Part shown: positions 1 through 64,000 of the stretch, one piece after another
Numbering within the stretch: the stretch's first letter is position 1
How the letters are laid out: every line of letters starts with the position of its first letter
Assembly (NCBI RefSeq): GCF_016862375.1
Contig: NZ_BOMV01000013.1
Coordinates: forward strand, 62,001 to 126,000
DNA: 64,000 bases
Direction: 5' to 3'
DNA from: Paractinoplanes rishiriensis
GTDB taxonomy: Bacteria; Actinomycetota; Actinomycetes; Mycobacteriales; Micromonosporaceae
Program-made: the position numbers and the translations under genes
Notes under the pieces: model-generated
Told to the model about the DNA's origin: nothing
Database searches by the model: none
What the model saw: only the letters and a program-made list of their open reading frames with translations

Positions 1-230
1 CCGTGGGCAAGCCGCCGGCCAGTGCGCTGGTGCTGGGGATCGAGGAGGTCTACCCGCACTGCCCGAAGTCGCTGATGCGCGGCGCGGCCTGGAAGCCGGA
101 CCAGTGGCTGCCGGCCGATGCCCAGCCGACGTCGGCCGAGGTGACCCTGGCCCAGTTGCGGATGCCGGACCTGACGATCGCCGACATCGAGCAGGCCGAG
201 GCGGACATGCTGAAGTACCGCTACGAGTAG
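1..230 (+). CDS. PPOX-type FMN flavoprotein, C-terminal fragment
   Basis: Only the last 75 or so residues are in the window; the gene begins before base 1 and ends with TAG at 228-230. The fragment contains a segment EEVYPHCPKSLMR, which matches the C-terminal region of pyridoxamine-5'-phosphate-oxidase-like FMN proteins (MSMEG_1061-type), where a xxCxKxLxR motif follows the last beta strand. The family binds FMN or F420 and reduces or oxidises small substrates; the substrate cannot be told from this piece. No partner gene is visible downstream, since the next gene is 340 bp away behind a repeat and an operator. Confidence 0.6.
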   Translation, partial: VGKPPASALVLGIEEVYPHCPKSLMRGAAWKPDQWLPADAQPTSAEVTLAQLRMPDLTIADIEQAEADMLKYRYE

Positions 231-543
231 CGGGTCGCGGGCGACCGGCGGCGCGGCGCCCGCCTCGGTAGCTCTGCCGCCACGTCGCCCAGGCCGTCTC
301 CCGAGGCGGATGTTGTCGAGTTGCTGTTCGGGATAGTTCGTGGACGGCAGCAGACCACCAAGATCTGGCCATGGGGTGGGCGACGGACTTGCGGTGGGGC
401 CTGACGCTGCCCGGGGGCGGGCCGCGGCTGGGGACGGCAGCACCGCCCGCAGCGGGCGGCACCGGCCGCACCACCCACCCAGGTCGCCGTGTGCCACGGG
501 ACCGAGCATTACCCGTACCTCTAAGAATGTTGTAGTGGGTTGC
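231..543. other. intergenic region holding the left arm of an inverted repeat
   Basis: There is no convincing gene here. Bases 301-505 are related, in reverse orientation, to 2883-3281 on the other side of the padR-permease-pectate lyase block. The two best matching parts are about 428-505 against 2883-2963 (over 90 percent identical by eye) and 301-331 against 3249-3281. The promoter of the padR gene must lie in the AT-richer end near 510-545. Confidence 0.6.
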
Positions 544-566
544 AATGGTGTGTGAGACACACTATT
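544..566. promoter_or_regulatory. palindromic operator in front of padR
   Basis: The arms aatggtgtgt (544-553) and acacactatt (557-566) are complementary at 9 of 10 positions around the spacer gag. The site ends 3 bp before the ATG at 570, the usual place for a PadR-family autoregulatory site (inference from position and symmetry). Confidence 0.65.
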
Positions 567-569
567 GTG

Positions 570-932
570 ATGGGCATGACAATGGATGCGACGCTAGCCG
601 GGCATCTGCAGGAGTTGCGCCGCGGCACGGTGGTCGTGGCCAGCCTCACCGTGCTGCGGACCCCCGGTTACGGCTATTCGCTGCTCGAGACGCTGAGCGC
701 GGCGGGCTTTGAGGTTGAGGCCAACACGCTTTATCCGCTGCTGCGCCGGCTCGAGGCGCAGGGGCTGCTGACCAGCGAGTGGAACACCGACGAGCCCCGG
801 CCGCGGAAGTTCTACCGGACCACTTCGCAGGGTGACGCGGTGGCGGGCGCCCTGCGCACCGAGTGGGCGCGGCTCGACCACGCCGTCAACGACCTCGACG
901 AAACTGCTATCACCCCTGGGAGCGACAAATGA
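570..932 (+). CDS. PadR family transcriptional regulator
   Basis: A 120-aa winged-helix repressor. The N-terminal part has the PadR pattern: YGYSLLETL in helix 2, then EANTLYPLLRRLE for the recognition helix, and a wing around PRPRKFYRTT. The short C-terminal helix for dimerisation is present, so this is a small (s1-type) PadR. I chose ATG 570 because a near-perfect palindrome ends just in front of it; the longer frame from 540 would read through the operator. Its TGA overlaps the ATG of the next gene (ATGA), so the pair is one transcript, and the regulator most likely controls itself and that membrane protein. The inducer is unknown. Confidence 0.88.
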   Translation: MGMTMDATLAGHLQELRRGTVVVASLTVLRTPGYGYSLLETLSAAGFEVEANTLYPLLRRLEAQGLLTSEWNTDEPRPRKFYRTTSQGDAVAGALRTEWARLDHAVNDLDETAITPGSDK

Positions 933-1894
933 CCAGCCTGGTCGACCGCTACGTCTACACCGCGCTGCGCCGGGTGCCGGAAGGGCAGCGCGCCGACATC
1001 GACCGCGAGCTTCGCGCCTCCATCGACGACGCCGTCGATGCGCGGGTCGAAGCCGGTGACACGCACGACGCCGCGGTGCAGGCCGCGCTGCGCGACCTCG
1101 GCGACCCGGACCGGCTGGCCGACAGCTACGCCGGGCGGGCGGGCTACCTGATCGGGCCGGAGCTCTACCCGGTGTGGCGGCGGCTGCTGCGGCTGCTGCT
1201 CACGATTGTGCTGCCGATCGTCGTCGGGGTGACCGTTTTCGTCCAGCTGTTGAACGACCCGGAGATCGGCGCGGTGATCGGCAGCGTGATCAGCGTGATC
1301 CTCAACGTGGGCGTGCACATGGCGTTCTGGACCACCCTGGTCTTCGTCGTCATCGAGCGCACCGGACACGGCCGCACCGAGTTGCGCACCACCTGGACCC
1401 CGGACGACCTGCCCCAGTACGAACCACGCCACATGTCCGTCACCGACCTGGCCGCCAACCTGGTCTGGCCTGTCCTGCTGATCGCGGCCCTGGTGCTCCA
1501 GCAGTTCACGTTCACCGCCGAGCCGGTGCTCAACCCGGCGAACTGGACCTTCTGGTGGCCGTTCCTGATCGTCATGGTCGCGCTCCGGGGTGCGTACTCC
1601 GTCTGGATCTACCGGTCCGGCCGGTCGCGCCTGACCGCCGTGGTCAACGCCGCGCTGGTGCTGCTCACCTCGGGTCCGATGGTGTGGCTGCTGGCGACCG
1701 ACCGGTTCTTCAACCCGGAGTACACCGGCTTCGCCGAGATCGGCACCGGCGACGCCAAGAACTGGATCACCGTCACCGTGATCACGGTCATCGTCCTCAC
1801 TTCACTGTGGGACATCGCTGACGGTGTGATCCGCGCCCGCCGCGGTCTGCCGGCACCGGTCCCCGGCACCGGAAACACCTACAACTTCGGCTGA
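929..1894 (+). CDS. permease-prefix-domain membrane protein
   Basis: A 321-aa protein. Residues 1-75 are a soluble helical segment (RVPEGQRADIDRELRASI...ALRDLGDP) of the type called permease prefix domain 1 or HAAS, which often sits beside PadR regulators. Then follow about six hydrophobic helices, roughly at 90-110, 118-145, 180-200, 210-230, 245-262 and 285-310. No transport motif or enzyme signature is visible. It is translationally coupled to padR by a 4-bp overlap. PadR/HAAS pairs are known to be co-regulated modules that sense membrane or antimicrobial stress in other bacteria; here the role is inferred from that pattern only. Confidence 0.75.
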   Translation: MTSLVDRYVYTALRRVPEGQRADIDRELRASIDDAVDARVEAGDTHDAAVQAALRDLGDPDRLADSYAGRAGYLIGPELYPVWRRLLRLLLTIVLPIVVGVTVFVQLLNDPEIGAVIGSVISVILNVGVHMAFWTTLVFVVIERTGHGRTELRTTWTPDDLPQYEPRHMSVTDLAANLVWPVLLIAALVLQQFTFTAEPVLNPANWTFWWPFLIVMVALRGAYSVWIYRSGRSRLTAVVNAALVLLTSGPMVWLLATDRFFNPEYTGFAEIGTGDAKNWITVTVITVIVLTSLWDIADGVIRARRGLPAPVPGTGNTYNFG

Positions 1895-1900
1895 CCGACC

Positions 1901-1959
1901 CGGCGCCTCGGCACGGGAAAGGGCTTGCTCCAGCGAGAACTTTCCAAGCCGAGGCGCCG
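1901..1959 (+). terminator. strong hairpin after the membrane protein gene
   Basis: cggcgcctcggc (1901-1912) pairs perfectly with gccgaggcgccg (1948-1959). An inner ggaaag/ctttcc pair extends the stem. It begins 7 bp after the stop codon, is followed by ttcgttt, and separates the padR operon from the pectate lyase gene. Confidence 0.7.
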
Positions 1960-2045
1960 TTCGTTTGATCCATGCGCGTCGCTGGTCCGTGTCCTACCCC
2001 GTCGGCCCTCACCCCCAAGGGCCCCCGAGCGAAGGAGTTCCCCGC

Positions 2046-2813
2046 GTGGCACAGCGATCGCAGAGACGAATGACCCGGGTTCTGGTCGCCGGAGCGGTAG
2101 CGCTGGCCGCGGTGGCCGCCGTCACGACCACGCAGCTGGCATCCGCCATGGAGACCACGGTGGTCACCGCGACCATCGAGGTGACCGGCACGTTCGACGG
2201 CGAGGGCAACATCTTCGTGGGCGGCGGCGACCTGGGCGACGGCGGCCAGGACGAGGGCCAGGACGCCCTGTTCGAACTCGCCGACGGCGCGACCCTGGAA
2301 AACGTCACGCTGGGTGCACCGGCGGCCGACGGCGTCCACTGCCAGGGCAGCTGCACCCTCCGCAACGTCAACTGGCAGGATGTGGGCGAGGACGCGGCCA
2401 CCTTCCGCGGCACCAACGCCACGGTCCTGATCGACGGTGGTTCCGCCGCCTCCGGCACCGACAAGGTGTTCCAGGACAACCGCGGCGCCGGCGGCTCGGT
2501 CACCATCCGCAACTTCGCGGTGAGCGACTTCGGCAAGCTCTACCGCTCGTGCGGCAACTGCTCCACCCAGGCTGCCCGCACGGCCACCTTGGAGAACATC
2601 ACGGCCACCGGCCCGGGCGACGTCCTGGCCGGCGTGAACGCCAACCTCGGCGACCGCATCACCATCACCGGCGTCACGCTTTCCGGCGACGGTGCCGAGG
2701 ACATCGGCATCTGCGACATCTTCGAGGGCAACGACACCGGCGACGAGCCCACCAAGATCGGCGACGAGCCGGACGGCGTGGCCTGCGTGGCCGACGGCGT
2801 CTCGGTCGGCTAG
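2046..2813 (+). CDS. secreted pectate lyase, PL3 family
   Basis: A 255-aa protein that should cleave polygalacturonate by calcium-dependent beta-elimination outside the cell. The start is GTG 2046, 8 bp behind a good ribosome site (gaaggag, 2031-2037). A signal peptide runs to about residue 35 (RRMTRVLVAGAVALAAVAAVTTTQLASA). The mature part shows the PL3 (PelE/PelI-like) parallel beta-helix pattern: ADGVHCQGSCTLRNVNWQDV, KVFQDNRGAGGSVTIRNF and FGKLYRSCGNC, with the conserved DGVHC and KxFQxN blocks and a C-terminal DIGICDIFEG. It has no carbohydrate-binding module. It stands alone between two hairpins and fits the plant-polymer enzymes elsewhere in the window (GH43, GH48). Confidence 0.9.
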   Translation: MAQRSQRRMTRVLVAGAVALAAVAAVTTTQLASAMETTVVTATIEVTGTFDGEGNIFVGGGDLGDGGQDEGQDALFELADGATLENVTLGAPAADGVHCQGSCTLRNVNWQDVGEDAATFRGTNATVLIDGGSAASGTDKVFQDNRGAGGSVTIRNFAVSDFGKLYRSCGNCSTQAARTATLENITATGPGDVLAGVNANLGDRITITGVTLSGDGAEDIGICDIFEGNDTGDEPTKIGDEPDGVACVADGVSVG

Positions 2814-2823
2814 CTGTTTCGAT

Positions 2824-2856
2824 GAGTCCTCCACCCAAGCTCCGGGTGGGGGACTC
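2824..2856 (+). terminator. rho-independent-type terminator of the pectate lyase gene
   Basis: gagtcctccaccc (2824-2836) and gggtgggggactc (2844-2856) form a 13-bp stem with one G-T pair and a 7-nt loop, followed by acgcttttc. It starts 11 bp after the stop codon. Confidence 0.8.
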
Positions 2857-2882
2857 ACGCTTTTCAGAGGTACGGGCGACGA

Positions 2883-3281
2883 CCCGTCCCGGGGCACACG
2901 GCGACGTGGGTGGGTGGTGCGGCCCGAGCCGCCCGCTGCGGGCGGTGCTGCCGTCCCCAGCTCAACCCCCCAACACAACGCCCATCACGCCGGTCACGCC
3001 GGCCGACCGCCGACCGCCAGATCTTGTCGAATAGCCCTTCCGCCGGAGCCCGGCGTTGCGAGCCGGCGGCCCGCCGGTGACCTGCGGCGATCTTGGTGGT
3101 TTCGCCACCGGATTCGGTGGAGTGCGCGTCAAGGTCTCGAAGGATGCGGCAGCCCGCCTGGAACATTTCGTTTAAATGATGCTTTAACTGGACGTCGGTA
3201 GACCGTCGAGGCCAAATCTTGGCGATCTGCGGTCATCGCCGATCATCGCCGAACAGCAGATCGACAACAATCCGTCGCGGA
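2883..3281 (-). repeat. right arm of an inverted repeat bracketing padR to pectate lyase
   Basis: 2883-2963 is the near-complement of 428-505, the block ggccagatctt-like at 3015-3025 matches 361-370, and 3249-3281 matches 301-331 (shared core ccgaacagca then tcgacaaca). The right arm is about twice as long as the left because of extra sequence at about 3030-3245. No transposase gene or clear target duplication was seen. The rest of 2857-3438 holds no gene that I can support. Confidence 0.6.
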
Positions 3282-3427
3282 CTCGCGCTAGCGGGGGATG
3301 TTTGGGGCAAAGGGCTGAGCGAGCGCCGCACTGCCGGGCGGCACATCGCGACTCCACCACACCATGGAGAGCGAAATCGGTGGTGAAGCGTCAAGTTCGA
3401 TGCAACGGGTGTCGGGCGAAGAGGGCC

Positions 3428-3518
3428 GGGCAGGCGGGGCGAGGCGGGCAGGCGAGGCGGGCAGGCGAGGCGGGCAGGCGAGGCGGGCAGGCGAGGCGGG
3501 CAGGCGGGGCGAGGCGGG
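3428..3518. repeat. 13-bp tandem repeat array
   Basis: Five perfect copies of gcgaggcgggcag lie at 3439-3503, with degraded copies on both sides (3428-3438 and 3504-3518). The unit is not a multiple of three and no reading frame across it looks coding. The array ends just upstream of the GTG of the acetyltransferase gene, so it sits in that gene's leader. Confidence 0.85.
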
Positions 3519-3541
3519 CGGCAGCCGCCTAGCATTTCGGC

Positions 3542-4051
3542 GTGGATATTGCCCATGCACGTCCGGGGGACGTCGGCGCGGTGGCCCGGCTGGTCAACGA
3601 AGCGTATGCGGCCGGTGAGGAAGGGCTCTGGGTTGCCGGCACCGCGCGGACCGACGCTGCCGAGGTGGCCTTGCTCGTCGAGGCCGGCGAACTGCTCGTG
3701 GCCCGCGACGACAACCGGATCGCCGGCGTGGTGCGGGTGCGGCGGCTGCCCGGTGGCGAGGGCGAGTTCGGCATGCTGGCCACCGCGGGGCGGGACCGGG
3801 GCGCGGGGGTGGGTCGTGATCTGGTCGGGTACGCCGAAAAGTGGGCCCGGGACGCCGGGCTCGGCACCATGCAACTGGAACTGCTCGTGCCGCGGAGCTG
3901 GCGGCACCCGGTCAAGGAGTTTCTGCGGGGCTGGTACACCCGGCTCGGGTACCGGGTGGTTCGCACCGGGGACTTCGCCGGCGCGTACCCCTCTCTGGAA
4001 CCTCGCCTAGCCACCCCGTGCGACTTTCTCGTGTTCCACAAAGCGCTTTAG
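3542..4051 (+). CDS. GNAT family N-acetyltransferase
   Basis: A 169-aa single-domain acetyl-CoA-dependent acyltransferase. The GNAT fold is readable as beta1 DIAHARPGDVGAVARLV, an acidic beta4 segment GGEGEFGMLAT, and the acetyl-CoA loop GRDRGAGVGRDLVGYAEKWA (the RxxGxG/A pyrophosphate-binding pattern), then YTRLGYRVV near the end. The substrate is not predictable. The start is GTG 3542; upstream is the 13-bp repeat array, with no strong ribosome site. Its last 45 bp overlap the 3' end of the leftward flavodoxin gene, so both coding sequences share bases 4007-4051. Confidence 0.85.
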   Translation: MDIAHARPGDVGAVARLVNEAYAAGEEGLWVAGTARTDAAEVALLVEAGELLVARDDNRIAGVVRVRRLPGGEGEFGMLATAGRDRGAGVGRDLVGYAEKWARDAGLGTMQLELLVPRSWRHPVKEFLRGWYTRLGYRVVRTGDFAGAYPSLEPRLATPCDFLVFHKAL

Positions 4052-4504
4052 TTGGAGCGCCCACGCGCGGGCGCGGTCGGTCTCGCCGGGGAGCAGCGGG
4101 CCCGCGACGCCGGTCACCCGGAACGCCTCGGGTGGGGCGATCAGGTGGCAGCCGAGTTTGCGCAGGCGGCGGTGGGCCCTCTGGGCGGCCGAGCCGGTGA
4201 ACGGCTTGTCGATCCGGGTAGCGAAGGTGGCCGCGGGCAGGCCGGGCAGCAGAGGTGCGGCGTCCAGGAACTCGCGCAGGCCGATCTCGCGCCTGGTGCC
4301 GCCCTGACGGACCGCGTCCTGGCGGGTGGTGGGGCGGCTCAGGCCGAAGGCGTGGGTGGGCGCGCCGGCCACGAGCAGGTCGACACCGTCGAGTGGGGGC
4401 ATCCGGGTCACGTCCGCCAGGGTGGCACCCAGGGCGTCGGCGATGGCGCGGGCGATGGTTGCGGTGTTGCCGAACTGGGATTCGTAGACGACGAGTGCTC
4501 TCAT
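4007..4504 (-). CDS. flavodoxin-domain protein
   Basis: A 165-aa protein opening with VVYESQFGNTATIARAIADAL, the FMN phosphate-binding loop of flavodoxins (T/SxxGNTxxxA). A further loop, GAPTHAFGLSRPTTR, matches the FMN isoalloxazine-binding stretch. Proteins of this type carry electrons or act as menaquinone-dependent-protoporphyrinogen-oxidase-like reductases; the partner is unknown. The gene lies 4 bp after the D-amino-acid-oxidase-like gene and is probably co-transcribed with it and the lipoprotein gene. It overlaps the acetyltransferase gene tail to tail by 45 bp. Confidence 0.8.
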   Translation of the reverse strand: MRALVVYESQFGNTATIARAIADALGATLADVTRMPPLDGVDLLVAGAPTHAFGLSRPTTRQDAVRQGGTRREIGLREFLDAAPLLPGLPAATFATRIDKPFTGSAAQRAHRRLRKLGCHLIAPPEAFRVTGVAGPLLPGETDRARAWALQLKRFVEHEKVARGG

Positions 4505-4508
4505 ACCC

Positions 4509-5471
4509 TCACGGTGCGCCGGTCCGCGGGGGGCCGGCAGGGCCTGTCGGCCCGGTGCCGAGGGCCAGGTGGGTCACCGTGTCCGCGCATCCCCAGGCCA
4601 GCGTCATGCCGGCACCCCCATGGCCGTACGCGTGGACGAGCCGTCCGTCGCCGGCCGGGACGGCGCTCACCCGGGGGCCACCTCGTCGTGCGGGGCGAAG
4701 GCCCACCCGGCTGCCGAGCACCGGGGCGCCCGCCAGTTGCGGTACCAGGGCGACACAGCGCCGGACGATGGCGGCGGCCTCGTCCGGGTCGGGATTCGTG
4801 TCGGAGCGGCCCAGCTGGTAGGTGCCGCCGAGCACCACGTCGCGGGTGCGCGGATGCACGTAGGTGACGCCGTCCGGGTGGCCCTCGTCGCGCACCGACT
4901 CGTCCAGGCCGGGATTGGCGACCAGCACCACGTGGCCGCGCGCCGGCCGCACGTCCGGGTCGCCGCACAGCTCGCCGGCCGCCAGCCCGGTCGCGTTGAC
5001 CACCACCGGGGCCTCGGCCTGCGCCTCGGCCAGGTCGGCGATGCGGTGCCGCTCGATCCGGCCGCCCAGCTCCCGCACGCGGCCGGCCAGCCAGGAGAGG
5101 TACGTGTCCATCTCGGCCAGCGGTGCGTCGAAGAAGACGTTCTCACCGCGCCGCACCACGTTGCCGGCGGCCGGCGCCCACCAGAGCGGCCCGCCGTCGT
5201 CGCGGACCACCATCCGGGTACGCCGCAGCAGCGTGCCCGGCACCCCCGCGTCGATCTGCCGGCGGAACTCGGCGTAGGTCGCGGTGGCCCAGTCCAGCAC
5301 CCGCGGGTCGGGTTCGGCCCGGGTCGGGTACCAGACCGCCGCGGCCACCGCCGACACGGTGTCGGCGGCCTCGTGCGCGGTCCACACCCGCACGCGCGCG
5401 CCGGCCTCGAGGAGCCGGACCGCGGCGGTCAGCCCGATGACGCCGGCGCCCACCACGAGCACGTCGGCCAT
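4509..5471 (-). CDS. D-amino-acid oxidase-like FAD enzyme
   Basis: A 320-aa FAD-dependent oxidoreductase of the DAO family. It has an N-terminal dinucleotide-binding motif VVGAGVIGLTAAVRLLEAG, the DAO block SAVAAAVWYPTRAEP, a VVVNATGL segment, and a C-terminal HAYGHGGAGMTLAWGCA, which is the DAO signature HxxGHGGxGxTxxxG. The family oxidatively deaminates D-amino acids to 2-oxo acids with release of hydrogen peroxide and ammonia. Length (320 against about 340) and motifs are complete. It follows the lipoprotein gene with 1 bp between them and precedes the flavodoxin gene by 4 bp. Confidence 0.88.
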   Translation of the reverse strand: MADVLVVGAGVIGLTAAVRLLEAGARVRVWTAHEAADTVSAVAAAVWYPTRAEPDPRVLDWATATYAEFRRQIDAGVPGTLLRRTRMVVRDDGGPLWWAPAAGNVVRRGENVFFDAPLAEMDTYLSWLAGRVRELGGRIERHRIADLAEAQAEAPVVVNATGLAAGELCGDPDVRPARGHVVLVANPGLDESVRDEGHPDGVTYVHPRTRDVVLGGTYQLGRSDTNPDPDEAAAIVRRCVALVPQLAGAPVLGSRVGLRPARRGGPRVSAVPAGDGRLVHAYGHGGAGMTLAWGCADTVTHLALGTGPTGPAGPPRTGAP

Positions 5472-5472
5472 G

Positions 5473-6225
5473 TCAGCGCCAGGAGTCCAGCCGGGCCGCC
5501 GCCTTGCGTCCCAGGTGAACGGTGTCGTCCCGGTCGGCCGACCCGGATTCCCAGCCGGTGTTGGACACGAACGCGACGGCGTCCCCGACCCGGACCGCGG
5601 CCCAGTAGAAGTAGTGCCGCGACCCGTCCCCGACCGGTTCCCCGGTGTCGTCCCGGGCCGGACTGGACCGCTCGACGAGCAGCGACGCGTCCCCCGCTCC
5701 GATCGACTCGGTCAGGCTGTTCTTCTTCTCCCCACCCGGACAGTCCCGGACCGCCGCCGCGAGGTCGGTGAGGAACGCCTCGGCCCCGTCCCCCCGGAAC
5801 ACGATGACGTCCTGGTAGATCATCGCCTTGGGGGTGGAGTCCGGCGGCGAGTCCTTGCTCGTGAACGCCAGCGACTGGGTGGCACGCAATCCAACCCGCT
5901 CCCGCTGCTCGTAGTCCCGCCCGCAGAACTCCGGCAACTCATGGTCACCCGCACCGAGCCGCTGCGGCTTACCTTTGGCCTTGCCCGGCACGTCCGCCGC
6001 CAGCAGGAACGCCGACGCAGGGATGGACGCCGGAATCTCCCGGACACTGGCCGTCGGCGACGGCGCCGCGCTGCTCCCACTTACGGACGGCCCCGCGCTG
6101 ACCGACGGCACCGACCCCATCGGCGCCGTGGTGACGCCGGTCTCGACCGGGCCGCTGCCGCACCCGGCCGCTAGCAGAGCGCCTGCCGTCGCCGCCGTCC
6201 ATCGTTTCTTGATGATCGCCCCCAT
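5473..6225 (-). CDS. putative lipoprotein of unknown function
   Basis: A 250-aa protein with a lipoprotein signal (IIKKRWTAATAGALLAAGC, lipobox LAAGC at about residue 22) and a Ser/Pro/Val-rich linker up to about residue 60. The rest is a soluble domain with FCGRDY and VRDCPGG, two Cys that may pair. The pattern resembles the sensor-domain (PknH-like) lipoproteins of actinomycetes, but I could not assign it with confidence. It is the first gene of a likely three-gene leftward unit with the DAO-like and flavodoxin genes. The start is ATG 6225 behind gaagg. Confidence 0.6.
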   Translation of the reverse strand: MGAIIKKRWTAATAGALLAAGCGSGPVETGVTTAPMGSVPSVSAGPSVSGSSAAPSPTASVREIPASIPASAFLLAADVPGKAKGKPQRLGAGDHELPEFCGRDYEQRERVGLRATQSLAFTSKDSPPDSTPKAMIYQDVIVFRGDGAEAFLTDLAAAVRDCPGGEKKNSLTESIGAGDASLLVERSSPARDDTGEPVGDGSRHYFYWAAVRVGDAVAFVSNTGWESGSADRDDTVHLGRKAAARLDSWR

Positions 6226-6297
6226 CGGACCTTCATACCGGGGTGGCGGGCTGTGCGCACGGCGCCGGGCTGTCCATATCCCGTCAGCCGCACAGGG

Positions 6298-9060
6298 TCA
6301 GCCCGACAGGGCCCGCCGCGCGTAGGCGCGGACGTCGGCGTCCGGGTCGTTGCCGGCGGCGGTCAGCGCCGCCGACACGTCGGCCCGGCCGGTCCAGCCG
6401 GACAGGGATTTCACCGCCGCTCGCCGCACGTCCAGGTTGGTGTCGCGGGCCGCGGTGAGCAGGGCCGGCACCGGCTCGACCGGGGCCAGGGCGGTCGTGC
6501 CGCCCGGTGCGGAGGCGGCGGGTTGCCGGGACCGGGAAACCTGTCGCCAGGCCGGGTCGGCCAGGGCGCCCAGCGCCTTCGCGGCGCCCTCGCGGACCTG
6601 CCAGGCCGGATCGCTGAGGGCGCTCAGCGCCAGCTCCGCGAGCGCGGGCGGGCAGCCGACCGCGGCCGCCGCCTGCAGGGCGGCGGCCCGCACCAGCACG
6701 TCCTCGTCGCCGGCCAGCCGGAGCAGAACCGCGGCACCGCGCGGGTCGGCCACCGTTCCCAGGCCGGCGGCGGCCGCCACCCGGACCTCGCGCGCCGGGT
6801 CGGCGGCGACCGCCGCCAGGCCGTCGATGTCGTCGCGGCGCACCAGGCCGCGCACCGCTTGCAGGCGGACCGCGAGGTCCTGGTCGCCCGCGGCCGTGCG
6901 GAAGTCGGCCGCGATGCCGAGGCCGGTCACCCGCAGCAGCTCGGCGACCAGCTGGCGGACGGCCGGGTCGTCGCTGCCGGCCGCGCCGCGCAAGCGGGTG
7001 GCCAGCGCGGCCGAGGTGGGCAGGACGTCGGCCAGTTCGCGTAGGCCGGAGGCGGCCGCGGCGCGGACCGTGTGGTGCGGGTCGGCCAGGGCGGAGACCA
7101 GGGCGTCGGCCGCGCCGGGCGGGGCCACCTCGGTGAGCGTGGCTACCGCGGTCCGGCGGACCTCGGCCTCGGGGTCGTCCAGGAACGGCGTGAAGGCGTC
7201 CAGCGCGGGCTCCTGCTCGGCCAGGGACAGGACCGCGACGATGCGGGCCGCGGCGGCGTCGTTGGCGGGGCCGGCGGCGCGTTCGGCCGTGTGCCGGCCG
7301 GCGGTGACGGTGAAGTGGCGGGGCTCGGCCACCGGGATCTCGCCGGTGCCGCCGGGCGGGCGGAAGTCGTCGACCGGGACCAGGTATTCGGCCACCGGGC
7401 GCTTCACGAACTCCATCTCACCGTCGGGGCGGCGGCGCAGGTTGAGGTGGTAGAGCCACTCGGCGTCGTCGCGGCCGGGGTGGTCGGCGCGGTCGTGGTA
7501 GAGGCCCCACCGGCTCTCGGTGCGCACCAGGGAGGCGCGGGCGGCCATCTCGGCGCAGTCGCGGATGAAGGTGACCTCGGCGCAGCGCATCAGCTCGTGC
7601 GGTGTCTGCCCGCCCATCTCCTCGATCTCGGTGGTCATCCGGCGGAACGTCTCGACGGCGATCTCCAGTTTGGCCGCGGACTTGGGCGGGGCCACGTAGT
7701 CGTTGACGAAGCGGCGCAGCTTGTATTCCACCTGGGGCTGCGGCGGGCCGCCGGGGTGGCGCAGCGGGCGGTAGATCAGCTCGTGCGCGGCGGCGATCTG
7801 GTCCTCGGGCAGCGGCGCGGCGGCCGGTCGTGACGGCAGGCCGGCGGCGTGCGTGCCGGCCAGGTCGCCGAAGACGAACGCGCCGATCATGTAGTTGTGC
7901 GGGACGCAGGCCAGGTCGCCGGCCGCGTACAGGCCGGGGACCGTGGTGGCGCCGTTCTCGTCGACCCAGACGCCGGACGCCGAGTGGCCGCCGCACAGGC
8001 CGATCTCGGAGATGTGCATCTCGACGTCGTGGGTGCGGTAGTCGTGCCCGCGGCCGGCGTGGAAGGTGCCGCGGGTGGGCCGTTCGGTGCTGTGCAGGAT
8101 GCCCTCGAGCGCGCCGATCGTCTCCTCGGGCAGGTGGCTGAGCTTCAGATAGATGGGTCCGCGGTCGGAGTCGAGTTCGCGGGCCACCTCGGCCATCATC
8201 TGGCCGGACCAGTAGTCGCAGTCGACGAAGCGCTCGCCGCGGTTGTTGACCTGGTAGCCGCCGAACGGGTTGGCCACGTATGCGCAGGCCGGTCCGTTGT
8301 AGTCCTTGATCAGCGGGTTGATCTGGAAGCACTCGATGCCGGAGAGCTCGGCGCCGGCGTGGTAGGCCATCGCGTACCCGTCACCGGCGTTTGTCGGGTT
8401 TTCGTAGGTGCCGTAGAGATAACCGGACGCCGGCAGGCCCAGCCGGCCGCAGGCACCGGTCGCCAGGATCACCGCGCCGGCCGACACCGTGACCAGTTCG
8501 CCGCTGCGGGTGTCGAAGCCGACCGCGCCGACCGCGCGGCCCGCATCGGTGAGCACCCGGACCGGCATCACCCGGTTCTCGATCTGGATCAGGTCGCGCA
8601 TCTCCCGGCGGCGCAGCACCCGGTAGAGCACCTTCTTGACGTCGCGGCCCTCCGGCATCGGCAGCACGTACCGGCCGGAGCGGTGCACCTGGCGCACGGC
8701 GTACTCGCCGTACTCGTCCTTCTCGAATTTGACCCCGTAGCGCTCGAGCCGTTGCACCATGGCGTGCCCGCGGGTGGCGGTCTGGTGGACGGTGCGCTGG
8801 TCGACGATGCCGTCGTTGGCGCGGGTGATCTCGCGTACGTAGTCCTCGGGGGTGGCCTTTCCGGGGATGACCGCGTTGTTCACGCCGTCCATGCCCATCG
8901 CGAGCGCGCCCGAGTGCCGGACGTGCGCCTTCTCCAGCAGCAGCACCCGGGCACCGTGCTCGGCGGCGGACAGGGCGGCCATGGTGCCGGCCGTGCCGCC
9001 GCCCACGACCAGGACGTCGCAGTCGAGCGCGCGGCGTTCGGTGACGGGCGGAATCAGCAC
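6298..9060 (-). CDS. AprA/FrdA-like flavoprotein with C-terminal HEAT repeats
   Basis: A 920-aa protein. Residues 1-600 form a fumarate reductase/adenylylsulfate reductase alpha-type flavoprotein: FAD loop DVLVVGGGTAGTMAALSAAEHGA, HSGALAMGMDGVNNAV, ILATGACGRLG, GLYAAGDLACVPHNY, and a C-terminal helical domain with ECAEMAARASLVRTESRWGLYH. Residues about 640-920 are eight or nine HEAT-type helical repeats (DPxxxVRxxAxxxLxxL), an unusual addition for this enzyme class. The start is GTG 9060 (gggag 6 bp upstream); it overlaps the ATPase gene by 7 bp. With the ferredoxin and SsuABC-like transporter of the same operon it probably makes a cytoplasmic redox enzyme acting on an imported organosulfur or similar compound; the substrate is not known. 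Confidence 0.82.
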   Translation of the reverse strand: MLIPPVTERRALDCDVLVVGGGTAGTMAALSAAEHGARVLLLEKAHVRHSGALAMGMDGVNNAVIPGKATPEDYVREITRANDGIVDQRTVHQTATRGHAMVQRLERYGVKFEKDEYGEYAVRQVHRSGRYVLPMPEGRDVKKVLYRVLRRREMRDLIQIENRVMPVRVLTDAGRAVGAVGFDTRSGELVTVSAGAVILATGACGRLGLPASGYLYGTYENPTNAGDGYAMAYHAGAELSGIECFQINPLIKDYNGPACAYVANPFGGYQVNNRGERFVDCDYWSGQMMAEVARELDSDRGPIYLKLSHLPEETIGALEGILHSTERPTRGTFHAGRGHDYRTHDVEMHISEIGLCGGHSASGVWVDENGATTVPGLYAAGDLACVPHNYMIGAFVFGDLAGTHAAGLPSRPAAAPLPEDQIAAAHELIYRPLRHPGGPPQPQVEYKLRRFVNDYVAPPKSAAKLEIAVETFRRMTTEIEEMGGQTPHELMRCAEVTFIRDCAEMAARASLVRTESRWGLYHDRADHPGRDDAEWLYHLNLRRRPDGEMEFVKRPVAEYLVPVDDFRPPGGTGEIPVAEPRHFTVTAGRHTAERAAGPANDAAAARIVAVLSLAEQEPALDAFTPFLDDPEAEVRRTAVATLTEVAPPGAADALVSALADPHHTVRAAAASGLRELADVLPTSAALATRLRGAAGSDDPAVRQLVAELLRVTGLGIAADFRTAAGDQDLAVRLQAVRGLVRRDDIDGLAAVAADPAREVRVAAAAGLGTVADPRGAAVLLRLAGDEDVLVRAAALQAAAAVGCPPALAELALSALSDPAWQVREGAAKALGALADPAWRQVSRSRQPAASAPGGTTALAPVEPVPALLTAARDTNLDVRRAAVKSLSGWTGRADVSAALTAAGNDPDADVRAYARRALSG

Positions 9061-9797
9061 GGTGAGCTCCCGAGGGCGGTGAGGATTTCGTCGCGGGCGG
9101 CACGCACCAGCGGGGTGCCGCGGGTGGCCCGGTCGCGCGGATGGGGCACGTCGACCAGCTTGCGGACGCCGCCGGCGGACAGCACCGCCACCCGGTCGCC
9201 CAGGAACAGGGCCTCGTCGACGTCGTGGGTCACGAAGACGACGGTGGCCGGGGTGTCCCGCAGCACGTCGACCAGCAGCCGCTGCATGGCGCCGCGGGTC
9301 TGCGCGTCGAGGGCGCCGAACGGCTCGTCCATCAGGATCGCGCGCGGTTCGCCGGCGAGCGTGCGGGCCAGTTGCACGCGCTGCCGCATGCCGCCGGACA
9401 GCTGGGCCGGCAGGCGCCGCTCGTGCCCGGCCAGACCGACCTGGGCGAGCCAGTGGTCGGCGCGCTCCCGGCGTTCCCCGCGCGGCACGCCCCGGATGGC
9501 CAGCGGCAGTTCCACGTTGCGCCGCACCGTGCGCCAGGGCAGCAGCGCGTCGTCCTGGAAGACCAGCGCGCGGTCGGGGGAGGGTCCGGTGAGTGCCGCG
9601 CCGTCGGCGCTGAGGGCGCCCGCGCCGCACGGCAACAAACCAGCGAGCGTACGCAGAAGCGTCGACTTGCCGCAGCCGGACGTGCCCACCACGACGAGCA
9701 CCTCGCCGGCCCGCACCTGCAGGCTCAGGTCGCGGACCACCGGGTCGCCGCCGTGGCTGAGGCTGACCCGGTCGACGGTCAGCGTGAGGCCGCTCAT
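9054..9797 (-). CDS. ABC transporter ATPase, nitrate/sulfonate/taurine type
   Basis: A 247-aa ATP-binding subunit. Walker A GTSGCGKST, Q-loop FQDDALLPW, signature LSGGMRQRVQLARTL, Walker B AILMDEPFGALD and switch THDVDEA are all intact. The DDALLPWRTV stretch and the absence of a regulatory C-terminal domain are typical of SsuB/TauB/NrtD. It energises the permease encoded just upstream (4-bp ATGA overlap) and is itself overlapped 7 bp by the flavoprotein gene. Confidence 0.92.
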   Translation of the reverse strand: MSGLTLTVDRVSLSHGGDPVVRDLSLQVRAGEVLVVVGTSGCGKSTLLRTLAGLLPCGAGALSADGAALTGPSPDRALVFQDDALLPWRTVRRNVELPLAIRGVPRGERRERADHWLAQVGLAGHERRLPAQLSGGMRQRVQLARTLAGEPRAILMDEPFGALDAQTRGAMQRLLVDVLRDTPATVVFVTHDVDEALFLGDRVAVLSAGGVRKLVDVPHPRDRATRGTPLVRAARDEILTALGSSPC

Positions 9798-10639
9798 CGC
9801 GCACCCCCGCGGCGGGCCGGCAGCCAGTGGTTGACCCGGCGGCCGAGCAGTTCCACGGCGCCCGCGGTGGCCCAGCCCAGCACCCCGATGGTGACCATGC
9901 CGACCAGCACGGCCGGATAGTCCACGATGGTGTACGCGTGCCAGGTGCGATACCCGACACCGAAGTCCCCGGAGATCATCTCGGCAGAGATCACGCAGAT
10001 CCACGACACCCCCATGCCGACCGACAGGCCGCCGAACACCCCGGGCAGGGCGCCGGGCAGCACCACGCTGGCCAGCACCCGCAGCCGGCCGCCGCCCATG
10101 GTGCGCACCGCGTCCTCCCAGACCGTCGGCAGCGCCCGCACCGCGTGCCGGGTGCTCACCATGATCGGGAAGAACGCCGCGGTGAAGGTGATGAACACGA
10201 TGCCCTGCTCGTTGCGCGGGAACAGCAGGATCGCGATCGGCACCAGCGCGATCGCCGGGATCGGCCGGATCACCTCGAACAGCGGCTGGAGCAGGTCGGA
10301 CAGCAGCCAGGACCGGGCCACCGCGATGCCGGCCGCGACGCCGGCGACCGCGGCCAGGGTAAAGCCGGTGAGGATGCGCACCAGGCTCTGCGCGATGTCC
10401 AGGTAGTAGACCGGGTCGCCGAGCAGCCGCCCGAACTGGCCGGACACCTCGACCGGGGTGGGCAGCCGGTCGAAGCGCACCCACGCGGTCACGTCGGCGG
10501 CGGTGAGCCACTGCCAGAGCAGCAACGCCCCGATCAGCGACCCGGCCCGGATCGCCCACCGCCAGGCCCCGGCGGTGCGCGGCGCCGGGGCGGGCACGGC
10601 CGGTGCGCGCGGCTCGTCGAGGGTGGCCAGCGCGGTCAT
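9794..10639 (-). CDS. ABC transporter permease, SsuC/TauC type
   Basis: A 281-aa inner-membrane protein with about six membrane helices. The coupling (EAA) loop is visible as EDAVRTMGGGRLRVLASVVLPGALPGVFGGL (about residues 185-215). AVRALPTVWEDAVRTMGG and ISAEMISGDFGVGY are typical of the sulfonate/nitrate/taurine importers. It starts at ATG 10639, overlapping the TGA of the binding-protein gene (ATGA), and its own stop overlaps the ATPase start. It forms the membrane channel of the importer. Confidence 0.9.
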   Translation of the reverse strand: MTALATLDEPRAPAVPAPAPRTAGAWRWAIRAGSLIGALLLWQWLTAADVTAWVRFDRLPTPVEVSGQFGRLLGDPVYYLDIAQSLVRILTGFTLAAVAGVAAGIAVARSWLLSDLLQPLFEVIRPIPAIALVPIAILLFPRNEQGIVFITFTAAFFPIMVSTRHAVRALPTVWEDAVRTMGGGRLRVLASVVLPGALPGVFGGLSVGMGVSWICVISAEMISGDFGVGYRTWHAYTIVDYPAVLVGMVTIGVLGWATAGAVELLGRRVNHWLPARRGGAR

Positions 10640-12027
10640 GACGCTTTCACCGCCTCGGCGTAGGAGATCTTCGCGCTGCCGCTGTGTGCCGCCACGTACT
10701 TCGCGGCCGCGGTGGCGGTGACGAACGGGAAGAACTGGACGCCGTCGCGCACCCAGTGGCTCTTGTCGGCGAACCAGCGAGTCCCGGTGACGGCGTCCGG
10801 CACGTACCCGGCCCGGATCTTCTTGCCGGTCGCCTCGATGGACTTGACCGCTTTGAGCAGGCAGGTGGGGTCGGCGGCGGGCTGGGTGCCGGTCGCGCCG
10901 AACACCCACAGCTCGCCGGCCGTCGCCGGGTCCTGCACCGGCTTGTTGCACACCGGGTCGGTGCCGGCGATCACGGCCTGGTTGGCCGTGGCCGACTCCA
11001 GTGCGGCGTACTCGGCGCCGACCGCCTCCTTGACCGGGGCGTCGTCGACGAACGCGGCCAGGTCGATGTTCTGCAGCACGCCGATCGAGGTCAGGAACGG
11101 CACGTCTGTCGCCAGCGCGGCGCGCAGCTGCGGCTTGAGGCTGAGGTCGAAGGTGGCGATGCCGTTGGCGCCGTTGTAGAGGTAGACCACCTCGGCGGGC
11201 AGCCCGGTGTTGGTGGCGACGATCTCGGCGGCGGCCAGCGGCTGCTGCCAGAGGAACTTCGTGGCGTCCAGCTGTGCCTGCAGAAACGCCTTCAGGACCT
11301 CGGGATTCTCCGTGGCGTACGCCTCACGGACCACGGTGCCGTGCAGGGTCGGCTGGCCCAGCTCGCCGCCGTCGTAGAGCACGGTGGCCTGCCCCTTGTG
11401 CACCAGCAGCCCCGGCCAGGCCACGAACTGGGACAGCGCGTCCACGTTCCCGGACTCCAGGGCCGACGCGCCGACCGGCGGCTGCTGGTTTTCGACCTTG
11501 ACCTCGGCCTCCGGCACGCCCGCCTTGCGCAGTGCCTGCACGAGCAGGCCGTGCGCGGCCGAACCGGAGCTGGTCGAGACCACCTTGCCGCGCAGCTGGG
11601 CCAGCGTGGTGACCGGCGAGCCGGGCGCCACCACCACGGTGTTCAGGGCGCCGCGCAGGTTGTATCCGGTGACCGCGACCATCTTGGTGCGGGTCTGCTC
11701 GGACTGCTGGCCGCGGGCGCCGTTGATGAGCAGCGGGTAGTCGCCCATCGAGCCGATGTCGATCTTGCCGGCCATCATCTGCGCGGTGATCGGCGCGCCG
11801 GTGTCGTAGTCCTGCCACTTGACGGTGTACTTCTTACCGGTCGCCTCGAGCCGCTTCTCGAAGTAGGCCTGGGCGCGCAGCAGGGTGCCGGCGGTGACCG
11901 TGTTGATCGTCTTGGACTGGTAGCCGACCACCACGGTCTCGGCGTCGTCGGCAGCGGCCTGCCCGGCCACCGTGCATCCGGCGGTCGCGGTCAGCAGGGC
12001 GAGGGCGGCGGCGAGGCGAAGTCTCAT
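10636..12027 (-). CDS. ABC substrate-binding lipoprotein with NosL-like C-terminal domain
   Basis: A 463-aa lipoprotein (lipobox TATAGC, Cys18). Residues about 30-340 are a periplasmic-binding fold of the SsuA/TauA/NMT1 type: VVVGYQSKTINTVTAGTLLRAQAYF, KIDIGSMGDYPLLI, LRGKVVSTSSGSAAHGLL. Residues about 355-463 do not belong to that fold. They hold DPVCNKPVQ (Cys360), a second Cys at 389, and a tail FFPFVTATAAAKYVAAHSGS followed by KISYAEAV, which resembles the NosL copper-binding protein (PFxxxxxAxxFxxxHGGxxLxFxE). The fusion suggests that a metal or thiol is handled with the ligand. It lies 10 bp after the ferredoxin gene. Confidence 0.78.
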   Translation of the reverse strand: MRLRLAAALALLTATAGCTVAGQAAADDAETVVVGYQSKTINTVTAGTLLRAQAYFEKRLEATGKKYTVKWQDYDTGAPITAQMMAGKIDIGSMGDYPLLINGARGQQSEQTRTKMVAVTGYNLRGALNTVVVAPGSPVTTLAQLRGKVVSTSSGSAAHGLLVQALRKAGVPEAEVKVENQQPPVGASALESGNVDALSQFVAWPGLLVHKGQATVLYDGGELGQPTLHGTVVREAYATENPEVLKAFLQAQLDATKFLWQQPLAAAEIVATNTGLPAEVVYLYNGANGIATFDLSLKPQLRAALATDVPFLTSIGVLQNIDLAAFVDDAPVKEAVGAEYAALESATANQAVIAGTDPVCNKPVQDPATAGELWVFGATGTQPAADPTCLLKAVKSIEATGKKIRAGYVPDAVTGTRWFADKSHWVRDGVQFFPFVTATAAAKYVAAHSGSAKISYAEAVKAS

Positions 12028-12037
12028 CGGGTGGTCC

Positions 12038-12265
12038 TTACCTGATCAGGAACGGCATGTTGACGGTCACGGCGCCGGTGGGGCAGCGGGCCGCGCACGG
12101 CCCGCAGTACCAGCACTCGTCCACGTGCATGTAGGCCTTGCTGGTGTCCGGATCGATCGCCAGCGAGTCGAGCGGGCACATGTCGACGCACAGTGTGCAC
12201 GCGTCGATGCATAGGCTCTCGTCAATGGTTACCGGCACGTCGATCCGCTGGTTGACCAGGGGCAT
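12038..12265 (-). CDS. 2x[4Fe-4S] ferredoxin, AprB-like
   Basis: A 75-aa iron-sulfur protein. Cys 19, 23, 26 and 30 (CxxxCxxCxxxCP) and Cys 51, 54, 57 and 61 (CxxCxxCxxxCP) bind two [4Fe-4S] clusters. It starts at ATG 12265 with a strong ribosome site (ggagg, 4 bp before). The first 44 bp overlap the end of the regulator gene in another frame, so expression is coupled to it. Its size and company suggest that it is the electron-transfer subunit of the AprA/FrdA-like flavoprotein at the other end of the operon. Confidence 0.9.
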   Translation of the reverse strand: MPLVNQRIDVPVTIDESLCIDACTLCVDMCPLDSLAIDPDTSKAYMHVDECWYCGPCAARCPTGAVTVNMPFLIR

Positions 12266-13010
12266 GGTTCCTCCGCAGCTGGGTTCGGAAGGTCAGGCGG
12301 TCGCCGCGGAACCGGATCCACTCCAGGTCGACCGGGCGGCCGTCGGCCAGGTGGGTGAGCCGCTCGACCATGAGCAGCGCGGCCCGGTCGGCGACGTCGA
12401 GCAGGGCGGCCGAGTGCGGGTCGGCGTTGACCGCCTCGACGCTGATGTCGGCCGAGCCCAGGGGCTGGCCGGTGAGCTGCTCGATCAGCACGAAGATGTC
12501 GCGGTGGGCGAGGTCCTCGCCGAGCAGCGGGGCGCCGATGTCATGCGGCAGGTAGGTGAGGTCGAGCGACACCGCCACCCCGTCGAGGCGGCGGACCCGC
12601 TCCAGGTAGACCACCGGCTCGTCGCCGGGGATCCGCAGCCGCCGGGCGACCAGCGCGGGCGGGCGGATCACGGTGCTGGTCCGGACCTCGTTGGTGATCT
12701 CGCCGTGCTGGTGCAGGGTCTCGGCGAGGCCGGCCAGGTGGTGCAGGCCGTGCGCGTACTTCGCGGTGACCACCGTGGTGCCGACCCCGGGCAGCCGCTC
12801 CACCAGCCCCTCGGCGGCGAGCAGGCCGAGCGCGGCGCGCACGGTGTTGCGGGACACCTCGAACTCGGCGCAGAGCAGGCCCTCGCGGGGCAGGTGGCCG
12901 GCCGGGTACGCACCGGTGAGCACCTGATGGCGCAGGACGTCGGCAACCTGGCGGGCCCGGTCGGCCCGCCGCCGGCGCGCGTCGGCCAGCGCGGCCGGGT
13001 CCTTCGTCAT
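12222..13010 (-). CDS. GntR family regulator, HutC/UTRA type
   Basis: A 262-aa regulator. Residues about 15-85 are the GntR winged helix (GHLPREGLLCAEFEVSRNTVRAALGLLAAEGLVERLPGVGTTV), and about 100-245 a UTRA ligand domain (VVYLERVRRLDGVAVSLDLTYLP, FVLIEQ). It heads a six-gene leftward operon of ferredoxin, binding protein, permease, ATPase and flavoprotein. A perfect inverted repeat lies 8 bp in front of its start codon, so it probably represses its own operon and is released by the imported compound or a product. Confidence 0.9.
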   Translation of the reverse strand: MTKDPAALADARRRRADRARQVADVLRHQVLTGAYPAGHLPREGLLCAEFEVSRNTVRAALGLLAAEGLVERLPGVGTTVVTAKYAHGLHHLAGLAETLHQHGEITNEVRTSTVIRPPALVARRLRIPGDEPVVYLERVRRLDGVAVSLDLTYLPHDIGAPLLGEDLAHRDIFVLIEQLTGQPLGSADISVEAVNADPHSAALLDVADRAALLMVERLTHLADGRPVDLEWIRFRGDRLTFRTQLRRNHAPGQPADRRAGNH

Positions 13011-13018
13011 GGCAGAAA

Positions 13019-13035
13019 CCTACGAACCTCGTAGG
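13019..13035. promoter_or_regulatory. perfect inverted repeat, likely GntR operator
   Basis: cctacga (13019-13025) and tcgtagg (13029-13035) are exact complements around acc. The site lies between the regulator start (13010) and the rest of the 230-bp gap, in which I saw nothing else of note. Confidence 0.75.
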
Positions 13036-13241
13036 AGATGTGGAAGTGCCCGGCCGCAGCGCCGCCTTTTTACTCCGTTGCCGTGGCGCTGAGCTGCGGT
13101 TCCGTGGACGGGCCGGATCGTTGCGCCGGGGAACAAGTCCGCATCCTGGAACGGAAAAGCGCTCAGGTGCTCCGGTGCCCGGCCGATGGGCGGGCCACGT
13201 CGCGGGAGTGATCATGCTGCCGTGCACGGGAGGGAGACAAC

Positions 13242-14933
13242 GTGGGCATGAAACTGAGGGCGGGGCTGACCAGCCTGCTCACCACCGTCGGCCTAGCGGC
13301 GGTGGCCACCCCGGCTGCGGCCGCCGGTCCGCCGGTCGACGTGATCGTCCGGACCGCGTCGCCGGCGGCGCTGGCCGGGGCCGAGGCGCTGGTCCGGCGC
13401 TCGGGCGGCACGATCGAGCGGGACCTGGCCGTGATCTCGGGATTTGCCGCCCGGGTGCCGTCCGGCGTGGTGGCGGCGCTGGAGCGCACGCCGGGCGTCG
13501 ACGAGGTCACCGCCGACGGCACGGTCCGGATGAAGGGCCGGAATTGGATCGACGACGGCGGGGCGAACGCCACGGTCGGCACCGTGAAGAGGGCGGCCGG
13601 CGGCAAGAAGACCAACACGGTGGCCCTCACCGGCGCCGGTGTCGGGGTGGCGCTGATCGACTCCGGCGTCGCGCCGGTGCCCGGGCTGAGCCAGCCCGGC
13701 AAGGTGGTCAACGGGCCCGACCTGTCCTTCGAGTCGCAGACCCCGGGCCTGGTCAACATCGACTCGTACGGGCACGGCACGCACATGGCCGGCATCATCG
13801 CCGGCAACGATCCGGCCACCGGCTTCGAGGGCCTGGCCCCCGGCGCCAAACTGATCAGCCTCAAGGTGGCGGCGGCCGACGGTGCCGCCGACGTCTCCCA
13901 GGTGATCGCGGCGATCGACTGGGTGGTCACGCACCGCAACGACCCGGGACTCAACATCCGGGTGCTGAACCTCTCGTTCGGCACCGACTCGACCCAGAGC
14001 GCCCTGCTCGACCCGCTCTCGTACGCGGTCGAGGCGGCGTGGCGCAAGGGCATCGTGGTGGTCGTGGCAGTCGGCAACGACGGGCCCACCGCGTCCCGGG
14101 TGACCATGCCGGCCGCGAACCCGTACGTGATCGCGGTGGGCGCCGCCGACGCGAACGGCACCGAGATCCGCACCGACGACACGGTGGCCTCGTTCTCCAC
14201 CCGCGGCAGCTACAGCCGGCACGCCGACCTGCTGGCCACCGGCCGGTCCATAGTCTCGCTGCGGGTGCCCGGCTCGTACATCGACCTGGCCTACCCGGGC
14301 GCCCGGGTGACCGACACCACATTCCGCGGCAGCGGCACCTCACAGGCCACCGCCGTGGTCTCCGGTTCCGTCGCGCTGCTCCTGCAACAGCGGCCCGGGC
14401 TCACCCCGGACCAGGTCAAGAAGCTGCTCATGGAGTCGGCCGACCCACTGACCGGCGCCGACCCGATCGCCGCGGGTGCCGGGCAGCTGGACATCGCCGG
14501 GGCGGCCGCGCTCAGCGTCCCGCTGACCGCGCGCCAGCTGTTCCTGCCGGCCACCGGCCTCGGCACGCTGGAGGGCGCCCGGGGCAGCTCGTACGTCGTG
14601 GACGCGGTCACCGGCCGGGCCCTGACCGGGGAACGCGATATCTTCGGCGCGCCGTGGCGGCCGCTGGTCTGGACCCCGCTGGCCCGGGACGGCCGGGCCT
14701 GGACCGGGGGCACCTGGAACGGGAAGGTCTGGAGCGGTTCGGCCTACAACGGCACGTCATGGGCGTCCGTGACCTGGAACACCGCCACCTGGACGTCGCT
14801 GAACTGGGCCGGCCGGGCCTGGACCGGCACGGACTGGAGCGGCCGCGCCTGGACCGGGCGGGCCTGGACCGGCCGCGCCTGGACCTCCGGGACCTGGCTG
14901 GGCCGGGCCTGGACGGGCCGGGCCTGGACCTAG
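13242..14933 (+). CDS. secreted subtilisin-like (S8) serine protease with Trp-rich repeat tail
   Basis: A 563-aa protein. It has a signal peptide (to about Ala28), an inhibitor-I9-like propeptide (about 32-100, DVIVRTAS...GVDEVTADGTV), and an S8 catalytic domain with Asp140 (VALIDSGVA), His178 (YGHGTHMAG), Asn279 and Ser367 (GSGTSQATA), so the triad is complete. From about residue 485 to the end come short repeats of the type W-T/S-G-x-x-W (GRAWTG, GTWNG, SGRAWTG), with about 20 Trp. Such tails occur in other actinomycete S8 proteases and may bind the cell wall or a sugar. The start is GTG 13242, after ggagggag. Confidence 0.9.
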   Translation: MGMKLRAGLTSLLTTVGLAAVATPAAAAGPPVDVIVRTASPAALAGAEALVRRSGGTIERDLAVISGFAARVPSGVVAALERTPGVDEVTADGTVRMKGRNWIDDGGANATVGTVKRAAGGKKTNTVALTGAGVGVALIDSGVAPVPGLSQPGKVVNGPDLSFESQTPGLVNIDSYGHGTHMAGIIAGNDPATGFEGLAPGAKLISLKVAAADGAADVSQVIAAIDWVVTHRNDPGLNIRVLNLSFGTDSTQSALLDPLSYAVEAAWRKGIVVVVAVGNDGPTASRVTMPAANPYVIAVGAADANGTEIRTDDTVASFSTRGSYSRHADLLATGRSIVSLRVPGSYIDLAYPGARVTDTTFRGSGTSQATAVVSGSVALLLQQRPGLTPDQVKKLLMESADPLTGADPIAAGAGQLDIAGAAALSVPLTARQLFLPATGLGTLEGARGSSYVVDAVTGRALTGERDIFGAPWRPLVWTPLARDGRAWTGGTWNGKVWSGSAYNGTSWASVTWNTATWTSLNWAGRAWTGTDWSGRAWTGRAWTGRAWTSGTWLGRAWTGRAWT

Positions 14934-14945
14934 GTCCTCAACTGT

Positions 14946-14988
14946 GCCTCCCGGCGGCCGACAGACAGGGTGTCGACCGCCGGGAGGC
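14946..14988 (+). terminator. terminator between protease and GGDEF-EAL genes
   Basis: gcctcccggcggccgaca (14946-14963) pairs with tgtcgaccgccgggaggc (14971-14988) at 17 of 18 positions around a 7-nt loop. It starts 13 bp after the protease stop. There is no T-run, as is common in actinomycetes. Confidence 0.75.
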
Positions 14989-15018
14989 CGAGGACTCTCC
15001 GCCGAGAAGAGGGACGAA

Positions 15019-17451
15019 ATGAAGGCCGCTGCCCGTGTTGCCGGACTGACCGCCATGCTGGCGGCGGTCTCGGTCGCCGTGCAGTTGCACTGGTTCTCCG
15101 GCATGCGGCCGGTGACCGGTCGCGACCTGATCGTGGCGGCCGTCCTCGCCGTCCTCTTCGTGCTGGTCGAGCGGTTCGTGGTGCAGTTGCCGGTACGCCG
15201 CGGCGCGCACACCCTGACGCTCAGCGAGATTCCCACGGTCATCGGGCTGGTGCTGCTGCCGCTCCCACTGCTGGCCGCCGCCCGGGTCCTCGGCGGCCTG
15301 GTCGGGCTGGCCGCGCTGCACCGGCAGCCGGTCGGCAAGATGGCCTTCAACCTCGCCCTCTACCTCACCCAGGTGACCGTCGCGGGCCTCGTCGTCTCGG
15401 CGGTGGCCCACGGCGCCGACCCGCTGAGCCCGCTGGGCTGGGCCGGCGTGTTCGTCGGCACGTTCGCCGCCGACCTGGTGTCGATCGTGGCGATCACCGC
15501 GGTGATCGCGATGCACGACGGCTCGCAGCAGTGGTGGCGGATGCTCAGCTCGGACGTCAAGGAACTGCTCCAGGTGCCGGTCGTGCTGCTGACCACCACC
15601 CTCGGCCTGGTCACCGCGATCGTGAGCCGCGAGCAGTGGCCGGCGCTGGCGCTGCTCGCCATCCTGGCCGTGGTGATCTACCGGGTGCTGGCCGCGTACT
15701 GGCAGCAGACCCAGGGGCACGCCCAGGTGGAGGCCCTCTACGGGTTCACCCGGTCGCTGAACGGCTCGGCCCACCCCGACGAGGTGGCCCGCGTGGTGCT
15801 CGACCGGGCCCGCGAACTGGTCCGCGCCGACGAGGCCGAACTGCTGCTGGACGGCGGCGCCGGCCTGGTACGGATGCGGCTGGCCGGCCGGGACGAGTTC
15901 TCGTCGGGCGCCACCACCCACCACCCGGACGCATGGTGGGCGCCGGCCCGCGACGGCCGGGCCGTGCTGATCCCGGAGACCGGCATGGCGGTCCCGGTCG
16001 CCCTCGACGACTCCACCGGCGTGCTGCTGGTGCGCGAGCCGATGGCCGACATCGCCGGCTTCACGGCGGAGCACCACCGGCTGCTCGAGGCCGTCGCGGC
16101 GCACGCCGGCGTGACCCTCACCAACGCCCACCTGCTCGACCGGCTGCGCCAGATCGGCCTGCACGACGCCCTCACCGGCCTGCCCAACCGCCGCTTGGTG
16201 CTGGACGACCTGCGGGAGGCGCTGGAGCGGCGGCCGGAGACCGGCGTGGTCGGCGTGCTGCTGCTCGACCTCGACCGGTTCCAGGAGATCAACGACGCGC
16301 TCGGCCACGTGGTCGGCGACAGCGTGCTGCGCGAGGTCGGCTCCCGGCTCCAGCACCTGTTCGGCGAGCGGGCCACCGTGGGCCGCCTGGGCGGCGACGA
16401 GTTCGCGCTGGTGATCCCGTCGGCGGCCAGCGCCGAGGCGGTCCTCGACCTGGCCTACGAGGTCTACCGGGCGGTGGTCGAGCCGATCGAGGTGGGCGAG
16501 CTGACCCTCAGCACCCCGGCCAGCATCGGCGTCTGTCTCGCGCCCGAGCACGGCAGCGACCCGGACACCCTGGTGCAGCGCGCCGACGTGGCCATGTACG
16601 CGGCCAAGAACGCGCGCGCCGGGGTCCGGGTCTACCAGGCCGAGGACGACCGGAACACGCCGCGCCGGCTGGCCCTGATGGCCGACCTGCGGGCCGCCGT
16701 CGAGCAGAACCGGCTCGAGGTGCACTACCAGCCCAAGGTCGACCCGGCGTCCGGCCGGGTGATCGGCGCCGAGGCGCTGAGCCGCTGGTTCCGCGCCGAC
16801 GGCACCGTGCCGCCGGACGAGTTCATCCTGCTCGCCGAGCGCTCCGGCCTGATCCGGACGCTGACCCGCAACGTGCTGGACACCGCGCTGGCGGCCTGCG
16901 CCGGGTGGCGCCGGGACGGTCACCACGACATGACCGTGGCGGTCAACCTGTCGCCGCAGACGATTGCCGACCGCGGCCTGGCCGAGGACGTCCGGGTGGC
17001 GCTGCTGCGGCACGGGCTGCCGGCCGCCGCGCTGACCCTGGAGATCACCGAGACCGGCCTGATGGCGGACCCGACCAACAGCCTCGCCACCCTGGAGACG
17101 CTGCGCGGCATCGGCGTGAAGCTCTCGGTCGACGACTTCGGCACCGGGCACTCGTCCCTGGGCCGGCTGTCCGAACTGCCGATCCAGGAAGTCAAGATCG
17201 ACAAGGGCTTCGTCCGCGACCTGACGACCACGGCGGGCCGGCGCGCGGTCACCGACGCCACCCTGCACCTGGGCCGTGCCCTCGACCTCCTGGTCGTGGC
17301 CGAGGGCGTGGAGACCCGCGAGGAGTTCGACTACCTGCGCGCCCACGGCTGCGGTGCGGTGCAGGGTTACTACGTGTCCCGGCCGCTGCCGGCCGCCGCG
17401 TTCACCGCCTGGCTGGCCGACCGGCCGGCGCGCAGCTACCTGGCTGCCTGA
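15019..17451 (+). CDS. membrane GGDEF-EAL protein (cyclic-di-GMP turnover) with GAF domain
   Basis: An 810-aa protein. Residues 1-215 hold about six membrane helices (MASE-like, LTLSEIPTVIGLVLLPLPLLAAARVLGGL). About 235-375 is a GAF domain, about 378-540 a diguanylate cyclase domain with an intact GGDEF (458-462), and about 555-800 a phosphodiesterase domain with EAL at 585-587, DDFGTG, KIDKGFV and AEGVET, all kept. Both active sites look functional, so the net direction is not predictable. The start is ATG 15019 after gaagaggga; the longer frame from 14944 would cover the terminator. It overlaps the P-loop/TPR gene tail to tail by 16 bp. A paralogue lies at 48147-50159. Confidence 0.92.
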   Translation: MKAAARVAGLTAMLAAVSVAVQLHWFSGMRPVTGRDLIVAAVLAVLFVLVERFVVQLPVRRGAHTLTLSEIPTVIGLVLLPLPLLAAARVLGGLVGLAALHRQPVGKMAFNLALYLTQVTVAGLVVSAVAHGADPLSPLGWAGVFVGTFAADLVSIVAITAVIAMHDGSQQWWRMLSSDVKELLQVPVVLLTTTLGLVTAIVSREQWPALALLAILAVVIYRVLAAYWQQTQGHAQVEALYGFTRSLNGSAHPDEVARVVLDRARELVRADEAELLLDGGAGLVRMRLAGRDEFSSGATTHHPDAWWAPARDGRAVLIPETGMAVPVALDDSTGVLLVREPMADIAGFTAEHHRLLEAVAAHAGVTLTNAHLLDRLRQIGLHDALTGLPNRRLVLDDLREALERRPETGVVGVLLLDLDRFQEINDALGHVVGDSVLREVGSRLQHLFGERATVGRLGGDEFALVIPSAASAEAVLDLAYEVYRAVVEPIEVGELTLSTPASIGVCLAPEHGSDPDTLVQRADVAMYAAKNARAGVRVYQAEDDRNTPRRLALMADLRAAVEQNRLEVHYQPKVDPASGRVIGAEALSRWFRADGTVPPDEFILLAERSGLIRTLTRNVLDTALAACAGWRRDGHHDMTVAVNLSPQTIADRGLAEDVRVALLRHGLPAAALTLEITETGLMADPTNSLATLETLRGIGVKLSVDDFGTGHSSLGRLSELPIQEVKIDKGFVRDLTTTAGRRAVTDATLHLGRALDLLVVAEGVETREEFDYLRAHGCGAVQGYYVSRPLPAAAFTAWLADRPARSYLAA

Positions 17452-19592
17452 TCCTCCCGCTCCTCCTCGGCGGCGGCCCAGCCGTCGATGGCGTCCCGGA
17501 CCACGATCACGTCGGCCCGGCCGGTCTCCTCGATCCGGCGCACGTCGTCGGCCAGCGACCGCAGCACCTCGACCGCCGCTCGCCGGTGGCCGGCCTGCGC
17601 GCGCAGCATGGCCGCCAGGTGCCGGGCCCACAGCGTGTCGACGTGGTCCGGGTCGAGCACCCGGCCGTACTCCCGGGCCAGGTGGTCGGCGCGGCCGATG
17701 GCGTCGTCCAGCGCGCCCGCTTCGGCCTGCCAGAGCGCCAGGTTGTATTCGGCGTCCAGCAGTTCGTGGCCGCTGACGCCGGGCACCCGGCGGAACTCGT
17801 CGAGCAGCGCGGTCAGGTGCGCCACCGCGACCGCCGGTGACTCGGTCGCGCCCAGGTGACCGGCCAGCGTGATCCGGGTGTTCACGGTGTCCCGGGCGGC
17901 GCGGCCGAGGACCCGCTCGTAGTCGGCGATCAGCGCGCGCAACTGGTGGACGGCCTGACCGGTGTCGCCGGTGGCGTCCAGCCAGACGGCGATGCCGTGC
18001 CGGGTGGCCAGGGTGTTCACGGCGTCCGGGCCGAGCACCCGGGTGCGCACCGGCAGCAGATCGCGCAGTTCGGCCAGGGCCTGCTCCGGGGCGCCGGCCC
18101 GGCCGTACGCCCAGGCCAGGTTGTTTCGGACGGTCAGGGTGTCCTCGTGCTCGGCGCCCAGGCAGCGCTCGACCACCGGGCGCAGCCCCGACCAGTAGCC
18201 GACCGCGGCGTCGAACAGGCCCATCTGCGGCAGGCTGTTGCCGGCCCGGAACACCAGCGGGTGCAGCCGGTCGGTGCAGAGCGCCTCCACGCCGTCGTCG
18301 AGCAGCGCCCGGGTGTTGCGGCGCAGCAGGTCGACCTGGGCGGTGTCGCCCTCGACCGCGGGCCAGATCGCCAGCAGGCAGTCGGCGGCGCAGCGGGTCA
18401 GGTCGCCGGTCTTGTCCGGCTCGGCCGTGCGGACGGCTTCGTGCACCGGCTCGGGCAGGTGGATCGTCTCGCCGGCCCGGTCGGGGCGGCACAGGCCGGT
18501 CAGCTGCAGGGCGGCCAGCCCGGCGGCGAGGTCGGCGGCGGTGGTGGCGGTGCCGCGGCGGGTGGTGACGAGGTCGAGCAGCGCGGGCGCGGTGAGGGCC
18601 GCGGCGGGGGCGCCGGCCGGGTCCAGGCGCGCGGCCACCTCGAGGACGGGGCGGGCTACGCCGGCGGGTTCGCGGGCGTCGGCGGCGTCGAGGGCGAGGG
18701 CGCCGGGGGAGGCCTCGGGGAGGGCGCGGAGGCGGGCCAGGTAGGTGCGGCAGGTCAGGTCGCGGTCGAGGATCACGGCGGCGGCCTGTGCCAGTGCCAG
18801 CGGGAGGTGGCCCAGCGCGGTGGCCAGGTCGGCGGCGCCGTCGAGCCGGTGCTGGCCGGCCGGGGTGGCGGTGCCGGTCGGGGTGGGGCTGGTCGCGGCG
18901 GTTGCGGGTGGGGTGGTGGCCAAGCGGTCGGTCAGGTAGGTCAGGGACTCGGTGGGCGTGAAGGGGCCGGTCCGCTGGGCGGCGGGTAGGGGCAGGCGGG
19001 TGGTCACCACGGTGCGGCCGGGGGCCTCGGGGGGCCAGAGGCCGTCCAGATCGGCTACGTCCCGGACGTCGTCGAGCACTACCAGCCAACGGCGTTCGCT
19101 GCGGCTGAGATGGGCCGGTAGCTGGTGCGCGGCCTCGACGGGGTCGTCCGGGTTGCCCGCAGAGAGCTCGCGCGACGTGGTCGCGTACGTGGAAATGATG
19201 TTGGCTCTGGAATTTGCGGTTATCCAGATGACCAGTTCGGCATCCTGCGCGAGTGCGGCGGCCAACTGGGTCTTGCCGGTGCCGGCGGGGCCGCTGAGGA
19301 CGGTGCGGGGGGCGGTGGGCACCGTGCGGGGCTGGTACGCCTCGGCCACCGGTGGGATCGGGCCGATCCAGCGCGGGGGCTCGACCGGTGCGGTGCGGGT
19401 GCGCTCGAATTCGCGTCGCCAGTAGGCCAGGTCGAGGTCGGGCGGCTCCTCGGCGGTGGCGTGGCAGGTGCGCAGGAAGCCCTCCACCAGCGTCCAGTCG
19501 AGCTGGTCGGGGATGGGGGAGGGAGGTTGTCCACAGTGGTGCCGCCAGAGCCGCAGCTGGAGGGCGAACACACGTTGAGCGTCCCAAGGCAT
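17436..19592 (-). CDS. NB-ARC/STAND-like P-loop ATPase with TPR repeats
   Basis: A 718-aa protein. The N-terminal 90 residues are helical and unassigned. A P-loop GPAGTGKTQ (101-109), a Walker B-like WLVVLDDV (169-176) and a WPPEAPGRTVVTTR sensor stretch mark an NB-ARC/STAND ATPase. From about residue 330 on, tetratricopeptide-type helices follow (QALAELRDLLPVRTRVLG, DTVNTRITLAGHLGA). No DNA-binding domain or effector enzyme is visible, so it may be a scaffold or sensor. The start ATG 19592 is preferred to ATG 19648, because the latter sits inside the terminator of the sugar transporter operon. Proteins of this type serve in signalling or biological conflict; a specific role is not known. Confidence 0.75.
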   Translation of the reverse strand: MPWDAQRVFALQLRLWRHHCGQPPSPIPDQLDWTLVEGFLRTCHATAEEPPDLDLAYWRREFERTRTAPVEPPRWIGPIPPVAEAYQPRTVPTAPRTVLSGPAGTGKTQLAAALAQDAELVIWITANSRANIISTYATTSRELSAGNPDDPVEAAHQLPAHLSRSERRWLVVLDDVRDVADLDGLWPPEAPGRTVVTTRLPLPAAQRTGPFTPTESLTYLTDRLATTPPATAATSPTPTGTATPAGQHRLDGAADLATALGHLPLALAQAAAVILDRDLTCRTYLARLRALPEASPGALALDAADAREPAGVARPVLEVAARLDPAGAPAAALTAPALLDLVTTRRGTATTAADLAAGLAALQLTGLCRPDRAGETIHLPEPVHEAVRTAEPDKTGDLTRCAADCLLAIWPAVEGDTAQVDLLRRNTRALLDDGVEALCTDRLHPLVFRAGNSLPQMGLFDAAVGYWSGLRPVVERCLGAEHEDTLTVRNNLAWAYGRAGAPEQALAELRDLLPVRTRVLGPDAVNTLATRHGIAVWLDATGDTGQAVHQLRALIADYERVLGRAARDTVNTRITLAGHLGATESPAVAVAHLTALLDEFRRVPGVSGHELLDAEYNLALWQAEAGALDDAIGRADHLAREYGRVLDPDHVDTLWARHLAAMLRAQAGHRRAAVEVLRSLADDVRRIEETGRADVIVVRDAIDGWAAAEEEREDQAAR

Positions 19593-19636
19593 AGCCGACA
19601 GTAAACGCGTGATCGCTGGATGTGTCGATGCTCGAA

Positions 19637-19664
19637 CGGGGGTCGCCATGGCCGGCGACCCCCG
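19637..19664 (-). terminator. terminator after the sugar transporter operon
   Basis: cgggggtcgcc (19637-19647) and ggcgacccccg (19654-19664) form a perfect 11-bp stem with a 6-nt loop. It lies 8 bp beyond the permease stop and ahead of the P-loop/TPR gene. Confidence 0.75.
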
Positions 19665-19671
19665 CTCCCGG

Positions 19672-20571
19672 TCAGCGCAGACCGGTGGTGGCGATGCCCT
19701 TGACCAGGTATTTCTGGCCGGCGATGAAGAAGCCGATGACCGGTGCCAGGGAGACGAACGACATCGCGAACATCTCACCCCACATGCTCTGGCCCTCGGA
19801 GTCCATGAACTGGCGGACGGCCAGCGGCACCGTGTAGAGCTGTGGATCGGTCAGGTAGAGCAGGGGTTCGAAGAACTCGTTCCACACCGAGATGAATGTG
19901 AAGATCGCGGTGGTGGCGAAGGCCGGCATGCACAGCGGCATGATGACCTTCCAGAACGTGCGGAACGGCCCGCAGCCGTCGATCCGGGCGGCGTCGTCCA
20001 GTTCGGTCGGCAGCGCCCGCATGAACTGCACCATCAGGAAGATGTAGAACCCGTTGGTGGCCAGGAAGTTCGGCACCAGCAGCGGATAGTACGTGTTCAG
20101 CCACTCCAGCTTGTCGAACAGCACATACCGGGGGATGGTCAGCACGTGCGCCGGCAGCATCATGGTGCCGAGCATCATCGCGAAGAACAGCTTGCGGCCG
20201 GCGAACTGCAGGCGGGCGAACGCGTACGCGGCCAGCGAGCAGGACAGCAGGTTGCCGACGATGCTCAGCGTCACGATGACGAACGAGTTCATCAGGTACA
20301 GCGAGAACGGCTCGGCGAGCGCGTTCCAGCCCCGTGGGTAGTTGGACGGATCCCACGTCGAGGGCCACAGCGACTCGTCGGTGAAGACGGTGTTGCTCAG
20401 CTTCAGCGAGCTGGACACCATCCACAGCAGCGGGTACATCATCACGAGGCCGATCGCGATGAGCACGACGTGGCGCAGGAACCGGCGTCCCGGGGTGGCC
20501 TTCGAGTTGGCGACGCCGCCGTCCGGCTCCTGGCTGGAGGGAGCCTTCCGCCGGGTCATGGTGATGGTCAT
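19672..20571 (-). CDS. carbohydrate ABC transporter permease (MalG type)
   Basis: A 299-aa inner-membrane protein with six helices, of the CUT1 sugar importer family. The EAA loop is ELDDAARIDGCGPFRTFWKVIMPLCMPAF (about residues 195-223). PRYVLFDKLEWLNTYYPLLVPNF and the final VKGIATTGLR (KG-x4-G ending) are typical of MalG/LacG. It pairs with the MalF-type permease encoded 11 bp upstream. The ATPase subunit is not in this locus; many actinomycetes share one MsiK-type ATPase encoded elsewhere (known of the group, inferred here). Confidence 0.93.
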   Translation of the reverse strand: MTITMTRRKAPSSQEPDGGVANSKATPGRRFLRHVVLIAIGLVMMYPLLWMVSSSLKLSNTVFTDESLWPSTWDPSNYPRGWNALAEPFSLYLMNSFVIVTLSIVGNLLSCSLAAYAFARLQFAGRKLFFAMMLGTMMLPAHVLTIPRYVLFDKLEWLNTYYPLLVPNFLATNGFYIFLMVQFMRALPTELDDAARIDGCGPFRTFWKVIMPLCMPAFATTAIFTFISVWNEFFEPLLYLTDPQLYTVPLAVRQFMDSEGQSMWGEMFAMSFVSLAPVIGFFIAGQKYLVKGIATTGLR

Positions 20572-20582
20572 GTGGTTCCGTC

Positions 20583-21488
20583 TCAGTTGTCGTAGAAGAC
20601 CCAGTACTTGGCGGCCAGGAAGTTGACGGCGGTGAACCCGGCGACGATCACCAGGAGCAACCAGGCCAGCGCGGACGCGTAGCCCATGTCGTACTCGGCG
20701 AAGCCCTTCTGGTACAGGTACAGGTTGAAGAACAGCGTCGAGTCGGCCGGGCCGCCGGAGCCGCCGCTCATGACGTAACCCTGCGTGAAGGTCTGGAAGG
20801 ACGCGATCAGCGACTGCACCAGGTTGAAGAAGATGATCGGGCTCAGCAGCGGCAGCGTGATCGAGCGGAACTGCCGGGCCGCCGAGGCGCCGTCCATCGA
20901 CGCGGCCTCGTAGTACATGGTCGGGATCTGCTTGAGGCCGGCCAGGAAGATCACCATCGGCGAGCCGAACGTCCAGATGTGCAGCAGGATCAGCGTGGTG
21001 AGCGCGTAGTCCGGATCCGACGTCCAGCCCGGCCCGGCGATGCCGAAGAAGCCGAGCGCCTTGTTGACGATGCCGTTGTAGCCGAAGATGTAGCGCCACA
21101 GCATCACGATCGCCACGCTGCCGCCGAGCAGCGACGGCAGGTAGTACACGCTGCGGTAGATCGGCAGGCCGCGGATGCCGCGGTGCAGCACCATGGCGAC
21201 GCCGAGCGCGGCGATCAGCGACAGCGGCACCGACACCAGGGTGTAGATGAAGGTGACCTTGAGCGACTGGTGCAGCTTGGCGTCGCCGAGCATCTCCTTG
21301 ACGTTGTCCAGCCCGGACCACTTCGGCGGGTTGAGCAGGTTGTAGTCGGTGAACGCCAGGAACAGCGAGGCGATGAACGGCCCGACCGTGAAGAGGATGC
21401 CGATGAACCACGGCAGCAGGAAAAGGTAACCGGCCTTGTCCTGCCGCCGCCGGCGTTTCTTGTCGAGCGTGGGGACGAGAGCTGTCAC
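20583..21488 (-). CDS. carbohydrate ABC transporter permease (MalF type)
   Basis: A 301-aa permease of the CUT1 family with six membrane helices after a basic N-terminus (DKKRRRRQDKAGYLFLLPWFIG). The EAA loop is MYYEAASMDGASAARQFRSITLPLLSP. The start is GTG 21488, overlapping the stop of the binding-protein gene (GTGA). It forms the import channel with the MalG-type protein. Confidence 0.93.
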   Translation of the reverse strand: MTALVPTLDKKRRRRQDKAGYLFLLPWFIGILFTVGPFIASLFLAFTDYNLLNPPKWSGLDNVKEMLGDAKLHQSLKVTFIYTLVSVPLSLIAALGVAMVLHRGIRGLPIYRSVYYLPSLLGGSVAIVMLWRYIFGYNGIVNKALGFFGIAGPGWTSDPDYALTTLILLHIWTFGSPMVIFLAGLKQIPTMYYEAASMDGASAARQFRSITLPLLSPIIFFNLVQSLIASFQTFTQGYVMSGGSGGPADSTLFFNLYLYQKGFAEYDMGYASALAWLLLVIVAGFTAVNFLAAKYWVFYDN

Positions 21489-22792
21489 GCGGTGAGTGCC
21501 TTCTCTGCCTCGGTCTTGAACTGGGCGGCAGCGGCAGCGGGGGTGATCCGCTTGAACTCGACCTCGGTGCTGATCGACTTGAGGATGTTGACCAGCTTGC
21601 TGCCGCCGACCGGGTACGGGTACGACGGGGGCAGCTTCTCACCCTGCAGCTTCGTCAGGTACTCGGTGGCCTTCTGGTCGTCCGGCGCCAGCGTGGGCGC
21701 GACCGCGGCGGCCACCTTCTGGCTGGCCGGCACGCCCCGGGTGGTGCCGGTGGCCTTCGCGCCCTCCACGTCGTTGACCAGGAAGTTGAGCAGCGACAGG
21801 GCCTCCTGCGGGTGCTTCGACTGGGCCGCGATCGACCACAGGTGCGGGCAGTCCACGGACTGGCCGCGCCGGGTGCCCTGCACCTCGCCGGGCATCCGCA
21901 GCAGCACCAGGTTGCCGCCGGCCGCCTCGTTGTAGCCGAGCAGGTTGTTGGTCGGGATGATCTGCGAGGCGATCGACTTCGCGGCCAGGTAGGACTGGGC
22001 CGGCGACGAGCCGCGGTTCTGGTCGATGAAGCCGGCCGGCGGGAAGCCCTTCTCGGCGCGCATCTTGTTGACCATCTCGTACCAGGCGGTGACGGTGCCG
22101 GTGGTGACGCCCAGCTTGCCGTCCGCGGTGAACAGGTCCTCGCCGCGCTGGCGGGTGAAGACGATCAGGTTGGCGAGCGTGTACGGCTCGAAGTTGGTGC
22201 CGTAGACCTTGCCGCCGCTCTTGGCGGTGACCTCCTTGGCGAACGCGGCCAGGTCGTCCCAGCTCCACTTGTCGCCGTCCGGGATCGCGACGCCGAACTG
22301 GTCGGTGAGGGTCTTGTTGATCACGAAGCCGACGGTGTTCAGGCCGGCCGGCACGCCGAAGGTCGACTGCCCGACCGTGCCGAGCGCCTTGGCGCCGTCG
22401 GAGAGTGCGGACGTGTCCACCTTGTCGGCGTGCTTCGTCAGGTCGAGCAGCGAGCCGCGGCCCGAGTACTCCACCAGGCTGTCCAGGCGCATCGCCATCA
22501 GGTCCGGCGGGTTGCCGGCGGCGAAGCGGGTGACCAGCTTGTCCTTGTACGGGGTGCTGTCCTGGTACTCGGTCTTGACCCGGATGTTCGGGTTGGCGGC
22601 CTGGAACAGGTCGAGCGCCTTCTGGGTGACGGTGGCCCGGTCGGCGGCGCCCCACCACACCATGTTCAGCTCGACCTTGCCGTCGCCTTCCTCGCTCTTA
22701 CCGCCGAAGCCACGACCGCAGGCGGGCAGGGTGGCGGCGAGTCCGGCGAGCCCGGCGACCTTGAGCGCGTCGCGCCGGCCGATGTTATTCAC
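21485..22792 (-). CDS. sugar-binding lipoprotein of ABC transporter (extracellular)
   Basis: A 435-aa family-1 solute-binding protein. The N-terminus NNIGRRDALKVAGLAGLAATLPAC combines a twin-arginine motif with a lipobox (Cys about 25). VELNMVWWGAADRATVTQKALDLFQAANPNI and YKDKLVTRFAAGNPPDLMAM are typical of sugar-binding proteins. I prefer GTG 22792 (aaggaccc just before) to ATG 22807. The gene heads the transporter operon and faces, across 193 bp, the DUF6807/GH43/ROK operon. The ligand is probably an oligosaccharide released by that GH43 enzyme or by a related secreted one. Confidence 0.92.
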   Translation of the reverse strand: MNNIGRRDALKVAGLAGLAATLPACGRGFGGKSEEGDGKVELNMVWWGAADRATVTQKALDLFQAANPNIRVKTEYQDSTPYKDKLVTRFAAGNPPDLMAMRLDSLVEYSGRGSLLDLTKHADKVDTSALSDGAKALGTVGQSTFGVPAGLNTVGFVINKTLTDQFGVAIPDGDKWSWDDLAAFAKEVTAKSGGKVYGTNFEPYTLANLIVFTRQRGEDLFTADGKLGVTTGTVTAWYEMVNKMRAEKGFPPAGFIDQNRGSSPAQSYLAAKSIASQIIPTNNLLGYNEAAGGNLVLLRMPGEVQGTRRGQSVDCPHLWSIAAQSKHPQEALSLLNFLVNDVEGAKATGTTRGVPASQKVAAAVAPTLAPDDQKATEYLTKLQGEKLPPSYPYPVGGSKLVNILKSISTEVEFKRITPAAAAAQFKTEAEKALTA

Positions 22793-22818
22793 AGTGGGTC
22801 CTTCCACAGAACTGGCAT

Positions 22819-22831
22819 CAATTTGTTTCAG
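22819..22831. promoter_or_regulatory. repeat box 1 in the divergent promoter region (likely ROK operator)
   Basis: caatttgtttcag; its twin caatttgttacag lies at 22896-22908. The boxes differ at one of 13 bases and face the same way. One sits close to each of the two divergent transcription units, which suggests joint control by the ROK regulator encoded at 26291. Confidence 0.6.
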
Positions 22832-22895
22832 TGTTTTATCTATCGAGTGGCTTGCATGTCAACGGCCTGCCCACCTCGACTTTTAGCAGTGGGAC

Positions 22896-22908
22896 CAATT
22901 TGTTACAG
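22896..22908. promoter_or_regulatory. repeat box 2 in the divergent promoter region (likely ROK operator)
   Basis: caatttgttacag, a 12-of-13 copy of the box at 22819-22831, 77 bp away. It lies 78 bp before the first DUF6807 gene. Confidence 0.6.
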
Positions 22909-22985
22909 AGATTGACGTAACTGGCGGGCCGCAGGTAGCTTGGCGTCCGCCGGGCACCGCACCGGCCACGAGGCGGGAGGTGCCG

Positions 22986-23846
22986 ATGGTTCAGGGGCAC
23001 GCCGACAACGGCGCGTCGGTCGATTTGACCTGCGAAGGAAGGGCGGTTGCCCGGTACGTCTGGGACCCGCAACTACCCACCGCGGTCTCGCCCCGGCCCT
23101 ACCTGCACCCGGTCACCACGCTCGGCGGGACCACGGTCACCGGCTTCATGCCCGACGACCACGAGCACCACCTCGGCGCGAGTATTGCCATCCCAGTGCT
23201 CAACCGTGCCAACTTCTGGGGCGGGCGCACATATGTGGCGGGGCGCGGCTCGGTGCGGCTGGACAACCACGGCCGCCAGCTGCACGCCCGCTGGATCAGC
23301 CGATCCGCCGACCGCCTGGTGCAGGAGCTGTGGTGGATCGGCCGGGACGGCGAGCCGCTGGCCAAGGAGGAGCGGACCCTCGCGGTGCAGCCGGTCGGCA
23401 CCTCGGCCTGGCAGCTGCGGGTCGGCTTCACGCTGCGCAGCTGCACCGGGGAGCCGCTGACGGTAGACAGCCCCGGCGCCCGCGGCCGGGCCGGTGCCGG
23501 TTACGGCGGGTTCTTCTGGCGCGCGCCGGCCGGCCTGGAGCGGGTCCGCGCCTTCGGCGAGGGCAACAACAGCGACGTGCACGGCACCAAGCAGTCGTAC
23601 GTGGTGCTGACCGGTCGCCGGCCCCGCGCCGACGCCTGGACGCTGATCTTCACGACCGGAGCGGAGGATCCCTGGTTCGTGCGCGCCACCGACTACGCCG
23701 GGGTCTGCCCGGCCATCGCCTGGGACCGGCCGCTCGTGGTGGCCCCCGACGCCGAACTCACCCGGACCCTGTCGGTGCTGGTCGCCGACGGCCCGCCCAC
23801 CGAGCAGCTGGTGGCGCAGGCGGCGGGCGCGGCGGTGGCGTCGTGA
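22986..23846 (+). CDS. DUF6807 (PmoA-like) family protein, copy 1
   Basis: A 286-aa soluble protein of the family labelled methane oxygenase PmoA or DUF6807. The name is historical; the members known to me sit in sugar-degradation loci of soil bacteria. Readable family blocks are RPYLHPVTTLGGTTVTGFMPDDHEHHLG, FWGGRTY, GAGYGGFFWR and WFVRATDY. The histidines of DHEHHLG suggest a metal or catalytic site. ATG 22986 is 5 bp from gcgggagg. The stop overlaps the GH43 start (GTGA). It is 40-50 percent identical by eye to copy 2 at 25446. A role in opening or modifying a sugar residue is inferred from context. Confidence 0.8.
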   Translation: MVQGHADNGASVDLTCEGRAVARYVWDPQLPTAVSPRPYLHPVTTLGGTTVTGFMPDDHEHHLGASIAIPVLNRANFWGGRTYVAGRGSVRLDNHGRQLHARWISRSADRLVQELWWIGRDGEPLAKEERTLAVQPVGTSAWQLRVGFTLRSCTGEPLTVDSPGARGRAGAGYGGFFWRAPAGLERVRAFGEGNNSDVHGTKQSYVVLTGRRPRADAWTLIFTTGAEDPWFVRATDYAGVCPAIAWDRPLVVAPDAELTRTLSVLVADGPPTEQLVAQAAGAAVAS

Positions 23847-25375
23847 GCTCTCCCCGGAGCGTCTCCCCATGGATCGCCGACAACGGCGACGGCACGTACC
23901 GCAACCCCGTTCTGTTCGCCGACTGGTCCGACCCCGACGTGGTCCGGGTGGGCTACGACTACTACCTGATCGCGTCCAGCTTCAACCGGGTGCCGGGGCT
24001 GCCCGTGCTGCACTCCACCGACCTGGTGAACTGGCAGCAGATCGGGCACGCGCTGACCCGGCTGACGCCCGAGGCGTTCTATTCCACGCCGCGTCGCGGC
24101 TGCGGGGTGTGGGCGCCCGCGATCCGGCACCACGCCGGCAAGTTCTGGATCACCTACCCCGACCCGGACCACGGCATCTACGTGCTGACCGCGACCGACC
24201 CGGCCGGGCCGTGGTCGGCGCCGCGGCTGGTGCTGCCCGGCCGCGGGCTGATCGACCCGTGCCCGCTGTGGGACACCGACGGCAGCGCGTACCTGGTGCA
24301 CGGCTGGGCCAAGTCCCGGTGCGGCTTCAACAACCGGCTCACCGCATACCGGATGACGCCCGACCTGGGCCGGCCGCTGGACACCGGCTCGGTGCTGGTG
24401 GACGGCGACGCCATCCCCGGCTGCCGCACGCTGGAGGGCCCCAAGTGGTACCACCGGGACGGCTGGTACTGGATCTTCGCACCCGGCGGCGGGGTGGCGA
24501 ACGGGTGGCAGTACGCGATGCGGTCGCGCAGCGTGCTCGGCCACTACGAGCCGCGGATCGTGCTGGCACAGGGCGACACCGACGTGAACGGGCCGCACCA
24601 GGGAGCGTGGATCGATTCGCCGGCCGGCGAGGACTGGTTCGTGCACTTCCAGGACCAGGGTGCGTACGGGCGGGTGGTGCACCTGCAGCCGATGAAGTGG
24701 GCCGCCGACGACTGGCCGGTGATCGGTTCCGGCGGCACGCCGGTGGCGAACCACCGCAAGCCCGCGGACGGGCCGGGGGTGCCCTACGCGCCGCCGGTCA
24801 GCGACACGTTCCCCGGCGGCGTGCCCGGGCCGCAGTGGACCTGGCCGGCCAACCCGGCGTCCGGCTGGCTGGTGCCCCGCACGTCCGGCGACGGCCTCCG
24901 GCTGGCCTGCGTGCCGTGGCCGGACAGCGACCTGCGCGAGGTGCCCAACGTGCTGGGCCAGCGGTTGCCGGCGCCGGCCGTGCGGGCCACCACGGAGGTG
25001 CGGCTCACGGCCGGGACGGGGGCTCGGGCCGGGCTTCTGGTTCATGGGCACGCGTACGCCTGGATCGGCCTGGAACGGCGGGCCGGCGCGACGTTCCTGA
25101 CCTGCCGCTCGGCGGAAGTGGACGGCTCGCCGGAGCGGGACCTGGCCGCGCCGGTCGAGGTGCCGGCCGACTCTTCGGTGCTTTTGGAAGCCACCGTCAG
25201 TGAAGGTGCGGTGGTGCGGTTCGGCGCTCTTTGTGATTCCGCCCGGCTCGATGTCGGCACCGCGTTCACCGCCACCCCCGGCGGCTGGATCGGTGCCACG
25301 CTGGCGCTGTTCGCGACCGCCCGGCCCGGGAACGGAGCGGGACACGCCGATTTCGGGTCCTTCGAGGTCACCTGA
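23843..25375 (+). CDS. glycoside hydrolase family 43 (xylosidase/arabinofuranosidase-like)
   Basis: A 510-aa protein without a signal peptide, so probably cytoplasmic. The first 310 residues are a five-bladed GH43 propeller: base Asp in WSDPDVVRVGYDYYLIASSF, the modulating Asp in LIDPCPLWDTDGSAYLVHGWAK, and the acid Glu in LEGPKWYHRDGWYWIFAP. From about 320 on comes a beta-sandwich (GH43 C2, WTWPANPASGWLV). This two-domain form is typical of enzymes that release xylose or arabinose from short oligosaccharides. It is coupled to the DUF6807 gene before it, and would act on the sugar brought in by the divergent transporter. Confidence 0.9.
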   Translation: MSSPRSVSPWIADNGDGTYRNPVLFADWSDPDVVRVGYDYYLIASSFNRVPGLPVLHSTDLVNWQQIGHALTRLTPEAFYSTPRRGCGVWAPAIRHHAGKFWITYPDPDHGIYVLTATDPAGPWSAPRLVLPGRGLIDPCPLWDTDGSAYLVHGWAKSRCGFNNRLTAYRMTPDLGRPLDTGSVLVDGDAIPGCRTLEGPKWYHRDGWYWIFAPGGGVANGWQYAMRSRSVLGHYEPRIVLAQGDTDVNGPHQGAWIDSPAGEDWFVHFQDQGAYGRVVHLQPMKWAADDWPVIGSGGTPVANHRKPADGPGVPYAPPVSDTFPGGVPGPQWTWPANPASGWLVPRTSGDGLRLACVPWPDSDLREVPNVLGQRLPAPAVRATTEVRLTAGTGARAGLLVHGHAYAWIGLERRAGATFLTCRSAEVDGSPERDLAAPVEVPADSSVLLEATVSEGAVVRFGALCDSARLDVGTAFTATPGGWIGATLALFATARPGNGAGHADFGSFEVT

Positions 25376-25445
25376 CCATCGGGATCGATGTGCCCCTACA
25401 CTGTGTCGGCCTTATGTTACCGAGAACGACCGTCCGGAGGCCTGC

Positions 25446-26294
25446 GTGACGACGGGTGACGCCCCAGCGGTCCTGCGTGTCGCCGGCCGCACCGTCGCCG
25501 AGTACGCGTGGCGCCCCGACCTGCCGGTGGGGCTCGCGCCCCGGCCCTACCTTCATCCGGTACGCACGATGGCCGGCACCACGGTCACCGAGTTGATGCC
25601 CGCCTCGCACCGGCACCACCTCGGGGTGAGCGTTGCGGTCGCCGAGGTCGACGGCGGCAACTTCTGGGGCGGGCGTACGTTCCTGCCCGGCCACGGCCCG
25701 GCCTGGCTGGACAACCAGGGCAGCCAGGAACACGTGCGGTGGCTGCGGCGTACCGAGACCAGGCTCGGACACACCCTGCGCTGGCTGACCATCGACGGCG
25801 AGGCCCTGCTCACCGAGAAACGCGAGCTGTCCGCCCGCCCGGCCGGCGACGACGCCTGGGCCCTCGAGTTCGGCTTCGAGCTGACCAACGTGTCCGGCCG
25901 CGACCTGCCGATCCGCAGCCCCGCGGCGCACGGCCGCACCGGGGCCGGCTACGGCGGCTTCTTCTGGCGGGCCCCCTCGGAGATGTCCGCCTGCAAGATC
26001 GCGGCGGCCACCGGCATCGGCTCGGCGGCCGTGCACGGCGAGCGCTCGCCGTGGCTCTCGGTCACTGGCATCGGCTGGACGCTGGTGTTCATCGGTGCCA
26101 CCCCGGCCACCCGCGACGACCGCTGGTTCCTGCGCACCCGCGACTACCTCGGCATCGGCTCGGCGCTGGCCTGGGAGGCGCCGCTGGTGCTGCCGCCGGG
26201 CGACAAACTGGCCCGCCGGGTGGTCACCGTGGTGGCCGACGGCGACGTGCCGCCGGAGCGGGCCGCCGCGTACGCCGCCGAATGGGCCTCATGA
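25446..26294 (+). CDS. DUF6807 (PmoA-like) family protein, copy 2
   Basis: A 282-aa paralogue of the protein at 22986, with the same blocks: RPYLHPVRTMAGTTVTELMPASHRHHLG, NFWGGRTF, GAGYGGFFWRAP and WFLRTRDYLG. The start is GTG 25446 after ccggagg. Its TGA overlaps the ATG of the ROK gene, so all four rightward genes of this locus may be one transcript, although the 70-bp gap before it could hold a second promoter. Having two copies around a GH43 gene suggests two related steps or substrates. Confidence 0.8.
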   Translation: MTTGDAPAVLRVAGRTVAEYAWRPDLPVGLAPRPYLHPVRTMAGTTVTELMPASHRHHLGVSVAVAEVDGGNFWGGRTFLPGHGPAWLDNQGSQEHVRWLRRTETRLGHTLRWLTIDGEALLTEKRELSARPAGDDAWALEFGFELTNVSGRDLPIRSPAAHGRTGAGYGGFFWRAPSEMSACKIAAATGIGSAAVHGERSPWLSVTGIGWTLVFIGATPATRDDRWFLRTRDYLGIGSALAWEAPLVLPPGDKLARRVVTVVADGDVPPERAAAYAAEWAS

Positions 26295-27508
26295 CCCGCC
26301 CGGTGCACCGGGTCGCACCCGCCACGGACACCCCGGTCCGGCAGGAGAGCCTGCGCGCGCACAACCTCGACCTGACGTTCCGGCAGATCGTCGGCAGCCG
26401 GGCGCCGATCTCGCGCAGCGAACTGTCGGTGGCCACCGGCCTGACCCGGCCCACCATCTCGCGGATCGTCGACGAGTTGCTGGCCGGCGGCCTGATCGTG
26501 GAGGCCGGCCCGGCCCGCTCCGGCAACAGCGGCCGCCCGCGGGTGGGGCTCTCGCTGGCGCCCACCGGACCGGCCGGGCTCGGCCTGGACATCCGGGTGG
26601 ACGCGCTGACCGCGTGCGTGGTCGACCTGACCGGCGCGGTGCGGCACCTCGACTTCACCCCGCGGTTCGAGGCTCCCGACGAGACGCTGCGCAGCCTGGC
26701 CGCGATGGCGAAGGCGGCGATCGACGCGGCGGCCGCCCAGGGCCTCACCGTGGTCGGTGCCACGCTGGCCGCACCCGGCCCGATCGACGAGAACGGCGTG
26801 GTGCGCTTCGCTCCCGCGCTCGGCTGGCGGGATGTCGACGCCGGCGCCGCGCTGCGCTCCCGGATCGGGGCGGCCGGCCTGCCGGTGGTGGTCGGCAACG
26901 ACGCCAGCCTCGCGGCGCTGGGGGAGCTGTACGCCAGCGCGCCGGAACTGCGCAACTTCGTCTGCGTGTCCGGCGAGTTCGACATCGGCGCCGGCATCGT
27001 GCTGGACGGCACGCCGCTGCGCGGTTCCCGGGGCTGGAGCGGCGAACTCGGCCACGTGATGGTCGACAGCGGCGGCCCGCGGTGTGCCTGCGGCGCCAAC
27101 GGCTGCCTGCAGTGCGTGGCCGGCCTGCGGGAGATCCTGGCGGCGGTGCCGGTGCCGTCGCCCGCGGCGTCCCCCGCCGTCGCCATCGACGAGCTGGTGT
27201 CGGCCGGCTCGCCCGAGATCCTCACCGCGCTGGACCGGGCCGGTACCGCGCTGGGCACCGCTCTCTCCGCCCTGATCAACATCATCGATGTGGACACGGT
27301 GCTGCTGGGCGGCAGCTTCTCGCTGCTGGCGTCGTGGCTCACCGAGGGCATCGAACGCGAGCTGAACAGCCGGGTGCTGACCGCCGGCTGGGCACCGGTG
27401 GAGGTGCGTCCCGCGCCGCTGGGCCCGGACGCCGCGGTGATCGGTGCCGCGCTGAGCGCCGTCGACCGGATCCGCCGCGACCCGAACTCCTGGCTGGCGC
27501 GGCACTGA
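26291..27508 (+). CDS. ROK family transcriptional regulator
   Basis: A 405-aa protein. The N-terminal winged helix (ISRSELSVATGLTRPTISRIVDELLAGGLI, about residues 38-68) is followed by a sugar-kinase-like ROK domain with GLGLDIRVDALTACVVDL, NDASLAALGE and GELGHVMVDSGG. The zinc motif CACGANGCLQC is intact. Members repress sugar loci and are released by the sugar. It closes the DUF6807-GH43 operon and probably binds the two caatttgtt(t/a)cag boxes between the divergent operons. Confidence 0.92.
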   Translation: MTRPVHRVAPATDTPVRQESLRAHNLDLTFRQIVGSRAPISRSELSVATGLTRPTISRIVDELLAGGLIVEAGPARSGNSGRPRVGLSLAPTGPAGLGLDIRVDALTACVVDLTGAVRHLDFTPRFEAPDETLRSLAAMAKAAIDAAAAQGLTVVGATLAAPGPIDENGVVRFAPALGWRDVDAGAALRSRIGAAGLPVVVGNDASLAALGELYASAPELRNFVCVSGEFDIGAGIVLDGTPLRGSRGWSGELGHVMVDSGGPRCACGANGCLQCVAGLREILAAVPVPSPAASPAVAIDELVSAGSPEILTALDRAGTALGTALSALINIIDVDTVLLGGSFSLLASWLTEGIERELNSRVLTAGWAPVEVRPAPLGPDAAVIGAALSAVDRIRRDPNSWLARH

Positions 27509-27620
27509 CCCTCTTTGTCGCCGATCCGACATTGATTTGGTTTCCCGGTATTCCCCCCACCGCGCGGCTAGTTTTAATTTCGCCGGCACATCTTATCCGT
27601 CAATGCATGGGGGCATTGTC

Positions 27621-28088
27621 ATGAATACTTTCCGTTGGATTCGTCAGCTCGCCGCCTGCGCCGCCGCCACCGTCCTGGTGCTGACGCCCGCCGCCGCCGC
27701 GCAGGCCACCGGCCCGATCGAGTTCCGCAGCGAGATGAACCACAAGTGCCTGGAGATCTACGCCTTCAACGCGGCCAACAAGGCCAAGGTGGTCACCTGG
27801 GACTGCTGGGGCGGCGCCAACCAGAAGTGGTACTGGGACGGCGAATTCATCCGCAACACGATGAACCACAAGTGCTTGGAAATCTACGCCTTCAACGGCG
27901 GAAACGGCGCCGACGTGGTCATGTGGGATTGCTGGGGCGGCGCCAATCAGAAGTGGTACCGCAACGGCACCGAAATCCGCAGCCGCCTCAACAACAAATG
28001 CTTGGAGATCTACGGTTTCAACGGCGCGAACGGCGCCAAGGTGGTCACCTGGGACTGCTGGGGCGGCGCCAACCAGAAGTGGTACTGA
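27621..28088 (+). CDS. secreted ricin-type beta-trefoil lectin, three near-identical repeats
   Basis: A 155-aa protein. A signal peptide ends near Ala28 (AAAAQA). The mature part is one beta-trefoil made of three units of about 42 residues. Each has the form NHKCLEIYAFN, then WDCWGGANQKWY, with the QxW motif of ricin B-type domains and a Cys pair per unit. The repeats are far more alike than in normal ricin domains. No catalytic domain is attached, so it should bind sugar on its own. ATG 27621 follows gggggcattgtc. It stands 112 bp after the ROK gene, in a stretch with an AT-rich promoter-like tagttttaat. Confidence 0.88.
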   Translation: MNTFRWIRQLAACAAATVLVLTPAAAAQATGPIEFRSEMNHKCLEIYAFNAANKAKVVTWDCWGGANQKWYWDGEFIRNTMNHKCLEIYAFNGGNGADVVMWDCWGGANQKWYRNGTEIRSRLNNKCLEIYGFNGANGAKVVTWDCWGGANQKWY

Positions 28089-28091
28089 GCG

Positions 28092-28373
28092 ATGACTCCT
28101 GGCCGGACCCACCTCGGGCCCGGCCAGCCGGCTTCACCCACCGCGGCCCGCGGTTCCGTCCGCAGCCGCCTGCCGTCCGGAACTCCGCCGCTGGCCCGAT
28201 CGTGGCGGAGCCCGGCGGACGTGGATCCGGCCAGCGCGACCGCGGAGCAGGTCGCGCTGATGCGGCGGCTCGTGGACGGCGAGATCGGCGGGCGCCGTCC
28301 CTCCCCGTCCGAGTTGGACGCGCTCGCTTCAGGATCACAGCGAGAAGCGGTCGACCGGCACGAACGGCTTTGA
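28092..28373 (+). CDS. doubtful small reading frame
   Basis: A 93-residue frame beginning just after the lectin stop. Only the part from about residue 42 on (SATAEQVALMRRLVDGEIGGRR, then SPSELDAL) looks protein-like; the first half is Arg/Pro/Ser-rich and covers the terminator. It has no ribosome site and overlaps the end of the serine hydrolase gene on the other strand by 39 bp. It may be a short unknown protein starting at GTG 28220, or chance. I do not recognise it. Confidence 0.2.
   Translation: MTPGRTHLGPGQPASPTAARGSVRSRLPSGTPPLARSWRSPADVDPASATAEQVALMRRLVDGEIGGRRPSPSELDALASGSQREAVDRHERL
28099..28127 (+). terminator. hairpin after the lectin gene
   Basis: ctggccggaccc (28099-28110) pairs with gggcccggccag (28116-28127) with one mismatch and a 5-nt loop, 10 bp beyond the stop. 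Confidence 0.65.
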
Positions 28374-29531
28374 CGTCGCGCGCATCGATACTGTCGGGCC
28401 GCACAGGGCCAGATCCAGGAATTCGAGCGTGGCGCCGAGGATCAGGTCGGGCTCGCCGGGGATCTGGTAGTGGGTCATGTTGAGGGCGATCGTCGCCTGG
28501 CGGCTGCCGTCGGGGGAGTGCCACGAGAACGTCGAATGCCCCAGCGCCAGCCCGTCGTGCCCCCAGACCGGGCCGCAGGTTAGCGCCACGCTGTAGATGC
28601 CCAGACCGTAGCCGCCGGCCTCGGGCGTCGCCTCGTCCCACGGGACCACCGTGCGCATCGCGGTCATTTCGGCCGGGCGCAGCAGCCGGCCGGTCAGCAG
28701 CGCGCGATAGAAGCGATCCAGATCCGCCGTCGTGGAAACTAGCTCACCGGCCATCCCCAACCACGACATGTTATAGACGCTGAAATCCCTCAATTCACCA
28801 TCAAACCAAGGGATGTACGCCTTCGCGTGCGGCCCGGCGATGTGCGGGTAGGTGCCCGGGAAATACGTCCCACGCAGGCCGAGCGGCCGGATGATGCGCC
28901 TCGTGATCTCGGCCGCGGCCGGGCGGCCGGTGACCTTTTCGATGATCAGGCCGAGCAGGACGAAATTCGTGTTCGAGTACGCGTAGCCGGCCGTCGGCGG
29001 CATGGCCAGGCCGAGGCGGGCCAGTTCGCGCGGCGGCACGGTTTCGGTGCGGTAGCGCTCGATGTCGGTGGCCGGGTCGGCGAACAGCACGCTGATGTAG
29101 TTGCCGATGGTGCTGGTGTGGTTGAGCAGCGTCCGCACGGTGGCGCCGTCCCGGGCGTACTCCGGCAGGTATTGCCCCAGCGGTGCGTCGAGCGCGATTT
29201 TCCGCTCGGCCACGAGTTGCAGCACGGTGGTGGCCACGAACGTCTTGGTGATGCTGGCGACCCGATGCTGGTACCCGGGCCGCATCGCCCGCCCGGTCAC
29301 CACGTCGGCCACGCCGCTGGCACCGCGCCAGGTGTGGTGGCCGTTGCGGACCTCGGCGAACGTGCCGGGCAGACCGGCCGCGGTGACCCGGTCGAGCGCG
29401 GCCCGGAGTGCGTCCTCCTTCGTGGCCGCGACCGGGCGGGCACTGGACGTGGCTGCGGCGGCCGGCGCTGCTCCGATGCCGAGCACGACAAGCGTGACCG
29501 TGGCCAGCGAGGTGGCGATTCGTCTGCGCAT
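28335..29531 (-). CDS. secreted serine hydrolase, beta-lactamase/D-Ala-D-Ala carboxypeptidase fold
   Basis: A 398-aa exported class-C-type enzyme with a signal peptide ending near residue 27. It carries the SxxK motif S93-I-T-K96, the YxN motif in GYAYSNTNF, and HDG (WGHDGLALGH) in place of KTG. This HxG variant is common in the R61-type DD-peptidase and esterase branch. Possible activities are D,D-carboxypeptidase, D-aminopeptidase or esterase; clinical-type beta-lactamase activity is not implied. It is a single gene; the next gene upstream ends 91 bp away. Confidence 0.88.
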   Translation of the reverse strand: MRRRIATSLATVTLVVLGIGAAPAAAATSSARPVAATKEDALRAALDRVTAAGLPGTFAEVRNGHHTWRGASGVADVVTGRAMRPGYQHRVASITKTFVATTVLQLVAERKIALDAPLGQYLPEYARDGATVRTLLNHTSTIGNYISVLFADPATDIERYRTETVPPRELARLGLAMPPTAGYAYSNTNFVLLGLIIEKVTGRPAAAEITRRIIRPLGLRGTYFPGTYPHIAGPHAKAYIPWFDGELRDFSVYNMSWLGMAGELVSTTADLDRFYRALLTGRLLRPAEMTAMRTVVPWDEATPEAGGYGLGIYSVALTCGPVWGHDGLALGHSTFSWHSPDGSRQATIALNMTHYQIPGEPDLILGATLEFLDLALCGPTVSMRATSKPFVPVDRFSL

Positions 29532-29622
29532 GGACCCTCCCCGAAGACATGCGTCGATCCACCCATGGTCGCAAATGGACGCATGTCCCGACGCGCCAGC
29601 ATCGTGGGACGGAGGCGGCCGG

Positions 29623-30525
29623 TCAGGCCGGCGGGAAGAGGCCCGCTCGGGCCAGCTGGCCGGGGACCTCGTGGCCCAGCAGGGTGCTGAGGCGGGACGC
29701 CAGGGGGAGCAGGGTCTCGACGTCGACGCCGGTGTCGTAGCCGCTCTGGTGCAGCAGGTAGAGCAGGTCCTCGGTGGCTATGTTGCCGGTGGCGGCGGGG
29801 GCGAAGGGGCAGCCGCCGATGCCGCCCGCGCTGCTGTCCAGGGCCACCGGGGTGGCGCCGGCCAGGTCGGCGGCGGTCAGGGCGTTCGCATATCCGGTGT
29901 TTCTGGTGTTGTGGAAATGCCAGCGCAGCGGGATGCCGCGCGCCTCGGTGGCGGCTGTCGCGGCCAGGGCGCGCACCTGGGCCGGCACGCCCACGCCGAT
30001 CGTGTCGGCCAGGGCCACCTCGTCCGGTGCGGCGGCGGCCACGCAGTCCGCCAGCACCGTGCGGACCCGCTCCGGTGACACCGCGCCCTCGAACGGGCAG
30101 CCGAACGCCGCCGCGACCGTGACCGTGGTGCGCAGGCCGGCCTCGCGGGCGCGCGCGCCGATCCGGGCCCACGCGGCGATGCCGGCGGCCGTGTCGACGC
30201 CCTGATTGCGGTGGCTGAACGTGTCGGTGGCCACCACCACGACGTTCACCTCGTCGACCGCGGCGGCCAGGGCGCGGTCCAGGCCGCGCTCGTTGAGCAC
30301 CAGGCCGATCCACGACACCCGGGCGCGGGGCAGGCCGGCGGCGACCGCCTCGGCGTCGGCCATCTGGGGGACGCGACCGGGATGGACGAAGCTGACCGCT
30401 TCGATCCGTCGCAGGCCGGCCGCGGCGAGCGTGGTGATGAGGGCGAGTTTGTCGGGAGTGTCGACGATCGCGGCCTCGTTCTGGAGGCCGTCGCGGGGCG
30501 AGACCTCGACCACGGAAACGGTCAT
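29623..30525 (-). CDS. hydroxymethylglutaryl-CoA lyase-like enzyme
   Basis: A 300-aa TIM-barrel lyase of the DRE-TIM family. EVSPRDGLQNE (Arg11, Asp12) is the active-site loop, HFHNTRNTG gives the metal-binding histidines, and SSAGGIGGCPFAPAATGN carries the signature and the mobile-loop Cys. The class cleaves HMG-CoA to acetyl-CoA and acetoacetate; relatives cleave citramalyl-CoA or similar acyl-CoAs. It is transcribed away from the FCD regulator and CoA-transferase genes, whose promoter region carries shared operator boxes. A CoA-transferase plus lyase pair is what activates and then splits a branched hydroxy-diacid; this pairing is inferred. Confidence 0.88.
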   Translation of the reverse strand: MTVSVVEVSPRDGLQNEAAIVDTPDKLALITTLAAAGLRRIEAVSFVHPGRVPQMADAEAVAAGLPRARVSWIGLVLNERGLDRALAAAVDEVNVVVVATDTFSHRNQGVDTAAGIAAWARIGARAREAGLRTTVTVAAAFGCPFEGAVSPERVRTVLADCVAAAAPDEVALADTIGVGVPAQVRALAATAATEARGIPLRWHFHNTRNTGYANALTAADLAGATPVALDSSAGGIGGCPFAPAATGNIATEDLLYLLHQSGYDTGVDVETLLPLASRLSTLLGHEVPGQLARAGLFPPA

Positions 30526-30585
30526 TGCATACAACCTCCGGATCTCATGCCGCGATGTCTTGCGGAAACGCGGTGGTGGTGGCAA

Positions 30586-30601
30586 GGATTGCATGCAATC
30601 C
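30586..30601. promoter_or_regulatory. perfect 16-bp palindrome, likely FCD-GntR operator
   Basis: ggattgcatgcaatcc is fully self-complementary. It overlaps the start of the regulator gene. A related half (attgcatacaac, 30524-30535) overlaps the start of the divergent lyase gene. The TTGCATGCAA core fits the known short TnxxxxnA-type sites of FCD regulators. Confidence 0.75.
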
Positions 30602-31267
30602 GGGGTGATGGACAGGGAGGTCCGGGTGCGAGCAGCGGCGGAGCAGGCGGCGCGGGTGCTGCGGGAGGAGATCCTCTCGGGAGCCATCGCCTCCGGTGCG
30701 CGGTTGGGGGAGGCCGAGCTGGCCGGGCGGCTCTCGGTGAGCCGGACGCCGATCCGCGAGGCACTGTCCCGGCTGGCCGCCGAGGGGCTGGTGGAGATAC
30801 AGCCGAACCGTGGGGCCCGGGTGGCGTCGTGGACGACCGAGCAGCTCCGGGAGATCTTCGACCTGCGACTCCGGCTCGAGCCGTACGCGGTGCGTCAAGC
30901 CGTACCGAATCTGACCCCGGACCAACTCGCGGAGCTGGACCACCTCGCCGCCGCGATGTCGCGGGCCGGACGGCCCGGGAAAAACCAGGACCTGGCCGTC
31001 GTCGAGGAGCTCAACCGCCGGTTCCACGGCGTCTTCATCGACGCGGCCGGCTCGCCGCCGCTCGCCGGGGCGCTGCGCGGGGTCATCCACGCGTCGGTGG
31101 TGCACCAGAACTTTCACGACTACGCGCCCGACGCGTTGCGCCGCAGCCTGCACCACCACGTCGAGATGGTGGCCGCGGCGCGGGCCGGCGACGGGGACTG
31201 GGCGGAGGCCATCATGCGCGCGCATCTCTACAACGCGCGGGCCACGATGCTTGGAGGACGACCGTGA
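30593..31267 (+). CDS. GntR family regulator, FCD type
   Basis: A 224-aa regulator: a winged helix at about 15-80 (GARLGEAELAGRLSVSRTPIREALSRLAAEGLVEIQPNRGARV) and an all-helical FCD ligand domain (REIFDLRLRLEPYAV, ELNRRFHGVF, LHHHVEMVAA) with the metal-binding Asp/His pattern. ATG 30593 (aagga 4 bp before) or ATG 30608 could be the start; both lie in or next to the palindrome, so the protein probably blocks its own translation start region when bound. It is coupled to the CoA-transferase gene by GTGA. Confidence 0.88.
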   Translation: MQSGVMDREVRVRAAAEQAARVLREEILSGAIASGARLGEAELAGRLSVSRTPIREALSRLAAEGLVEIQPNRGARVASWTTEQLREIFDLRLRLEPYAVRQAVPNLTPDQLAELDHLAAAMSRAGRPGKNQDLAVVEELNRRFHGVFIDAAGSPPLAGALRGVIHASVVHQNFHDYAPDALRRSLHHHVEMVAAARAGDGDWAEAIMRAHLYNARATMLGGRP

Positions 31268-32457
31268 GTTTGCCCCTGGACGACCTGCGGGTGGTCGAAT
31301 TCGGTCAGCTGCTGGCCGGACCGTTCTGCGGGCAGCTGCTCGGGGACTTCGGCGCCGAGGTCATCAAGGTGGAGGACCCGGCCAGGGGCGACCCGATGCG
31401 GGAGTGGGGCCGGGAGAAACCGCACGGCAAGTCGCTGTGGTGGCCGGTGGTGGCCCGCAACAAGAAGTCGGTCACCTGCGACCTGCGCCAACCCGAGGGG
31501 CAGGCGCTGGTCCGCCAGCTCATCGACACCGCGGACATCGTGGTGGAGAACTTCCGGCCGGGCACCCTGGAGCGCTGGGGACTCGGGCCGGCGACGCTCT
31601 GGCAGACCAACCCGGGCCTCATCGTCACCCGCGTCACCGGATACGGGCAGACCGGTCCCTACGCGAGCCGGGCCGGCTTCGGCTCGATCGGCGAGGCGAT
31701 GGGCGGGATCCGGTACGTGATGGGCGACCCGGACCGGGCCCCGGTGCGTGCCGGCATCTCGCTCGGTGACTCGCTGGCCGCCACGTACGCCTGCATTGGA
31801 ACTTTGATCGCCGTGCACAGCCGCACCCGGACCGGCCGGGGCCAGGTCGTCGACTCCGCCATCTACGAGGCCGTGCTGGCCATGATGGAGTCGCTGCTGC
31901 CGGAGTGGGCGGTGGCCGGTTACCAGCGCGAACGCACCGGCGCCACGCTGCCGAACGTCTCGCCCAGCAACGTCTATCCGACGGGTGACGGCGACCTGAT
32001 TCTGATCGCCGCGAACCAGGACAGCGTGTTCGGCCGGCTGGCGCAAACCATGAATCAACCGGAACTGGCGACAAACCCGAAATATGCCACGCATTCGGCG
32101 AGGGGCGTGGCGATGGCGGAGCTGGACGACGTCATCGCCGCCTGGACAGCGACAAATCAGGCGGACGAGCTGCTCGAAAAGCTGCACGAAGCCGGCGTCC
32201 CGGCCGGGCGGATCTTCCGGGCCAAGGACATGTTCGCCGACCCGCACTTTGCGGCCCGCGAGGCGATCGTGACGGTGCCGCACCCCGACCTCGGCGACCT
32301 CCCGATGCAGAACGCGACGCCCCGGCTGTCCGCGACCCCGGGCGCGGTGCGCTCCGCCGGGCCGGCGCTGGGCGAACACAACGACGAGATCTACGGCGGC
32401 CTGATCGGCCTGGACGAAACGGAGCGCGCGCGCCTGCGCACAGCCAAGATCATTTAA
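31264..32457 (+). CDS. CaiB/BaiF family CoA-transferase (family III)
   Basis: A 397-aa cytoplasmic enzyme moving CoA between carboxylic acids. Family blocks are VVEFGQLLAGPFCGQLLGDFGAEVIKVE at the N-terminus, SVTCDLRQPEGQALVRQLI, DIVVENFRPGTLERWGLG, and GYGQTGPYASRAGFGSIGEAMGG. The length is normal. It is translationally joined to the FCD regulator and followed 8 bp later by the hydantoinase A gene. With the divergent lyase it could activate and cleave a hydroxy-diacid; the acid is unknown. Confidence 0.9.
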   Translation: MSLPLDDLRVVEFGQLLAGPFCGQLLGDFGAEVIKVEDPARGDPMREWGREKPHGKSLWWPVVARNKKSVTCDLRQPEGQALVRQLIDTADIVVENFRPGTLERWGLGPATLWQTNPGLIVTRVTGYGQTGPYASRAGFGSIGEAMGGIRYVMGDPDRAPVRAGISLGDSLAATYACIGTLIAVHSRTRTGRGQVVDSAIYEAVLAMMESLLPEWAVAGYQRERTGATLPNVSPSNVYPTGDGDLILIAANQDSVFGRLAQTMNQPELATNPKYATHSARGVAMAELDDVIAAWTATNQADELLEKLHEAGVPAGRIFRAKDMFADPHFAAREAIVTVPHPDLGDLPMQNATPRLSATPGAVRSAGPALGEHNDEIYGGLIGLDETERARLRTAKII

Positions 32458-32465
32458 GGAGAGAC

Positions 32466-34502
32466 ATGTCATATCGACTCGGCGTGGATGTGGGCGGCAC
32501 CTTCACCGATGTGCTGCTGGTCGACGAGGATTCCGGCTCGACGTGGCGGGCGAAGACCGCATCGACGCCGAGCGATCAGTCCGTGGGCGTGCTGAACGGC
32601 ATCGACAAGGTGTGCGCGGAGGCCGGCATCGACCGGGCCGCCGTGGCCGCCGTGCTGCACGGCACCACGGTCGCGACCAACGCGATCCTCGAGGGCAAGG
32701 GCGCCACCGTCGGCCTGGTCACCACCCAGGGCTTCCGGCAGGTGCTGCAGATCGCCCGCTCGTTCGTGCCCGGCGGCCTGGCCGGCTGGATCATCTGGCC
32801 CAAGCCGGAACCGCTGGCCGCCCTGGAGAACACGGTCGAGGTGCCGGAGCGGGTGGGCAGCGACGGCACCGTGATCAGCGAGCTGGATGAGGACGCCACC
32901 CGGGCGGCGCTGCGCAAACTGCGCGACAACGGGGTGGAGGCGCTTGCCGTCTCGCTGATCAACGCCTTCGCCAACGATGCGCACGAGCGGCGCATCGCCG
33001 AGCTCGCCGCCGAGGAACTGCCCGGCGTGGAGGTCTCGCTCTCCAGCGTGGTGCTGCCCGAGATGAGGGAGTACGAGCGGGCGCTGACCACCGTGGCGAA
33101 CGGGTACGTGCAGCCGCAGGTCGCCCGCTACGTGGCCAACCTGTCGGCGAAGCTGACCGCCGAGGGGGTGCCGGCCGAACTGTCCATCCTGCGCAGCGAC
33201 GGCGGCCTGTCCGCGGCCGGCGCGGCGATCGGCGCCCCGGTCACCATGCTGCTCTCCGGTCCGGCCGGCGGCGTCACCGGCGCGGTCTGGGTGGCCGAGC
33301 AGTCCGGGCACACCGAGCTGCTCACCTTCGACATGGGCGGCACCTCGACCGACGTCGCGCTGGTGCAGCATGCGCAGGCGCGGATCGGCCGGGAGACCAA
33401 GGTCGGAGATTTGACCGTACGCGCGTCGGCCGTCGACGTACGGACCGTGGGGGCCGGCGGCGGCTCCATCGCGCACGTCCCCGAGCTGACCCGGGCGCTG
33501 CGGGTCGGGCCCCAGTCGGCGGGAGCCGAGCCGGGCCCCGCCGCGTACGGCAAAGGCGGAAACGCACCCACGGTGACCGACGCCAACGTCGTGCTCGGCT
33601 ATCTGCCTACCACCCTGGCCGGCGGCGAGATCACGCTCGACCGGGAGGCGGCCAGGGCCGCGGTGCAGACCGTCGCGGACGCGATGGGCCTGCCGAGTGC
33701 CGAGGCGGCCGCGGCCGGGATCATCGACATCGTCAACGAGAACATGCTGGGCGGCCTGCGGCTGGTCAGCGTGCAGCAGGGCTTCGACCCGCGGGACTTC
33801 GCGCTGGTCGCGTTCGGCGGCGCCGGGCCGTTGCATGCGAACGCCCTCGGCAGGCTGACCGGGGCCTGGCCGGTGATCGTGCCGCCGTCGCCGGGGGTGC
33901 TGTGCGCGCTGGGTGACGCCACGACCTCGGCGCGGGACGAGTCGGCCCGGACCGTGCTGCAAAAATTGGGCGATTTGTCTGACGGGGACCTGGCCGGCAT
34001 CTTTGAAGAGCTTGCCGCAACCGCCTCGCAGCGCCTGACGGATCAGGGCGTCGTCGTCGAATCAACCTCATATTCCGCCGATATCCGATTTGTCGGGCAG
34101 GGCAACGAGCTCCCGGTCGCGTTTGAGCTCGGCGAGGACCTCGGAGCGCGCTTCGACGCCGAGCACGAGCGGCTTTTCTCGTTCACGCTCCCGGTCGACC
34201 ACGAGCTGGTGAACGCCCGCGCCACCGTCACCGGCGCCCGCCCCACCGTGACGCCGATCCACCTGGAGAAGGGCGACGGCGACCCGGCCGCGGCCCGCAC
34301 CGGCGACACCCGGATCTACGTCGACGGCGAGTTCGTCGACGCGGCCGTCTACGAACGGCTCAAGCTGCGGGCCGGCGACGTGCTCACCGGCCCGGCCATC
34401 GTCGTCGAGATGGACTCCACCACCCTCGTCCTGCCCGGCCACGCGGCCACCACCGACCCCAGCGGCAGCCTGCTGATCCGCCCGATCTCGACGGAGGCCT
34501 GA
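32466..34502 (+). CDS. hydantoinase/oxoprolinase subunit A
   Basis: A 678-aa ATP-dependent subunit. It has an ASKHA-type nucleotide fold: phosphate loop LGVDVGGTFTDVLLV, HGTTVATNAILEGKGA, and FDMGGTSTDVALV. The family covers N-methylhydantoinase A, 5-oxoprolinase and the large subunits of acetone or acetophenone carboxylase. All phosphorylate the substrate with ATP before opening a ring or adding bicarbonate. The start is ATG 32466 after aaggagag. It forms the usual pair with the B subunit encoded 1 bp downstream. Confidence 0.9.
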   Translation: MSYRLGVDVGGTFTDVLLVDEDSGSTWRAKTASTPSDQSVGVLNGIDKVCAEAGIDRAAVAAVLHGTTVATNAILEGKGATVGLVTTQGFRQVLQIARSFVPGGLAGWIIWPKPEPLAALENTVEVPERVGSDGTVISELDEDATRAALRKLRDNGVEALAVSLINAFANDAHERRIAELAAEELPGVEVSLSSVVLPEMREYERALTTVANGYVQPQVARYVANLSAKLTAEGVPAELSILRSDGGLSAAGAAIGAPVTMLLSGPAGGVTGAVWVAEQSGHTELLTFDMGGTSTDVALVQHAQARIGRETKVGDLTVRASAVDVRTVGAGGGSIAHVPELTRALRVGPQSAGAEPGPAAYGKGGNAPTVTDANVVLGYLPTTLAGGEITLDREAARAAVQTVADAMGLPSAEAAAAGIIDIVNENMLGGLRLVSVQQGFDPRDFALVAFGGAGPLHANALGRLTGAWPVIVPPSPGVLCALGDATTSARDESARTVLQKLGDLSDGDLAGIFEELAATASQRLTDQGVVVESTSYSADIRFVGQGNELPVAFELGEDLGARFDAEHERLFSFTLPVDHELVNARATVTGARPTVTPIHLEKGDGDPAAARTGDTRIYVDGEFVDAAVYERLKLRAGDVLTGPAIVVEMDSTTLVLPGHAATTDPSGSLLIRPISTEA

Positions 34503-34503
34503 G

Positions 34504-36375
34504 ATGGCGCGCATAATTTCCGCTGACGAAACCCCGGTCGCGAAGGTCGACGTCGACCCGGTGACCCTCGACCTGGTCGAGAACGGGCTGCGCAACGCCC
34601 GCTACGAGATGGACGAGGTGCTGTTCCGCACCGCGCTGTCGCCCGGCATCCGCGAGCAGCACGACGAGTTCCCGCTGATCGCCGACGCCGACGGCAAGAT
34701 GGTGGTGGGCCAGTTCGGCCTGTCCATCCCGGACTTCCTGGCCGGCTTCGCGGGCGACATCCGCGAGGGCGACATCCTGCTCACCTCCGACCCGTACGCG
34801 TGCGGCGCCGCCATCAGCCACGCCAACGACTGGCTGGTCGTGATGCCCATCTACGTCGGCGGCCGGGTGGTCGGCTGGGCGTCGATGTTCGGGCACATGT
34901 CGGACGTCGGCGGCAAGACCCCGTCATCGATGCCGACCGACGCCAAGACCATCTACGAGGAGGGCGTGGTCATCCCGCCCTTCAAGCTCTACGACGGCGG
35001 CACCCTCAACGAGGACGCGCTGCGGATCATCCTCAACCAGGTGCGGGTGCCGGACTGGAACCGGGCCGACCTGAACGGCCTGGTCGCGGCCTGCCGCACG
35101 GCGACCCGGCGGGTGCAGGAGATGTGCGCCCGGTTCGGCGTCGAGACGTACCTCTCGGCTCTTGACGCCCTGCTGCAGCGCAACTACGACGCCATGAAGA
35201 CGCTGCTGCACGTCGTGTTCGAGGAGGGCCGCACGCTCTCCTTCACCGATTACATCTGCGACGACGGGGTGGGCTTCGGCCCGTACGAGCTCAAATTGTC
35301 CTTGACCCGGACGGGCGACAAGGTGCACCTGGACTTCAGCGGCTCGTCCCCGCAGGCGATCGGGCCGGTGAACTACTACCTGAACGAGAACCTGGCCCGG
35401 ATGTTCTTCGGCATCTACATGATCACCGTGGCCGACCCGCAGATCCTCTGGAACGACGGCTTCTATCCGCTGGTCGACGTGACGATTCCGGACGGCTCGT
35501 ACTGGAAACCCAGGCACCCGGCCGCGCTGAACGCCCGCAACCACGGCATCGGCCGGGTCTTCGACCTGTTCGGCGGGCTGCTCGGGCAGACCAACCCGGC
35601 GCTGCTGAACGCGGCCGGCTTCTCGTCGTCACCGCACTTCATGTACTCCGGCAACTACTCCGGCGGCGACCGCAAGGGCGAGTGGTTCCAGCTGTACTCG
35701 ATCGGCTTCGGCGGCATCCCCGGCCGGCCGCTCGGCGACGGGCCGGACGGGCACTCGCTGTGGCCCAGCTTCGTGAACATCCCGTGCGAGTTCCTCGAGT
35801 CCTATTACCCGCTGCGGATCGAGAAGTGGGAGACGGTGGCCGACACCGGGGGAGCGGGCCTGCACCGCGGCGGCAACGGGGTGGACGTGGCGTACCGGTT
35901 CCTCGAGCCGGGCACCATCGCGATCCACGACGACCGCTGGCTGATGTACCCATGGGGCGTCAACGGCGGCGCGCCCGGCGCCCGCGGCCGCAAGTGGATC
36001 GAGCGGGCCGGCGGCGAGCGCGAGGTGTTGCCCAGCAAGTGCCACGACGTGCCGGTGCGTCCCGGCGACGTGCTGCACTTCGTGACCTGGGGCGGCGGCG
36101 GGTGGGGCGACCCGCTGGCGCGGGACCCCGGGCTGGTTGCGCTCGAGGTCCGGCGCGGGCTGGTCACCCCCTCCGGGGCCAGGGCGTACGGCGTGGTGGT
36201 GTCCGGCGCGGGCGAGCTCGACGTGTCCGGCACCGAGGCGTTGCGGGCCGAGTTGCGCGCCGGCCGGCCGGACGAACTGCCGGTCTTCGACATGGGACCC
36301 GGGCTCGACGAGATCCTGGCCCGCTGCGAGGAGGAGACCGGCCTGCCGGCACCCACCAAACCGGTCTGGACCTGA
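34504..36375 (+). CDS. hydantoinase/oxoprolinase subunit B
   Basis: A 623-aa partner of subunit A. Typical HyuB blocks are VTLDLVENGLRNARYEMDEVLFRTALSPGIREQHDE, SDPYACGAAISHANDW, FGHMSDVGG and VDVTIPDGSYWKP. The His/Asp residues of SHANDW and GHMSDVGG probably bind the metal of the hydrolase or carboxylase site. No small gamma subunit, as in acetone carboxylase, is nearby, so a hydantoinase or lactamase-type ring opening is a little more likely than carboxylation (inference). Confidence 0.9.
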   Translation: MARIISADETPVAKVDVDPVTLDLVENGLRNARYEMDEVLFRTALSPGIREQHDEFPLIADADGKMVVGQFGLSIPDFLAGFAGDIREGDILLTSDPYACGAAISHANDWLVVMPIYVGGRVVGWASMFGHMSDVGGKTPSSMPTDAKTIYEEGVVIPPFKLYDGGTLNEDALRIILNQVRVPDWNRADLNGLVAACRTATRRVQEMCARFGVETYLSALDALLQRNYDAMKTLLHVVFEEGRTLSFTDYICDDGVGFGPYELKLSLTRTGDKVHLDFSGSSPQAIGPVNYYLNENLARMFFGIYMITVADPQILWNDGFYPLVDVTIPDGSYWKPRHPAALNARNHGIGRVFDLFGGLLGQTNPALLNAAGFSSSPHFMYSGNYSGGDRKGEWFQLYSIGFGGIPGRPLGDGPDGHSLWPSFVNIPCEFLESYYPLRIEKWETVADTGGAGLHRGGNGVDVAYRFLEPGTIAIHDDRWLMYPWGVNGGAPGARGRKWIERAGGEREVLPSKCHDVPVRPGDVLHFVTWGGGGWGDPLARDPGLVALEVRRGLVTPSGARAYGVVVSGAGELDVSGTEALRAELRAGRPDELPVFDMGPGLDEILARCEEETGLPAPTKPVWT

Positions 36376-36386
36376 CCCGTCCTGGC

Positions 36387-37076
36387 ATGATGTCCGGTGT
36401 GCGTGAGGTGATCGACGGGGTCTTCGAGCTGACCTTCGGGTTCGTCAATGTGCACCTGGTCGTGACCGACGACGGGGTGGTGCTGGTCGACACCGGCCTG
36501 CCCCGCCGCTCGGCGCTGATCGACCGCGGCCTGCGCGAGGTGGGCAAGGCGATCGGCGACGTGAAAACGGTGCTGCTCACCCACCACCACTCCGACCACA
36601 CCGGCAACGTCGCCGACGTGCGCCGCCGCTCCGGAGCCCGGGTGGTGGCGCACGCGGCCGACGCGCCGGTGATCACCGGCGCGATCCGGCCGGCGCCCAA
36701 GGGCTTGCTGGTCAAGGTGGTGAGCCGGCTGATGGGCAGCGCCGAGCCGGTCAAGCTCGACCAGCTGATCACCGCCGACGAGAGCGAACCGGCACCCGGC
36801 TTCACCGCCCTGCACACGCCGGGCCACACCCGCGGCCACGTCTCCTACCTGCTCGACCGGGCCGGCGGCCTGCTGTTCGCCGGCGACGCGGCGGCCGGCG
36901 TCAAGGGTGCCGTGGGCAGCGCGCCCCGGGCCGCGGCGGCCGACCTGGCCGACCTGGACCGCAGCGTCGGCAAGCTGGCGTCATACGACTTCGACCACGC
37001 GGTGTTCGGGCACGGCCGGGCGGTCTCCGGCGGGGCCGTCGACCGCTTCCGGGAGTACGCGGCGACGCTCCCGTAG
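36387..37076 (+). CDS. MBL-fold metallo-hydrolase
   Basis: A 229-aa protein with the metallo-beta-lactamase motif THHHSDHTGN (His66, His68, Asp70, His71), then HTPGHTRGHVSYLL, FAGDAA and FGHG, which supply the other zinc ligands. The substrate is unknown; glyoxalase II-like thioesters or lactones are common in this branch. It follows the hydantoinase B gene by 11 bp and may belong to the same transcript. ATG 36387 is taken; GTG 36399 is an alternative. It ends 2 bp from the end of the opposing protease operon. Confidence 0.85.
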   Translation: MMSGVREVIDGVFELTFGFVNVHLVVTDDGVVLVDTGLPRRSALIDRGLREVGKAIGDVKTVLLTHHHSDHTGNVADVRRRSGARVVAHAADAPVITGAIRPAPKGLLVKVVSRLMGSAEPVKLDQLITADESEPAPGFTALHTPGHTRGHVSYLLDRAGGLLFAGDAAAGVKGAVGSAPRAAAADLADLDRSVGKLASYDFDHAVFGHGRAVSGGAVDRFREYAATLP

Positions 37077-37078
37077 GC

Positions 37079-38751
37079 CTACTCCGCATAGTCCGTGCCG
37101 TTCCAGCGCTGGACGGCCCGCCGGACGGTGCCCTCGGCGCAGGACGGATTGCAGTCGTTGGCCGTCGTCTCCACCTCGTACCGGCCGTCGCCGTCGGCGT
37201 CCAGGACCTCGGCACCGTAGAAGCGGGCCGAGTAGTCGCCGGGTCGCGGCAGGGTGCGCAGGTCCTCGAAACCGCCGGCGGTGGGACGCAGAATGATGAC
37301 GCCGTTGTGCCGACCGGGGTTGTAGTTGAGGAACAGGTGACCGGTGGAGTCCGTGGCCGGCGCGGCCGGTTCGAGGACGTACCAGTCGCCACCCCAATGG
37401 CTCCACCGCACCTTGCGCTGGGCGTCCAGGACGGCGATGGCCGCGTCCCGCTTCTCGTCGCCCCGGGCCAGGGTGGTCACCAGGGTGACCGGTCCCCACG
37501 CCGGATGCCGGAACTCGACCCGTCCGCTGATCTTGCACGCCAGTTTGCAGACGCCCGCCTGCCGCAGCAGGGCCGCGTCGATCGGCGGCGCCGCGGGACT
37601 ACCCGTCGACCGGGGTTCGGGTCTGCCCGGCGCGACCACGACCTGCTGCACCCGGTCGGCCAGCCGCCGGACGCCCGCCGCGTCCTTGCGGGACAACCGG
37701 GACTCACCCTGCTGGCTGCGGTGCTCCAGCAGCAGGCGGGCGTCGCCGACCGGGCGGACCGCCTCGGCAGTGGTCCGGTCGGCCGGCGTCCAGCTGCCGC
37801 CGGTCAGCTGCCAGAGCGTGGGCGGGGCGGTCATCTCCTCGTCCAGGGCGTCGGTGCACCGGTGCGACGAGATGCTGGCGTTCAGCACGCCGGCGTCGTC
37901 CCACCACCAGTCGGTGACCGTCATCCAGGCGTTCTCCTCGTCCGGGGCGCTCTGCACGAACGACGGCGGCTTGGTCGCGCGTCCGGTGGAGCCGTCGTAG
38001 ACCCAGTACGTGCCGCTGTTGCAGCGCCCGTCGTCGTCCGGCACGTGCACGCCGAACCGGGGGTGCCGTCCGGGCCGGTGCCGCCGACCGCGGACGAGCC
38101 CACGATCATCGCGTGCTCGGCGACCTTGCGCGCGGCCGGCCGGCCGACCTGGACCGCGTAGAGCACGTCCGGGCTGCCGTAGTCCGGTGCGTCCTGGCCG
38201 GGATCGATGATCTGCCCGCGGACCAGCACCGAGTCGGCACCGCCCGCCATCACCTCCGTCGCCTGCCGGCCGCCGGGCAGGTCGAGCGCCAGCGGCTTCG
38301 CCTCGCCGGTGAACACGTCGAGGACGAACGCCTCCCGGGTGCCGGTGTCGACGTAGGCGATCCGGTCACCGCCCACCGGCGCGGCCGAGGCACAGGAGCA
38401 GCCGATGTGCTGGACCTTGCGGGTCTCGGTGTTGACCACGGTGAGAACCTGGTCGTCGGCGGTGCCCACGGCGGCCGCCACCACGAACGTGCCGGTACGG
38501 GTGTAGAACAATGCCCCGCCCCGGTATGCGCCGGGCTGGCGGAACTCCGTGCCGCCGGCGAGCTTGACGACCAGGTCGGTGGCGGTGGTGTAGGCGTACC
38601 CGCGCGGGCCCGCCGGCGGCGCGCTGCCCGGCGCCGTCACCGGATCGTCGCCGCGCCCCCGGACCACCAGGACGGCGACCGCGGCCAGCACCGCGACCAG
38701 AAGAACGGCGAGTGAGACCCCGAGCAGGCGGCGGGTGGCGGCGGCGGTCAC
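37079..38751 (-). pseudogene. frameshifted membrane-anchored propeller-like protein (last gene of protease operon)
   Basis: Two frames join into one protein of about 557 residues if one C is added to the C5 run (G5 on the given strand, 38059-38063). The N-terminal frame (GTG 38751) runs to VGGTGPDGTP; the C-terminal frame then gives RFGVHVPDDDGRCNSGTYWVYDG. A single membrane helix (about residues 10-34, LLGVSLAVLLVAVLAAVAVLVV) is followed by repeated beta-rich units and, near the end, a calcium-type LDADGDGRYEVE. This fits an external sensor or adaptor domain. The start overlaps the previous stop (GTGA). Real mutation, phase-variable homopolymer or sequencing error cannot be told apart here. 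No known family recognised. Confidence 0.7.
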
Positions 38752-41072
38752 GACAGGCTCCTCAAGGCGTCGGCGATGGTGGTCCGGATCGGGTCTCCGA
38801 ACAGGCGGTGACGTCCCATGCGCCGCCACTGGTCCAGCGCCGCCGGGCCGGCGACGAGGACCGACTGCCGCACGAGACCGGCGTACGAGATCTCCAGCAG
38901 GGCCGGGTCCGCGGCCCCGGCGATCCGGACCTCCGCGGTCGAACGCGGCAACGGCAGGTGGCCGCGCCCGGCCTGGTCCAGCGGCAGGAGGAGGTGCCGG
39001 TCACGCCCGCAGTCCAGGTGCACGAGCGCACCGGACAGCAGGGCCGGGCCGCTGAGTTCGAGGCGACCGCCGGCGGTCCGCACGGCGAACACCCCGGGCC
39101 GTTCGTCGGCGACGTCGGCCAGCAGATCCTGCGCGAATTCCGGGAGACGGGGCGGCCGGCTGGGCGGGAACGGGTCGAGCGGGTCCGGATGCAGCAGGTC
39201 GCCGTCGATCAGGTAGGCGACGTCCGGCCCGGCCGCGCGGAGCACCCGCAGCCAGGCCAGCCGGGTGCCGTTGTCCAGCGCCGCGGCGGTCGACGCCCGC
39301 AGCACCCCGGAATCCCAGACGTCCACCTCGCCGACCGGGACGGCGGCTCGGGCGGTGACCTCCCGGCCGGCCAGCGCAACCCGGGCGCCACGCTGGACCG
39401 GCAGCCACAGATTGAGCACGGCCCCCCGTTCGTCGGTGCACCGGACCGGCAGTACCGCAGTCCCGGTCGGCGCCGCCTCGATCTCCAGTTCGTATCCCTG
39501 CCGGCCGGCGTCGTGGCGGAGCCGCAGCTCGACGCCGTCGGGCGTGACGATCGTGGGCTCGGCGGAATCACCGGAACGCGTGTGCGCCGCCAGGGCCGGG
39601 AGGGGTGGTGGTTCCGGCAACCGGACGGCTGCGTCCGGGCGGGCCGCGGGTTGCCGGTGCCACCGCCACGGCGGGCCGGGCACGTCGATGAAGGTCGCAC
39701 GCCCGTAGCGGTCGAGCACCGCGCGCCGGGCCTCGTCGCCGGCCTCCAGACCGATGATGTCCCCGGCGAACGCCGACCGGTCGCCGTCCCGCATCAGCGC
39801 GACCTCGACCGCGAACCGGGAACCCGCGGCGCGGACCCGCAGCACGCCGGTCACGTCGCCGATCTGCGCGGTCACCTGGGAAACCGGTTCCTCGACCGTG
39901 ATCCGGTCCGCCATGGTGTCGAGGACCGGCAGCACCTCCCCGGTCTCGATACGCAGCTCCGGCTCCGGCGACCCGGGCGCCGGGAGCCGCAGGGCGTCCG
40001 GGGGCGTGCCGAGGACCGGGTGGCAGGCGACCTCGCCGGGCGACCGGGCCGGGAAGGTGACGGTCGGCGCGGCCAGGTCCGCCGTCGCCAGCAGGGTGTG
40101 CAGCTCCCGCCAGGCCCACGCGAGCTCGTCGGTGGCGTCGCTCCGCTCGGCGCGGGCCGCGCGCAGCAGGTCGGCCAGCAGGCGCAGCCCCGCCGTCCAG
40201 AGCGGCGGTCCGAGGCGCCAGGCGGCGAGGGTGAGCGACCGTACCGCTGCGGGGTCACCACCGGCACGGCTGAGGGCGGCCGCACCCACGATGGTCCAGT
40301 CGCAGCCGTCGCCCACCGGCCCGTCCGGCGCCGCGATGGTGCCGGGCGCGGTGAGATGGGCGTACGCGAGGGCCAGCCGGGCCTCGGGTCCCGGAGCGGC
40401 ACGCAGATGGTCGGCGAGCACCGCGGCGTGCCGGAGCCGGCCCGCGGTCAGGTAGGCCATCAGCGCGTCCGCGCCCGGGTCGGCGCCGGCCACGACGATC
40501 ACCGGCTGCGCCGCCGCACCGGCCCGGACCGTGCGTACCAGCACGTCGACCCGCGCGCCGGCCGGCAGCGACGCCATCCGCCACGCCGTCCCGGCGCCGC
40601 CGATCTGCACCAGCGACGACCCGGCCCGGCCCCGCACGTGCAGCGCGGTCGCCTCCACCGTGGTCAGCACCGGCGTCCGCACCGGGGTCCACTCATCCCC
40701 GGCGGCCGGGCGCTGCCACATGCGCAGCCACAGCCCGCCCGGGACCGTCCACGGGGTCCGCCGGGGCGGCACCAGCGTGGTCAGGGCGGCGCGCAGCATT
40801 CCGGGCGCCTCGCCCAGCGGACCGATGTCGATCTCCCGGTGGCCCGGGCTGCCGGGGCCCAGCGGAACGGTGCCGCCGAGGGAGTGGCCGGACGGCGTGT
40901 GCACCACCACCGTGGCGTGCGGCCCGCTCGGCCGCTCGAGATCGTGCCGCCGGCCGACCACCAGGACGGCCGTCGCGGTGTGCGCCATCTCCGCGTCGAA
41001 GATCTCCACGACGACCGGTACGCCCAGCGCGCCGCGCACCGGCGTGGTCAGCGTGACCCCCATCGTCGTCAT
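38748..41072 (-). CDS. 774-aa protein of unknown function in caspase operon
   Basis: I do not recognise this protein. Its N-terminal 200 residues are beta-rich (VTLTTPVRGALGVPVVVEIFDAE; ATAVLVVGRRHDLERPSG). About 215-330 is helical and TPR-like (DALMAYLTAGRLRHAAVLADHL). The remainder is again beta-rich with several repeats of an immunoglobulin-like feel (VRIAGAADPALLEISYAGL). There is no signal peptide, membrane helix or catalytic motif. It is coupled by 4-bp overlaps to the caspase gene before it and the membrane-anchored protein after it, which suggests a scaffold or substrate protein of that system. The start is ATG 41072, with ATG 41063 as an alternative. Confidence 0.75.
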   Translation of the reverse strand: MTTMGVTLTTPVRGALGVPVVVEIFDAEMAHTATAVLVVGRRHDLERPSGPHATVVVHTPSGHSLGGTVPLGPGSPGHREIDIGPLGEAPGMLRAALTTLVPPRRTPWTVPGGLWLRMWQRPAAGDEWTPVRTPVLTTVEATALHVRGRAGSSLVQIGGAGTAWRMASLPAGARVDVLVRTVRAGAAAQPVIVVAGADPGADALMAYLTAGRLRHAAVLADHLRAAPGPEARLALAYAHLTAPGTIAAPDGPVGDGCDWTIVGAAALSRAGGDPAAVRSLTLAAWRLGPPLWTAGLRLLADLLRAARAERSDATDELAWAWRELHTLLATADLAAPTVTFPARSPGEVACHPVLGTPPDALRLPAPGSPEPELRIETGEVLPVLDTMADRITVEEPVSQVTAQIGDVTGVLRVRAAGSRFAVEVALMRDGDRSAFAGDIIGLEAGDEARRAVLDRYGRATFIDVPGPPWRWHRQPAARPDAAVRLPEPPPLPALAAHTRSGDSAEPTIVTPDGVELRLRHDAGRQGYELEIEAAPTGTAVLPVRCTDERGAVLNLWLPVQRGARVALAGREVTARAAVPVGEVDVWDSGVLRASTAAALDNGTRLAWLRVLRAAGPDVAYLIDGDLLHPDPLDPFPPSRPPRLPEFAQDLLADVADERPGVFAVRTAGGRLELSGPALLSGALVHLDCGRDRHLLLPLDQAGRGHLPLPRSTAEVRIAGAADPALLEISYAGLVRQSVLVAGPAALDQWRRMGRHRLFGDPIRTTIADALRSLS

Positions 41073-42208
41073 GACACGACCCGCAGCGGCACCGTGCCGG
41101 TCCGCGGCACCACGTCCAGCTGTTCCTCGACCAGGGGGTAGCAACCGTCGGTGAAGGTGGCCTGCACCAGATGACTGCCGGCCACCGACCGCACCGGCCA
41201 CGGGCTCGGCTCCGGCACCGGGCGCTCGCGGCGAAGGTCCGGTCGCCGGTGCCGTTCGCAGACGAAACTGGCCCGGCAGTGCGCCACGTCCGGAATGCAG
41301 CTGACCGTGAACAGCACCGGTGGCGGTTCGGCCAGCCGCCACAGCGGTGCGTCGCCGAGCAGGCCGCTCTGCAGCAGCACCTGGTCGCCGTCGCCGCGGT
41401 CATGGTTGACCAACTGGGTCATCGCCTCGTACAGGTGCCCGGTGGTGACCAGCCAGTCGGTGCCGTGCCGGCTGGCGGCGTGGCCGTCGAACGCGCCCAG
41501 CAGGGCGCGGGTGTAGTGCGAGACCTCGCCGGGCCGGCTCGCGGCCTCGCCGTACGGCGGGCTGGCCAGAATCGTGACGGTGTTGCCGGCGGCGTCCCCG
41601 GTGAGCCGCCCGGCCGGGCTGGCCAGGCCCCGCACCTCACTCTGCTGGTACATCGCGAAGTACGGCGCCGGCGCGGCACACGAGTCGACGAAGAACGCCT
41701 GCGTCGCCGGGCCGCCGGACACGCAGGCGTCCCGGGTCGGCTCGAGGCTGAAGGCGCCGCCGAACGGATCGTCCTCGTTCTCGGCGAAGTCGCTGGTCAG
41801 CAGGATCCGGCGGGCATGGGCCTGCACGCCGTGCCCGCAGAAGTAGAACAGCGCGACGTTGTCCGGGCGGTTCTGCGCCCGCGCGCGCCAGGCGCGGTAC
41901 GCCGCCTTGACCGCCGCCAGGGTCGGCACGGCCGTTCCGGTCCCGGTCTCCGGATGCCGCGGGTGCGGCGACACCAGCAGCTCCACGCTGGCCAGTGGCG
42001 CGGTCCACCGTTCGTGCGGTCCCTTCACCAGCCACTCGGCGACCGCGACGGCGGACAACGGCGGCGAGGTCAGTTGAGCCAGCTCTCCGAAGAGGCTCGG
42101 ATCGGGGTGCGGGGCACCGGTGCCGCCGGGCAGGTGCGGATAGCCGCCCACACCGATGATCAGCGCGTGCGTGCCCGGACCCGGCACCGCCTGCTCGTAG
42201 TACGTCAT
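41069..42208 (-). CDS. caspase-family (C14/metacaspase-like) cysteine protease
   Basis: A 379-aa protein. Residues 10-260 are a caspase fold: beta1 THALIIGVGGYPHLPG, catalytic His126 in FYFCGHGVQ, catalytic Cys177 in AFFVDSCAAP, and an ILASPPYGEA strand after it. Residues about 300-379 form a small extra domain with two Cys pairs (FTVSCIPDVAHCRASFVC). Bacterial caspase-like proteases are often set off by an associated sensor and cut a partner protein to trigger death or signalling. Here the gene is joined by ATGA overlaps to an alpha/beta hydrolase gene upstream and the 774-aa protein gene downstream. Confidence 0.85.
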   Translation of the reverse strand: MTYYEQAVPGPGTHALIIGVGGYPHLPGGTGAPHPDPSLFGELAQLTSPPLSAVAVAEWLVKGPHERWTAPLASVELLVSPHPRHPETGTGTAVPTLAAVKAAYRAWRARAQNRPDNVALFYFCGHGVQAHARRILLTSDFAENEDDPFGGAFSLEPTRDACVSGGPATQAFFVDSCAAPAPYFAMYQQSEVRGLASPAGRLTGDAAGNTVTILASPPYGEAASRPGEVSHYTRALLGAFDGHAASRHGTDWLVTTGHLYEAMTQLVNHDRGDGDQVLLQSGLLGDAPLWRLAEPPPVLFTVSCIPDVAHCRASFVCERHRRPDLRRERPVPEPSPWPVRSVAGSHLVQATFTDGCYPLVEEQLDVVPRTGTVPLRVVS

Positions 42209-43383
42209 CGGGGTTCGCCGAGGCGGTGGGCGAGCCGCCGGAAGAAGCTCGGCCGCAGGAAGTACGCCGAATGCGACCGGATCAGCCCGCGGCCGGTCGA
42301 GTAGACGTAGTCCTCGGTCCCGTCGAAGATCCCCTCGGTCGCGAAGCTGAGCACGTCGCACGTGTCGAACACGTTGATCCACCGGCCGACCTGCTTCGGC
42401 CGGGGACTGCGGTGCGCCGGCGTGACCGCCCCCGGCGGCGGCTCGGTGACGGCCGGCAGCAGGCCCAGCTCGGCGAACAGCCCCACCTGCGACCCGACCG
42501 TCACCAACAGGTCGCAGGACAGGTCGGTACGCAGGTTGGACAGCAGGTCGAACACGATGTTGCCGCCCATGCTGTGCGCGACCACGACCACGTGCGGGTC
42601 GTCCGCGGAACACGCCCGGCGGGCCGCCTCCAGATCGGTCGCGACCGCCGCGGCGATCGGGCCGTCCGCGCCGTGCCGCTCCCGCTGGCGCAGGTAGGTC
42701 AGCACGTCACCGACGAATGTCGCGCTCTCCTCCTGCACCCGTCGCCGGACCAGGCCGGCGGCCGTCCGCGAGGCGAGCCGGCTGCCGGCGCTCTGCACCC
42801 GGTTCAGGCCCTCGCGCAGCAACGGCAGGCCGGTACCGCCGCCGAACCGCTCCGGTCCCGCGGGCTCGCCCGCCGCCCGGGCGGCCAGCAGGTTGAACAG
42901 GGCGAGGTCGTCACCCAGCCCGGTGAGGTCGTCCGGCTCGGTGCCGGCCGCCCAGTCGGCGGCCCGCTCCGCCCAGACGGCGAGGCGGTCGAAATCGGCG
43001 GCACCGGCCGACTCGACCGAGGCGGCGGCCGACCACAGCAGGTCGACGGCGCTCTCGGGGGATCGCCGGGCGGCGCCGAGCAGGGTGCGCGCGGCCGGCG
43101 GCGGGTCCTCCTCGGGCGCGTCCTCGGCGAGCAGCGCCTCGGCCTCCGCGGTCCCGCCGAACCGTTCCGCGACCGTGTCCAGCGAGGCGCCGTCCCACCG
43201 GAACCTCGCGGCCTGATCACCCCAGTACGGGTTCAGGATCCGCACCGCCTCCGGGTCGAGACCGGTAGCCGGTGCGAGAAATCGGCGGATCAATGCGGTG
43301 CGGGCGGCTACCCGGCGGTCGTACGGCCTTCCGCCGCCCCGCTCGCGGCGGGTGGCGACGCCGTGGACGAAGATGATCGGCAC
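42205..43383 (-). CDS. alpha/beta hydrolase, lipase-like
   Basis: A 392-aa protein opening with PIIFVHGVATR (oxyanion His-Gly) and with nucleophile Ser271 in VVVVAHSMGGNIVF (AHSxG in place of GxSxG). A later INVFDTCDVLSF carries a candidate acid Asp, and the conserved His may be in RSHSAYF. Between about 60 and 230 is a large helical insert (AAGTEPDDLTGLGDDLALFNLLAAR). It could be a phospholipase or esterase effector. The start is GTG 43383 behind aaggagg. It lies 18 bp after the Lon-like/WD40 gene and overlaps the caspase gene by 4 bp. Confidence 0.8.
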   Translation of the reverse strand: MPIIFVHGVATRRERGGGRPYDRRVAARTALIRRFLAPATGLDPEAVRILNPYWGDQAARFRWDGASLDTVAERFGGTAEAEALLAEDAPEEDPPPAARTLLGAARRSPESAVDLLWSAAASVESAGAADFDRLAVWAERAADWAAGTEPDDLTGLGDDLALFNLLAARAAGEPAGPERFGGGTGLPLLREGLNRVQSAGSRLASRTAAGLVRRRVQEESATFVGDVLTYLRQRERHGADGPIAAAVATDLEAARRACSADDPHVVVVAHSMGGNIVFDLLSNLRTDLSCDLLVTVGSQVGLFAELGLLPAVTEPPPGAVTPAHRSPRPKQVGRWINVFDTCDVLSFATEGIFDGTEDYVYSTGRGLIRSHSAYFLRPSFFRRLAHRLGEPR

Positions 43384-43401
43384 GGTTGCCAGCCTCCTTC
43401 C

Positions 43402-46400
43402 TCAACGTGGTTGATCGTCGGCCGTGGTGGGTCTGCGGCCGTGTTCGGTCCAGCGGCCCGCGGCGTCGCGGCGTAGCTCGTACGTGATCCAGGAATCCGG
43501 TCCGGCGATCTCCTGCCAGATCTGGATGCCGAAGTCGGTGGGCCGGGCGGCCGCGACCGCCGGCAGCGTGCGCTCGAGGGCGCCGTCGGTGACCAGATCG
43601 AGCGCGGTGCCGTTGACGGCACCGGCTCGCCGGTGCCCGACGGCGATGCTGCGCAGACCCTCCGGGCCGATCGGGTAGGCGTAGACGTCCACGCCGGCCC
43701 AGCCGTCCGCGGTCCGCAGCACCGGCCGCCACCCGGCACCGTCCACGGTGCCCTGATAGAGGACCAGCCGGTGTGCGAAGTTGCCGGCGTCCGCCGGCAC
43801 CGCCGGCCCGGGCACGTCCGTCCACGCGTAATCGTGCTCACCGCCGAGCAGGACGTCGCATCGGCCGCCCTCGGTGAGCAGCGAGTCGCACCCGGAGCTG
43901 ATCCGGTCCTGGACCGGGCCGGTCGCGGGGACCAGCACGGCGCCCGGTGCGGCGGAGGGACCGCCCGAGGTGGCCGGCGCCGGCCGGGCCGCCGGGCACT
44001 GCCGGTGCGGCTCGGCCCGCGCGTCGCCGCTGTACTGCCGGACCTCGTCGGCGGTCAGCTCGCGTCCGCCGAGGCGGCACGCCTGCTCGACGAGATGGCC
44101 GGTACCGAACTGCCACAGCTGCCCGGCGGGCGCGCCGTCCGGCGCCTGCGGCGGCCCATCCTGATCCAGTACCGCGGCGACGGTGTCGGGGCCGCCCGGG
44201 GCGAGCCGGAGCACCGGCCGTTCCGAACGGGCGGTGACCAGCCGTTCCATGGTCCGCGGGTCGAGCAGGACCAGGTTCTGGTCGGCGGCCGCCACGACAC
44301 GGCCGCCGATCGCCTCGGCCGCGACGGCGCGGACCGTGCTGCCGATGGTCACGGCGGGCGTGAGGGGCTTCAGGTCGGGGGAGTATGTGCGGACGCTGCC
44401 GTCCGCGCCGCCCACCACGAGCCGTCCGTCGGTCACCGCCAGGCCGGTCACTCCGCCCCGGTTGGCGTGCACGGTGACCGGCTGGTCCAGGTTGTCGACC
44501 GGACCCGAGGTCAGGGTACCCACGGCGTCGGCGACCTCGGCCGGCCGGCCGCCGATCACGAGCCGGTCCCCGAGCCGGGCGAAGGAGGTCACCTGCGCGG
44601 CCGGAACGCTGGTCTGGGTGAGGACGTCCCAGGTCGCCGGGTCCCAGACCTGCACCAGCCCGGACTTGCAGCCGACCGCGAGCCGGGCCGGCGTGCCGGA
44701 CAGGAAGGCGACCGCCGTGACACCCTCACAGGCCGCGAGCCGGTGGTCCTGGTCCGGCAGCGGGACACTCGCCATCGTGGTGCGGTCGTAGGCGACGATC
44801 GGCTGCGGGGTGTCGCCCTCCTGGTCGGCGACGACGATCACCGGCACGTCCGGCGTGCGGGGGACCGCGAGCAGGCCGGAGAGGGCGCTCAGCGGGTTGT
44901 CCGGCGCGGTCCGGCCGCCGCCGGCCAGCCGGACCAGTTGCCCGTAGTTGCCGAGGACGTACTGGACGCCGGCCTCGTCGACGCCGACGTCGTCGAGCCG
45001 GCCGATGCCGAGGGTGCGCACCAGCGGCCGGCGCTGGTGCTCCCACACCCGGATGCCGCCGCCGAGCACCGGGGTGACGATGCCGCCCGGGTACACGGCC
45101 GAGCCGGGCAGGGTTTCGCCGTACGTGTCGGCGGCGTGCAGGAACTGCAGGTACAGCAGAGCGTCGTAGTACAGCAGGTGGGTCCGGTTCGACTGACCTG
45201 CGGCCACCGTCGTCCCGTGCACCGCCAGGGTCCGCACCGGTCCGGACAGTCCCGCAGCCGGGAACCGGTCACTCTCCTCCCGGGTGACCGGATTCCAGTC
45301 TGCCAGGCCCTCCTCCGATCCGATGAGGAGCAGGTGGCGGGTTTCGCGGGAGTCCCGTCCCGGGCCCGGCACCACCGCGAGCGACCAGACCGCGCCACGG
45401 TTCGGCAGGGCGATCCGGGCCGCCGTACGCCGCCGGTAGTCGACGGTGAGGACCAGCCCGGACGCCGTTCCGGCGTAGAGCGCGCCGGCCGGGCCGAAGG
45501 CGACCGCAGGAATCGCCGCCGGATCGGTCCGCAGGGCGGTGTGCGGTTGGAACTCGGCGACCAGCGCGCCGGTGGCCGCGTTCGAGACCCAGACCCAGCC
45601 CTCCTCGTCCGAGGCCGCAAGGAGCGCGCCGTCCGGGCTGTACGCGACCGACCGGACCGCACCCTGGTGGCGCCCGCCCGCGGTGGTCCGGTCCGGGATG
45701 ATCCGCCGGTTGGACAGCCGCCAGAGCCGGACGTCCCCGTCGGCGCCGGCCGAGGCGAACGCGGACGGCTCGGCCGGGTTCACCGCGATCGCCGTGACGG
45801 CGCCGTCGCTCGCCCGGCCCTGGCGGGACCCGACGGTGCGCCGGCTCACGTCGGCCGCGAACAGCAGGCCGTCCTCGGTGCCGGCCAGGATCGTCTCGGC
45901 GCCACCGGCCTGGGCGGGCGCGACCGCGGTCGCGGTGACCCGCTGATTGTTGCCGGTGACCACGCCGGCGTAGTGTCCGTTGTCGGCCAGCTGCTGGATG
46001 AGCTCCTCGGCTGCGGCCGCCCGCCCGGCCCGGTCCGGTGCCTGTCCGAGGGCCTGCGCCGCGAGCAGGGCAGCCAGTGCCGGATCACGATCCCGCAGGT
46101 CCCGGGCCGCGCCGGTCAGCCGGGCCGCGATCTTCTCCTGCCGGGCGGTTTCCGCGCGCTCGCCGAGCACCGTGTACACCGTGCCGGAGGCGAGCACGGC
46201 GAGCACCGCCGCCGTGCCCGCCCCGATCGCGATCCGCCGGTAGGCGCGCGGCCACTGGGTGGCCCGCCGGTGCGCCGCGCCAACCGAGTCGACCCAGTGC
46301 GGTTCCGATCGGCGCGGCACCTTGGCAGCCTCGGCCTGGTTGGCCCGGGGCAGGATCGGATCGAGGTGCTGGCGCACCGCGGCGGTCAGCTTGGCGCCGA

Positions 46401-47319
46401 TCCCGCCGACCTCGGTGATCGCGCCACCGTCGGTGATCGCGCCGGTCAGTGCGACCCGCCCGCGCAGCGTGCGGGCGGCGGCGACCCGCCCGCGCAGCCC
46501 GCCGGGGCGCTCTCGCTGCCGGCGCAGCTCGGTGAGCAGGACGCCGAACGCCGCGCCGGCCGACTCGCCGGACACCGCGGCGACCGGGCTGCCGTCGTCC
46601 GGTTCAGTCGCGGTCATCCGCCACAGCACGCACGGCTGCCCGGGGCCGTCGCCGAAGGTGGCCGCCCAGGCGTGGTCGAGCGAGGCCGGGAAGCCGCCGC
46701 TGCCGTGGAAGAAGCTCATGTAGCGCGGGTCCGGGAAGAGCCCGCCGGGGCCGTCGGCGAGCCGGACCAGTTCCAGGCGGCCGACCGCGCCCTCGATCTC
46801 GGCACCGACCGGGTTGGCGTCGAACAGCACATGGGTGACCAGCGGCTTTCCCTGGTCTTCACCCGCGCCGTGCAGCATCGCCATGGTCAGCGCCGCCATC
46901 GTCCGCGGCCCGCTGTCGGGTCGCTGGATCAGCAGGGCCATCGCGGCGAACAGACCGGGGTGGTCGGGCGCGATGGCGGACGGCCGGTCGTTGCGCGGTA
47001 ACCGCCTCGGCAGGCTGCCGCCCCGCCAGCGCCGGCACAGCGCGCCCAAATCCTCGGCCAGCAGCTCCGGGGCGGCGCCGCCGGCCGCCCGGGCCGCGGC
47101 CAGCAGGACGGTCGCGTCGTCCCTGATCCGTTCGCCGGTGGTGCGGGCCGCCAGCGCCGCGACGATCTCGGCCGGCTCGCCGGAGACCAGCCACCCGGGA
47201 TCGGTACGGACTGCCTCCTCGAGCGCCCGCCACCACAGCCGGCCGCTGCCGAGCAGGCCGGCCACGGCATCCCGGCCCCGCGCCGCGGCGCGGAGCTCGT
47301 CCCGGGCATGGGTCGTCAC
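43402..47319 (-). CDS. Lon-like Ser/Lys protease - membrane helix - WD40 propeller fusion
   Basis: A 1305-aa protein heading a five-gene operon. Residues 1-110 are helical. About 115-325 look like the proteolytic domain of Lon (S16): a beta-rich entry, then VSGESAGAAFGVLLTEL with the nucleophile pattern GxSAG (Ser253), and RVALTGAITDGGAITEVGGIGAKLTAAV with the general-base Lys310, as in Lon's GxI...GGxxxKxxAA. The AAA module of Lon is absent. One membrane helix (about 362-385, IAIGAGTAAVLAVLASGTVYTVL) and a short coiled segment lead into WD40-type repeats (about 455-1090, e.g. DGDVRLWRLSNRR, PDGALLAASDEEGWVWV). The last 200 residues are a separate domain. A membrane-bound sensor protease is inferred. 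The start is GTG 47319. Confidence 0.8.
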   Translation of the reverse strand: MTTHARDELRAAARGRDAVAGLLGSGRLWWRALEEAVRTDPGWLVSGEPAEIVAALAARTTGERIRDDATVLLAAARAAGGAAPELLAEDLGALCRRWRGGSLPRRLPRNDRPSAIAPDHPGLFAAMALLIQRPDSGPRTMAALTMAMLHGAGEDQGKPLVTHVLFDANPVGAEIEGAVGRLELVRLADGPGGLFPDPRYMSFFHGSGGFPASLDHAWAATFGDGPGQPCVLWRMTATEPDDGSPVAAVSGESAGAAFGVLLTELRRQRERPGGLRGRVAAARTLRGRVALTGAITDGGAITEVGGIGAKLTAAVRQHLDPILPRANQAEAAKVPRRSEPHWVDSVGAAHRRATQWPRAYRRIAIGAGTAAVLAVLASGTVYTVLGERAETARQEKIAARLTGAARDLRDRDPALAALLAAQALGQAPDRAGRAAAAEELIQQLADNGHYAGVVTGNNQRVTATAVAPAQAGGAETILAGTEDGLLFAADVSRRTVGSRQGRASDGAVTAIAVNPAEPSAFASAGADGDVRLWRLSNRRIIPDRTTAGGRHQGAVRSVAYSPDGALLAASDEEGWVWVSNAATGALVAEFQPHTALRTDPAAIPAVAFGPAGALYAGTASGLVLTVDYRRRTAARIALPNRGAVWSLAVVPGPGRDSRETRHLLLIGSEEGLADWNPVTREESDRFPAAGLSGPVRTLAVHGTTVAAGQSNRTHLLYYDALLYLQFLHAADTYGETLPGSAVYPGGIVTPVLGGGIRVWEHQRRPLVRTLGIGRLDDVGVDEAGVQYVLGNYGQLVRLAGGGRTAPDNPLSALSGLLAVPRTPDVPVIVVADQEGDTPQPIVAYDRTTMASVPLPDQDHRLAACEGVTAVAFLSGTPARLAVGCKSGLVQVWDPATWDVLTQTSVPAAQVTSFARLGDRLVIGGRPAEVADAVGTLTSGPVDNLDQPVTVHANRGGVTGLAVTDGRLVVGGADGSVRTYSPDLKPLTPAVTIGSTVRAVAAEAIGGRVVAAADQNLVLLDPRTMERLVTARSERPVLRLAPGGPDTVAAVLDQDGPPQAPDGAPAGQLWQFGTGHLVEQACRLGGRELTADEVRQYSGDARAEPHRQCPAARPAPATSGGPSAAPGAVLVPATGPVQDRISSGCDSLLTEGGRCDVLLGGEHDYAWTDVPGPAVPADAGNFAHRLVLYQGTVDGAGWRPVLRTADGWAGVDVYAYPIGPEGLRSIAVGHRRAGAVNGTALDLVTDGALERTLPAVAAARPTDFGIQIWQEIAGPDSWITYELRRDAAGRWTEHGRRPTTADDQPR

Positions 47320-47505
47320 CGGCGGCGTCCCAGCCGTCGCAGCGAACTGCGCCTAAGCGGACAAACCGGCCGGCCAGCGCTCGACGGCGAGATTCCGGAC
47401 ATCGCCGCCGATCATTGCGCCGCGCATCGGCGGCCACAAGGCGGTGGACGACGGTTCATCCGCCCGGCGGGTACCTTCGCATGATCAGCGCCGGACGCGC
47501 GCAGA

Positions 47506-48147
47506 TCATGCGATACCGGTCGTCCCGACGGCTCGGAAAGCTGGCCGGTTCGCGGTGCGGCCGCGGGCCCCGTGCCGGCGCTCGTACCCGGCCGGCGGGC
47601 GGTCCGCGTGCCGGGGCAGCGGGCGCACCGCCGACTTGCAGGTGCGCCACAGGAACAGCACGATGCCCACCCAGATCACCACGTCGCCGACGCTGAACAC
47701 GTTGTTGCCGGGCAGCCAGGCCGGGGTGGCGAAGACGTCGCCGAGCCAGGGCAGCTTCGGGTCGGCCAGCACCCCGGAGTTGGTGAAGTCGCCGGTCTCG
47801 GTGGCCCGGCCGACGGCGCGCAGCGCGGACTCCGAGGCCGGCAGCGTGCCGCCGTTCAGCGAGATGGTGAGCCCGTTGAGCCCGCCGCCGAAGCCGATCA
47901 GCAGGACGCCGGGCAGGTGCCGGTTGGCGATCACCCAGGCGCCGGCCATGACGTACGAGGCGATGTGCGCGACCGCCAGCGCGGTGGCGTCCGCGTCCGG
48001 CACCACGGAGATGACCAGGATCTGGTCGGCGAGCGCGGCCCACAGCAGCCAGACGTGCCGGATCCGGAGCGTGGCCAGCCGGGACAGCGGCGCGCGGAGC
48101 ACCGCCAGCACCAGCAGCGTGCCGACACAGAGGTAGACGGTCAGCAC
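47506..48147 (-). CDS. DUF5317 membrane protein
   Basis: A 213-aa protein with about five hydrophobic segments (VYLCVGTLLVLAVLRAPLSRLATLRIRHVWLLW at the start, VFSVGDVVIWVGIVLFLWRTC near the end). The pattern RAPLSRL, NxGxLPxS and AWLPGNNVFSVGDVVIWVG matches the DUF5317 family; its function is unknown. The GTG start shares one base with the stop of the GGDEF-EAL gene, so the two are coupled and may work together in cyclic-di-GMP signalling. It is followed by 186 bp before the protease operon. Confidence 0.8.
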   Translation of the reverse strand: MLTVYLCVGTLLVLAVLRAPLSRLATLRIRHVWLLWAALADQILVISVVPDADATALAVAHIASYVMAGAWVIANRHLPGVLLIGFGGGLNGLTISLNGGTLPASESALRAVGRATETGDFTNSGVLADPKLPWLGDVFATPAWLPGNNVFSVGDVVIWVGIVLFLWRTCKSAVRPLPRHADRPPAGYERRHGARGRTANRPAFRAVGTTGIA

Positions 48148-50159
48148 TACGCGACCGCCGGTTCGGCGGTGAGGGCGAGCTGGGCGGCGTACCACTGCTC
48201 CAGCTGGTCGGCGGGCATCGGGCGGGCCAGCAGGTAACCCTGCAGCATGGTGCAGCCCATGCCGGTCAGCACCGAGCGGCACTCGGTCGTCTCGACGCCC
48301 TCGGCCACCACGTTCAGGCCCAGGTTGTGCGCCAGGTCGATGATGGACTTGACCAGGGCGGCGCTGCGCACCGAGTCGACCGTGCCGGCCACGAACGACT
48401 GGTCGATCTTGATCTCGGTGACCGGCAGGTCGCGCAGGTGGGTGAACGACGAATAGCCGGTGCCGAAGTCGTCCATCGACAGACCGACGCCCATCTCGCG
48501 CAGCCGGCCCAGCACCGTTCGGGTCTGCGCCGGGTTGGCCATCAGTGAGCTCTCGGTGACCTCGACCACCAGCGCCTGGCTGGGCAGTCCGTGCAGGGCC
48601 AGGGCCGCCTCGATCTGGCGCGGCAGGTCCTCGCTGGCGACCTGGCGGGCGGTCAGGTTGATCGCGACGCTGATCGCCAGGCCGCGGTCCCGCCAGCCGC
48701 GCACGGCGGCCAGCGCGCTGTCGATGACGTGCGCGGTCAGCGGCACGACCAGCGGGGTGTTCTCCACGGCGGGCAGGAACCGGCCGGGCGGCAGCAGGCC
48801 GCGGGTCGGGTGCTGCCAGCGGACCAGGGCCTCGACCCCGATTAGCGCGCCGGTCAGCGCGTCGACCTTGGGCTGGTAGAACACCACCAGCTCGCCCTTG
48901 CCGAGGCCGCGCTGCAGCTCGCCGACCAGCACCGAGCTGGCCGTCGAGTGCTCCTCGGACTCGGGGTCGTAGAACGCGTGCCGGCCGCGCTCCTGCTTGG
49001 CCGCGTACAGCGCCAGGTCGGCGAGGTGCAGCAACTTCTCGGCGTCGACGGCGTGCTGCGGGGACAACGCCGCACCCACGCTGGCGGTCACGGTCAGCGA
49101 CATGTCGGCGATCCGGATCGGCTCGACGAACGCGGCCGCGGCCTCGCCGGCCAGCCGGTCGGTGGTGGCCGCGGTGGTGCGGTTCAGCACGATCGCGAAC
49201 TCGTCGCCGCCGAGCCGGGCCACCGTGCCGCGGGAGCCGGTGATCTCGGTGAGCCGCTGCGCGACCACCTTGAGCAGCTCGTCGCCGACCGAGTGGCCGA
49301 GCGTGTCGTTGATCTCCTTGAACCGGTCCAGGTCGATCATCAGTGCCGCGGTCTGCCGCTCCGGCGTCGCGTCGGCCATGCTCTCCCGCAGGCGCATCAG
49401 CAGCAGCGTGCGGTTCGGCAGCCCGGTGAGGGAGTCGTGCAGCGCGGCGATCTCGTGCCGGGTCGCGATCATGACGGCGGTCCGGATGGCCACGATGACC
49501 AGGACACACAACGGCGCGGTCCAGATCGAGAAGGCGAGGCTGGCCGCGATCATCGGCGAGACGCCGAGCACGATCGGGGTGACCGGGAACTCCTCGCGCA
49601 TGCTGGAGAGGATCGAGCGCGGCACGCCAGAGCCGGAGCTCAGCGCGAACGCCGTACCGGTCAGGATGTTGTTGACCAGGAAGTAGGCGACCGCGCCGCC
49701 GGCCAGGCCGATCAGCTGCTGTCCGGCCGGTACCCCGGTGATCGGGTCGCTGACGCCGACCCGCTCGATGGCGCAGATCGCCAGCCGGGCGGCGCCGAGC
49801 ATGAGGATGTTCTGGGCCACGTTGAAGGCGGCGACCCGCAGCGGCTTGCGCTCGCGGACCTCGACGACCAGCAGCGCGGCGATCGCCGGCAGCAGGGCGT
49901 AGACGAGCGGCCCGGTGTTCAGCAGCACCAGGGCGAACGCCCCGGACATCGTGTACTCCTGCGGGTTGCCCCGGCTCCACAGCCGCATCGGGAACAGCTC
50001 GCCGAGCACCAGCAGCACGGCCGCGACGGCCAGCACCGCTTGCAACTCGCCGTGCACCACCCAGCTGGCGGTGGCGAGCATCCAGCCGGCCGCGGCCGCC
50101 CCGGCTAGGTAGACCGCGCCAAGGTAGATTCGCAGCGGCATCTTTGACACCTTGGTCAC
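48147..50159 (-). CDS. membrane GGDEF-EAL protein (cyclic-di-GMP turnover)
   Basis: A 670-aa protein with 6-7 N-terminal membrane helices (about 10-230), then a diguanylate cyclase domain with GGDEF at 317-321 and a phosphodiesterase domain with EAL at 443-445, MDDFGTG, KIDQSFV and AEGVET. Both catalytic motifs are intact. It resembles the 15019 gene product in membrane and catalytic parts but lacks the GAF domain. GTG 50159, with gggag 5 bp before, is preferred; GTG 50165 and ATG 50141 are possible. A perfect hairpin and a 41-aa gene lie just upstream, and the DUF5317 gene follows directly. Confidence 0.92.
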   Translation of the reverse strand: MTKVSKMPLRIYLGAVYLAGAAAAGWMLATASWVVHGELQAVLAVAAVLLVLGELFPMRLWSRGNPQEYTMSGAFALVLLNTGPLVYALLPAIAALLVVEVRERKPLRVAAFNVAQNILMLGAARLAICAIERVGVSDPITGVPAGQQLIGLAGGAVAYFLVNNILTGTAFALSSGSGVPRSILSSMREEFPVTPIVLGVSPMIAASLAFSIWTAPLCVLVIVAIRTAVMIATRHEIAALHDSLTGLPNRTLLLMRLRESMADATPERQTAALMIDLDRFKEINDTLGHSVGDELLKVVAQRLTEITGSRGTVARLGGDEFAIVLNRTTAATTDRLAGEAAAAFVEPIRIADMSLTVTASVGAALSPQHAVDAEKLLHLADLALYAAKQERGRHAFYDPESEEHSTASSVLVGELQRGLGKGELVVFYQPKVDALTGALIGVEALVRWQHPTRGLLPPGRFLPAVENTPLVVPLTAHVIDSALAAVRGWRDRGLAISVAINLTARQVASEDLPRQIEAALALHGLPSQALVVEVTESSLMANPAQTRTVLGRLREMGVGLSMDDFGTGYSSFTHLRDLPVTEIKIDQSFVAGTVDSVRSAALVKSIIDLAHNLGLNVVAEGVETTECRSVLTGMGCTMLQGYLLARPMPADQLEQWYAAQLALTAEPAVA

Positions 50160-50178
50160 AGCCACTCCCGAGGAATGC

Positions 50179-50209
50179 AGCGTCCCGGTGACAGAGCCAC
50201 CGGGACGCT
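50179..50209 (-). terminator. perfect 12-bp hairpin between small gene and GGDEF-EAL gene
   Basis: agcgtcccggtg (50179-50190) and caccgggacgct (50198-50209) are exact complements with a 7-nt loop. It lies 9 bp past the stop of the small gene and 19 bp before the GTG of the next, so it could be a terminator, attenuator or processing site. Confidence 0.7.
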
Positions 50210-50218
50210 AGACGCGGA

Positions 50219-50344
50219 TCAGAGGAACCATTTCCTTCCGGCCGCAAGGACCGCCACCAACACGGTCAATGCGCTAGCGCTGCCCAGCACCCGGGTTACC
50301 ACGACTGCTTTGGCAGCCCTGCCGGACTTCACCAGATCCCGCAT
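50219..50344 (-). CDS. 41-aa small membrane protein
   Basis: A short gene with an excellent ribosome site (aggaggtgagcgg directly before ATG 50344). The product MRDLVKSGRAAKAVVVTRVLGS continues into one hydrophobic helix ALTVLVAVLAAG and ends RKWFL. A basic N-terminus, one membrane segment and a basic end are typical of small regulatory membrane peptides. It lies upstream of the GGDEF-EAL gene on the same strand, separated by a hairpin. I know no family for it. Confidence 0.6.
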   Translation of the reverse strand: MRDLVKSGRAAKAVVVTRVLGSASALTVLVAVLAAGRKWFL

Positions 50345-50739
50345 TCCGCTCACCTCCTGTCCGTTCCCTGTTGACAGTGGCGATCGGCGGTCCCGGCCCG
50401 AACATGAGCAAAATCCGCGGCGGTCATGCCGAGTTTTAGTCGCCCGGCCCGATGCACGGTGGCGTAATGGGAGGTCAGCGCGACGGGCCCCGGCCCTGCC
50501 GACCCGCAATGCGGCGACCCAACCCGGATATATAAGACAAGTAATGATAACCGGAGGCGCCACCGTCCGGGCCGCAGCGCAGGCCTGGGCGGACGTTTGC
50601 GGCAGAACGCCCGGGGGAGCACCGCAGCATCCCGGCATGCGAACGTGCCGCCCCGGCTCTGCGGCCCGGGGGCCGGACGGCGGCCGGGTCGGGGCCGGAT
50701 CGCCGCCGCGCAGACTTCGACCCGAAGCGGCCTCGGCTG
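50345..50739. other. 395-bp gap
   Basis: No gene is supported. Near 50526-50550 lies an AT-rich run (ggatatataagacaagtaat) that stands out from the GC-rich surroundings and could be the promoter of the small gene and the GGDEF-EAL operon. 50650-50700 is very GC-rich with several possible stems, perhaps the terminator of the hydrolase gene that ends at 50740. Confidence 0.4.
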
Positions 50740-51534
50740 TTACTGGAAGATGCCCAGGTACATGCAGTGATCGGAGTACGCCGTGCAGGACGTGGCGGCG
50801 CCTCTCGGGCGGAAATGTGACGTGCCGGCGAAGAGGTAGTCGATTTTGCTGCCGCCGCGGGTGAAGGTGGGCAGCGGCTCCAGGCGGTCGTTGTTGGCCT
50901 CGTGGAAGCCGGCGTAGAAGCCGTCCAGGTGGCGGTTGCGCGGGGTCACGTTGAGGTCGCCGCCGAAGATCACCGGGCGGGTTCTGGAGATCGGGGTCAG
51001 CCAGCCGCGCAGGGCGCCCAGCTGGACGTCCAGGTTCGGGCCCCGCGGGGCGGTGTGCGTGGTGGCCAGGAAAACCGTGCGGCCGGGGAGCCTGGCGGTC
51101 ACCGCGAGCACCACCCGGCCCTCCTCGGGGGAGCCGTGCGGGGCCGGCAGGCGGTGCACCACCTGGCCGGACAGCGGGCCTCGGGCCAGGATCGCCACGC
51201 CGAAGCCGCGGCCGTGCCGGTCCAGGTCGTTGGCGCAGCGGCCGCCGTTGGTGGCAGCGCCGAAGACGGCCCGGTAGCCGTACTTGGCCAGCCGGTTGCG
51301 CAGCACCAGGAACTGGGTGAAGCACAGTTCCTGCACCATCGCCACGGCGGCGTTGCGGCCGCGTACCTGATAGACGATGTTGCGGGTCGTCACGTCGACC
51401 TCGCCCAGGCGGCAGACGTTGCCGCAGGCGTTGAACGTGAGCACCCGCAGCTGCGGCGGCGCGGCCCGGGCCGGCACGGCGGGCAACAGGGCCAGCACCG
51501 CCGCCAGCATCGTCAGGAGCACCCGGTTACGCAT
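50740..51534 (-). CDS. secreted endonuclease/exonuclease/phosphatase-fold hydrolase
   Basis: A 264-aa protein with a signal peptide (to about Ala24). It has the EEP fold: RVLTFNACGN (metal-site Asn), VAMVQELCF (metal-binding Glu), TTHTAPRGPN, FGGDLNVTPRN (Asp/Asn of the active site) and the terminal YSDHCMYLGIF (catalytic SDH). These enzymes cleave phosphodiesters with magnesium; an extracellular DNase or sphingomyelinase-like role is possible. Several Cys suggest disulfides. It is a single gene. Confidence 0.88.
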   Translation of the reverse strand: MRNRVLLTMLAAVLALLPAVPARAAPPQLRVLTFNACGNVCRLGEVDVTTRNIVYQVRGRNAAVAMVQELCFTQFLVLRNRLAKYGYRAVFGAATNGGRCANDLDRHGRGFGVAILARGPLSGQVVHRLPAPHGSPEEGRVVLAVTARLPGRTVFLATTHTAPRGPNLDVQLGALRGWLTPISRTRPVIFGGDLNVTPRNRHLDGFYAGFHEANNDRLEPLPTFTRGGSKIDYLFAGTSHFRPRGAATSCTAYSDHCMYLGIFQ

Positions 51535-51642
51535 GACCGCACGTTTCGGCCGGGAGCCGGAGGCGGGTCAGGCAATCCGGGTAGCAGGCGGGTAGCAGCG
51601 AAACGGGCCGACGCAGATCGCGCCGGCCCGTCCCGGGAAACG

Positions 51643-52374
51643 TCAGGCTGCGGGCAGCCCACCCACCTGGGTGTTGACCCAGGTGCGGATCGACGGCAGG
51701 TCGCCGTAGATCGACGGGCCGGTCGCGCAGGTGGCGTTGTTGTTGCCGGCGCGGCTGGTGACACCGATCAGCACCCAGCGGCCGCTCACCGAGCGGACCT
51801 GCGGGCCGCCGGAGTCGCCGTAGCAGGCGCCGGCGTTGCCGTTGGTGTTGTTGGTGCAGATCTCGTACGCCGCGTTGATGCCGGAGCAGCGGTTGTCCGC
51901 CAGGATCGATGTGTCGAGCTCGTTCGCGATCTGCGGGGTGGAGCCGCAGCCGCGGGTCGGGCAGGTCTGGCCCCAGCCGATGATCCGGGTGGCCGTGCCG
52001 GTGGCGCCGGACGTGGTCGGGATCGAGGCCGGCGCGTGCGTCACCGAACTGGCCAGCTCGAGCAGCTTCACGTCGATGCTCGGGTGGTTGACTGCGCGCC
52101 GGACCGAGACCACGGTGCCGCCGCTGGTGCGGTTGATGCTGCCGACGCGTACCGAGCTGGGAGTGGGGCAGTGCTTTGCGGTGACGGCCCAGTTCGCCTT
52201 GATGAGGGAGCCGGTACAGCCCGACACGTACACCATGAACGAGTAGTTCTCGCTGGCCTGGCGGCCGTTCACGACGTTGGTGGAGGGCTCGGCGGCTGCC
52301 GCCGCGGCGGCCGGCGCGAGCAGGCCGGTGATGGCGAGGGCGGCGGTGAGGAGTATCCGGGCGGGGTTGCGCAT
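51643..52374 (-). CDS. secreted trypsin-like serine protease (S1)
   Basis: A 243-aa protein with a signal peptide to about Ala28. The mature chain begins near VVNGRQASENYSFMVYV, in place of the usual IVGG. The triad is His in WAVTAKHC, Asp in SIDVKLLEL, and Ser in GACYGDSGGP. IIGWGQTC and the Cys pairs are typical of S1A. The specificity pocket cannot be read safely. The start is ATG 52374. Confidence 0.9.
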   Translation of the reverse strand: MRNPARILLTAALAITGLLAPAAAAAAAEPSTNVVNGRQASENYSFMVYVSGCTGSLIKANWAVTAKHCPTPSSVRVGSINRTSGGTVVSVRRAVNHPSIDVKLLELASSVTHAPASIPTTSGATGTATRIIGWGQTCPTRGCGSTPQIANELDTSILADNRCSGINAAYEICTNNTNGNAGACYGDSGGPQVRSVSGRWVLIGVTSRAGNNNATCATGPSIYGDLPSIRTWVNTQVGGLPAA

Positions 52375-52543
52375 GCGGTCGTCCTGTCTGCCAACGGGGA
52401 TGACAAGGGCGGGTTGCCCGCGCAAACGGTAGCCAGGAAGAGACATCCGTCGATACATCTCAAGTGGGAAATATTGCGGTGTGATGACACAAACGTGGGT
52501 GGGACGGTCGGAAGCCGCCCCACCCACGTTGTGGTTCGCCGAA

Positions 52544-54580
52544 CTACGAGCCGATCAGCCGGTCATAGTCGGCCAGTGCCAACGCAACGTCCACCTGAGC
52601 CCAAAAACGGTGGTAGTTGAACGTCGGCGCCGCTCCGCCGTTCAGATAGGTCTGAACCTTGGACCATTCCGGGTCCTGCTTGAGGAAGGACCGGATGTCC
52701 AGGAACGTCTTGCCCGGGGCGATCTGGTCGCCGTTGGGCATGGTGCCGGTGTAGCCGGACGGGATGAACAGGCCGTCACCCGTGCCGCTGAGCACGTCGT
52801 CGAACCGGTTGTAGTCGTTGCGGGTCTCCGGAACCGCCACGCCCTTCGTGTCGCTGTGCGTCATCACGGCGTCGAGTAGGGCCTTCGCTGTGGTCCGGGA
52901 CTGCGCATGCGCCGCCTTGGCACCATAGAAGATCAAGGTGCGGGCGTACGCGCCGGCGACGCCGACGTCGGTGGTGCGGTCCACGACGGTGACCCGCAGG
53001 TTCGCGTTGTTCACCGAGGTGGTGCCGGCCTGCCAGTTGCCGCCGGGCCGGCCGCTCCAGCGCAGGGTCGACGGGATCTGGTAGGTGCTGCCGCTGACCG
53101 TGGTGTTGGCCAGCGCCCAGGTGACCCACTTGTCGAGCAGGGCCTTGGCCCGGGCGTCACCGGTCACGTAGTAGTACTCCGCGACCCGCTCCATGGTCCA
53201 CGCCTGGAAGCCGAACCACTGGTTCGACGGCGGGTCGTGGTAGACCGGCTTCTCGTCGTACGCCATGCCGTAGAAGGTCGGCGTGCCGGACGGCGGCGCG
53301 CTGTAGTTGCCGTTCCAGCTGTTGGTCGCGCCACCGGCGATCGCGCCGTCGGCGGACTGCAGCCAGGTGTAGAAGTCGATCTGCCGGGTCAGGCTGGTCG
53401 CCCAGTCGGTCTTGGCGGTGGCCGACCGCGGGGTCAGCTCCGGCACGGTGGACAGCGCCCAGGCCGCGAACGGGTTCTGGTAGCCGCCGTGGTTGTGGCT
53501 GGAGCCGATCCGCCAGGACCAGCTGCCGCTGGCACTGCCCTGCGAGCCGCCCCACGCGTAGTACCAGGACATCAGGTACGTGGAGCTGTTCTTGCCGGTG
53601 CCCGCGGCGCAGGACGCCGAGGTGCAGCCGGGCGTCTTGAAGTACTTGTCGTACATCGAGTAGCGCAGGTAGTCGCCCATCTTGGCGGCGTTCGCCACCG
53701 AGGTCGCGATCTGACCCTGCTGACCCTGCTCCTTAGCCCAGGTCAGGGCCCAGTACGCGGCCTGCACGGCGCGCGCGTCGGCGTCCGGGGCGTTGGTGTA
53801 GCGCCACTGCTGCGCGTAGCTGGAGTCACCGATGAAGATCGGGATGTAGCCGCCGTTGCCCTGCCGGCCGAAGGTGAAGGTCTCGCACGAGGGGTGCGGG
53901 ACGGTCTCCCAGACCGACTCCTGCGGGCCGCGCTGATAGGTGTTGATGTACGCGGGCTTCGAGGTGCGGTCGCCGCAGTTGCCGAAGCCGTACACGTTGT
54001 CGACGTCGAGCAGCCAGTGCATGCCGTACACCTGGCTGGTGCCGTAGGTGGACTGCAACTCGGCCGCCAGCGGGTCGGCGCCGACCTTCACCGCCGGGTC
54101 GAGCTTGCCGCCGACCGCCGGGTACTGGCTCGGGTGCAGGGCCTCCGGCGCGTAGTCGGCCGGGTCCGCGGCGTTGTAGTTGCTCTGCGTCTCCTTGGGG
54201 ATGATGTAGCGCTCCATCGTCTGCCACGCGGAGTTGAACGGCGCCCAGTTCTGGGTCACCCGCCCGTACATCGCCTCAAGGTAGAGCCAGTAGCTGAACG
54301 CCTCGGAGGTCGTCTCGTGCCCGTGGTCCGGCGCCTCGACGAGGAGCGTCTCGATCGAGTGGTAGGGCACCCCTTCGGGGCTGAAGTACCCGTTCGCCGG
54401 ATTCTTGATCTTCTGGTACAGCGCCAGGAACTGGTCGCCGTAGGGTCCGGCGAGCGCGAGCTTGGCGGTCGGCGTGGTGTCGCCGCTGGCGGCGCCGGCC
54501 GAGATCCCGACCAGCCCGCCGGTGAACAGCAGGCCGGTGGCGACCATGGCCACCCGGCGCCGGCTTGTCTTCCATTTCAT
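52544..54580 (-). CDS. secreted glycoside hydrolase family 48 cellulase
   Basis: A 678-aa exported protein (signal peptide to about Ala32). The whole mature chain is a GH48 domain, the processive cellobiohydrolase acting from reducing ends. The catalytic-acid region EAPDHGHETTSEAFSYWLYLEAMYGRVT and the blocks GMHWLLDVDNVYGFGN, QRGPQESVWETVPHP, GIPIF-like GGYIPIFIGD and FNYHRFWAQVDVALALADYDRLIG are all there. No cellulose-binding module or dockerin is present, unlike many GH48 enzymes, so it is a bare catalytic domain. The start is ATG 54580, with gaggag before it. It faces the TetR gene across 477 bp. Confidence 0.93.
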   Translation of the reverse strand: MKWKTSRRRVAMVATGLLFTGGLVGISAGAASGDTTPTAKLALAGPYGDQFLALYQKIKNPANGYFSPEGVPYHSIETLLVEAPDHGHETTSEAFSYWLYLEAMYGRVTQNWAPFNSAWQTMERYIIPKETQSNYNAADPADYAPEALHPSQYPAVGGKLDPAVKVGADPLAAELQSTYGTSQVYGMHWLLDVDNVYGFGNCGDRTSKPAYINTYQRGPQESVWETVPHPSCETFTFGRQGNGGYIPIFIGDSSYAQQWRYTNAPDADARAVQAAYWALTWAKEQGQQGQIATSVANAAKMGDYLRYSMYDKYFKTPGCTSASCAAGTGKNSSTYLMSWYYAWGGSQGSASGSWSWRIGSSHNHGGYQNPFAAWALSTVPELTPRSATAKTDWATSLTRQIDFYTWLQSADGAIAGGATNSWNGNYSAPPSGTPTFYGMAYDEKPVYHDPPSNQWFGFQAWTMERVAEYYYVTGDARAKALLDKWVTWALANTTVSGSTYQIPSTLRWSGRPGGNWQAGTTSVNNANLRVTVVDRTTDVGVAGAYARTLIFYGAKAAHAQSRTTAKALLDAVMTHSDTKGVAVPETRNDYNRFDDVLSGTGDGLFIPSGYTGTMPNGDQIAPGKTFLDIRSFLKQDPEWSKVQTYLNGGAAPTFNYHRFWAQVDVALALADYDRLIGS

Positions 54581-55057
54581 GTGCAGGTTTCTCCTCGCTA
54601 GACAGGCCGGACCGGGGCAGTCACGGCCAGTGCTCCGCACCCGTCGAGGACTGACGGGCGGTACGCAAGGTGCGGTTGAGCGTGTCGCTGAGTTACCGGG
54701 AGAGCGGCTGCGACGGCACCATTGCCCAGGCCGTTGTCGTCGTCCCCTTGCCGGGGTGCCCTCGACGATCCAGGCCCGTGCGCGGCTCCCACCACGAGAT
54801 ATCGACAGTCTTCCATGCGTTGCTACGGTGAACAAGATGGTGATTTAGGCCAAAGGAAAGGCTTAGGGGAGGGTGCTCCGCTAAGCCTCATTTGAGTTGA
54901 TCTTTGCTGTCTCGCCTGGTCAGGCGCTTCATCACGCTCCGTGGATCAGCCCCGGCCGGGTGCTCGTTGCATGAGACTGAAGGTGGCCTGGCACTTGTGA
55001 GGACCGACACGGTCGGTGGGGGACCGAAGTGGTCCGGAAGGGACTAGCGTGGTCCAC
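54581..55057. other. 477-bp divergent region with hairpin
   Basis: No gene is supported. An inverted repeat aggcttag (54859-54866)/ctaagcct (54881-54888), extended inward by ggag/ctcc, gives a 30-nt hairpin in the middle of a region that should hold two divergent promoters; it may be an operator, an attenuator or the end of an unseen short RNA. The part nearest 55058 carries the TetR operator candidates. Confidence 0.45.
55003..55035. promoter_or_regulatory. TetR operator candidates
   Basis: accgac/gtcggt around acg (55003-55017) and ggacc/ggtcc around gaagt (55021-55035) are two small palindromes side by side, 22-55 bp before the TetR start. Confidence 0.5.
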
Positions 55058-55639
55058 ATGCCGCGTCCGACCCGGGAACAGATCGAGGACGAGATCCTCG
55101 AGACCGCGGCCACGCTGTTCGCCCGGCACGGGTTCAAGGAGACGTCGATCCAGCGGGTGGCCGACGCGGTCGGCTACTCCAAGACCGGCCTGCTGCACCG
55201 CTTCCCCTCCAAGGAGGCGCTCCAGCGCGCCGTCATCGACCGGGCCGTCGGCGAGGTGCGGGCCATCGCGGCCGCGGCCGCCGAACTGCCGCCGGGCCGC
55301 GCGCGCGACCGCGTGGTGATCACCGGCGTGGCCCGGCTCGCGCTGGACCGGCCGGGCGCCGTGGCGCTGGTGCTGTCCGGCCTGATGAACGCGCCGGACA
55401 GCGAGTTCGCCACCGTTCTCGACGACATCGGTCAACTGGTCTTCGGCGCGTTCGGCATCGACGACCCGGACTGCGCCGCGGCCGCCGACCCGATGCGCAT
55501 CCTGCGGATCACCGGCGCGCTCGGTGCCCTGGCCGTGACCAGCGTGGCCCTGCACGACAAGCCCTACCCCGCCGCCCTCGACGACATCGTCACCGTCAGC
55601 TGCGACGCGCTCGGTCACGGGCGCGCCCAGATCGACTAG
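55058..55639 (+). CDS. TetR family regulator
   Basis: A 193-aa repressor. The helix-turn-helix is ETAATLFARHGFKETSIQRVADAVGYSKTGLLHRFPSKEALQ (about residues 12-53); the rest is the usual all-helical ligand domain. ATG 55058 is chosen; the frame could extend to 55016 but the palindromes lie there. The next gene, 99 bp on, is an MMPL exporter, which it most likely represses. A 14-bp tandem repeat starts in its stop codon. Confidence 0.88.
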   Translation: MPRPTREQIEDEILETAATLFARHGFKETSIQRVADAVGYSKTGLLHRFPSKEALQRAVIDRAVGEVRAIAAAAAELPPGRARDRVVITGVARLALDRPGAVALVLSGLMNAPDSEFATVLDDIGQLVFGAFGIDDPDCAAAADPMRILRITGALGALAVTSVALHDKPYPAALDDIVTVSCDALGHGRAQID

Positions 55640-55725
55640 GCCCGACCGACTAGGCCCGACCGACTAGGCCCGACCGACTAGGCCCGACCGACTAGGCCCG
55701 ACCGACTAGGCCCGACCGACTAGGC
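55634..55725. repeat. 14-bp tandem repeat at the TetR stop codon
   Basis: Six perfect copies of gactaggcccgacc (55634-55717) and a partial seventh (to 55725). Since 14 is not a multiple of three and each unit has TAG, the array puts stop codons in all three rightward frames. It ends just before the ribosome site of the MMPL gene. Confidence 0.9.
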
Positions 55726-55738
55726 AAGGAAACCCCTC

Positions 55739-57916
55739 ATGGCAACGCTGCTGCACCGACTCGGACTGGCCGCCGTGCGCCACCGGCTCGCCGTCACCGC
55801 CGTCTGGTTGGTGGCGCTGATCGCGGCCGCCCTCGGCGCGATCTTCCTGTCCGGACCGACCGTGAACACGTTCTCGATCCCCGGCCAGGAGTCGACCACC
55901 GCGCTCTCGCTGATGAAGGAGCGCTTCGGCGCCGCCTCGGCCGGGGCCAACGCCCAGGTGGTGTTCGCCGCGCCGGCCGGCGCCAAGGTCACCGACCCGG
56001 CGCTGGCCGGCCAGATCACCGGGGTGGTGGGCAAGCTCGGCGAACTGCCCGGCGTGCTGGCGGCCACCAACCCGCTGGACCCGCAGCAGCCGGTGGTGTC
56101 CCGCGACCAGACCGCGGCGTTCAGCACGGTCACCTACGGCGTGGTGGCCTCGGCGATCACCGTCGAGGAGCGCGAGGCGCTGCTGGCCGCAGTCGAGCAG
56201 GCCAACGCCGGCGGGCTGGTGGTCGAGGTGCGCGGCGAGGCGGCCAAGGAGTCCGGCGCCGACGTGGGCGGCCCGGCCGAGGGCATCGGTGTGGTGGTCG
56301 CGCTGCTGGTGCTGGCCGTGACCTACGGCTCGCTGGTCGCCGCCGGGATGAACCTGCTGACCGCGATCGTCGGGGTGGGCATCGGCGCGGCCGGCATCTT
56401 CACCCTCACCGGCTTCGTCGAGCTCCAGTCGACCACCTCGATCCTCGCGATCATGCTGGGCCTCGCGGTCGGCATCGACTATGCGCTGTTCATCGTCACC
56501 CGGTTCCGGCACGAGCTGCGCCGTGGCCTGCCGGTGCCGGACGCCGCGGCCATGGCGGTCGGCACGGCCGGCTCGGCCGTCGTCACCGCGGGCCTGACGG
56601 TCGTGATCGCGCTGGCCGGCCTCTCGGTGGCGGGCATTCCGTTCCTCACCGAGATGGGCATCGCGGCCGCCGCCACCATCGTGATCGCCGTGCTGGTCGC
56701 GATCACCCTGGTCCCGGCCATCCTCGGCTGGATCGGCCTGCGGGCCCTGCCGCGGCGGCAGCGGGCCGTGCCGGCCGCCGGCTCGCACGAGGCCGGCCGC
56801 GGCTTCTTCCGCGGCTGGGCCCACCTGGTGACCCGGCAGCGCTGGCTGAGCCTGCTGGTGGCGGTGGCGGCGCTGGCCGTGGTCGCCATCCCGGTCACCA
56901 GGATGGAGACCTCGCTGGTGCAGAAGGAGGTGCCGGGCAGCACCTACGCGAAGGCCGACGAGATCATCGCGCAGCGGTTCGGCCCGGGCTTCGCCGGCCC
57001 GCTGCTGGTGCTGGTGGACGGCAGCGGCGCACCCGCGTACGCGGCCTCCCTGCAGCAGCGGATCGCCACCCTGCCCGGCGTGCTGGTGGCCGCCCCGCCG
57101 CGGCCCGACCAGGCCGGCACCGCGGCGCTCATCTCGATCATCCCGGCCACCGGCCCGGACGACACAGCCACCACCGACCTGGTGCACAGCCTGCGGGACA
57201 CCATCGACGACGGGCCGAACGCCAAGGTCTACGTCACCGGCACCACGGCGATCAGCATCGACGTCTCGGAGAAGCTGAGCCAGGCGCTGCCGATCTACCT
57301 TGCGCTCGTGGTCGGCCTCGCGTTCGTGCTGCTGGTGCTCGTGTTCCGGTCGATCCTGGTGCCGGTGGCCGGCGTGCTCGGCTTCCTGCTCACGATCGGC
57401 GCGGCGCTCGGCGCCACCACCGCGGTGTTCCAGTGGGGCTGGCTCACCGAGGTGGTCAACGCCCAGGTCACCGGCCCGCTGCTGAGCCTCGCTCCGATCA
57501 TCATCGTCGGCATCCTGTTCGGCCTCGCGATGGACTACCAGGTCTTCCTGGTCTCCCGGATGCACGAGGCGCACGCGCACGGCTCCGAACCCCGGCAGGC
57601 CGTGGTGACCGGCTTCCGGCAGGCGGCGCCGGTGGTGGTCGCGGCCGCCACGATCATGTTCGCGGTGTTCGCCGGCTTCGTGCCGCAGGGCAACGATACG
57701 GTCAAGCCGATCGCGTTCGCGCTGGCCGTCGGCATCCTGTTCGACGCCCTGGTGGTCCGCATGGTCGCCATCCCGGCGGCGCTCGCCCTGATGGGCCGGG
57801 CCGCCTGGTGGCTGCCGAGCTGGCTGCGCCGGCTCCCGGAGCTGGACGTCGAGGGCGCGGCCCTGGAGCGCACCCCGCCGCCGGCGGCGGAACGGACCTC
57901 GGTCCCGGCCGCCTAG
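55739..57916 (+). CDS. MMPL/RND family membrane exporter
   Basis: A 725-aa membrane protein with the two-half plan of MMPL transporters. Each half has one helix, an outer-loop domain and five helices (helix 1 about 15-38, cluster about 180-320; helix 7 about 360-385, cluster about 510-680). GLAVGIDYALFIVTRFRHELRRG and GLAMDYQVFLVSRMHEAH carry the conserved Asp-Tyr pairs that couple proton flow. Substrates are usually lipids or drugs. The start is ATG 55739, 8 bp after aagga. It is probably under control of the upstream TetR. Confidence 0.92.
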   Translation: MATLLHRLGLAAVRHRLAVTAVWLVALIAAALGAIFLSGPTVNTFSIPGQESTTALSLMKERFGAASAGANAQVVFAAPAGAKVTDPALAGQITGVVGKLGELPGVLAATNPLDPQQPVVSRDQTAAFSTVTYGVVASAITVEEREALLAAVEQANAGGLVVEVRGEAAKESGADVGGPAEGIGVVVALLVLAVTYGSLVAAGMNLLTAIVGVGIGAAGIFTLTGFVELQSTTSILAIMLGLAVGIDYALFIVTRFRHELRRGLPVPDAAAMAVGTAGSAVVTAGLTVVIALAGLSVAGIPFLTEMGIAAAATIVIAVLVAITLVPAILGWIGLRALPRRQRAVPAAGSHEAGRGFFRGWAHLVTRQRWLSLLVAVAALAVVAIPVTRMETSLVQKEVPGSTYAKADEIIAQRFGPGFAGPLLVLVDGSGAPAYAASLQQRIATLPGVLVAAPPRPDQAGTAALISIIPATGPDDTATTDLVHSLRDTIDDGPNAKVYVTGTTAISIDVSEKLSQALPIYLALVVGLAFVLLVLVFRSILVPVAGVLGFLLTIGAALGATTAVFQWGWLTEVVNAQVTGPLLSLAPIIIVGILFGLAMDYQVFLVSRMHEAHAHGSEPRQAVVTGFRQAAPVVVAAATIMFAVFAGFVPQGNDTVKPIAFALAVGILFDALVVRMVAIPAALALMGRAAWWLPSWLRRLPELDVEGAALERTPPPAAERTSVPAA

Positions 57917-57937
57917 AAGACAGCCAGAAGTCGGACT

Positions 57938-57991
57938 ATTCGCCCGTTTCCTCAAGATATACCGGGAATATCCGGAAGGAAGCGGGCGAAT
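57938..57991 (+). terminator. long hairpin after the MMPL gene
   Basis: attcgcccgtttcc (57938-57951) pairs with ggaagcgggcgaat (57978-57991), 14 bp with one G-T pair. The 26-nt loop itself contains ccgg/ccgg and atat/atat short pairs. Confidence 0.7.
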
Positions 57992-58030
57992 TCCCGGCGT
58001 GACGGGTCCCCGTCTTGCTGGAATTGGGGA

Positions 58031-61000
58031 ATGCGGCCGGAATTAGCAGCGGAACTGAGCGGGCAGCCCGACGGCGCGGTCAGGGCTGCGCTCGAGACCT
58101 GGCGTTCGGGGCTGGTGGACCTCACCGACGCCAACCGGCTGCTGCACTTCGGCCGGACCCCGTCCGACGCCGTGGAGATCACCGGGCCGTCGCCGAAGAG
58201 CCTGCTGCGGGTGCTCCAGGACGACGGCAGCTTCGGCTTTCCCGGCGGCGACCCCGACGACAACCGGCCGGTCCTGCGCACCGACCTGCCCGAGAACGAA
58301 CTCGGCGCCCTGCTGCACCGGTTCTACCGGCGGTCCCGGCAGGAGTTCCTGGACCGCGGCGTCTCCTCGCTCTACCTGGCCGTCGGCATGCTGCACTGGA
58401 CCGACGACCGCAACACCCCGCACCAGAGCCCGATCCTGCTGGTGCCGGTGGAGATCGACCCGGCCGGCCCGGTGCTGCGGGCCCGCGGCGACGACCCGAT
58501 GGTCAACCCGGCGCTGGCCCTGCGGATGGAGCCGCTCGGCATCGAACTGCCCGAGGTGCACGCGCTCGCCGAGATGGACGTCACCGTGCTGTGGGCGCAC
58601 ATCGACGTGGCGATCGGCGAGCAGCCCGGCTGGTACGCCGACGACGCCGTGGTGCTGACCCAGTTCGCGGTGCATCGCGAGTCGATCCACGCCGACCTGG
58701 TGGAGAACGAGCCGCACATCGCCGAGCATCCGCTGGTGCGGGCGCTGGCCACCAAGGACGCCGAGGGCACGTTCGCGTTCGACCCGGTCCCGCCGGCCGC
58801 CGTCGACGAGGTCGCACCGCCCGAGGACATCCCGCTGGTGCTGGACGCCGACGCCAGCCAGCGTGCCTGCGTGGCGGCCGCGATGGCCGGGCACAGCTTC
58901 GTGATCGACGGCCCGCCCGGCACCGGCAAGTCGCAGACCATCGCGAACATGGTCGGGTGCCTGCTGCACGCCGGCAAGCGGGTGCTGGTGGTCTCGGAGA
59001 AGGCGGCCGCGCTGGACACCGTGGCCGCCCGGCTCAGCTCGGCCGGCCTGGGCAACTACCTGCTGCCGCTGCACAGCGACCTGACCGGCCGGCGCGAGGT
59101 GGCCACCGCGCTGACCGCCGCGCTGGACACCGATCCGGTGCCGCTGGCCAGCATGGACCCGATCGACCGGCGCGCGGTCCGGGAACGGCGGGAACGCCTG
59201 AGCGCGTACGCGGAAGCCTTGAATCGCGTCCGCGAACCGCTCGGCCGGAGCCTGCACGACGTGATCGGGACCTGCGCCACGCTGCACGACGTGCCGGCCG
59301 CGCCGGTGCCCGCCGAGATCCCGGCCGAGCTCACCCCGGCGGCGCTGGACGACATCCGGCACGCGGTCAGCCGGCTGGGCCGGGTGCGCAGCGAGAGCTA
59401 CCTGTGGCGGGACACGATCGAGCGGGACCCGATGGAGGGCCGGCTGCGGCAGGCGATGACCGCGCTCGGCACGCTGGCCGAGACGGTGATCGCCAACTCC
59501 ACCCTGGCCGACGCGTTCGACCTGCACGAGCCGGCCGGTGCGGCGACCCTGGCGGCGCTGGCCGCGCACGCCGAGCACCGGCCCGGCAAGATCGTCGAGG
59601 AGTGGCTGACCGCGCCGAGCCTCCAGCCGGTCAAGGACGCCGCCGAGGACCTGACCAAGCACCTGGCGGCGCTGCGCTACGGCGGCATCCCGTGGGCCGA
59701 GCTGCCGTCCGCGGCCGACCTCACCAGCGTGCCCGACCTGTCGCACCTGACCCCGGAGGCGGTCGATCTCAGCCCGCTGAACGCCGCGCAGGCCGAGCAC
59801 CTGGCCAACAAGTTCGCCGAGGAGGCCGACCAGCTGGAGACCCGGCAGGAGAGCCTGGACCGGGTCACCGCCCGGCTCGGCCTGCCGCACGTGGTGAGCT
59901 TCCCGGACTCCAAGCGGGTGATCACGATCTCGGAGCTGATCTCCCGGGACCACAAGCCCGAGCCGGCCTGGTTCGCCGAGGGCGGGATGGCCGCCGCGCA
60001 CGCCGCGCAGCGTGCCCTGCGCAAGGCCGTCGAGGCGGTGCTGGCCGCCGAGCAGCAGGCCCGCCGGCACTTCGACGAGGGCGTGCTGAACGAGCCGATC
60101 GAGGAGATGGCCGACCGGCTGGCCAGCCGGCGTGGCGCCCGTAAGCTGCTGCGCACCTACCGGCGCGACAAGAAGGCCGCGATCGAGGCGGCGCTGCCCG
60201 AGGTCAAGCCCGAGGACGCCATCGCGAATGTGGAGGACGCGGCGGCCTGGAAGGCGGCGCTGGACGAGCTGGAGGCGCTGGCCGACGAGCACGCCGACAT
60301 CCTCGGCCGGCACTGGGACGGCCTGGACACCGACTTCGCCGCGATCCAGGAGGCGCTGCACACCGCCGACGAGGTGATCCGGGAGACCCCGCCGGACGCG
60401 CTGGCCGCCGTGGTGGTGCACGTCTGCGCGCCCCGGCCGAACAGCGCGCTGCTGCGCATCGTCGGCGAGGCCCGGGACGAGTTCGACCGGTTCCGCACCA
60501 CGCTGCGGACCGCACCGGCCCGCGCGCCCCGGCCGGAGCTCGCCGAGGGGGCGGTGGCCGACGCCGTGGAGTGGCTGCGGGCGCACATCGCGCCGCTGCG
60601 GGCCGCGGCCGAGATGCTGCGGGCGTACGGCGGGCCGACCGGTCGCGACCTCACCCTCGCCGAGGCGGTGGAGATCGCCCAGCAGCGCCAGGCGGCCATC
60701 GACGCCGAGGCCGCGATCTGGTCGAACGCCGGCCCGCACGCGGCGGTGCTGGGCGAGATCTACCGCGGCACCAAGACCAACGACGACCAGATGAACGAGA
60801 TCGTGGCCTGGAGCGACAAGGCCCGGCGCCTCTACACCGGCCACGACAACCCGCTCAGCCCCGAACAGGCCGCCGCGCTGGCCGAGTGCGTGCCCAGCGA
60901 CGGGCTGGCCGCCGCGGTCGCCAACTGGGAGCACGCCCGCGAGCAGCTGCTCAAGGGGTTCGGCACCGACCGGCAGAAGGAGCTGGCGATCGACCTGGGC

Positions 61001-62821
61001 GACTACGACAGTGCCCGGGACCTGCTGCTGCAGATGCTGCACGACACCGAGGGCCAGCAGGAGTGGTTCGTGCACCAGGACGCCCGGCAGGTGATCACCG
61101 GGTTCGGCTTGGAGGAGGCCCTGGAGTTCTGCGCCGACCAGGAGATCGCCACCGAGCGGATCTGGCCGGTGCTGGAACGCGCCCTCTACCGCGCCTGGAC
61201 CGACGCGATCATCCGGACCGACCCGGGCCTGACCCCGGCCGACGCCGAGGACCGGATCCACCTGGTCGAGGTCTTCAAGCTGCTGGACAACGAGCTGACC
61301 GCGGCCGCGCTGGCCGACATCGTCTACGCGGTGGAGGCCCGCCGCCCGGCCACGGCCACCACCGGCGAGCCGGCCCTGATCCGCCGGGAGGGCAGCAAGA
61401 AGACCGGCCACCTGGCGGTCCGCGACCTGATCGCTCAGGCCCGGCACGCGGTGCAGGGGCTCAAGCCGTGCCTGCTGATGTCGCCGCTCGCGGTCAGCCG
61501 GCTGCTCCCGCCGGAGATCGAGTTCGACGTGGTGATCATCGACGAGGCGTCCCAGGTGACCACGGCCGACGCGATCAACTGCGTGTACCGCGGCGACGCG
61601 CTGATCATCGCGGGCGACGACCGCCAGCTACCGCCGACCACGTTCTACGACCGGGTCGAGGACGACGTCACCGACTACCCGTCGATCTTCGACCTGGCCC
61701 GCGAGACGTTCCCGGTGCTGCCGCTGGAGTGGCACCACCGCAGCCGGCACGAGTCGCTGTTCGCGTTCGCCAACCTGGCCTACTACCAGGGCCGGCTGGT
61801 CAGCCTGCCCCGCGCGTACGCCCGCGAGCCCGAGCACGGCGTCGCCATGTTCCACGTGGACGGCATCTACCACCGCGCCACCACCTCGGACAACCCGATC
61901 GAGGCCGAGGCGGTGGCGGCCCGCGTCCTGCACCACCTCACCACCCGGCCGGAACGCACGCTCGGCGTGGTGACGCTCTCGGTGGCCCAGGCCGACGCGA
62001 TCGACGAGGCGGTGCAGCGGATGATCGCCGAGCGGCCGCACCTGGAGCACCTGCTCGACGACTCCGACCGGCTCACCGGCTTCTTCGTCAAGAGCCTGGA
62101 GGCGGTACAGGGCGACGAGCGCGACGTGATCATCCTGTCGGTCGGCTACGGCTACGACGAGAACGACAAGATCAGCACGAACTTCGGGGTGCTGAACCGG
62201 CCGCGCGGCTGGCGCCGGCTCAACGTCGCGATCACCCGGGCCACGCAGCTGGTCGAGGTGGTCTCGTCGATCCACGCTGCCGACGTGCCGGACATGGGCA
62301 ACGAGAGCGTCCGGCACCTCAAAGCCTTTTTGGAGTACGCCGAGCGCGACGCCGCCACGCTGGGCCGCCCGGTGTCCGACCCGGAGGGTGTCACCCCGTT
62401 CGAGGAATCCGTGCTGGCCACGATCGCCGGCTGGGGTTACGCGGTGCGCCGCCAGATCGGTGCGGCCGGCCATTGGATCGACCTGGCGGTGCTGCACCCG
62501 GACCACCCCGACGACGTGTACGCGCTGGCCATCGAGTTCGACGGCCCCGGGTACCGGTCGATCGGGGCGGCCCGGGACCGCGACCGCCTGCGCGAGCAGG
62601 AACTGCGCGAGCAGGGCTGGCACCTGCACCGGATCTGGTCCACGGCGTGGTACCGCAACCAGGCCGAGGAGGCCGGCCGGCTGCTCGGCGCCATCCAGCG
62701 AGCGCTGGCCGACCCGCCGCCGGCCGCCGACCGGCTGCCGGCGGCACACGCCTGGGCTTCGACCTACCGTCCGGTGGCCCACCAACTGCTGCTCCAGCCC
62801 GAGCACGAGCTGGAGAGCTGA
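58031..62821 (+). CDS. DUF4011 superfamily-1 helicase with Vsr-like nuclease domain (Hhe-like)
   Basis: A 1596-aa protein. The N-terminal 270 residues match DUF4011 (RSGLVDLTDANRLLHFGR). The helicase core has Walker A GPPGTGKSQT (294-303), Walker B VVIIDEASQ (Asp1171, Glu1172), GDDRQLPP, SLEAVQGDERDVIILSVGYG and RRLNVAITRAT, split by a long coiled helical insert (about 360-1080). The C-terminal 140 residues (from about 1457) are a Vsr/MTES_1575-type endonuclease: FEESV, Asp1484 (HWIDLAV), Glu1502-x-Asp1504 (IEFDG). The order DUF4011-helicase-Vsr is that of the Hhe antiphage protein. It is a stand-alone gene. The ribosome site is weak (gggga touching ATG 58031). Confidence 0.88.
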   Translation: MRPELAAELSGQPDGAVRAALETWRSGLVDLTDANRLLHFGRTPSDAVEITGPSPKSLLRVLQDDGSFGFPGGDPDDNRPVLRTDLPENELGALLHRFYRRSRQEFLDRGVSSLYLAVGMLHWTDDRNTPHQSPILLVPVEIDPAGPVLRARGDDPMVNPALALRMEPLGIELPEVHALAEMDVTVLWAHIDVAIGEQPGWYADDAVVLTQFAVHRESIHADLVENEPHIAEHPLVRALATKDAEGTFAFDPVPPAAVDEVAPPEDIPLVLDADASQRACVAAAMAGHSFVIDGPPGTGKSQTIANMVGCLLHAGKRVLVVSEKAAALDTVAARLSSAGLGNYLLPLHSDLTGRREVATALTAALDTDPVPLASMDPIDRRAVRERRERLSAYAEALNRVREPLGRSLHDVIGTCATLHDVPAAPVPAEIPAELTPAALDDIRHAVSRLGRVRSESYLWRDTIERDPMEGRLRQAMTALGTLAETVIANSTLADAFDLHEPAGAATLAALAAHAEHRPGKIVEEWLTAPSLQPVKDAAEDLTKHLAALRYGGIPWAELPSAADLTSVPDLSHLTPEAVDLSPLNAAQAEHLANKFAEEADQLETRQESLDRVTARLGLPHVVSFPDSKRVITISELISRDHKPEPAWFAEGGMAAAHAAQRALRKAVEAVLAAEQQARRHFDEGVLNEPIEEMADRLASRRGARKLLRTYRRDKKAAIEAALPEVKPEDAIANVEDAAAWKAALDELEALADEHADILGRHWDGLDTDFAAIQEALHTADEVIRETPPDALAAVVVHVCAPRPNSALLRIVGEARDEFDRFRTTLRTAPARAPRPELAEGAVADAVEWLRAHIAPLRAAAEMLRAYGGPTGRDLTLAEAVEIAQQRQAAIDAEAAIWSNAGPHAAVLGEIYRGTKTNDDQMNEIVAWSDKARRLYTGHDNPLSPEQAAALAECVPSDGLAAAVANWEHAREQLLKGFGTDRQKELAIDLGDYDSARDLLLQMLHDTEGQQEWFVHQDARQVITGFGLEEALEFCADQEIATERIWPVLERALYRAWTDAIIRTDPGLTPADAEDRIHLVEVFKLLDNELTAAALADIVYAVEARRPATATTGEPALIRREGSKKTGHLAVRDLIAQARHAVQGLKPCLLMSPLAVSRLLPPEIEFDVVIIDEASQVTTADAINCVYRGDALIIAGDDRQLPPTTFYDRVEDDVTDYPSIFDLARETFPVLPLEWHHRSRHESLFAFANLAYYQGRLVSLPRAYAREPEHGVAMFHVDGIYHRATTSDNPIEAEAVAARVLHHLTTRPERTLGVVTLSVAQADAIDEAVQRMIAERPHLEHLLDDSDRLTGFFVKSLEAVQGDERDVIILSVGYGYDENDKISTNFGVLNRPRGWRRLNVAITRATQLVEVVSSIHAADVPDMGNESVRHLKAFLEYAERDAATLGRPVSDPEGVTPFEESVLATIAGWGYAVRRQIGAAGHWIDLAVLHPDHPDDVYALAIEFDGPGYRSIGAARDRDRLREQELREQGWHLHRIWSTAWYRNQAEEAGRLLGAIQRALADPPPAADRLPAAHAWASTYRPVAHQLLLQPEHELES

Positions 62822-62847
62822 GCCGCCATCCCGTCTTCCCCGTACGC

Positions 62848-62871
62848 ACATTTCCGAAATCCCGGAAATGT
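62848..62871 (+). terminator. hairpin after the helicase gene
   Basis: acatttccg (62848-62856) and cggaaatgt (62863-62871) form a perfect 9-bp, AT-richer stem with a 6-nt loop, 26 bp past the stop. Confidence 0.65.
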
Positions 62872-62888
62872 TCAGCCTGGGTGCGGGG

Positions 62889-62977
62889 CGGGGCCGGGAG
62901 TCCGGGCGGGGCCGGGAGTCCGGGCGGGGCCGGGAGTCCGGGCGGGGCCGGGAGTCCGGGCGAGGCCGGGCGTCAGG
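62889..62977. repeat. 18-bp tandem repeat
   Basis: Four perfect copies of cggggccgggagtccggg (62889-62960) and a degraded fifth reaching the stop codon of the leftward secreted protein gene. It lies between two convergent genes. Confidence 0.85.
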
Positions 62978-63641
62978 AGCCCGGGTCGGCCGTCGGCTCC
63001 GGCGTGCCCGGCTCGTCGGGCTCGGGCGTCTCCGACTCGTCCGGGTCGGGCGTCTCCGACTCGGTCGGTTCCGGCGACGCGGAGTCGTCGGGGTCCGGCG
63101 AGTCGCTCGGCGCGGGCGTCGGCGTCTCAGTCGGCGCGGGCGTCGGCGTCTCAGTCGGCGTGGGGGTCGGCGTGGGGGTCGGCGTGGGGGTCGGCTTGGG
63201 CGCCGGCTTCTTGGTGCCGGTGGCCTGCACCTTGGCCGCGGTGTAGACGGTGCCGACCCGCGTCCCGGTGATCGTGATCCGGAAGCCGGCCCCGAGGTCG
63301 GACAGCTTCTTGCGGGCGCCGTTCAGCTGGATCCGCACGCTCGACGGCACGCTGATCGTCACGGTCTTGCCCTTGGCGTCCTTGGTGCCGCCCTTCGCGA
63401 CGACCGTGACGGTGCCGGCGGCGGCGTCGACGGACTTGACGGTGCCGCTGGCACTGAACTGGACCTTGACCGGCTTGACGGGCTTCGCCGGTTTCGCCGG
63501 CTTGGCGGTCGGCTTGCCCTTGAAGGCCGAGACGGCCGGCGCGGGCTGGTTGCCGGGCGCGGCGGAAGCGGCGGTCGCCACGGCGGGAACTCCGACGACG
63601 ACCGCCATGACGGCAGCCAGGGCAACGGGACGAAGACGCAT
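62973..63641 (-). CDS. secreted protein with small beta-barrel domain and TP-rich acidic tail
   Basis: A 222-aa protein. A signal peptide (to about Ala28) is followed by a Lys/Pro linker (KPTAKPAKPAKPVKPVK). About 60-135 is a small beta-rich domain (GTVKSVDAAAGTVTVVAKGG, VTISVPSSVRIQLNG) of the DUF5666/OB-like kind. From about 140 on there is a low-complexity tail of Thr-Pro repeats and then Asp/Glu/Pro/Ser repeats ending at TADPGS. The tail could span the cell wall. Function unknown. The repetitive codons of the tail make it prone to length change. Confidence 0.7.
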   Translation of the reverse strand: MRLRPVALAAVMAVVVGVPAVATAASAAPGNQPAPAVSAFKGKPTAKPAKPAKPVKPVKVQFSASGTVKSVDAAAGTVTVVAKGGTKDAKGKTVTISVPSSVRIQLNGARKKLSDLGAGFRITITGTRVGTVYTAAKVQATGTKKPAPKPTPTPTPTPTPTPTETPTPAPTETPTPAPSDSPDPDDSASPEPTESETPDPDESETPEPDEPGTPEPTADPGS

Positions 63642-63737
63642 GACACAACTCCTTGCAGGCGGGGGGTACTCCTCTATGTCACCCCCGCCGGGGTGCGAAC
63701 CGGTTGCCCGTCCGGTTGCCGCCGCGGTGCGTTCCGG

Positions 63738-64000
63738 CTACCTGTCGTCGAGTGCGCGGGTGAACGGGTCGCCGTACTCCCGGATGGCCCGCCGGGCGAA
63801 CGCCTGCTGCACCGTGGCCACCCGCTCGGAGCGTCCCCGGCCCAGGAAGCTGACCGCCCAGTGCAGCACCGCGGTCACCCGGTTCTTGAAGCCCACCAGG
63901 TAGAACAGGTGCACCGCGACCCAGATGACCCAGGCCGGGAAGCCGGACAGCCGCAGCTTGCCGACGCTGGCCACGGCCGAGAACCGGGAGATGGTGGCCA
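63738..64000 (-). CDS. type II NADH dehydrogenase-like, C-terminal part
   Basis: Only the last 87 or so residues are present; the gene starts beyond the window. ISRFSAVASVGKLRLSGFPAWVIWVAVHLFYLVGFKNR, then VTAVLHWAVSFLGRGRSER, is the typical C-terminal membrane-anchoring part of NDH-2 in actinobacteria (GxxAWxxWxxxHLxxLVGFRNR). NDH-2 passes electrons from NADH to menaquinone without pumping protons. The call rests on this tail alone. Confidence 0.8.
   Translation of the reverse strand, partial: ATISRFSAVASVGKLRLSGFPAWVIWVAVHLFYLVGFKNRVTAVLHWAVSFLGRGRSERVATVQQAFARRAIREYGDPFTRALDDR

Follow-up and report, generated by a model that had tools for sequence, protein, structure and literature searches.

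The window (the whole stretch of 64,000 nucleotides that was analysed) encodes on its minus strand a protein of 1305 amino acids with a Lon fold and Ser-Lys dyad, one membrane helix and a WD40 propeller, in which no ATPase domain was found and whose family is recurrently paired with caspase and hydrolase genes or with CATRA and CATASP genes. On balance we favour the reading that it is a putative membrane-anchored Lon-type Ser-Lys protease, devoid of an AAA unfoldase and regulated by its propeller across the membrane.

Domain Layout and Identity of the Lon Domain

The gene and the domains of its product are as follows.

43402..47319, minus strand: Lon-TM-WD40 protein, 1305 aa, open frame with GTG start
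46849..47319, minus strand: N-terminal helical region, residues 1–157, without assigned fold (AlphaFold model)
46255..46848, minus strand: Lon (S16) proteolytic domain, residues 158–355 (Pfam, profile search, AlphaFold model, overlay)
46561..46563, minus strand: Ser253, predicted catalytic serine, codon TCG, within VSGESAGAAFGV (alignment)
46444..46446, minus strand: Thr292, in RVALTGAI, column of the Lon TGE threonine (alignment)
46390..46392, minus strand: Lys310, predicted catalytic lysine, codon AAG, within ITEVGGIGAKLTAAV (alignment)
46177..46233, minus strand: single transmembrane helix, residues about 363–381, net charge +5 on its N-side and 0 on its C-side
43930..46002, minus strand: WD40 beta-propeller region, about residues 440–1130, limits by eye (Pfam)

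The limits of the Lon domain are those of the span of its fold-overlay list, and the WD40 matches in Pfam are confined to residues 452–912. The original prediction, made for positions 46250–46990 (about residues 110–357 of the protein), had proposed a Lon-type dyad with a longer spacing than in Lon, a missing ATPase part, and a membrane helix with a WD40 propeller beyond it. In the translation Ser253 and Lys310 are indeed 57 residues apart, the lysine following RVALTGAI, and both the helix and the WD40 region are present. The proteolytic domain of LonA, LonB and LonC shares the fold, the dyad and the motif order with this family but is joined to an AAA+ module, which was not found here; moreover, the Ser-Lys segment is longer here, 49–66 residues in the 11 members measured, as compared with 43 in E. 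coli Lon.

Pfam Lon_C matched the whole protein with E 4e-6 and 27 bits (curated cut-off 21.1) and residues 1–355 alone with E 8.5e-7, being the sole match of the latter at E up to 1, with no AAA, PDZ or SAVED. Neither AAA nor PDZ was among the matches listed for the whole protein (Pfam, 25 of 31 families), nor was SAVED among the families listed for it. A 10-member family profile, searched against solved structures, gave Lon proteins as all 42 matches (best E 1.8e-6). The AlphaFold model was good (pTM 0.86) and could be superposed on 165 residues of E. coli Lon (1rr9_A) at rmsd 2.2 (Z 20.2), so that the S16 fold was recovered rather than an unrelated one. In this model Ser253 and Lys310 adjoin the expected helices, and nine further Lon proteins of the motorless type have their Ser and Lys in the same columns, which is indirect support for the proximity of the two residues. 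NCBIfam gave nothing specific for the protein, TIGR00763, for the ATP-dependent Lon protease (La), reaching 16.5 bits, far short of its cut-off of 608 bits. Taken together, these data support the presence of a Ser-Lys dyad in a proteolytic domain of the S16 Lon family, followed by a membrane helix and WD40, with no AAA module found.

Whether the family is closer to YlbL (also named DdcP) than to the LonA type was examined, and the idea was given up, as the family-profile scores showed no clear preference: 35.4–40.4 bits for nine YlbL-like proteins, and 28.1, 27.3 and 36.1 for three LonA-type ones.

Family Members, Dyad Conservation and Topology

In total 21 family members were found, the duplicates L012 = L020, L014 = L025 and L058 = L018 each being counted once. 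The dyad is kept by 19, lost in L026, and one further member (L027) is frameshifted. Relatives were sought by profile inside the class of the window, and a scan of 84,980 genomes relied on two short peptide patterns; because of these confines the family may extend wider than the members found. Its presence is patchy, with members in three of 99 relatives beyond the own genome, all three of the same genus (two LonA matches omitted). In the first search for relatives G066 and G083 (L015 and L016) proved to be LonA proteases and were kept as comparison only. An empty-site test with the neighbouring GGDEF/EAL gene covered 59 relatives from the genus and found no close copy of that gene at E 1e-200. 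All seven relatives tested showed matches to WD40 or propeller models, L064 weakly (E 8.4e-5). PADLOC had no family for the window protein; relative L059 matched its candidate model HEAT-ARM_XIII (E 6.7e-38), with the best stretch within the WD40 part.

Of 259 alignment columns, 16 are invariant across 19 diverged members (L026 and L027 omitted), those of Ser and Lys included, the median frequency of the commonest residue being 0.41. The column of Thr292 contains Thr in 14 members, Val in four and Ser in one, and in L064 the GxSxGAAF motif is replaced by ESLSLGF; given these changes, activity may be low or absent in some relatives.

These data also bear on the possibility that the protein is a pseudoprotease, its Lon fold being kept as a scaffold that assembles complexes while the caspase or CATRA neighbours act. 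The Lon-like domains of ComM and BrxL, which to our knowledge are without the Ser-Lys dyad, match the same model with Z 17.0–17.6, and L026, in which both residues are lost, still has the membrane helix with a long region downstream. Of the caspase domains that occupy the vWA effector position of VMAP systems, about 70% are said to be inactive (PMC7159879). Nevertheless, the invariance of Ser and Lys in the 19 other, intact members, against so low a median conservation, makes this explanation unlikely.

The membrane helix was present in 20 of 20 members examined (L027 omitted), and its N-side was more positive than its C-side in each of them. Judged from these flanking charges, the Lon domain is probably inside the cell and the propeller outside.

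Gene Neighbourhoods

The genes beside that of the Lon-TM-WD40 protein are the following.

42205..43383, minus strand: alpha/beta-hydrolase, 392 aa, HSMGG motif (Ser271); Pfam Abhydrolase_6 weak, E 5e-4, below cut-off
41069..42208, minus strand: caspase (Peptidase_C14), 379 aa; Pfam E 1.2e-5, above cut-off, PADLOC caspase E 1.1e-10
38748..41072, minus strand: "p4", 774 aa, family unassigned; counterparts at 8 of the 21 family loci
37079..38751, minus strand: last gene of the run, family unassigned, frame split near 38055

The caspase keeps His126 (GHG) and Cys177 (DSC). Caspase and alpha/beta-hydrolase genes were found at four of the 21 family loci, the window included, in the order LonWD-hydrolase-caspase-p4 at the window and L017, and hydrolase-caspase-p4-LonWD at L019 and L022. 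The p4 product gave a poor fold prediction (mean pLDDT 58.6, pTM 0.35, mostly beta). The p4 genes of the window and L017 occupy the same slot as those of L019 and L022; tblastn gave no link between the two pairs at E 1e-4, and BLASTP of the window protein gave E 3e-8 and 25% identity with L019 and E 0.046 with L022. As profile-profile comparison of the two types reached 98.2% (E 5.4e-14), they are counted, on sequence similarity, as distant relatives.

CATRA was detected at another five of the family loci, together with CATASP (four by Pfam, five by our own profile), with gaps of 103–3145 bases. Linkage to caspase, CATRA, CATASP and EAD1 genes recurs in separate clades, which suggests conflict (immune or cell-death) systems. 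No conflict-system gene was recognised at L011, L013, L025 and L026, where few neighbours, and for L026 none, were tested with Pfam.

At other CATRA/CATASP loci the large genes were CHAT proteases in all seven cases tested. A set of 41 CATRA loci contained CHAT at 20, C14 at six, Lon-WD40 at five and, in the stretches initially examined, none of these proteases at ten, several of the last ending at contig ends. One of these ten (L108) had been read over 2000 bases; its 19,000-base reading (L120) revealed CHAT at a distance of about 13 kb from the CATRA gene, beyond the limit of roughly 9 kb applied to the other loci, and counting it brings CHAT to 21 and the loci with none of these proteases to nine. 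CHAT or C14 and a Lon-WD40 protein occurred together at none of the 41 loci. The chance of no overlap in five is 0.004 (0.003 with L120, 0.027 with CHAT alone), values that overstate independence, because the five Lon loci represent four genomes, two genera and one family. The CHAT, CATRA, C14, CATASP and Lon-family profiles were home-built from few sequences each. The C14 count was revised post hoc: a first profile, from window-type caspases, missed C14 genes at six loci, and a second, built from four of the missed genes after their inspection, recovered these four plus two more. Relatives in the usual place of the caspase hint that bacteria may have a "death protease" of a second kind. Since the Lon-WD40 protein stands beside a caspase at four loci and in the caspase slot at five, one scheme may not fit all.

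Comparison with Known Systems

The idea that the protein is unusual because it is motorless was rejected, motorless Lon proteases being already known in CalpL and DdcP/YlbL; the Lon-TM-WD40 arrangement is a new variant. As described in PMC11417357, CalpL also has a Lon domain, on the N-terminal side, fused to a sensor and activated by a signal in an immune context, ligand-driven oligomerisation being the activating event. CalpL senses cA4 through a SAVED domain, whereas the window protein has a membrane helix and WD40, and other neighbours. DdcP/YlbL, a membrane Lon-PDZ protein of Bacillus, likewise has no AAA, crosses the membrane with a single helix and carries a Ser-Lys dyad, its S234 and K279 being 45 residues apart (PMC6051672); it differs by its PDZ and by a Lon domain proposed to be outside the cell, in contrast to WD40 and a Lon domain predicted inside.

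The five CATRA loci resemble CATRA systems with CHAT or C14 caspases in their CATRA and CATASP genes but carry Lon in place of a caspase-type protease, while at the window a caspase is present and no CATRA or CATASP was found among the seven genes tested (37079 to 50165). According to Kaur et al. 2020 (PMC7159879), every caspase of a VMAP conflict system is accompanied by an adjacent alpha/beta-hydrolase. Such a pair occurs in the window, where the Pfam score of the hydrolase is below cut-off, and in three relatives; MoxR, vWA and VMAP genes, in contrast, were not found among the same seven window genes. Metacaspase-WD40 and metacaspase-NACHT-WD40 proteins also fuse a bacterial protease domain to WD40, but the protease is a caspase and one type has a NACHT ATPase (PMC3501461).

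In the literature consulted, accounts of bacterial conflict and cell-death systems centre on proteases of the caspase type (C14, CHAT) and of the trypsin type. No description of a Lon-WD40-caspase combination was found in the literature searched, which lay mostly outside subscription journals, and the whole word "Lon" had a count of zero in PMC7159879, PMC8195603, PMC10907252, PMC5587647 and PMC3501461.

The protein might instead be an envelope housekeeping protease that, like DdcP/YlbL, serves signalling or quality control by trimming a membrane protein, with incidental neighbours and no tie to immunity. Among the matches of the family profile are Lon proteins of 287–491 codons, taken as YlbL type; TgpA-type transglutaminase genes adjoin four family loci (L019, L020, L022 and L065); and DdcP/YlbL acts on a division inhibitor (PMC6051672). 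The patchy distribution, the repeated conflict-gene linkage and a predicted topology opposite to the DdcP proposal argue against such a role, which we consider improbable. That the Ser and Lys motifs are a chance resemblance within an unrelated domain, for which a weak one-sequence search of solved structures (E 0.65) and the spacing unlike that of Lon could be cited, is hardly credible and was already refuted, because Lon_C scored above its cut-off, the profile matches were all Lon, the fold overlaid Lon and the dyad columns are invariant.

Proposed Function and Significance

The Lon-WD40 protein is probably a membrane receptor-protease, and we infer that it is gated by a ligand or partner. 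A tentative scheme, which we regard as possible but doubtful, is that of a bacterial "death receptor", in which an outward WD40 sensor would switch on a cytosolic motorless Lon domain, and this in turn the adjoining caspase and hydrolase in a cascade of two proteases, or the Lon domain would replace the caspase (CATRA loci). In the favoured reading of a propeller-regulated protease, the propeller, facing out, would sense envelope damage, a surface ligand or a secreted partner, and binding would cluster or reorient the receptors within the plane of the membrane. The cytosolic Lon domains might thereby adopt an active arrangement, comparable to the cA4-driven oligomerisation of CalpL, and cleave at specific sites a protein that is accessible from the start, with no unfolding of the substrate. 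Such a cut would release or activate the effector encoded alongside, at the window the caspase and the alpha/beta-hydrolase; at the CATRA loci Lon itself would be the protease arm. The infected cell would in the end become dormant or die.

If the death-receptor scheme is true, Lon would be the second protease type, unrelated to the first, to act as executioner in the programmed death of bacteria, operating by outside-in signalling across the membrane. A Lon protease in the place of the caspase would mean that the protease of such systems is replaceable by one of unrelated fold. With sensor, membrane helix and predicted catalytic dyad in one chain, the protein is a testable receptor. Regulation of Lon across a membrane without ATP would also make it possible to ask which factors other than the AAA ring order the active site of Lon.

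Predicted Fold and Architecture of the Lon Protein

47319..43402, minus strand: Lon-TM-WD40 open reading frame, 1305 codons

Residues 249-315 of the encoded protein contained, in order, VSGESAGAAFGV (Ser253), RVALTGAI (Thr292) and ITEVGGIGAKLTAAV (Lys310), as read in the original prediction of a Lon-type proteolytic domain. The protein gave a Pfam Lon_C match above the curated cut-off (E 4e-6); residues 115-325 alone, compared with solved structures by phmmer, gave a weak match to E. coli Lon (E 0.65). When a profile was built from ten aligned N-terminal portions, that of the window protein and those of nine relatives, all 42 of its matches to solved sequences at E ≤10 were Lon proteases (best E 1.8e-6), which upholds the S16 kinship, and Pfam found Lon_C in seven of the ten aligned members at E ≤1.

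The AlphaFold model of residues 1-355 showed a mean pLDDT of 82.8 and a pTM of 0.86. The best 50 of 298 Foldseek matches were all Lon or MtaLonC chains (top E 1.2e-7), and overlay with 1rr9_A by VIA-align gave Z 20.2 and rmsd 2.2 for 165 aligned residues (model residues 158-355), in agreement with the predicted Lon protease fold; an unrelated fold was not seen. Helices were modelled at 255-269, after Ser253, and at 307-316, containing Lys310, an arrangement which we take to be consistent with the Lon layout. Since the Lon-like domains of BrxL and ComM matched the model too (Z 17.0-17.6, VIA-align), the fold by itself is no proof of proteolysis.

In all 20 members examined, the best hydrophobic 19-residue stretch was located C-terminal of the Lon domain (mean hydropathy 1.73-2.85), and the N-terminal flank of this helix was more positive than the C-terminal one. 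According to the positive-inside rule the positive flank of a membrane helix is on the cytosolic side, so that the Lon domain would be cytosolic and 461-968 residues would lie outside. The proposed order of Lon domain, membrane helix and WD40 propeller was borne out by WD40 models matching the window protein; WD40 or other propeller models also matched the seven relatives tested, L064 weakly.

Distribution and Conservation

The first search matched six of 100 genomes, own included, and two of these matches were LonA; the family was thus found in three of 99 relatives besides its own genome, all of the same genus. Profile matches below 1e-30 were obtained in eight of 394 class genomes, own included, and ten weaker ones examined were other Lon-type proteins. 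When 84,980 species genomes were scanned, 11 loci emerged, a count limited by the two short peptide patterns used. The 21 distinct members are the window protein, a paralogue in its own genome (L011), three from the same genus (L013, L020 and L025, two bearing the name Actinoplanes), nine from further named species (L017, L018, L019, L021, L022, L023, L024, L026 and L027) and seven of the same class (L059-L065).

The Ser-Lys dyad was retained in 19 of the 21. In L026 (Streptomyces tropicalis, 9590-12856) both residues are gone, the helix and downstream region being retained, and L027 (Actinomadura sp. DC4, 10001-10519) carries a frameshift inside the Lon domain, after the PDP motif; both are natural losses. 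Across the 19 members, 259 columns held 17 or more letters each; 16 of these were invariant, Ser and Lys included (median frequency of the commonest residue 0.41), and the Thr292 column held T in 14, V in four and S in one. A further nine Lon proteins, 287-491 codons long and presumably of the YlbL type judging by length, have GGPS[AG]G and IGG..K in the Ser and Lys columns. The family profile aligned LonA-type proteins on the Lys side only, and showed no clear preference for the YlbL type over LonA.

Gene Neighbourhoods

The 21 loci comprised four with hydrolase and caspase genes, four more with a gene related to p4 (the 774-aa operon partner in the window), four with a poly(A)-polymerase head domain gene, five with CATRA and four unrecognised. 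The order in the window and in L017 (Micromonospora gifhornensis) was Lon protein, alpha/beta-hydrolase, caspase, p4 and one more gene; in L019 (Virgisporangium) and L022 (Actinokineospora) it was transglutaminase, beta-helix/PKD protein, hydrolase, caspase, p4 and Lon protein, with p4 genes distantly related to that of the window. At the 20 family loci besides the window, both caspase profiles found caspases at L017, L019 and L022 only, and the CHAT profile found none. The window caspase retains the GHG histidine and DSC cysteine; its Pfam C14 match was above cut-off and its match to the NCBIfam "caspase, EACC1-associated" model below cut-off. The p4-related gene occurred at L018, L020, L021 and L027. 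The third group is represented by:

L023 7160-9575; also L024, L063, L064: poly(A)-polymerase-head nucleotidyltransferase and partner gene

The head-domain gene was found by Pfam in L023, where the partner gene (434 aa) had no Pfam match, and by BLAST in the other three; in the Lon proteins of this subclade Val replaces the usual Thr292. CATRA and CATASP were present at five loci, with EAD1 in all four tested by Pfam (L059, L060, L062 and L065). No recognisable conflict-system gene was found among the few neighbours tested of L011, L013, L025 and L026. A tree built from 19 Lon domains grouped the CATRA loci in a single clade and the poly(A)-polymerase loci in a second one, and placed the hydrolase-caspase loci in two separate positions.

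Several other genes were observed. The last gene of the window operon (37079-38751, minus) consists of two frames meeting near 38055, the halves sharing one frame in L017; this is either a sequencing error or a broken gene. A GGDEF-EAL protein gene (48147-50165, minus) lies immediately upstream of the Lon gene; a search of 59 genus relatives at E 1e-200 found no close copy of it. In L018 (8220-9923, minus) a p4-related domain is apparently fused to a region resembling, by eye, a class III nucleotide cyclase; no cyclase family was matched by Pfam. In two genomes the Lon gene is immediately preceded by a pair of small genes, of 217-223 and 112 aa, at L011 (10990-11978) and at L014 (10752-11758; L014 duplicates L025); the three tested of these four had no Pfam family above cut-off. 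L062 has a Clp_N domain gene near the CATRA-Lon locus and a TIR_2 gene farther away (4096-6117 and 14806-15297). L017 1580-2787, presumably an IS3-type transposase pair, precedes the Micromonospora operon by about 7 kb.

Proteases at CATRA Loci

CATRA-N was found at E ≤1e-10 in 41 genes from 29 of 394 class genomes. The stretches around all 41 were read and profile-scanned: 20 contained CHAT, six a C14 caspase and five the Lon protein; the other ten had no such gene, and one of them covered 2000 bases only. Longer reading of the latter located a CHAT gene about 13 kb from CATRA. No CHAT or C14 was found within the stretches read at the five CATRA-Lon loci; the chance of none in five given 26 of 41 is 0.004 (0.003 with 27), or 0.027 with CHAT alone, although the five loci come from just four genomes of one family. 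The large genes at other CATRA/CATASP loci were CHAT proteins in seven of seven tested by Pfam, five with TPR-type repeats listed. From these counts, Lon looks like a substitute for the caspase-type protease at CATRA loci, and in the window type it adjoins a caspase.

A separate CATRA/CATASP/CHAT locus was observed in the own genome (L088 4107-9914, contig C76). Near another CATRA gene lies L103 2378-6160, encoding an NB-ARC protein that carries EAD1; caspase and Lon are absent from the stretch read.

Proposed Mechanism

Motorless sensor-coupled Lon and bacterial caspase-type conflict systems are already known; Kaur et al. connect caspase and alpha/beta-hydrolase in conflict systems (PMC7159879). 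As far as literature searches show, with subscription journals mostly outside their reach, three features are new: a Lon-TM-WD40 domain order, genetic linkage of such a protein with caspase/hydrolase and CATRA genes, and the apparent mutual exclusion of this protein and CHAT/C14 at CATRA loci.

Most likely, the propeller would read a signal outside the cell and the receptors would cluster, thereby activating the cytosolic Lon domains without ATP. This proposal is modelled on CalpL, whose Lon is reported to be activated by ligand-driven oligomerisation (PMC11417357). In YlbL, a membrane Lon without AAA, Ser and Lys were needed for function in the cell, and the purified protein without its membrane helix showed no protease activity (PMC6051672), behaviour that would fit activation in a membrane context. 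Since there is no unfoldase, an exposed substrate site would be needed, and a defined activating cut by Lon at such a site is more plausible than degradation. The CATRA and window-type settings may correspond to two modes, with Lon as the sole protease or as the upstream trigger of a caspase.
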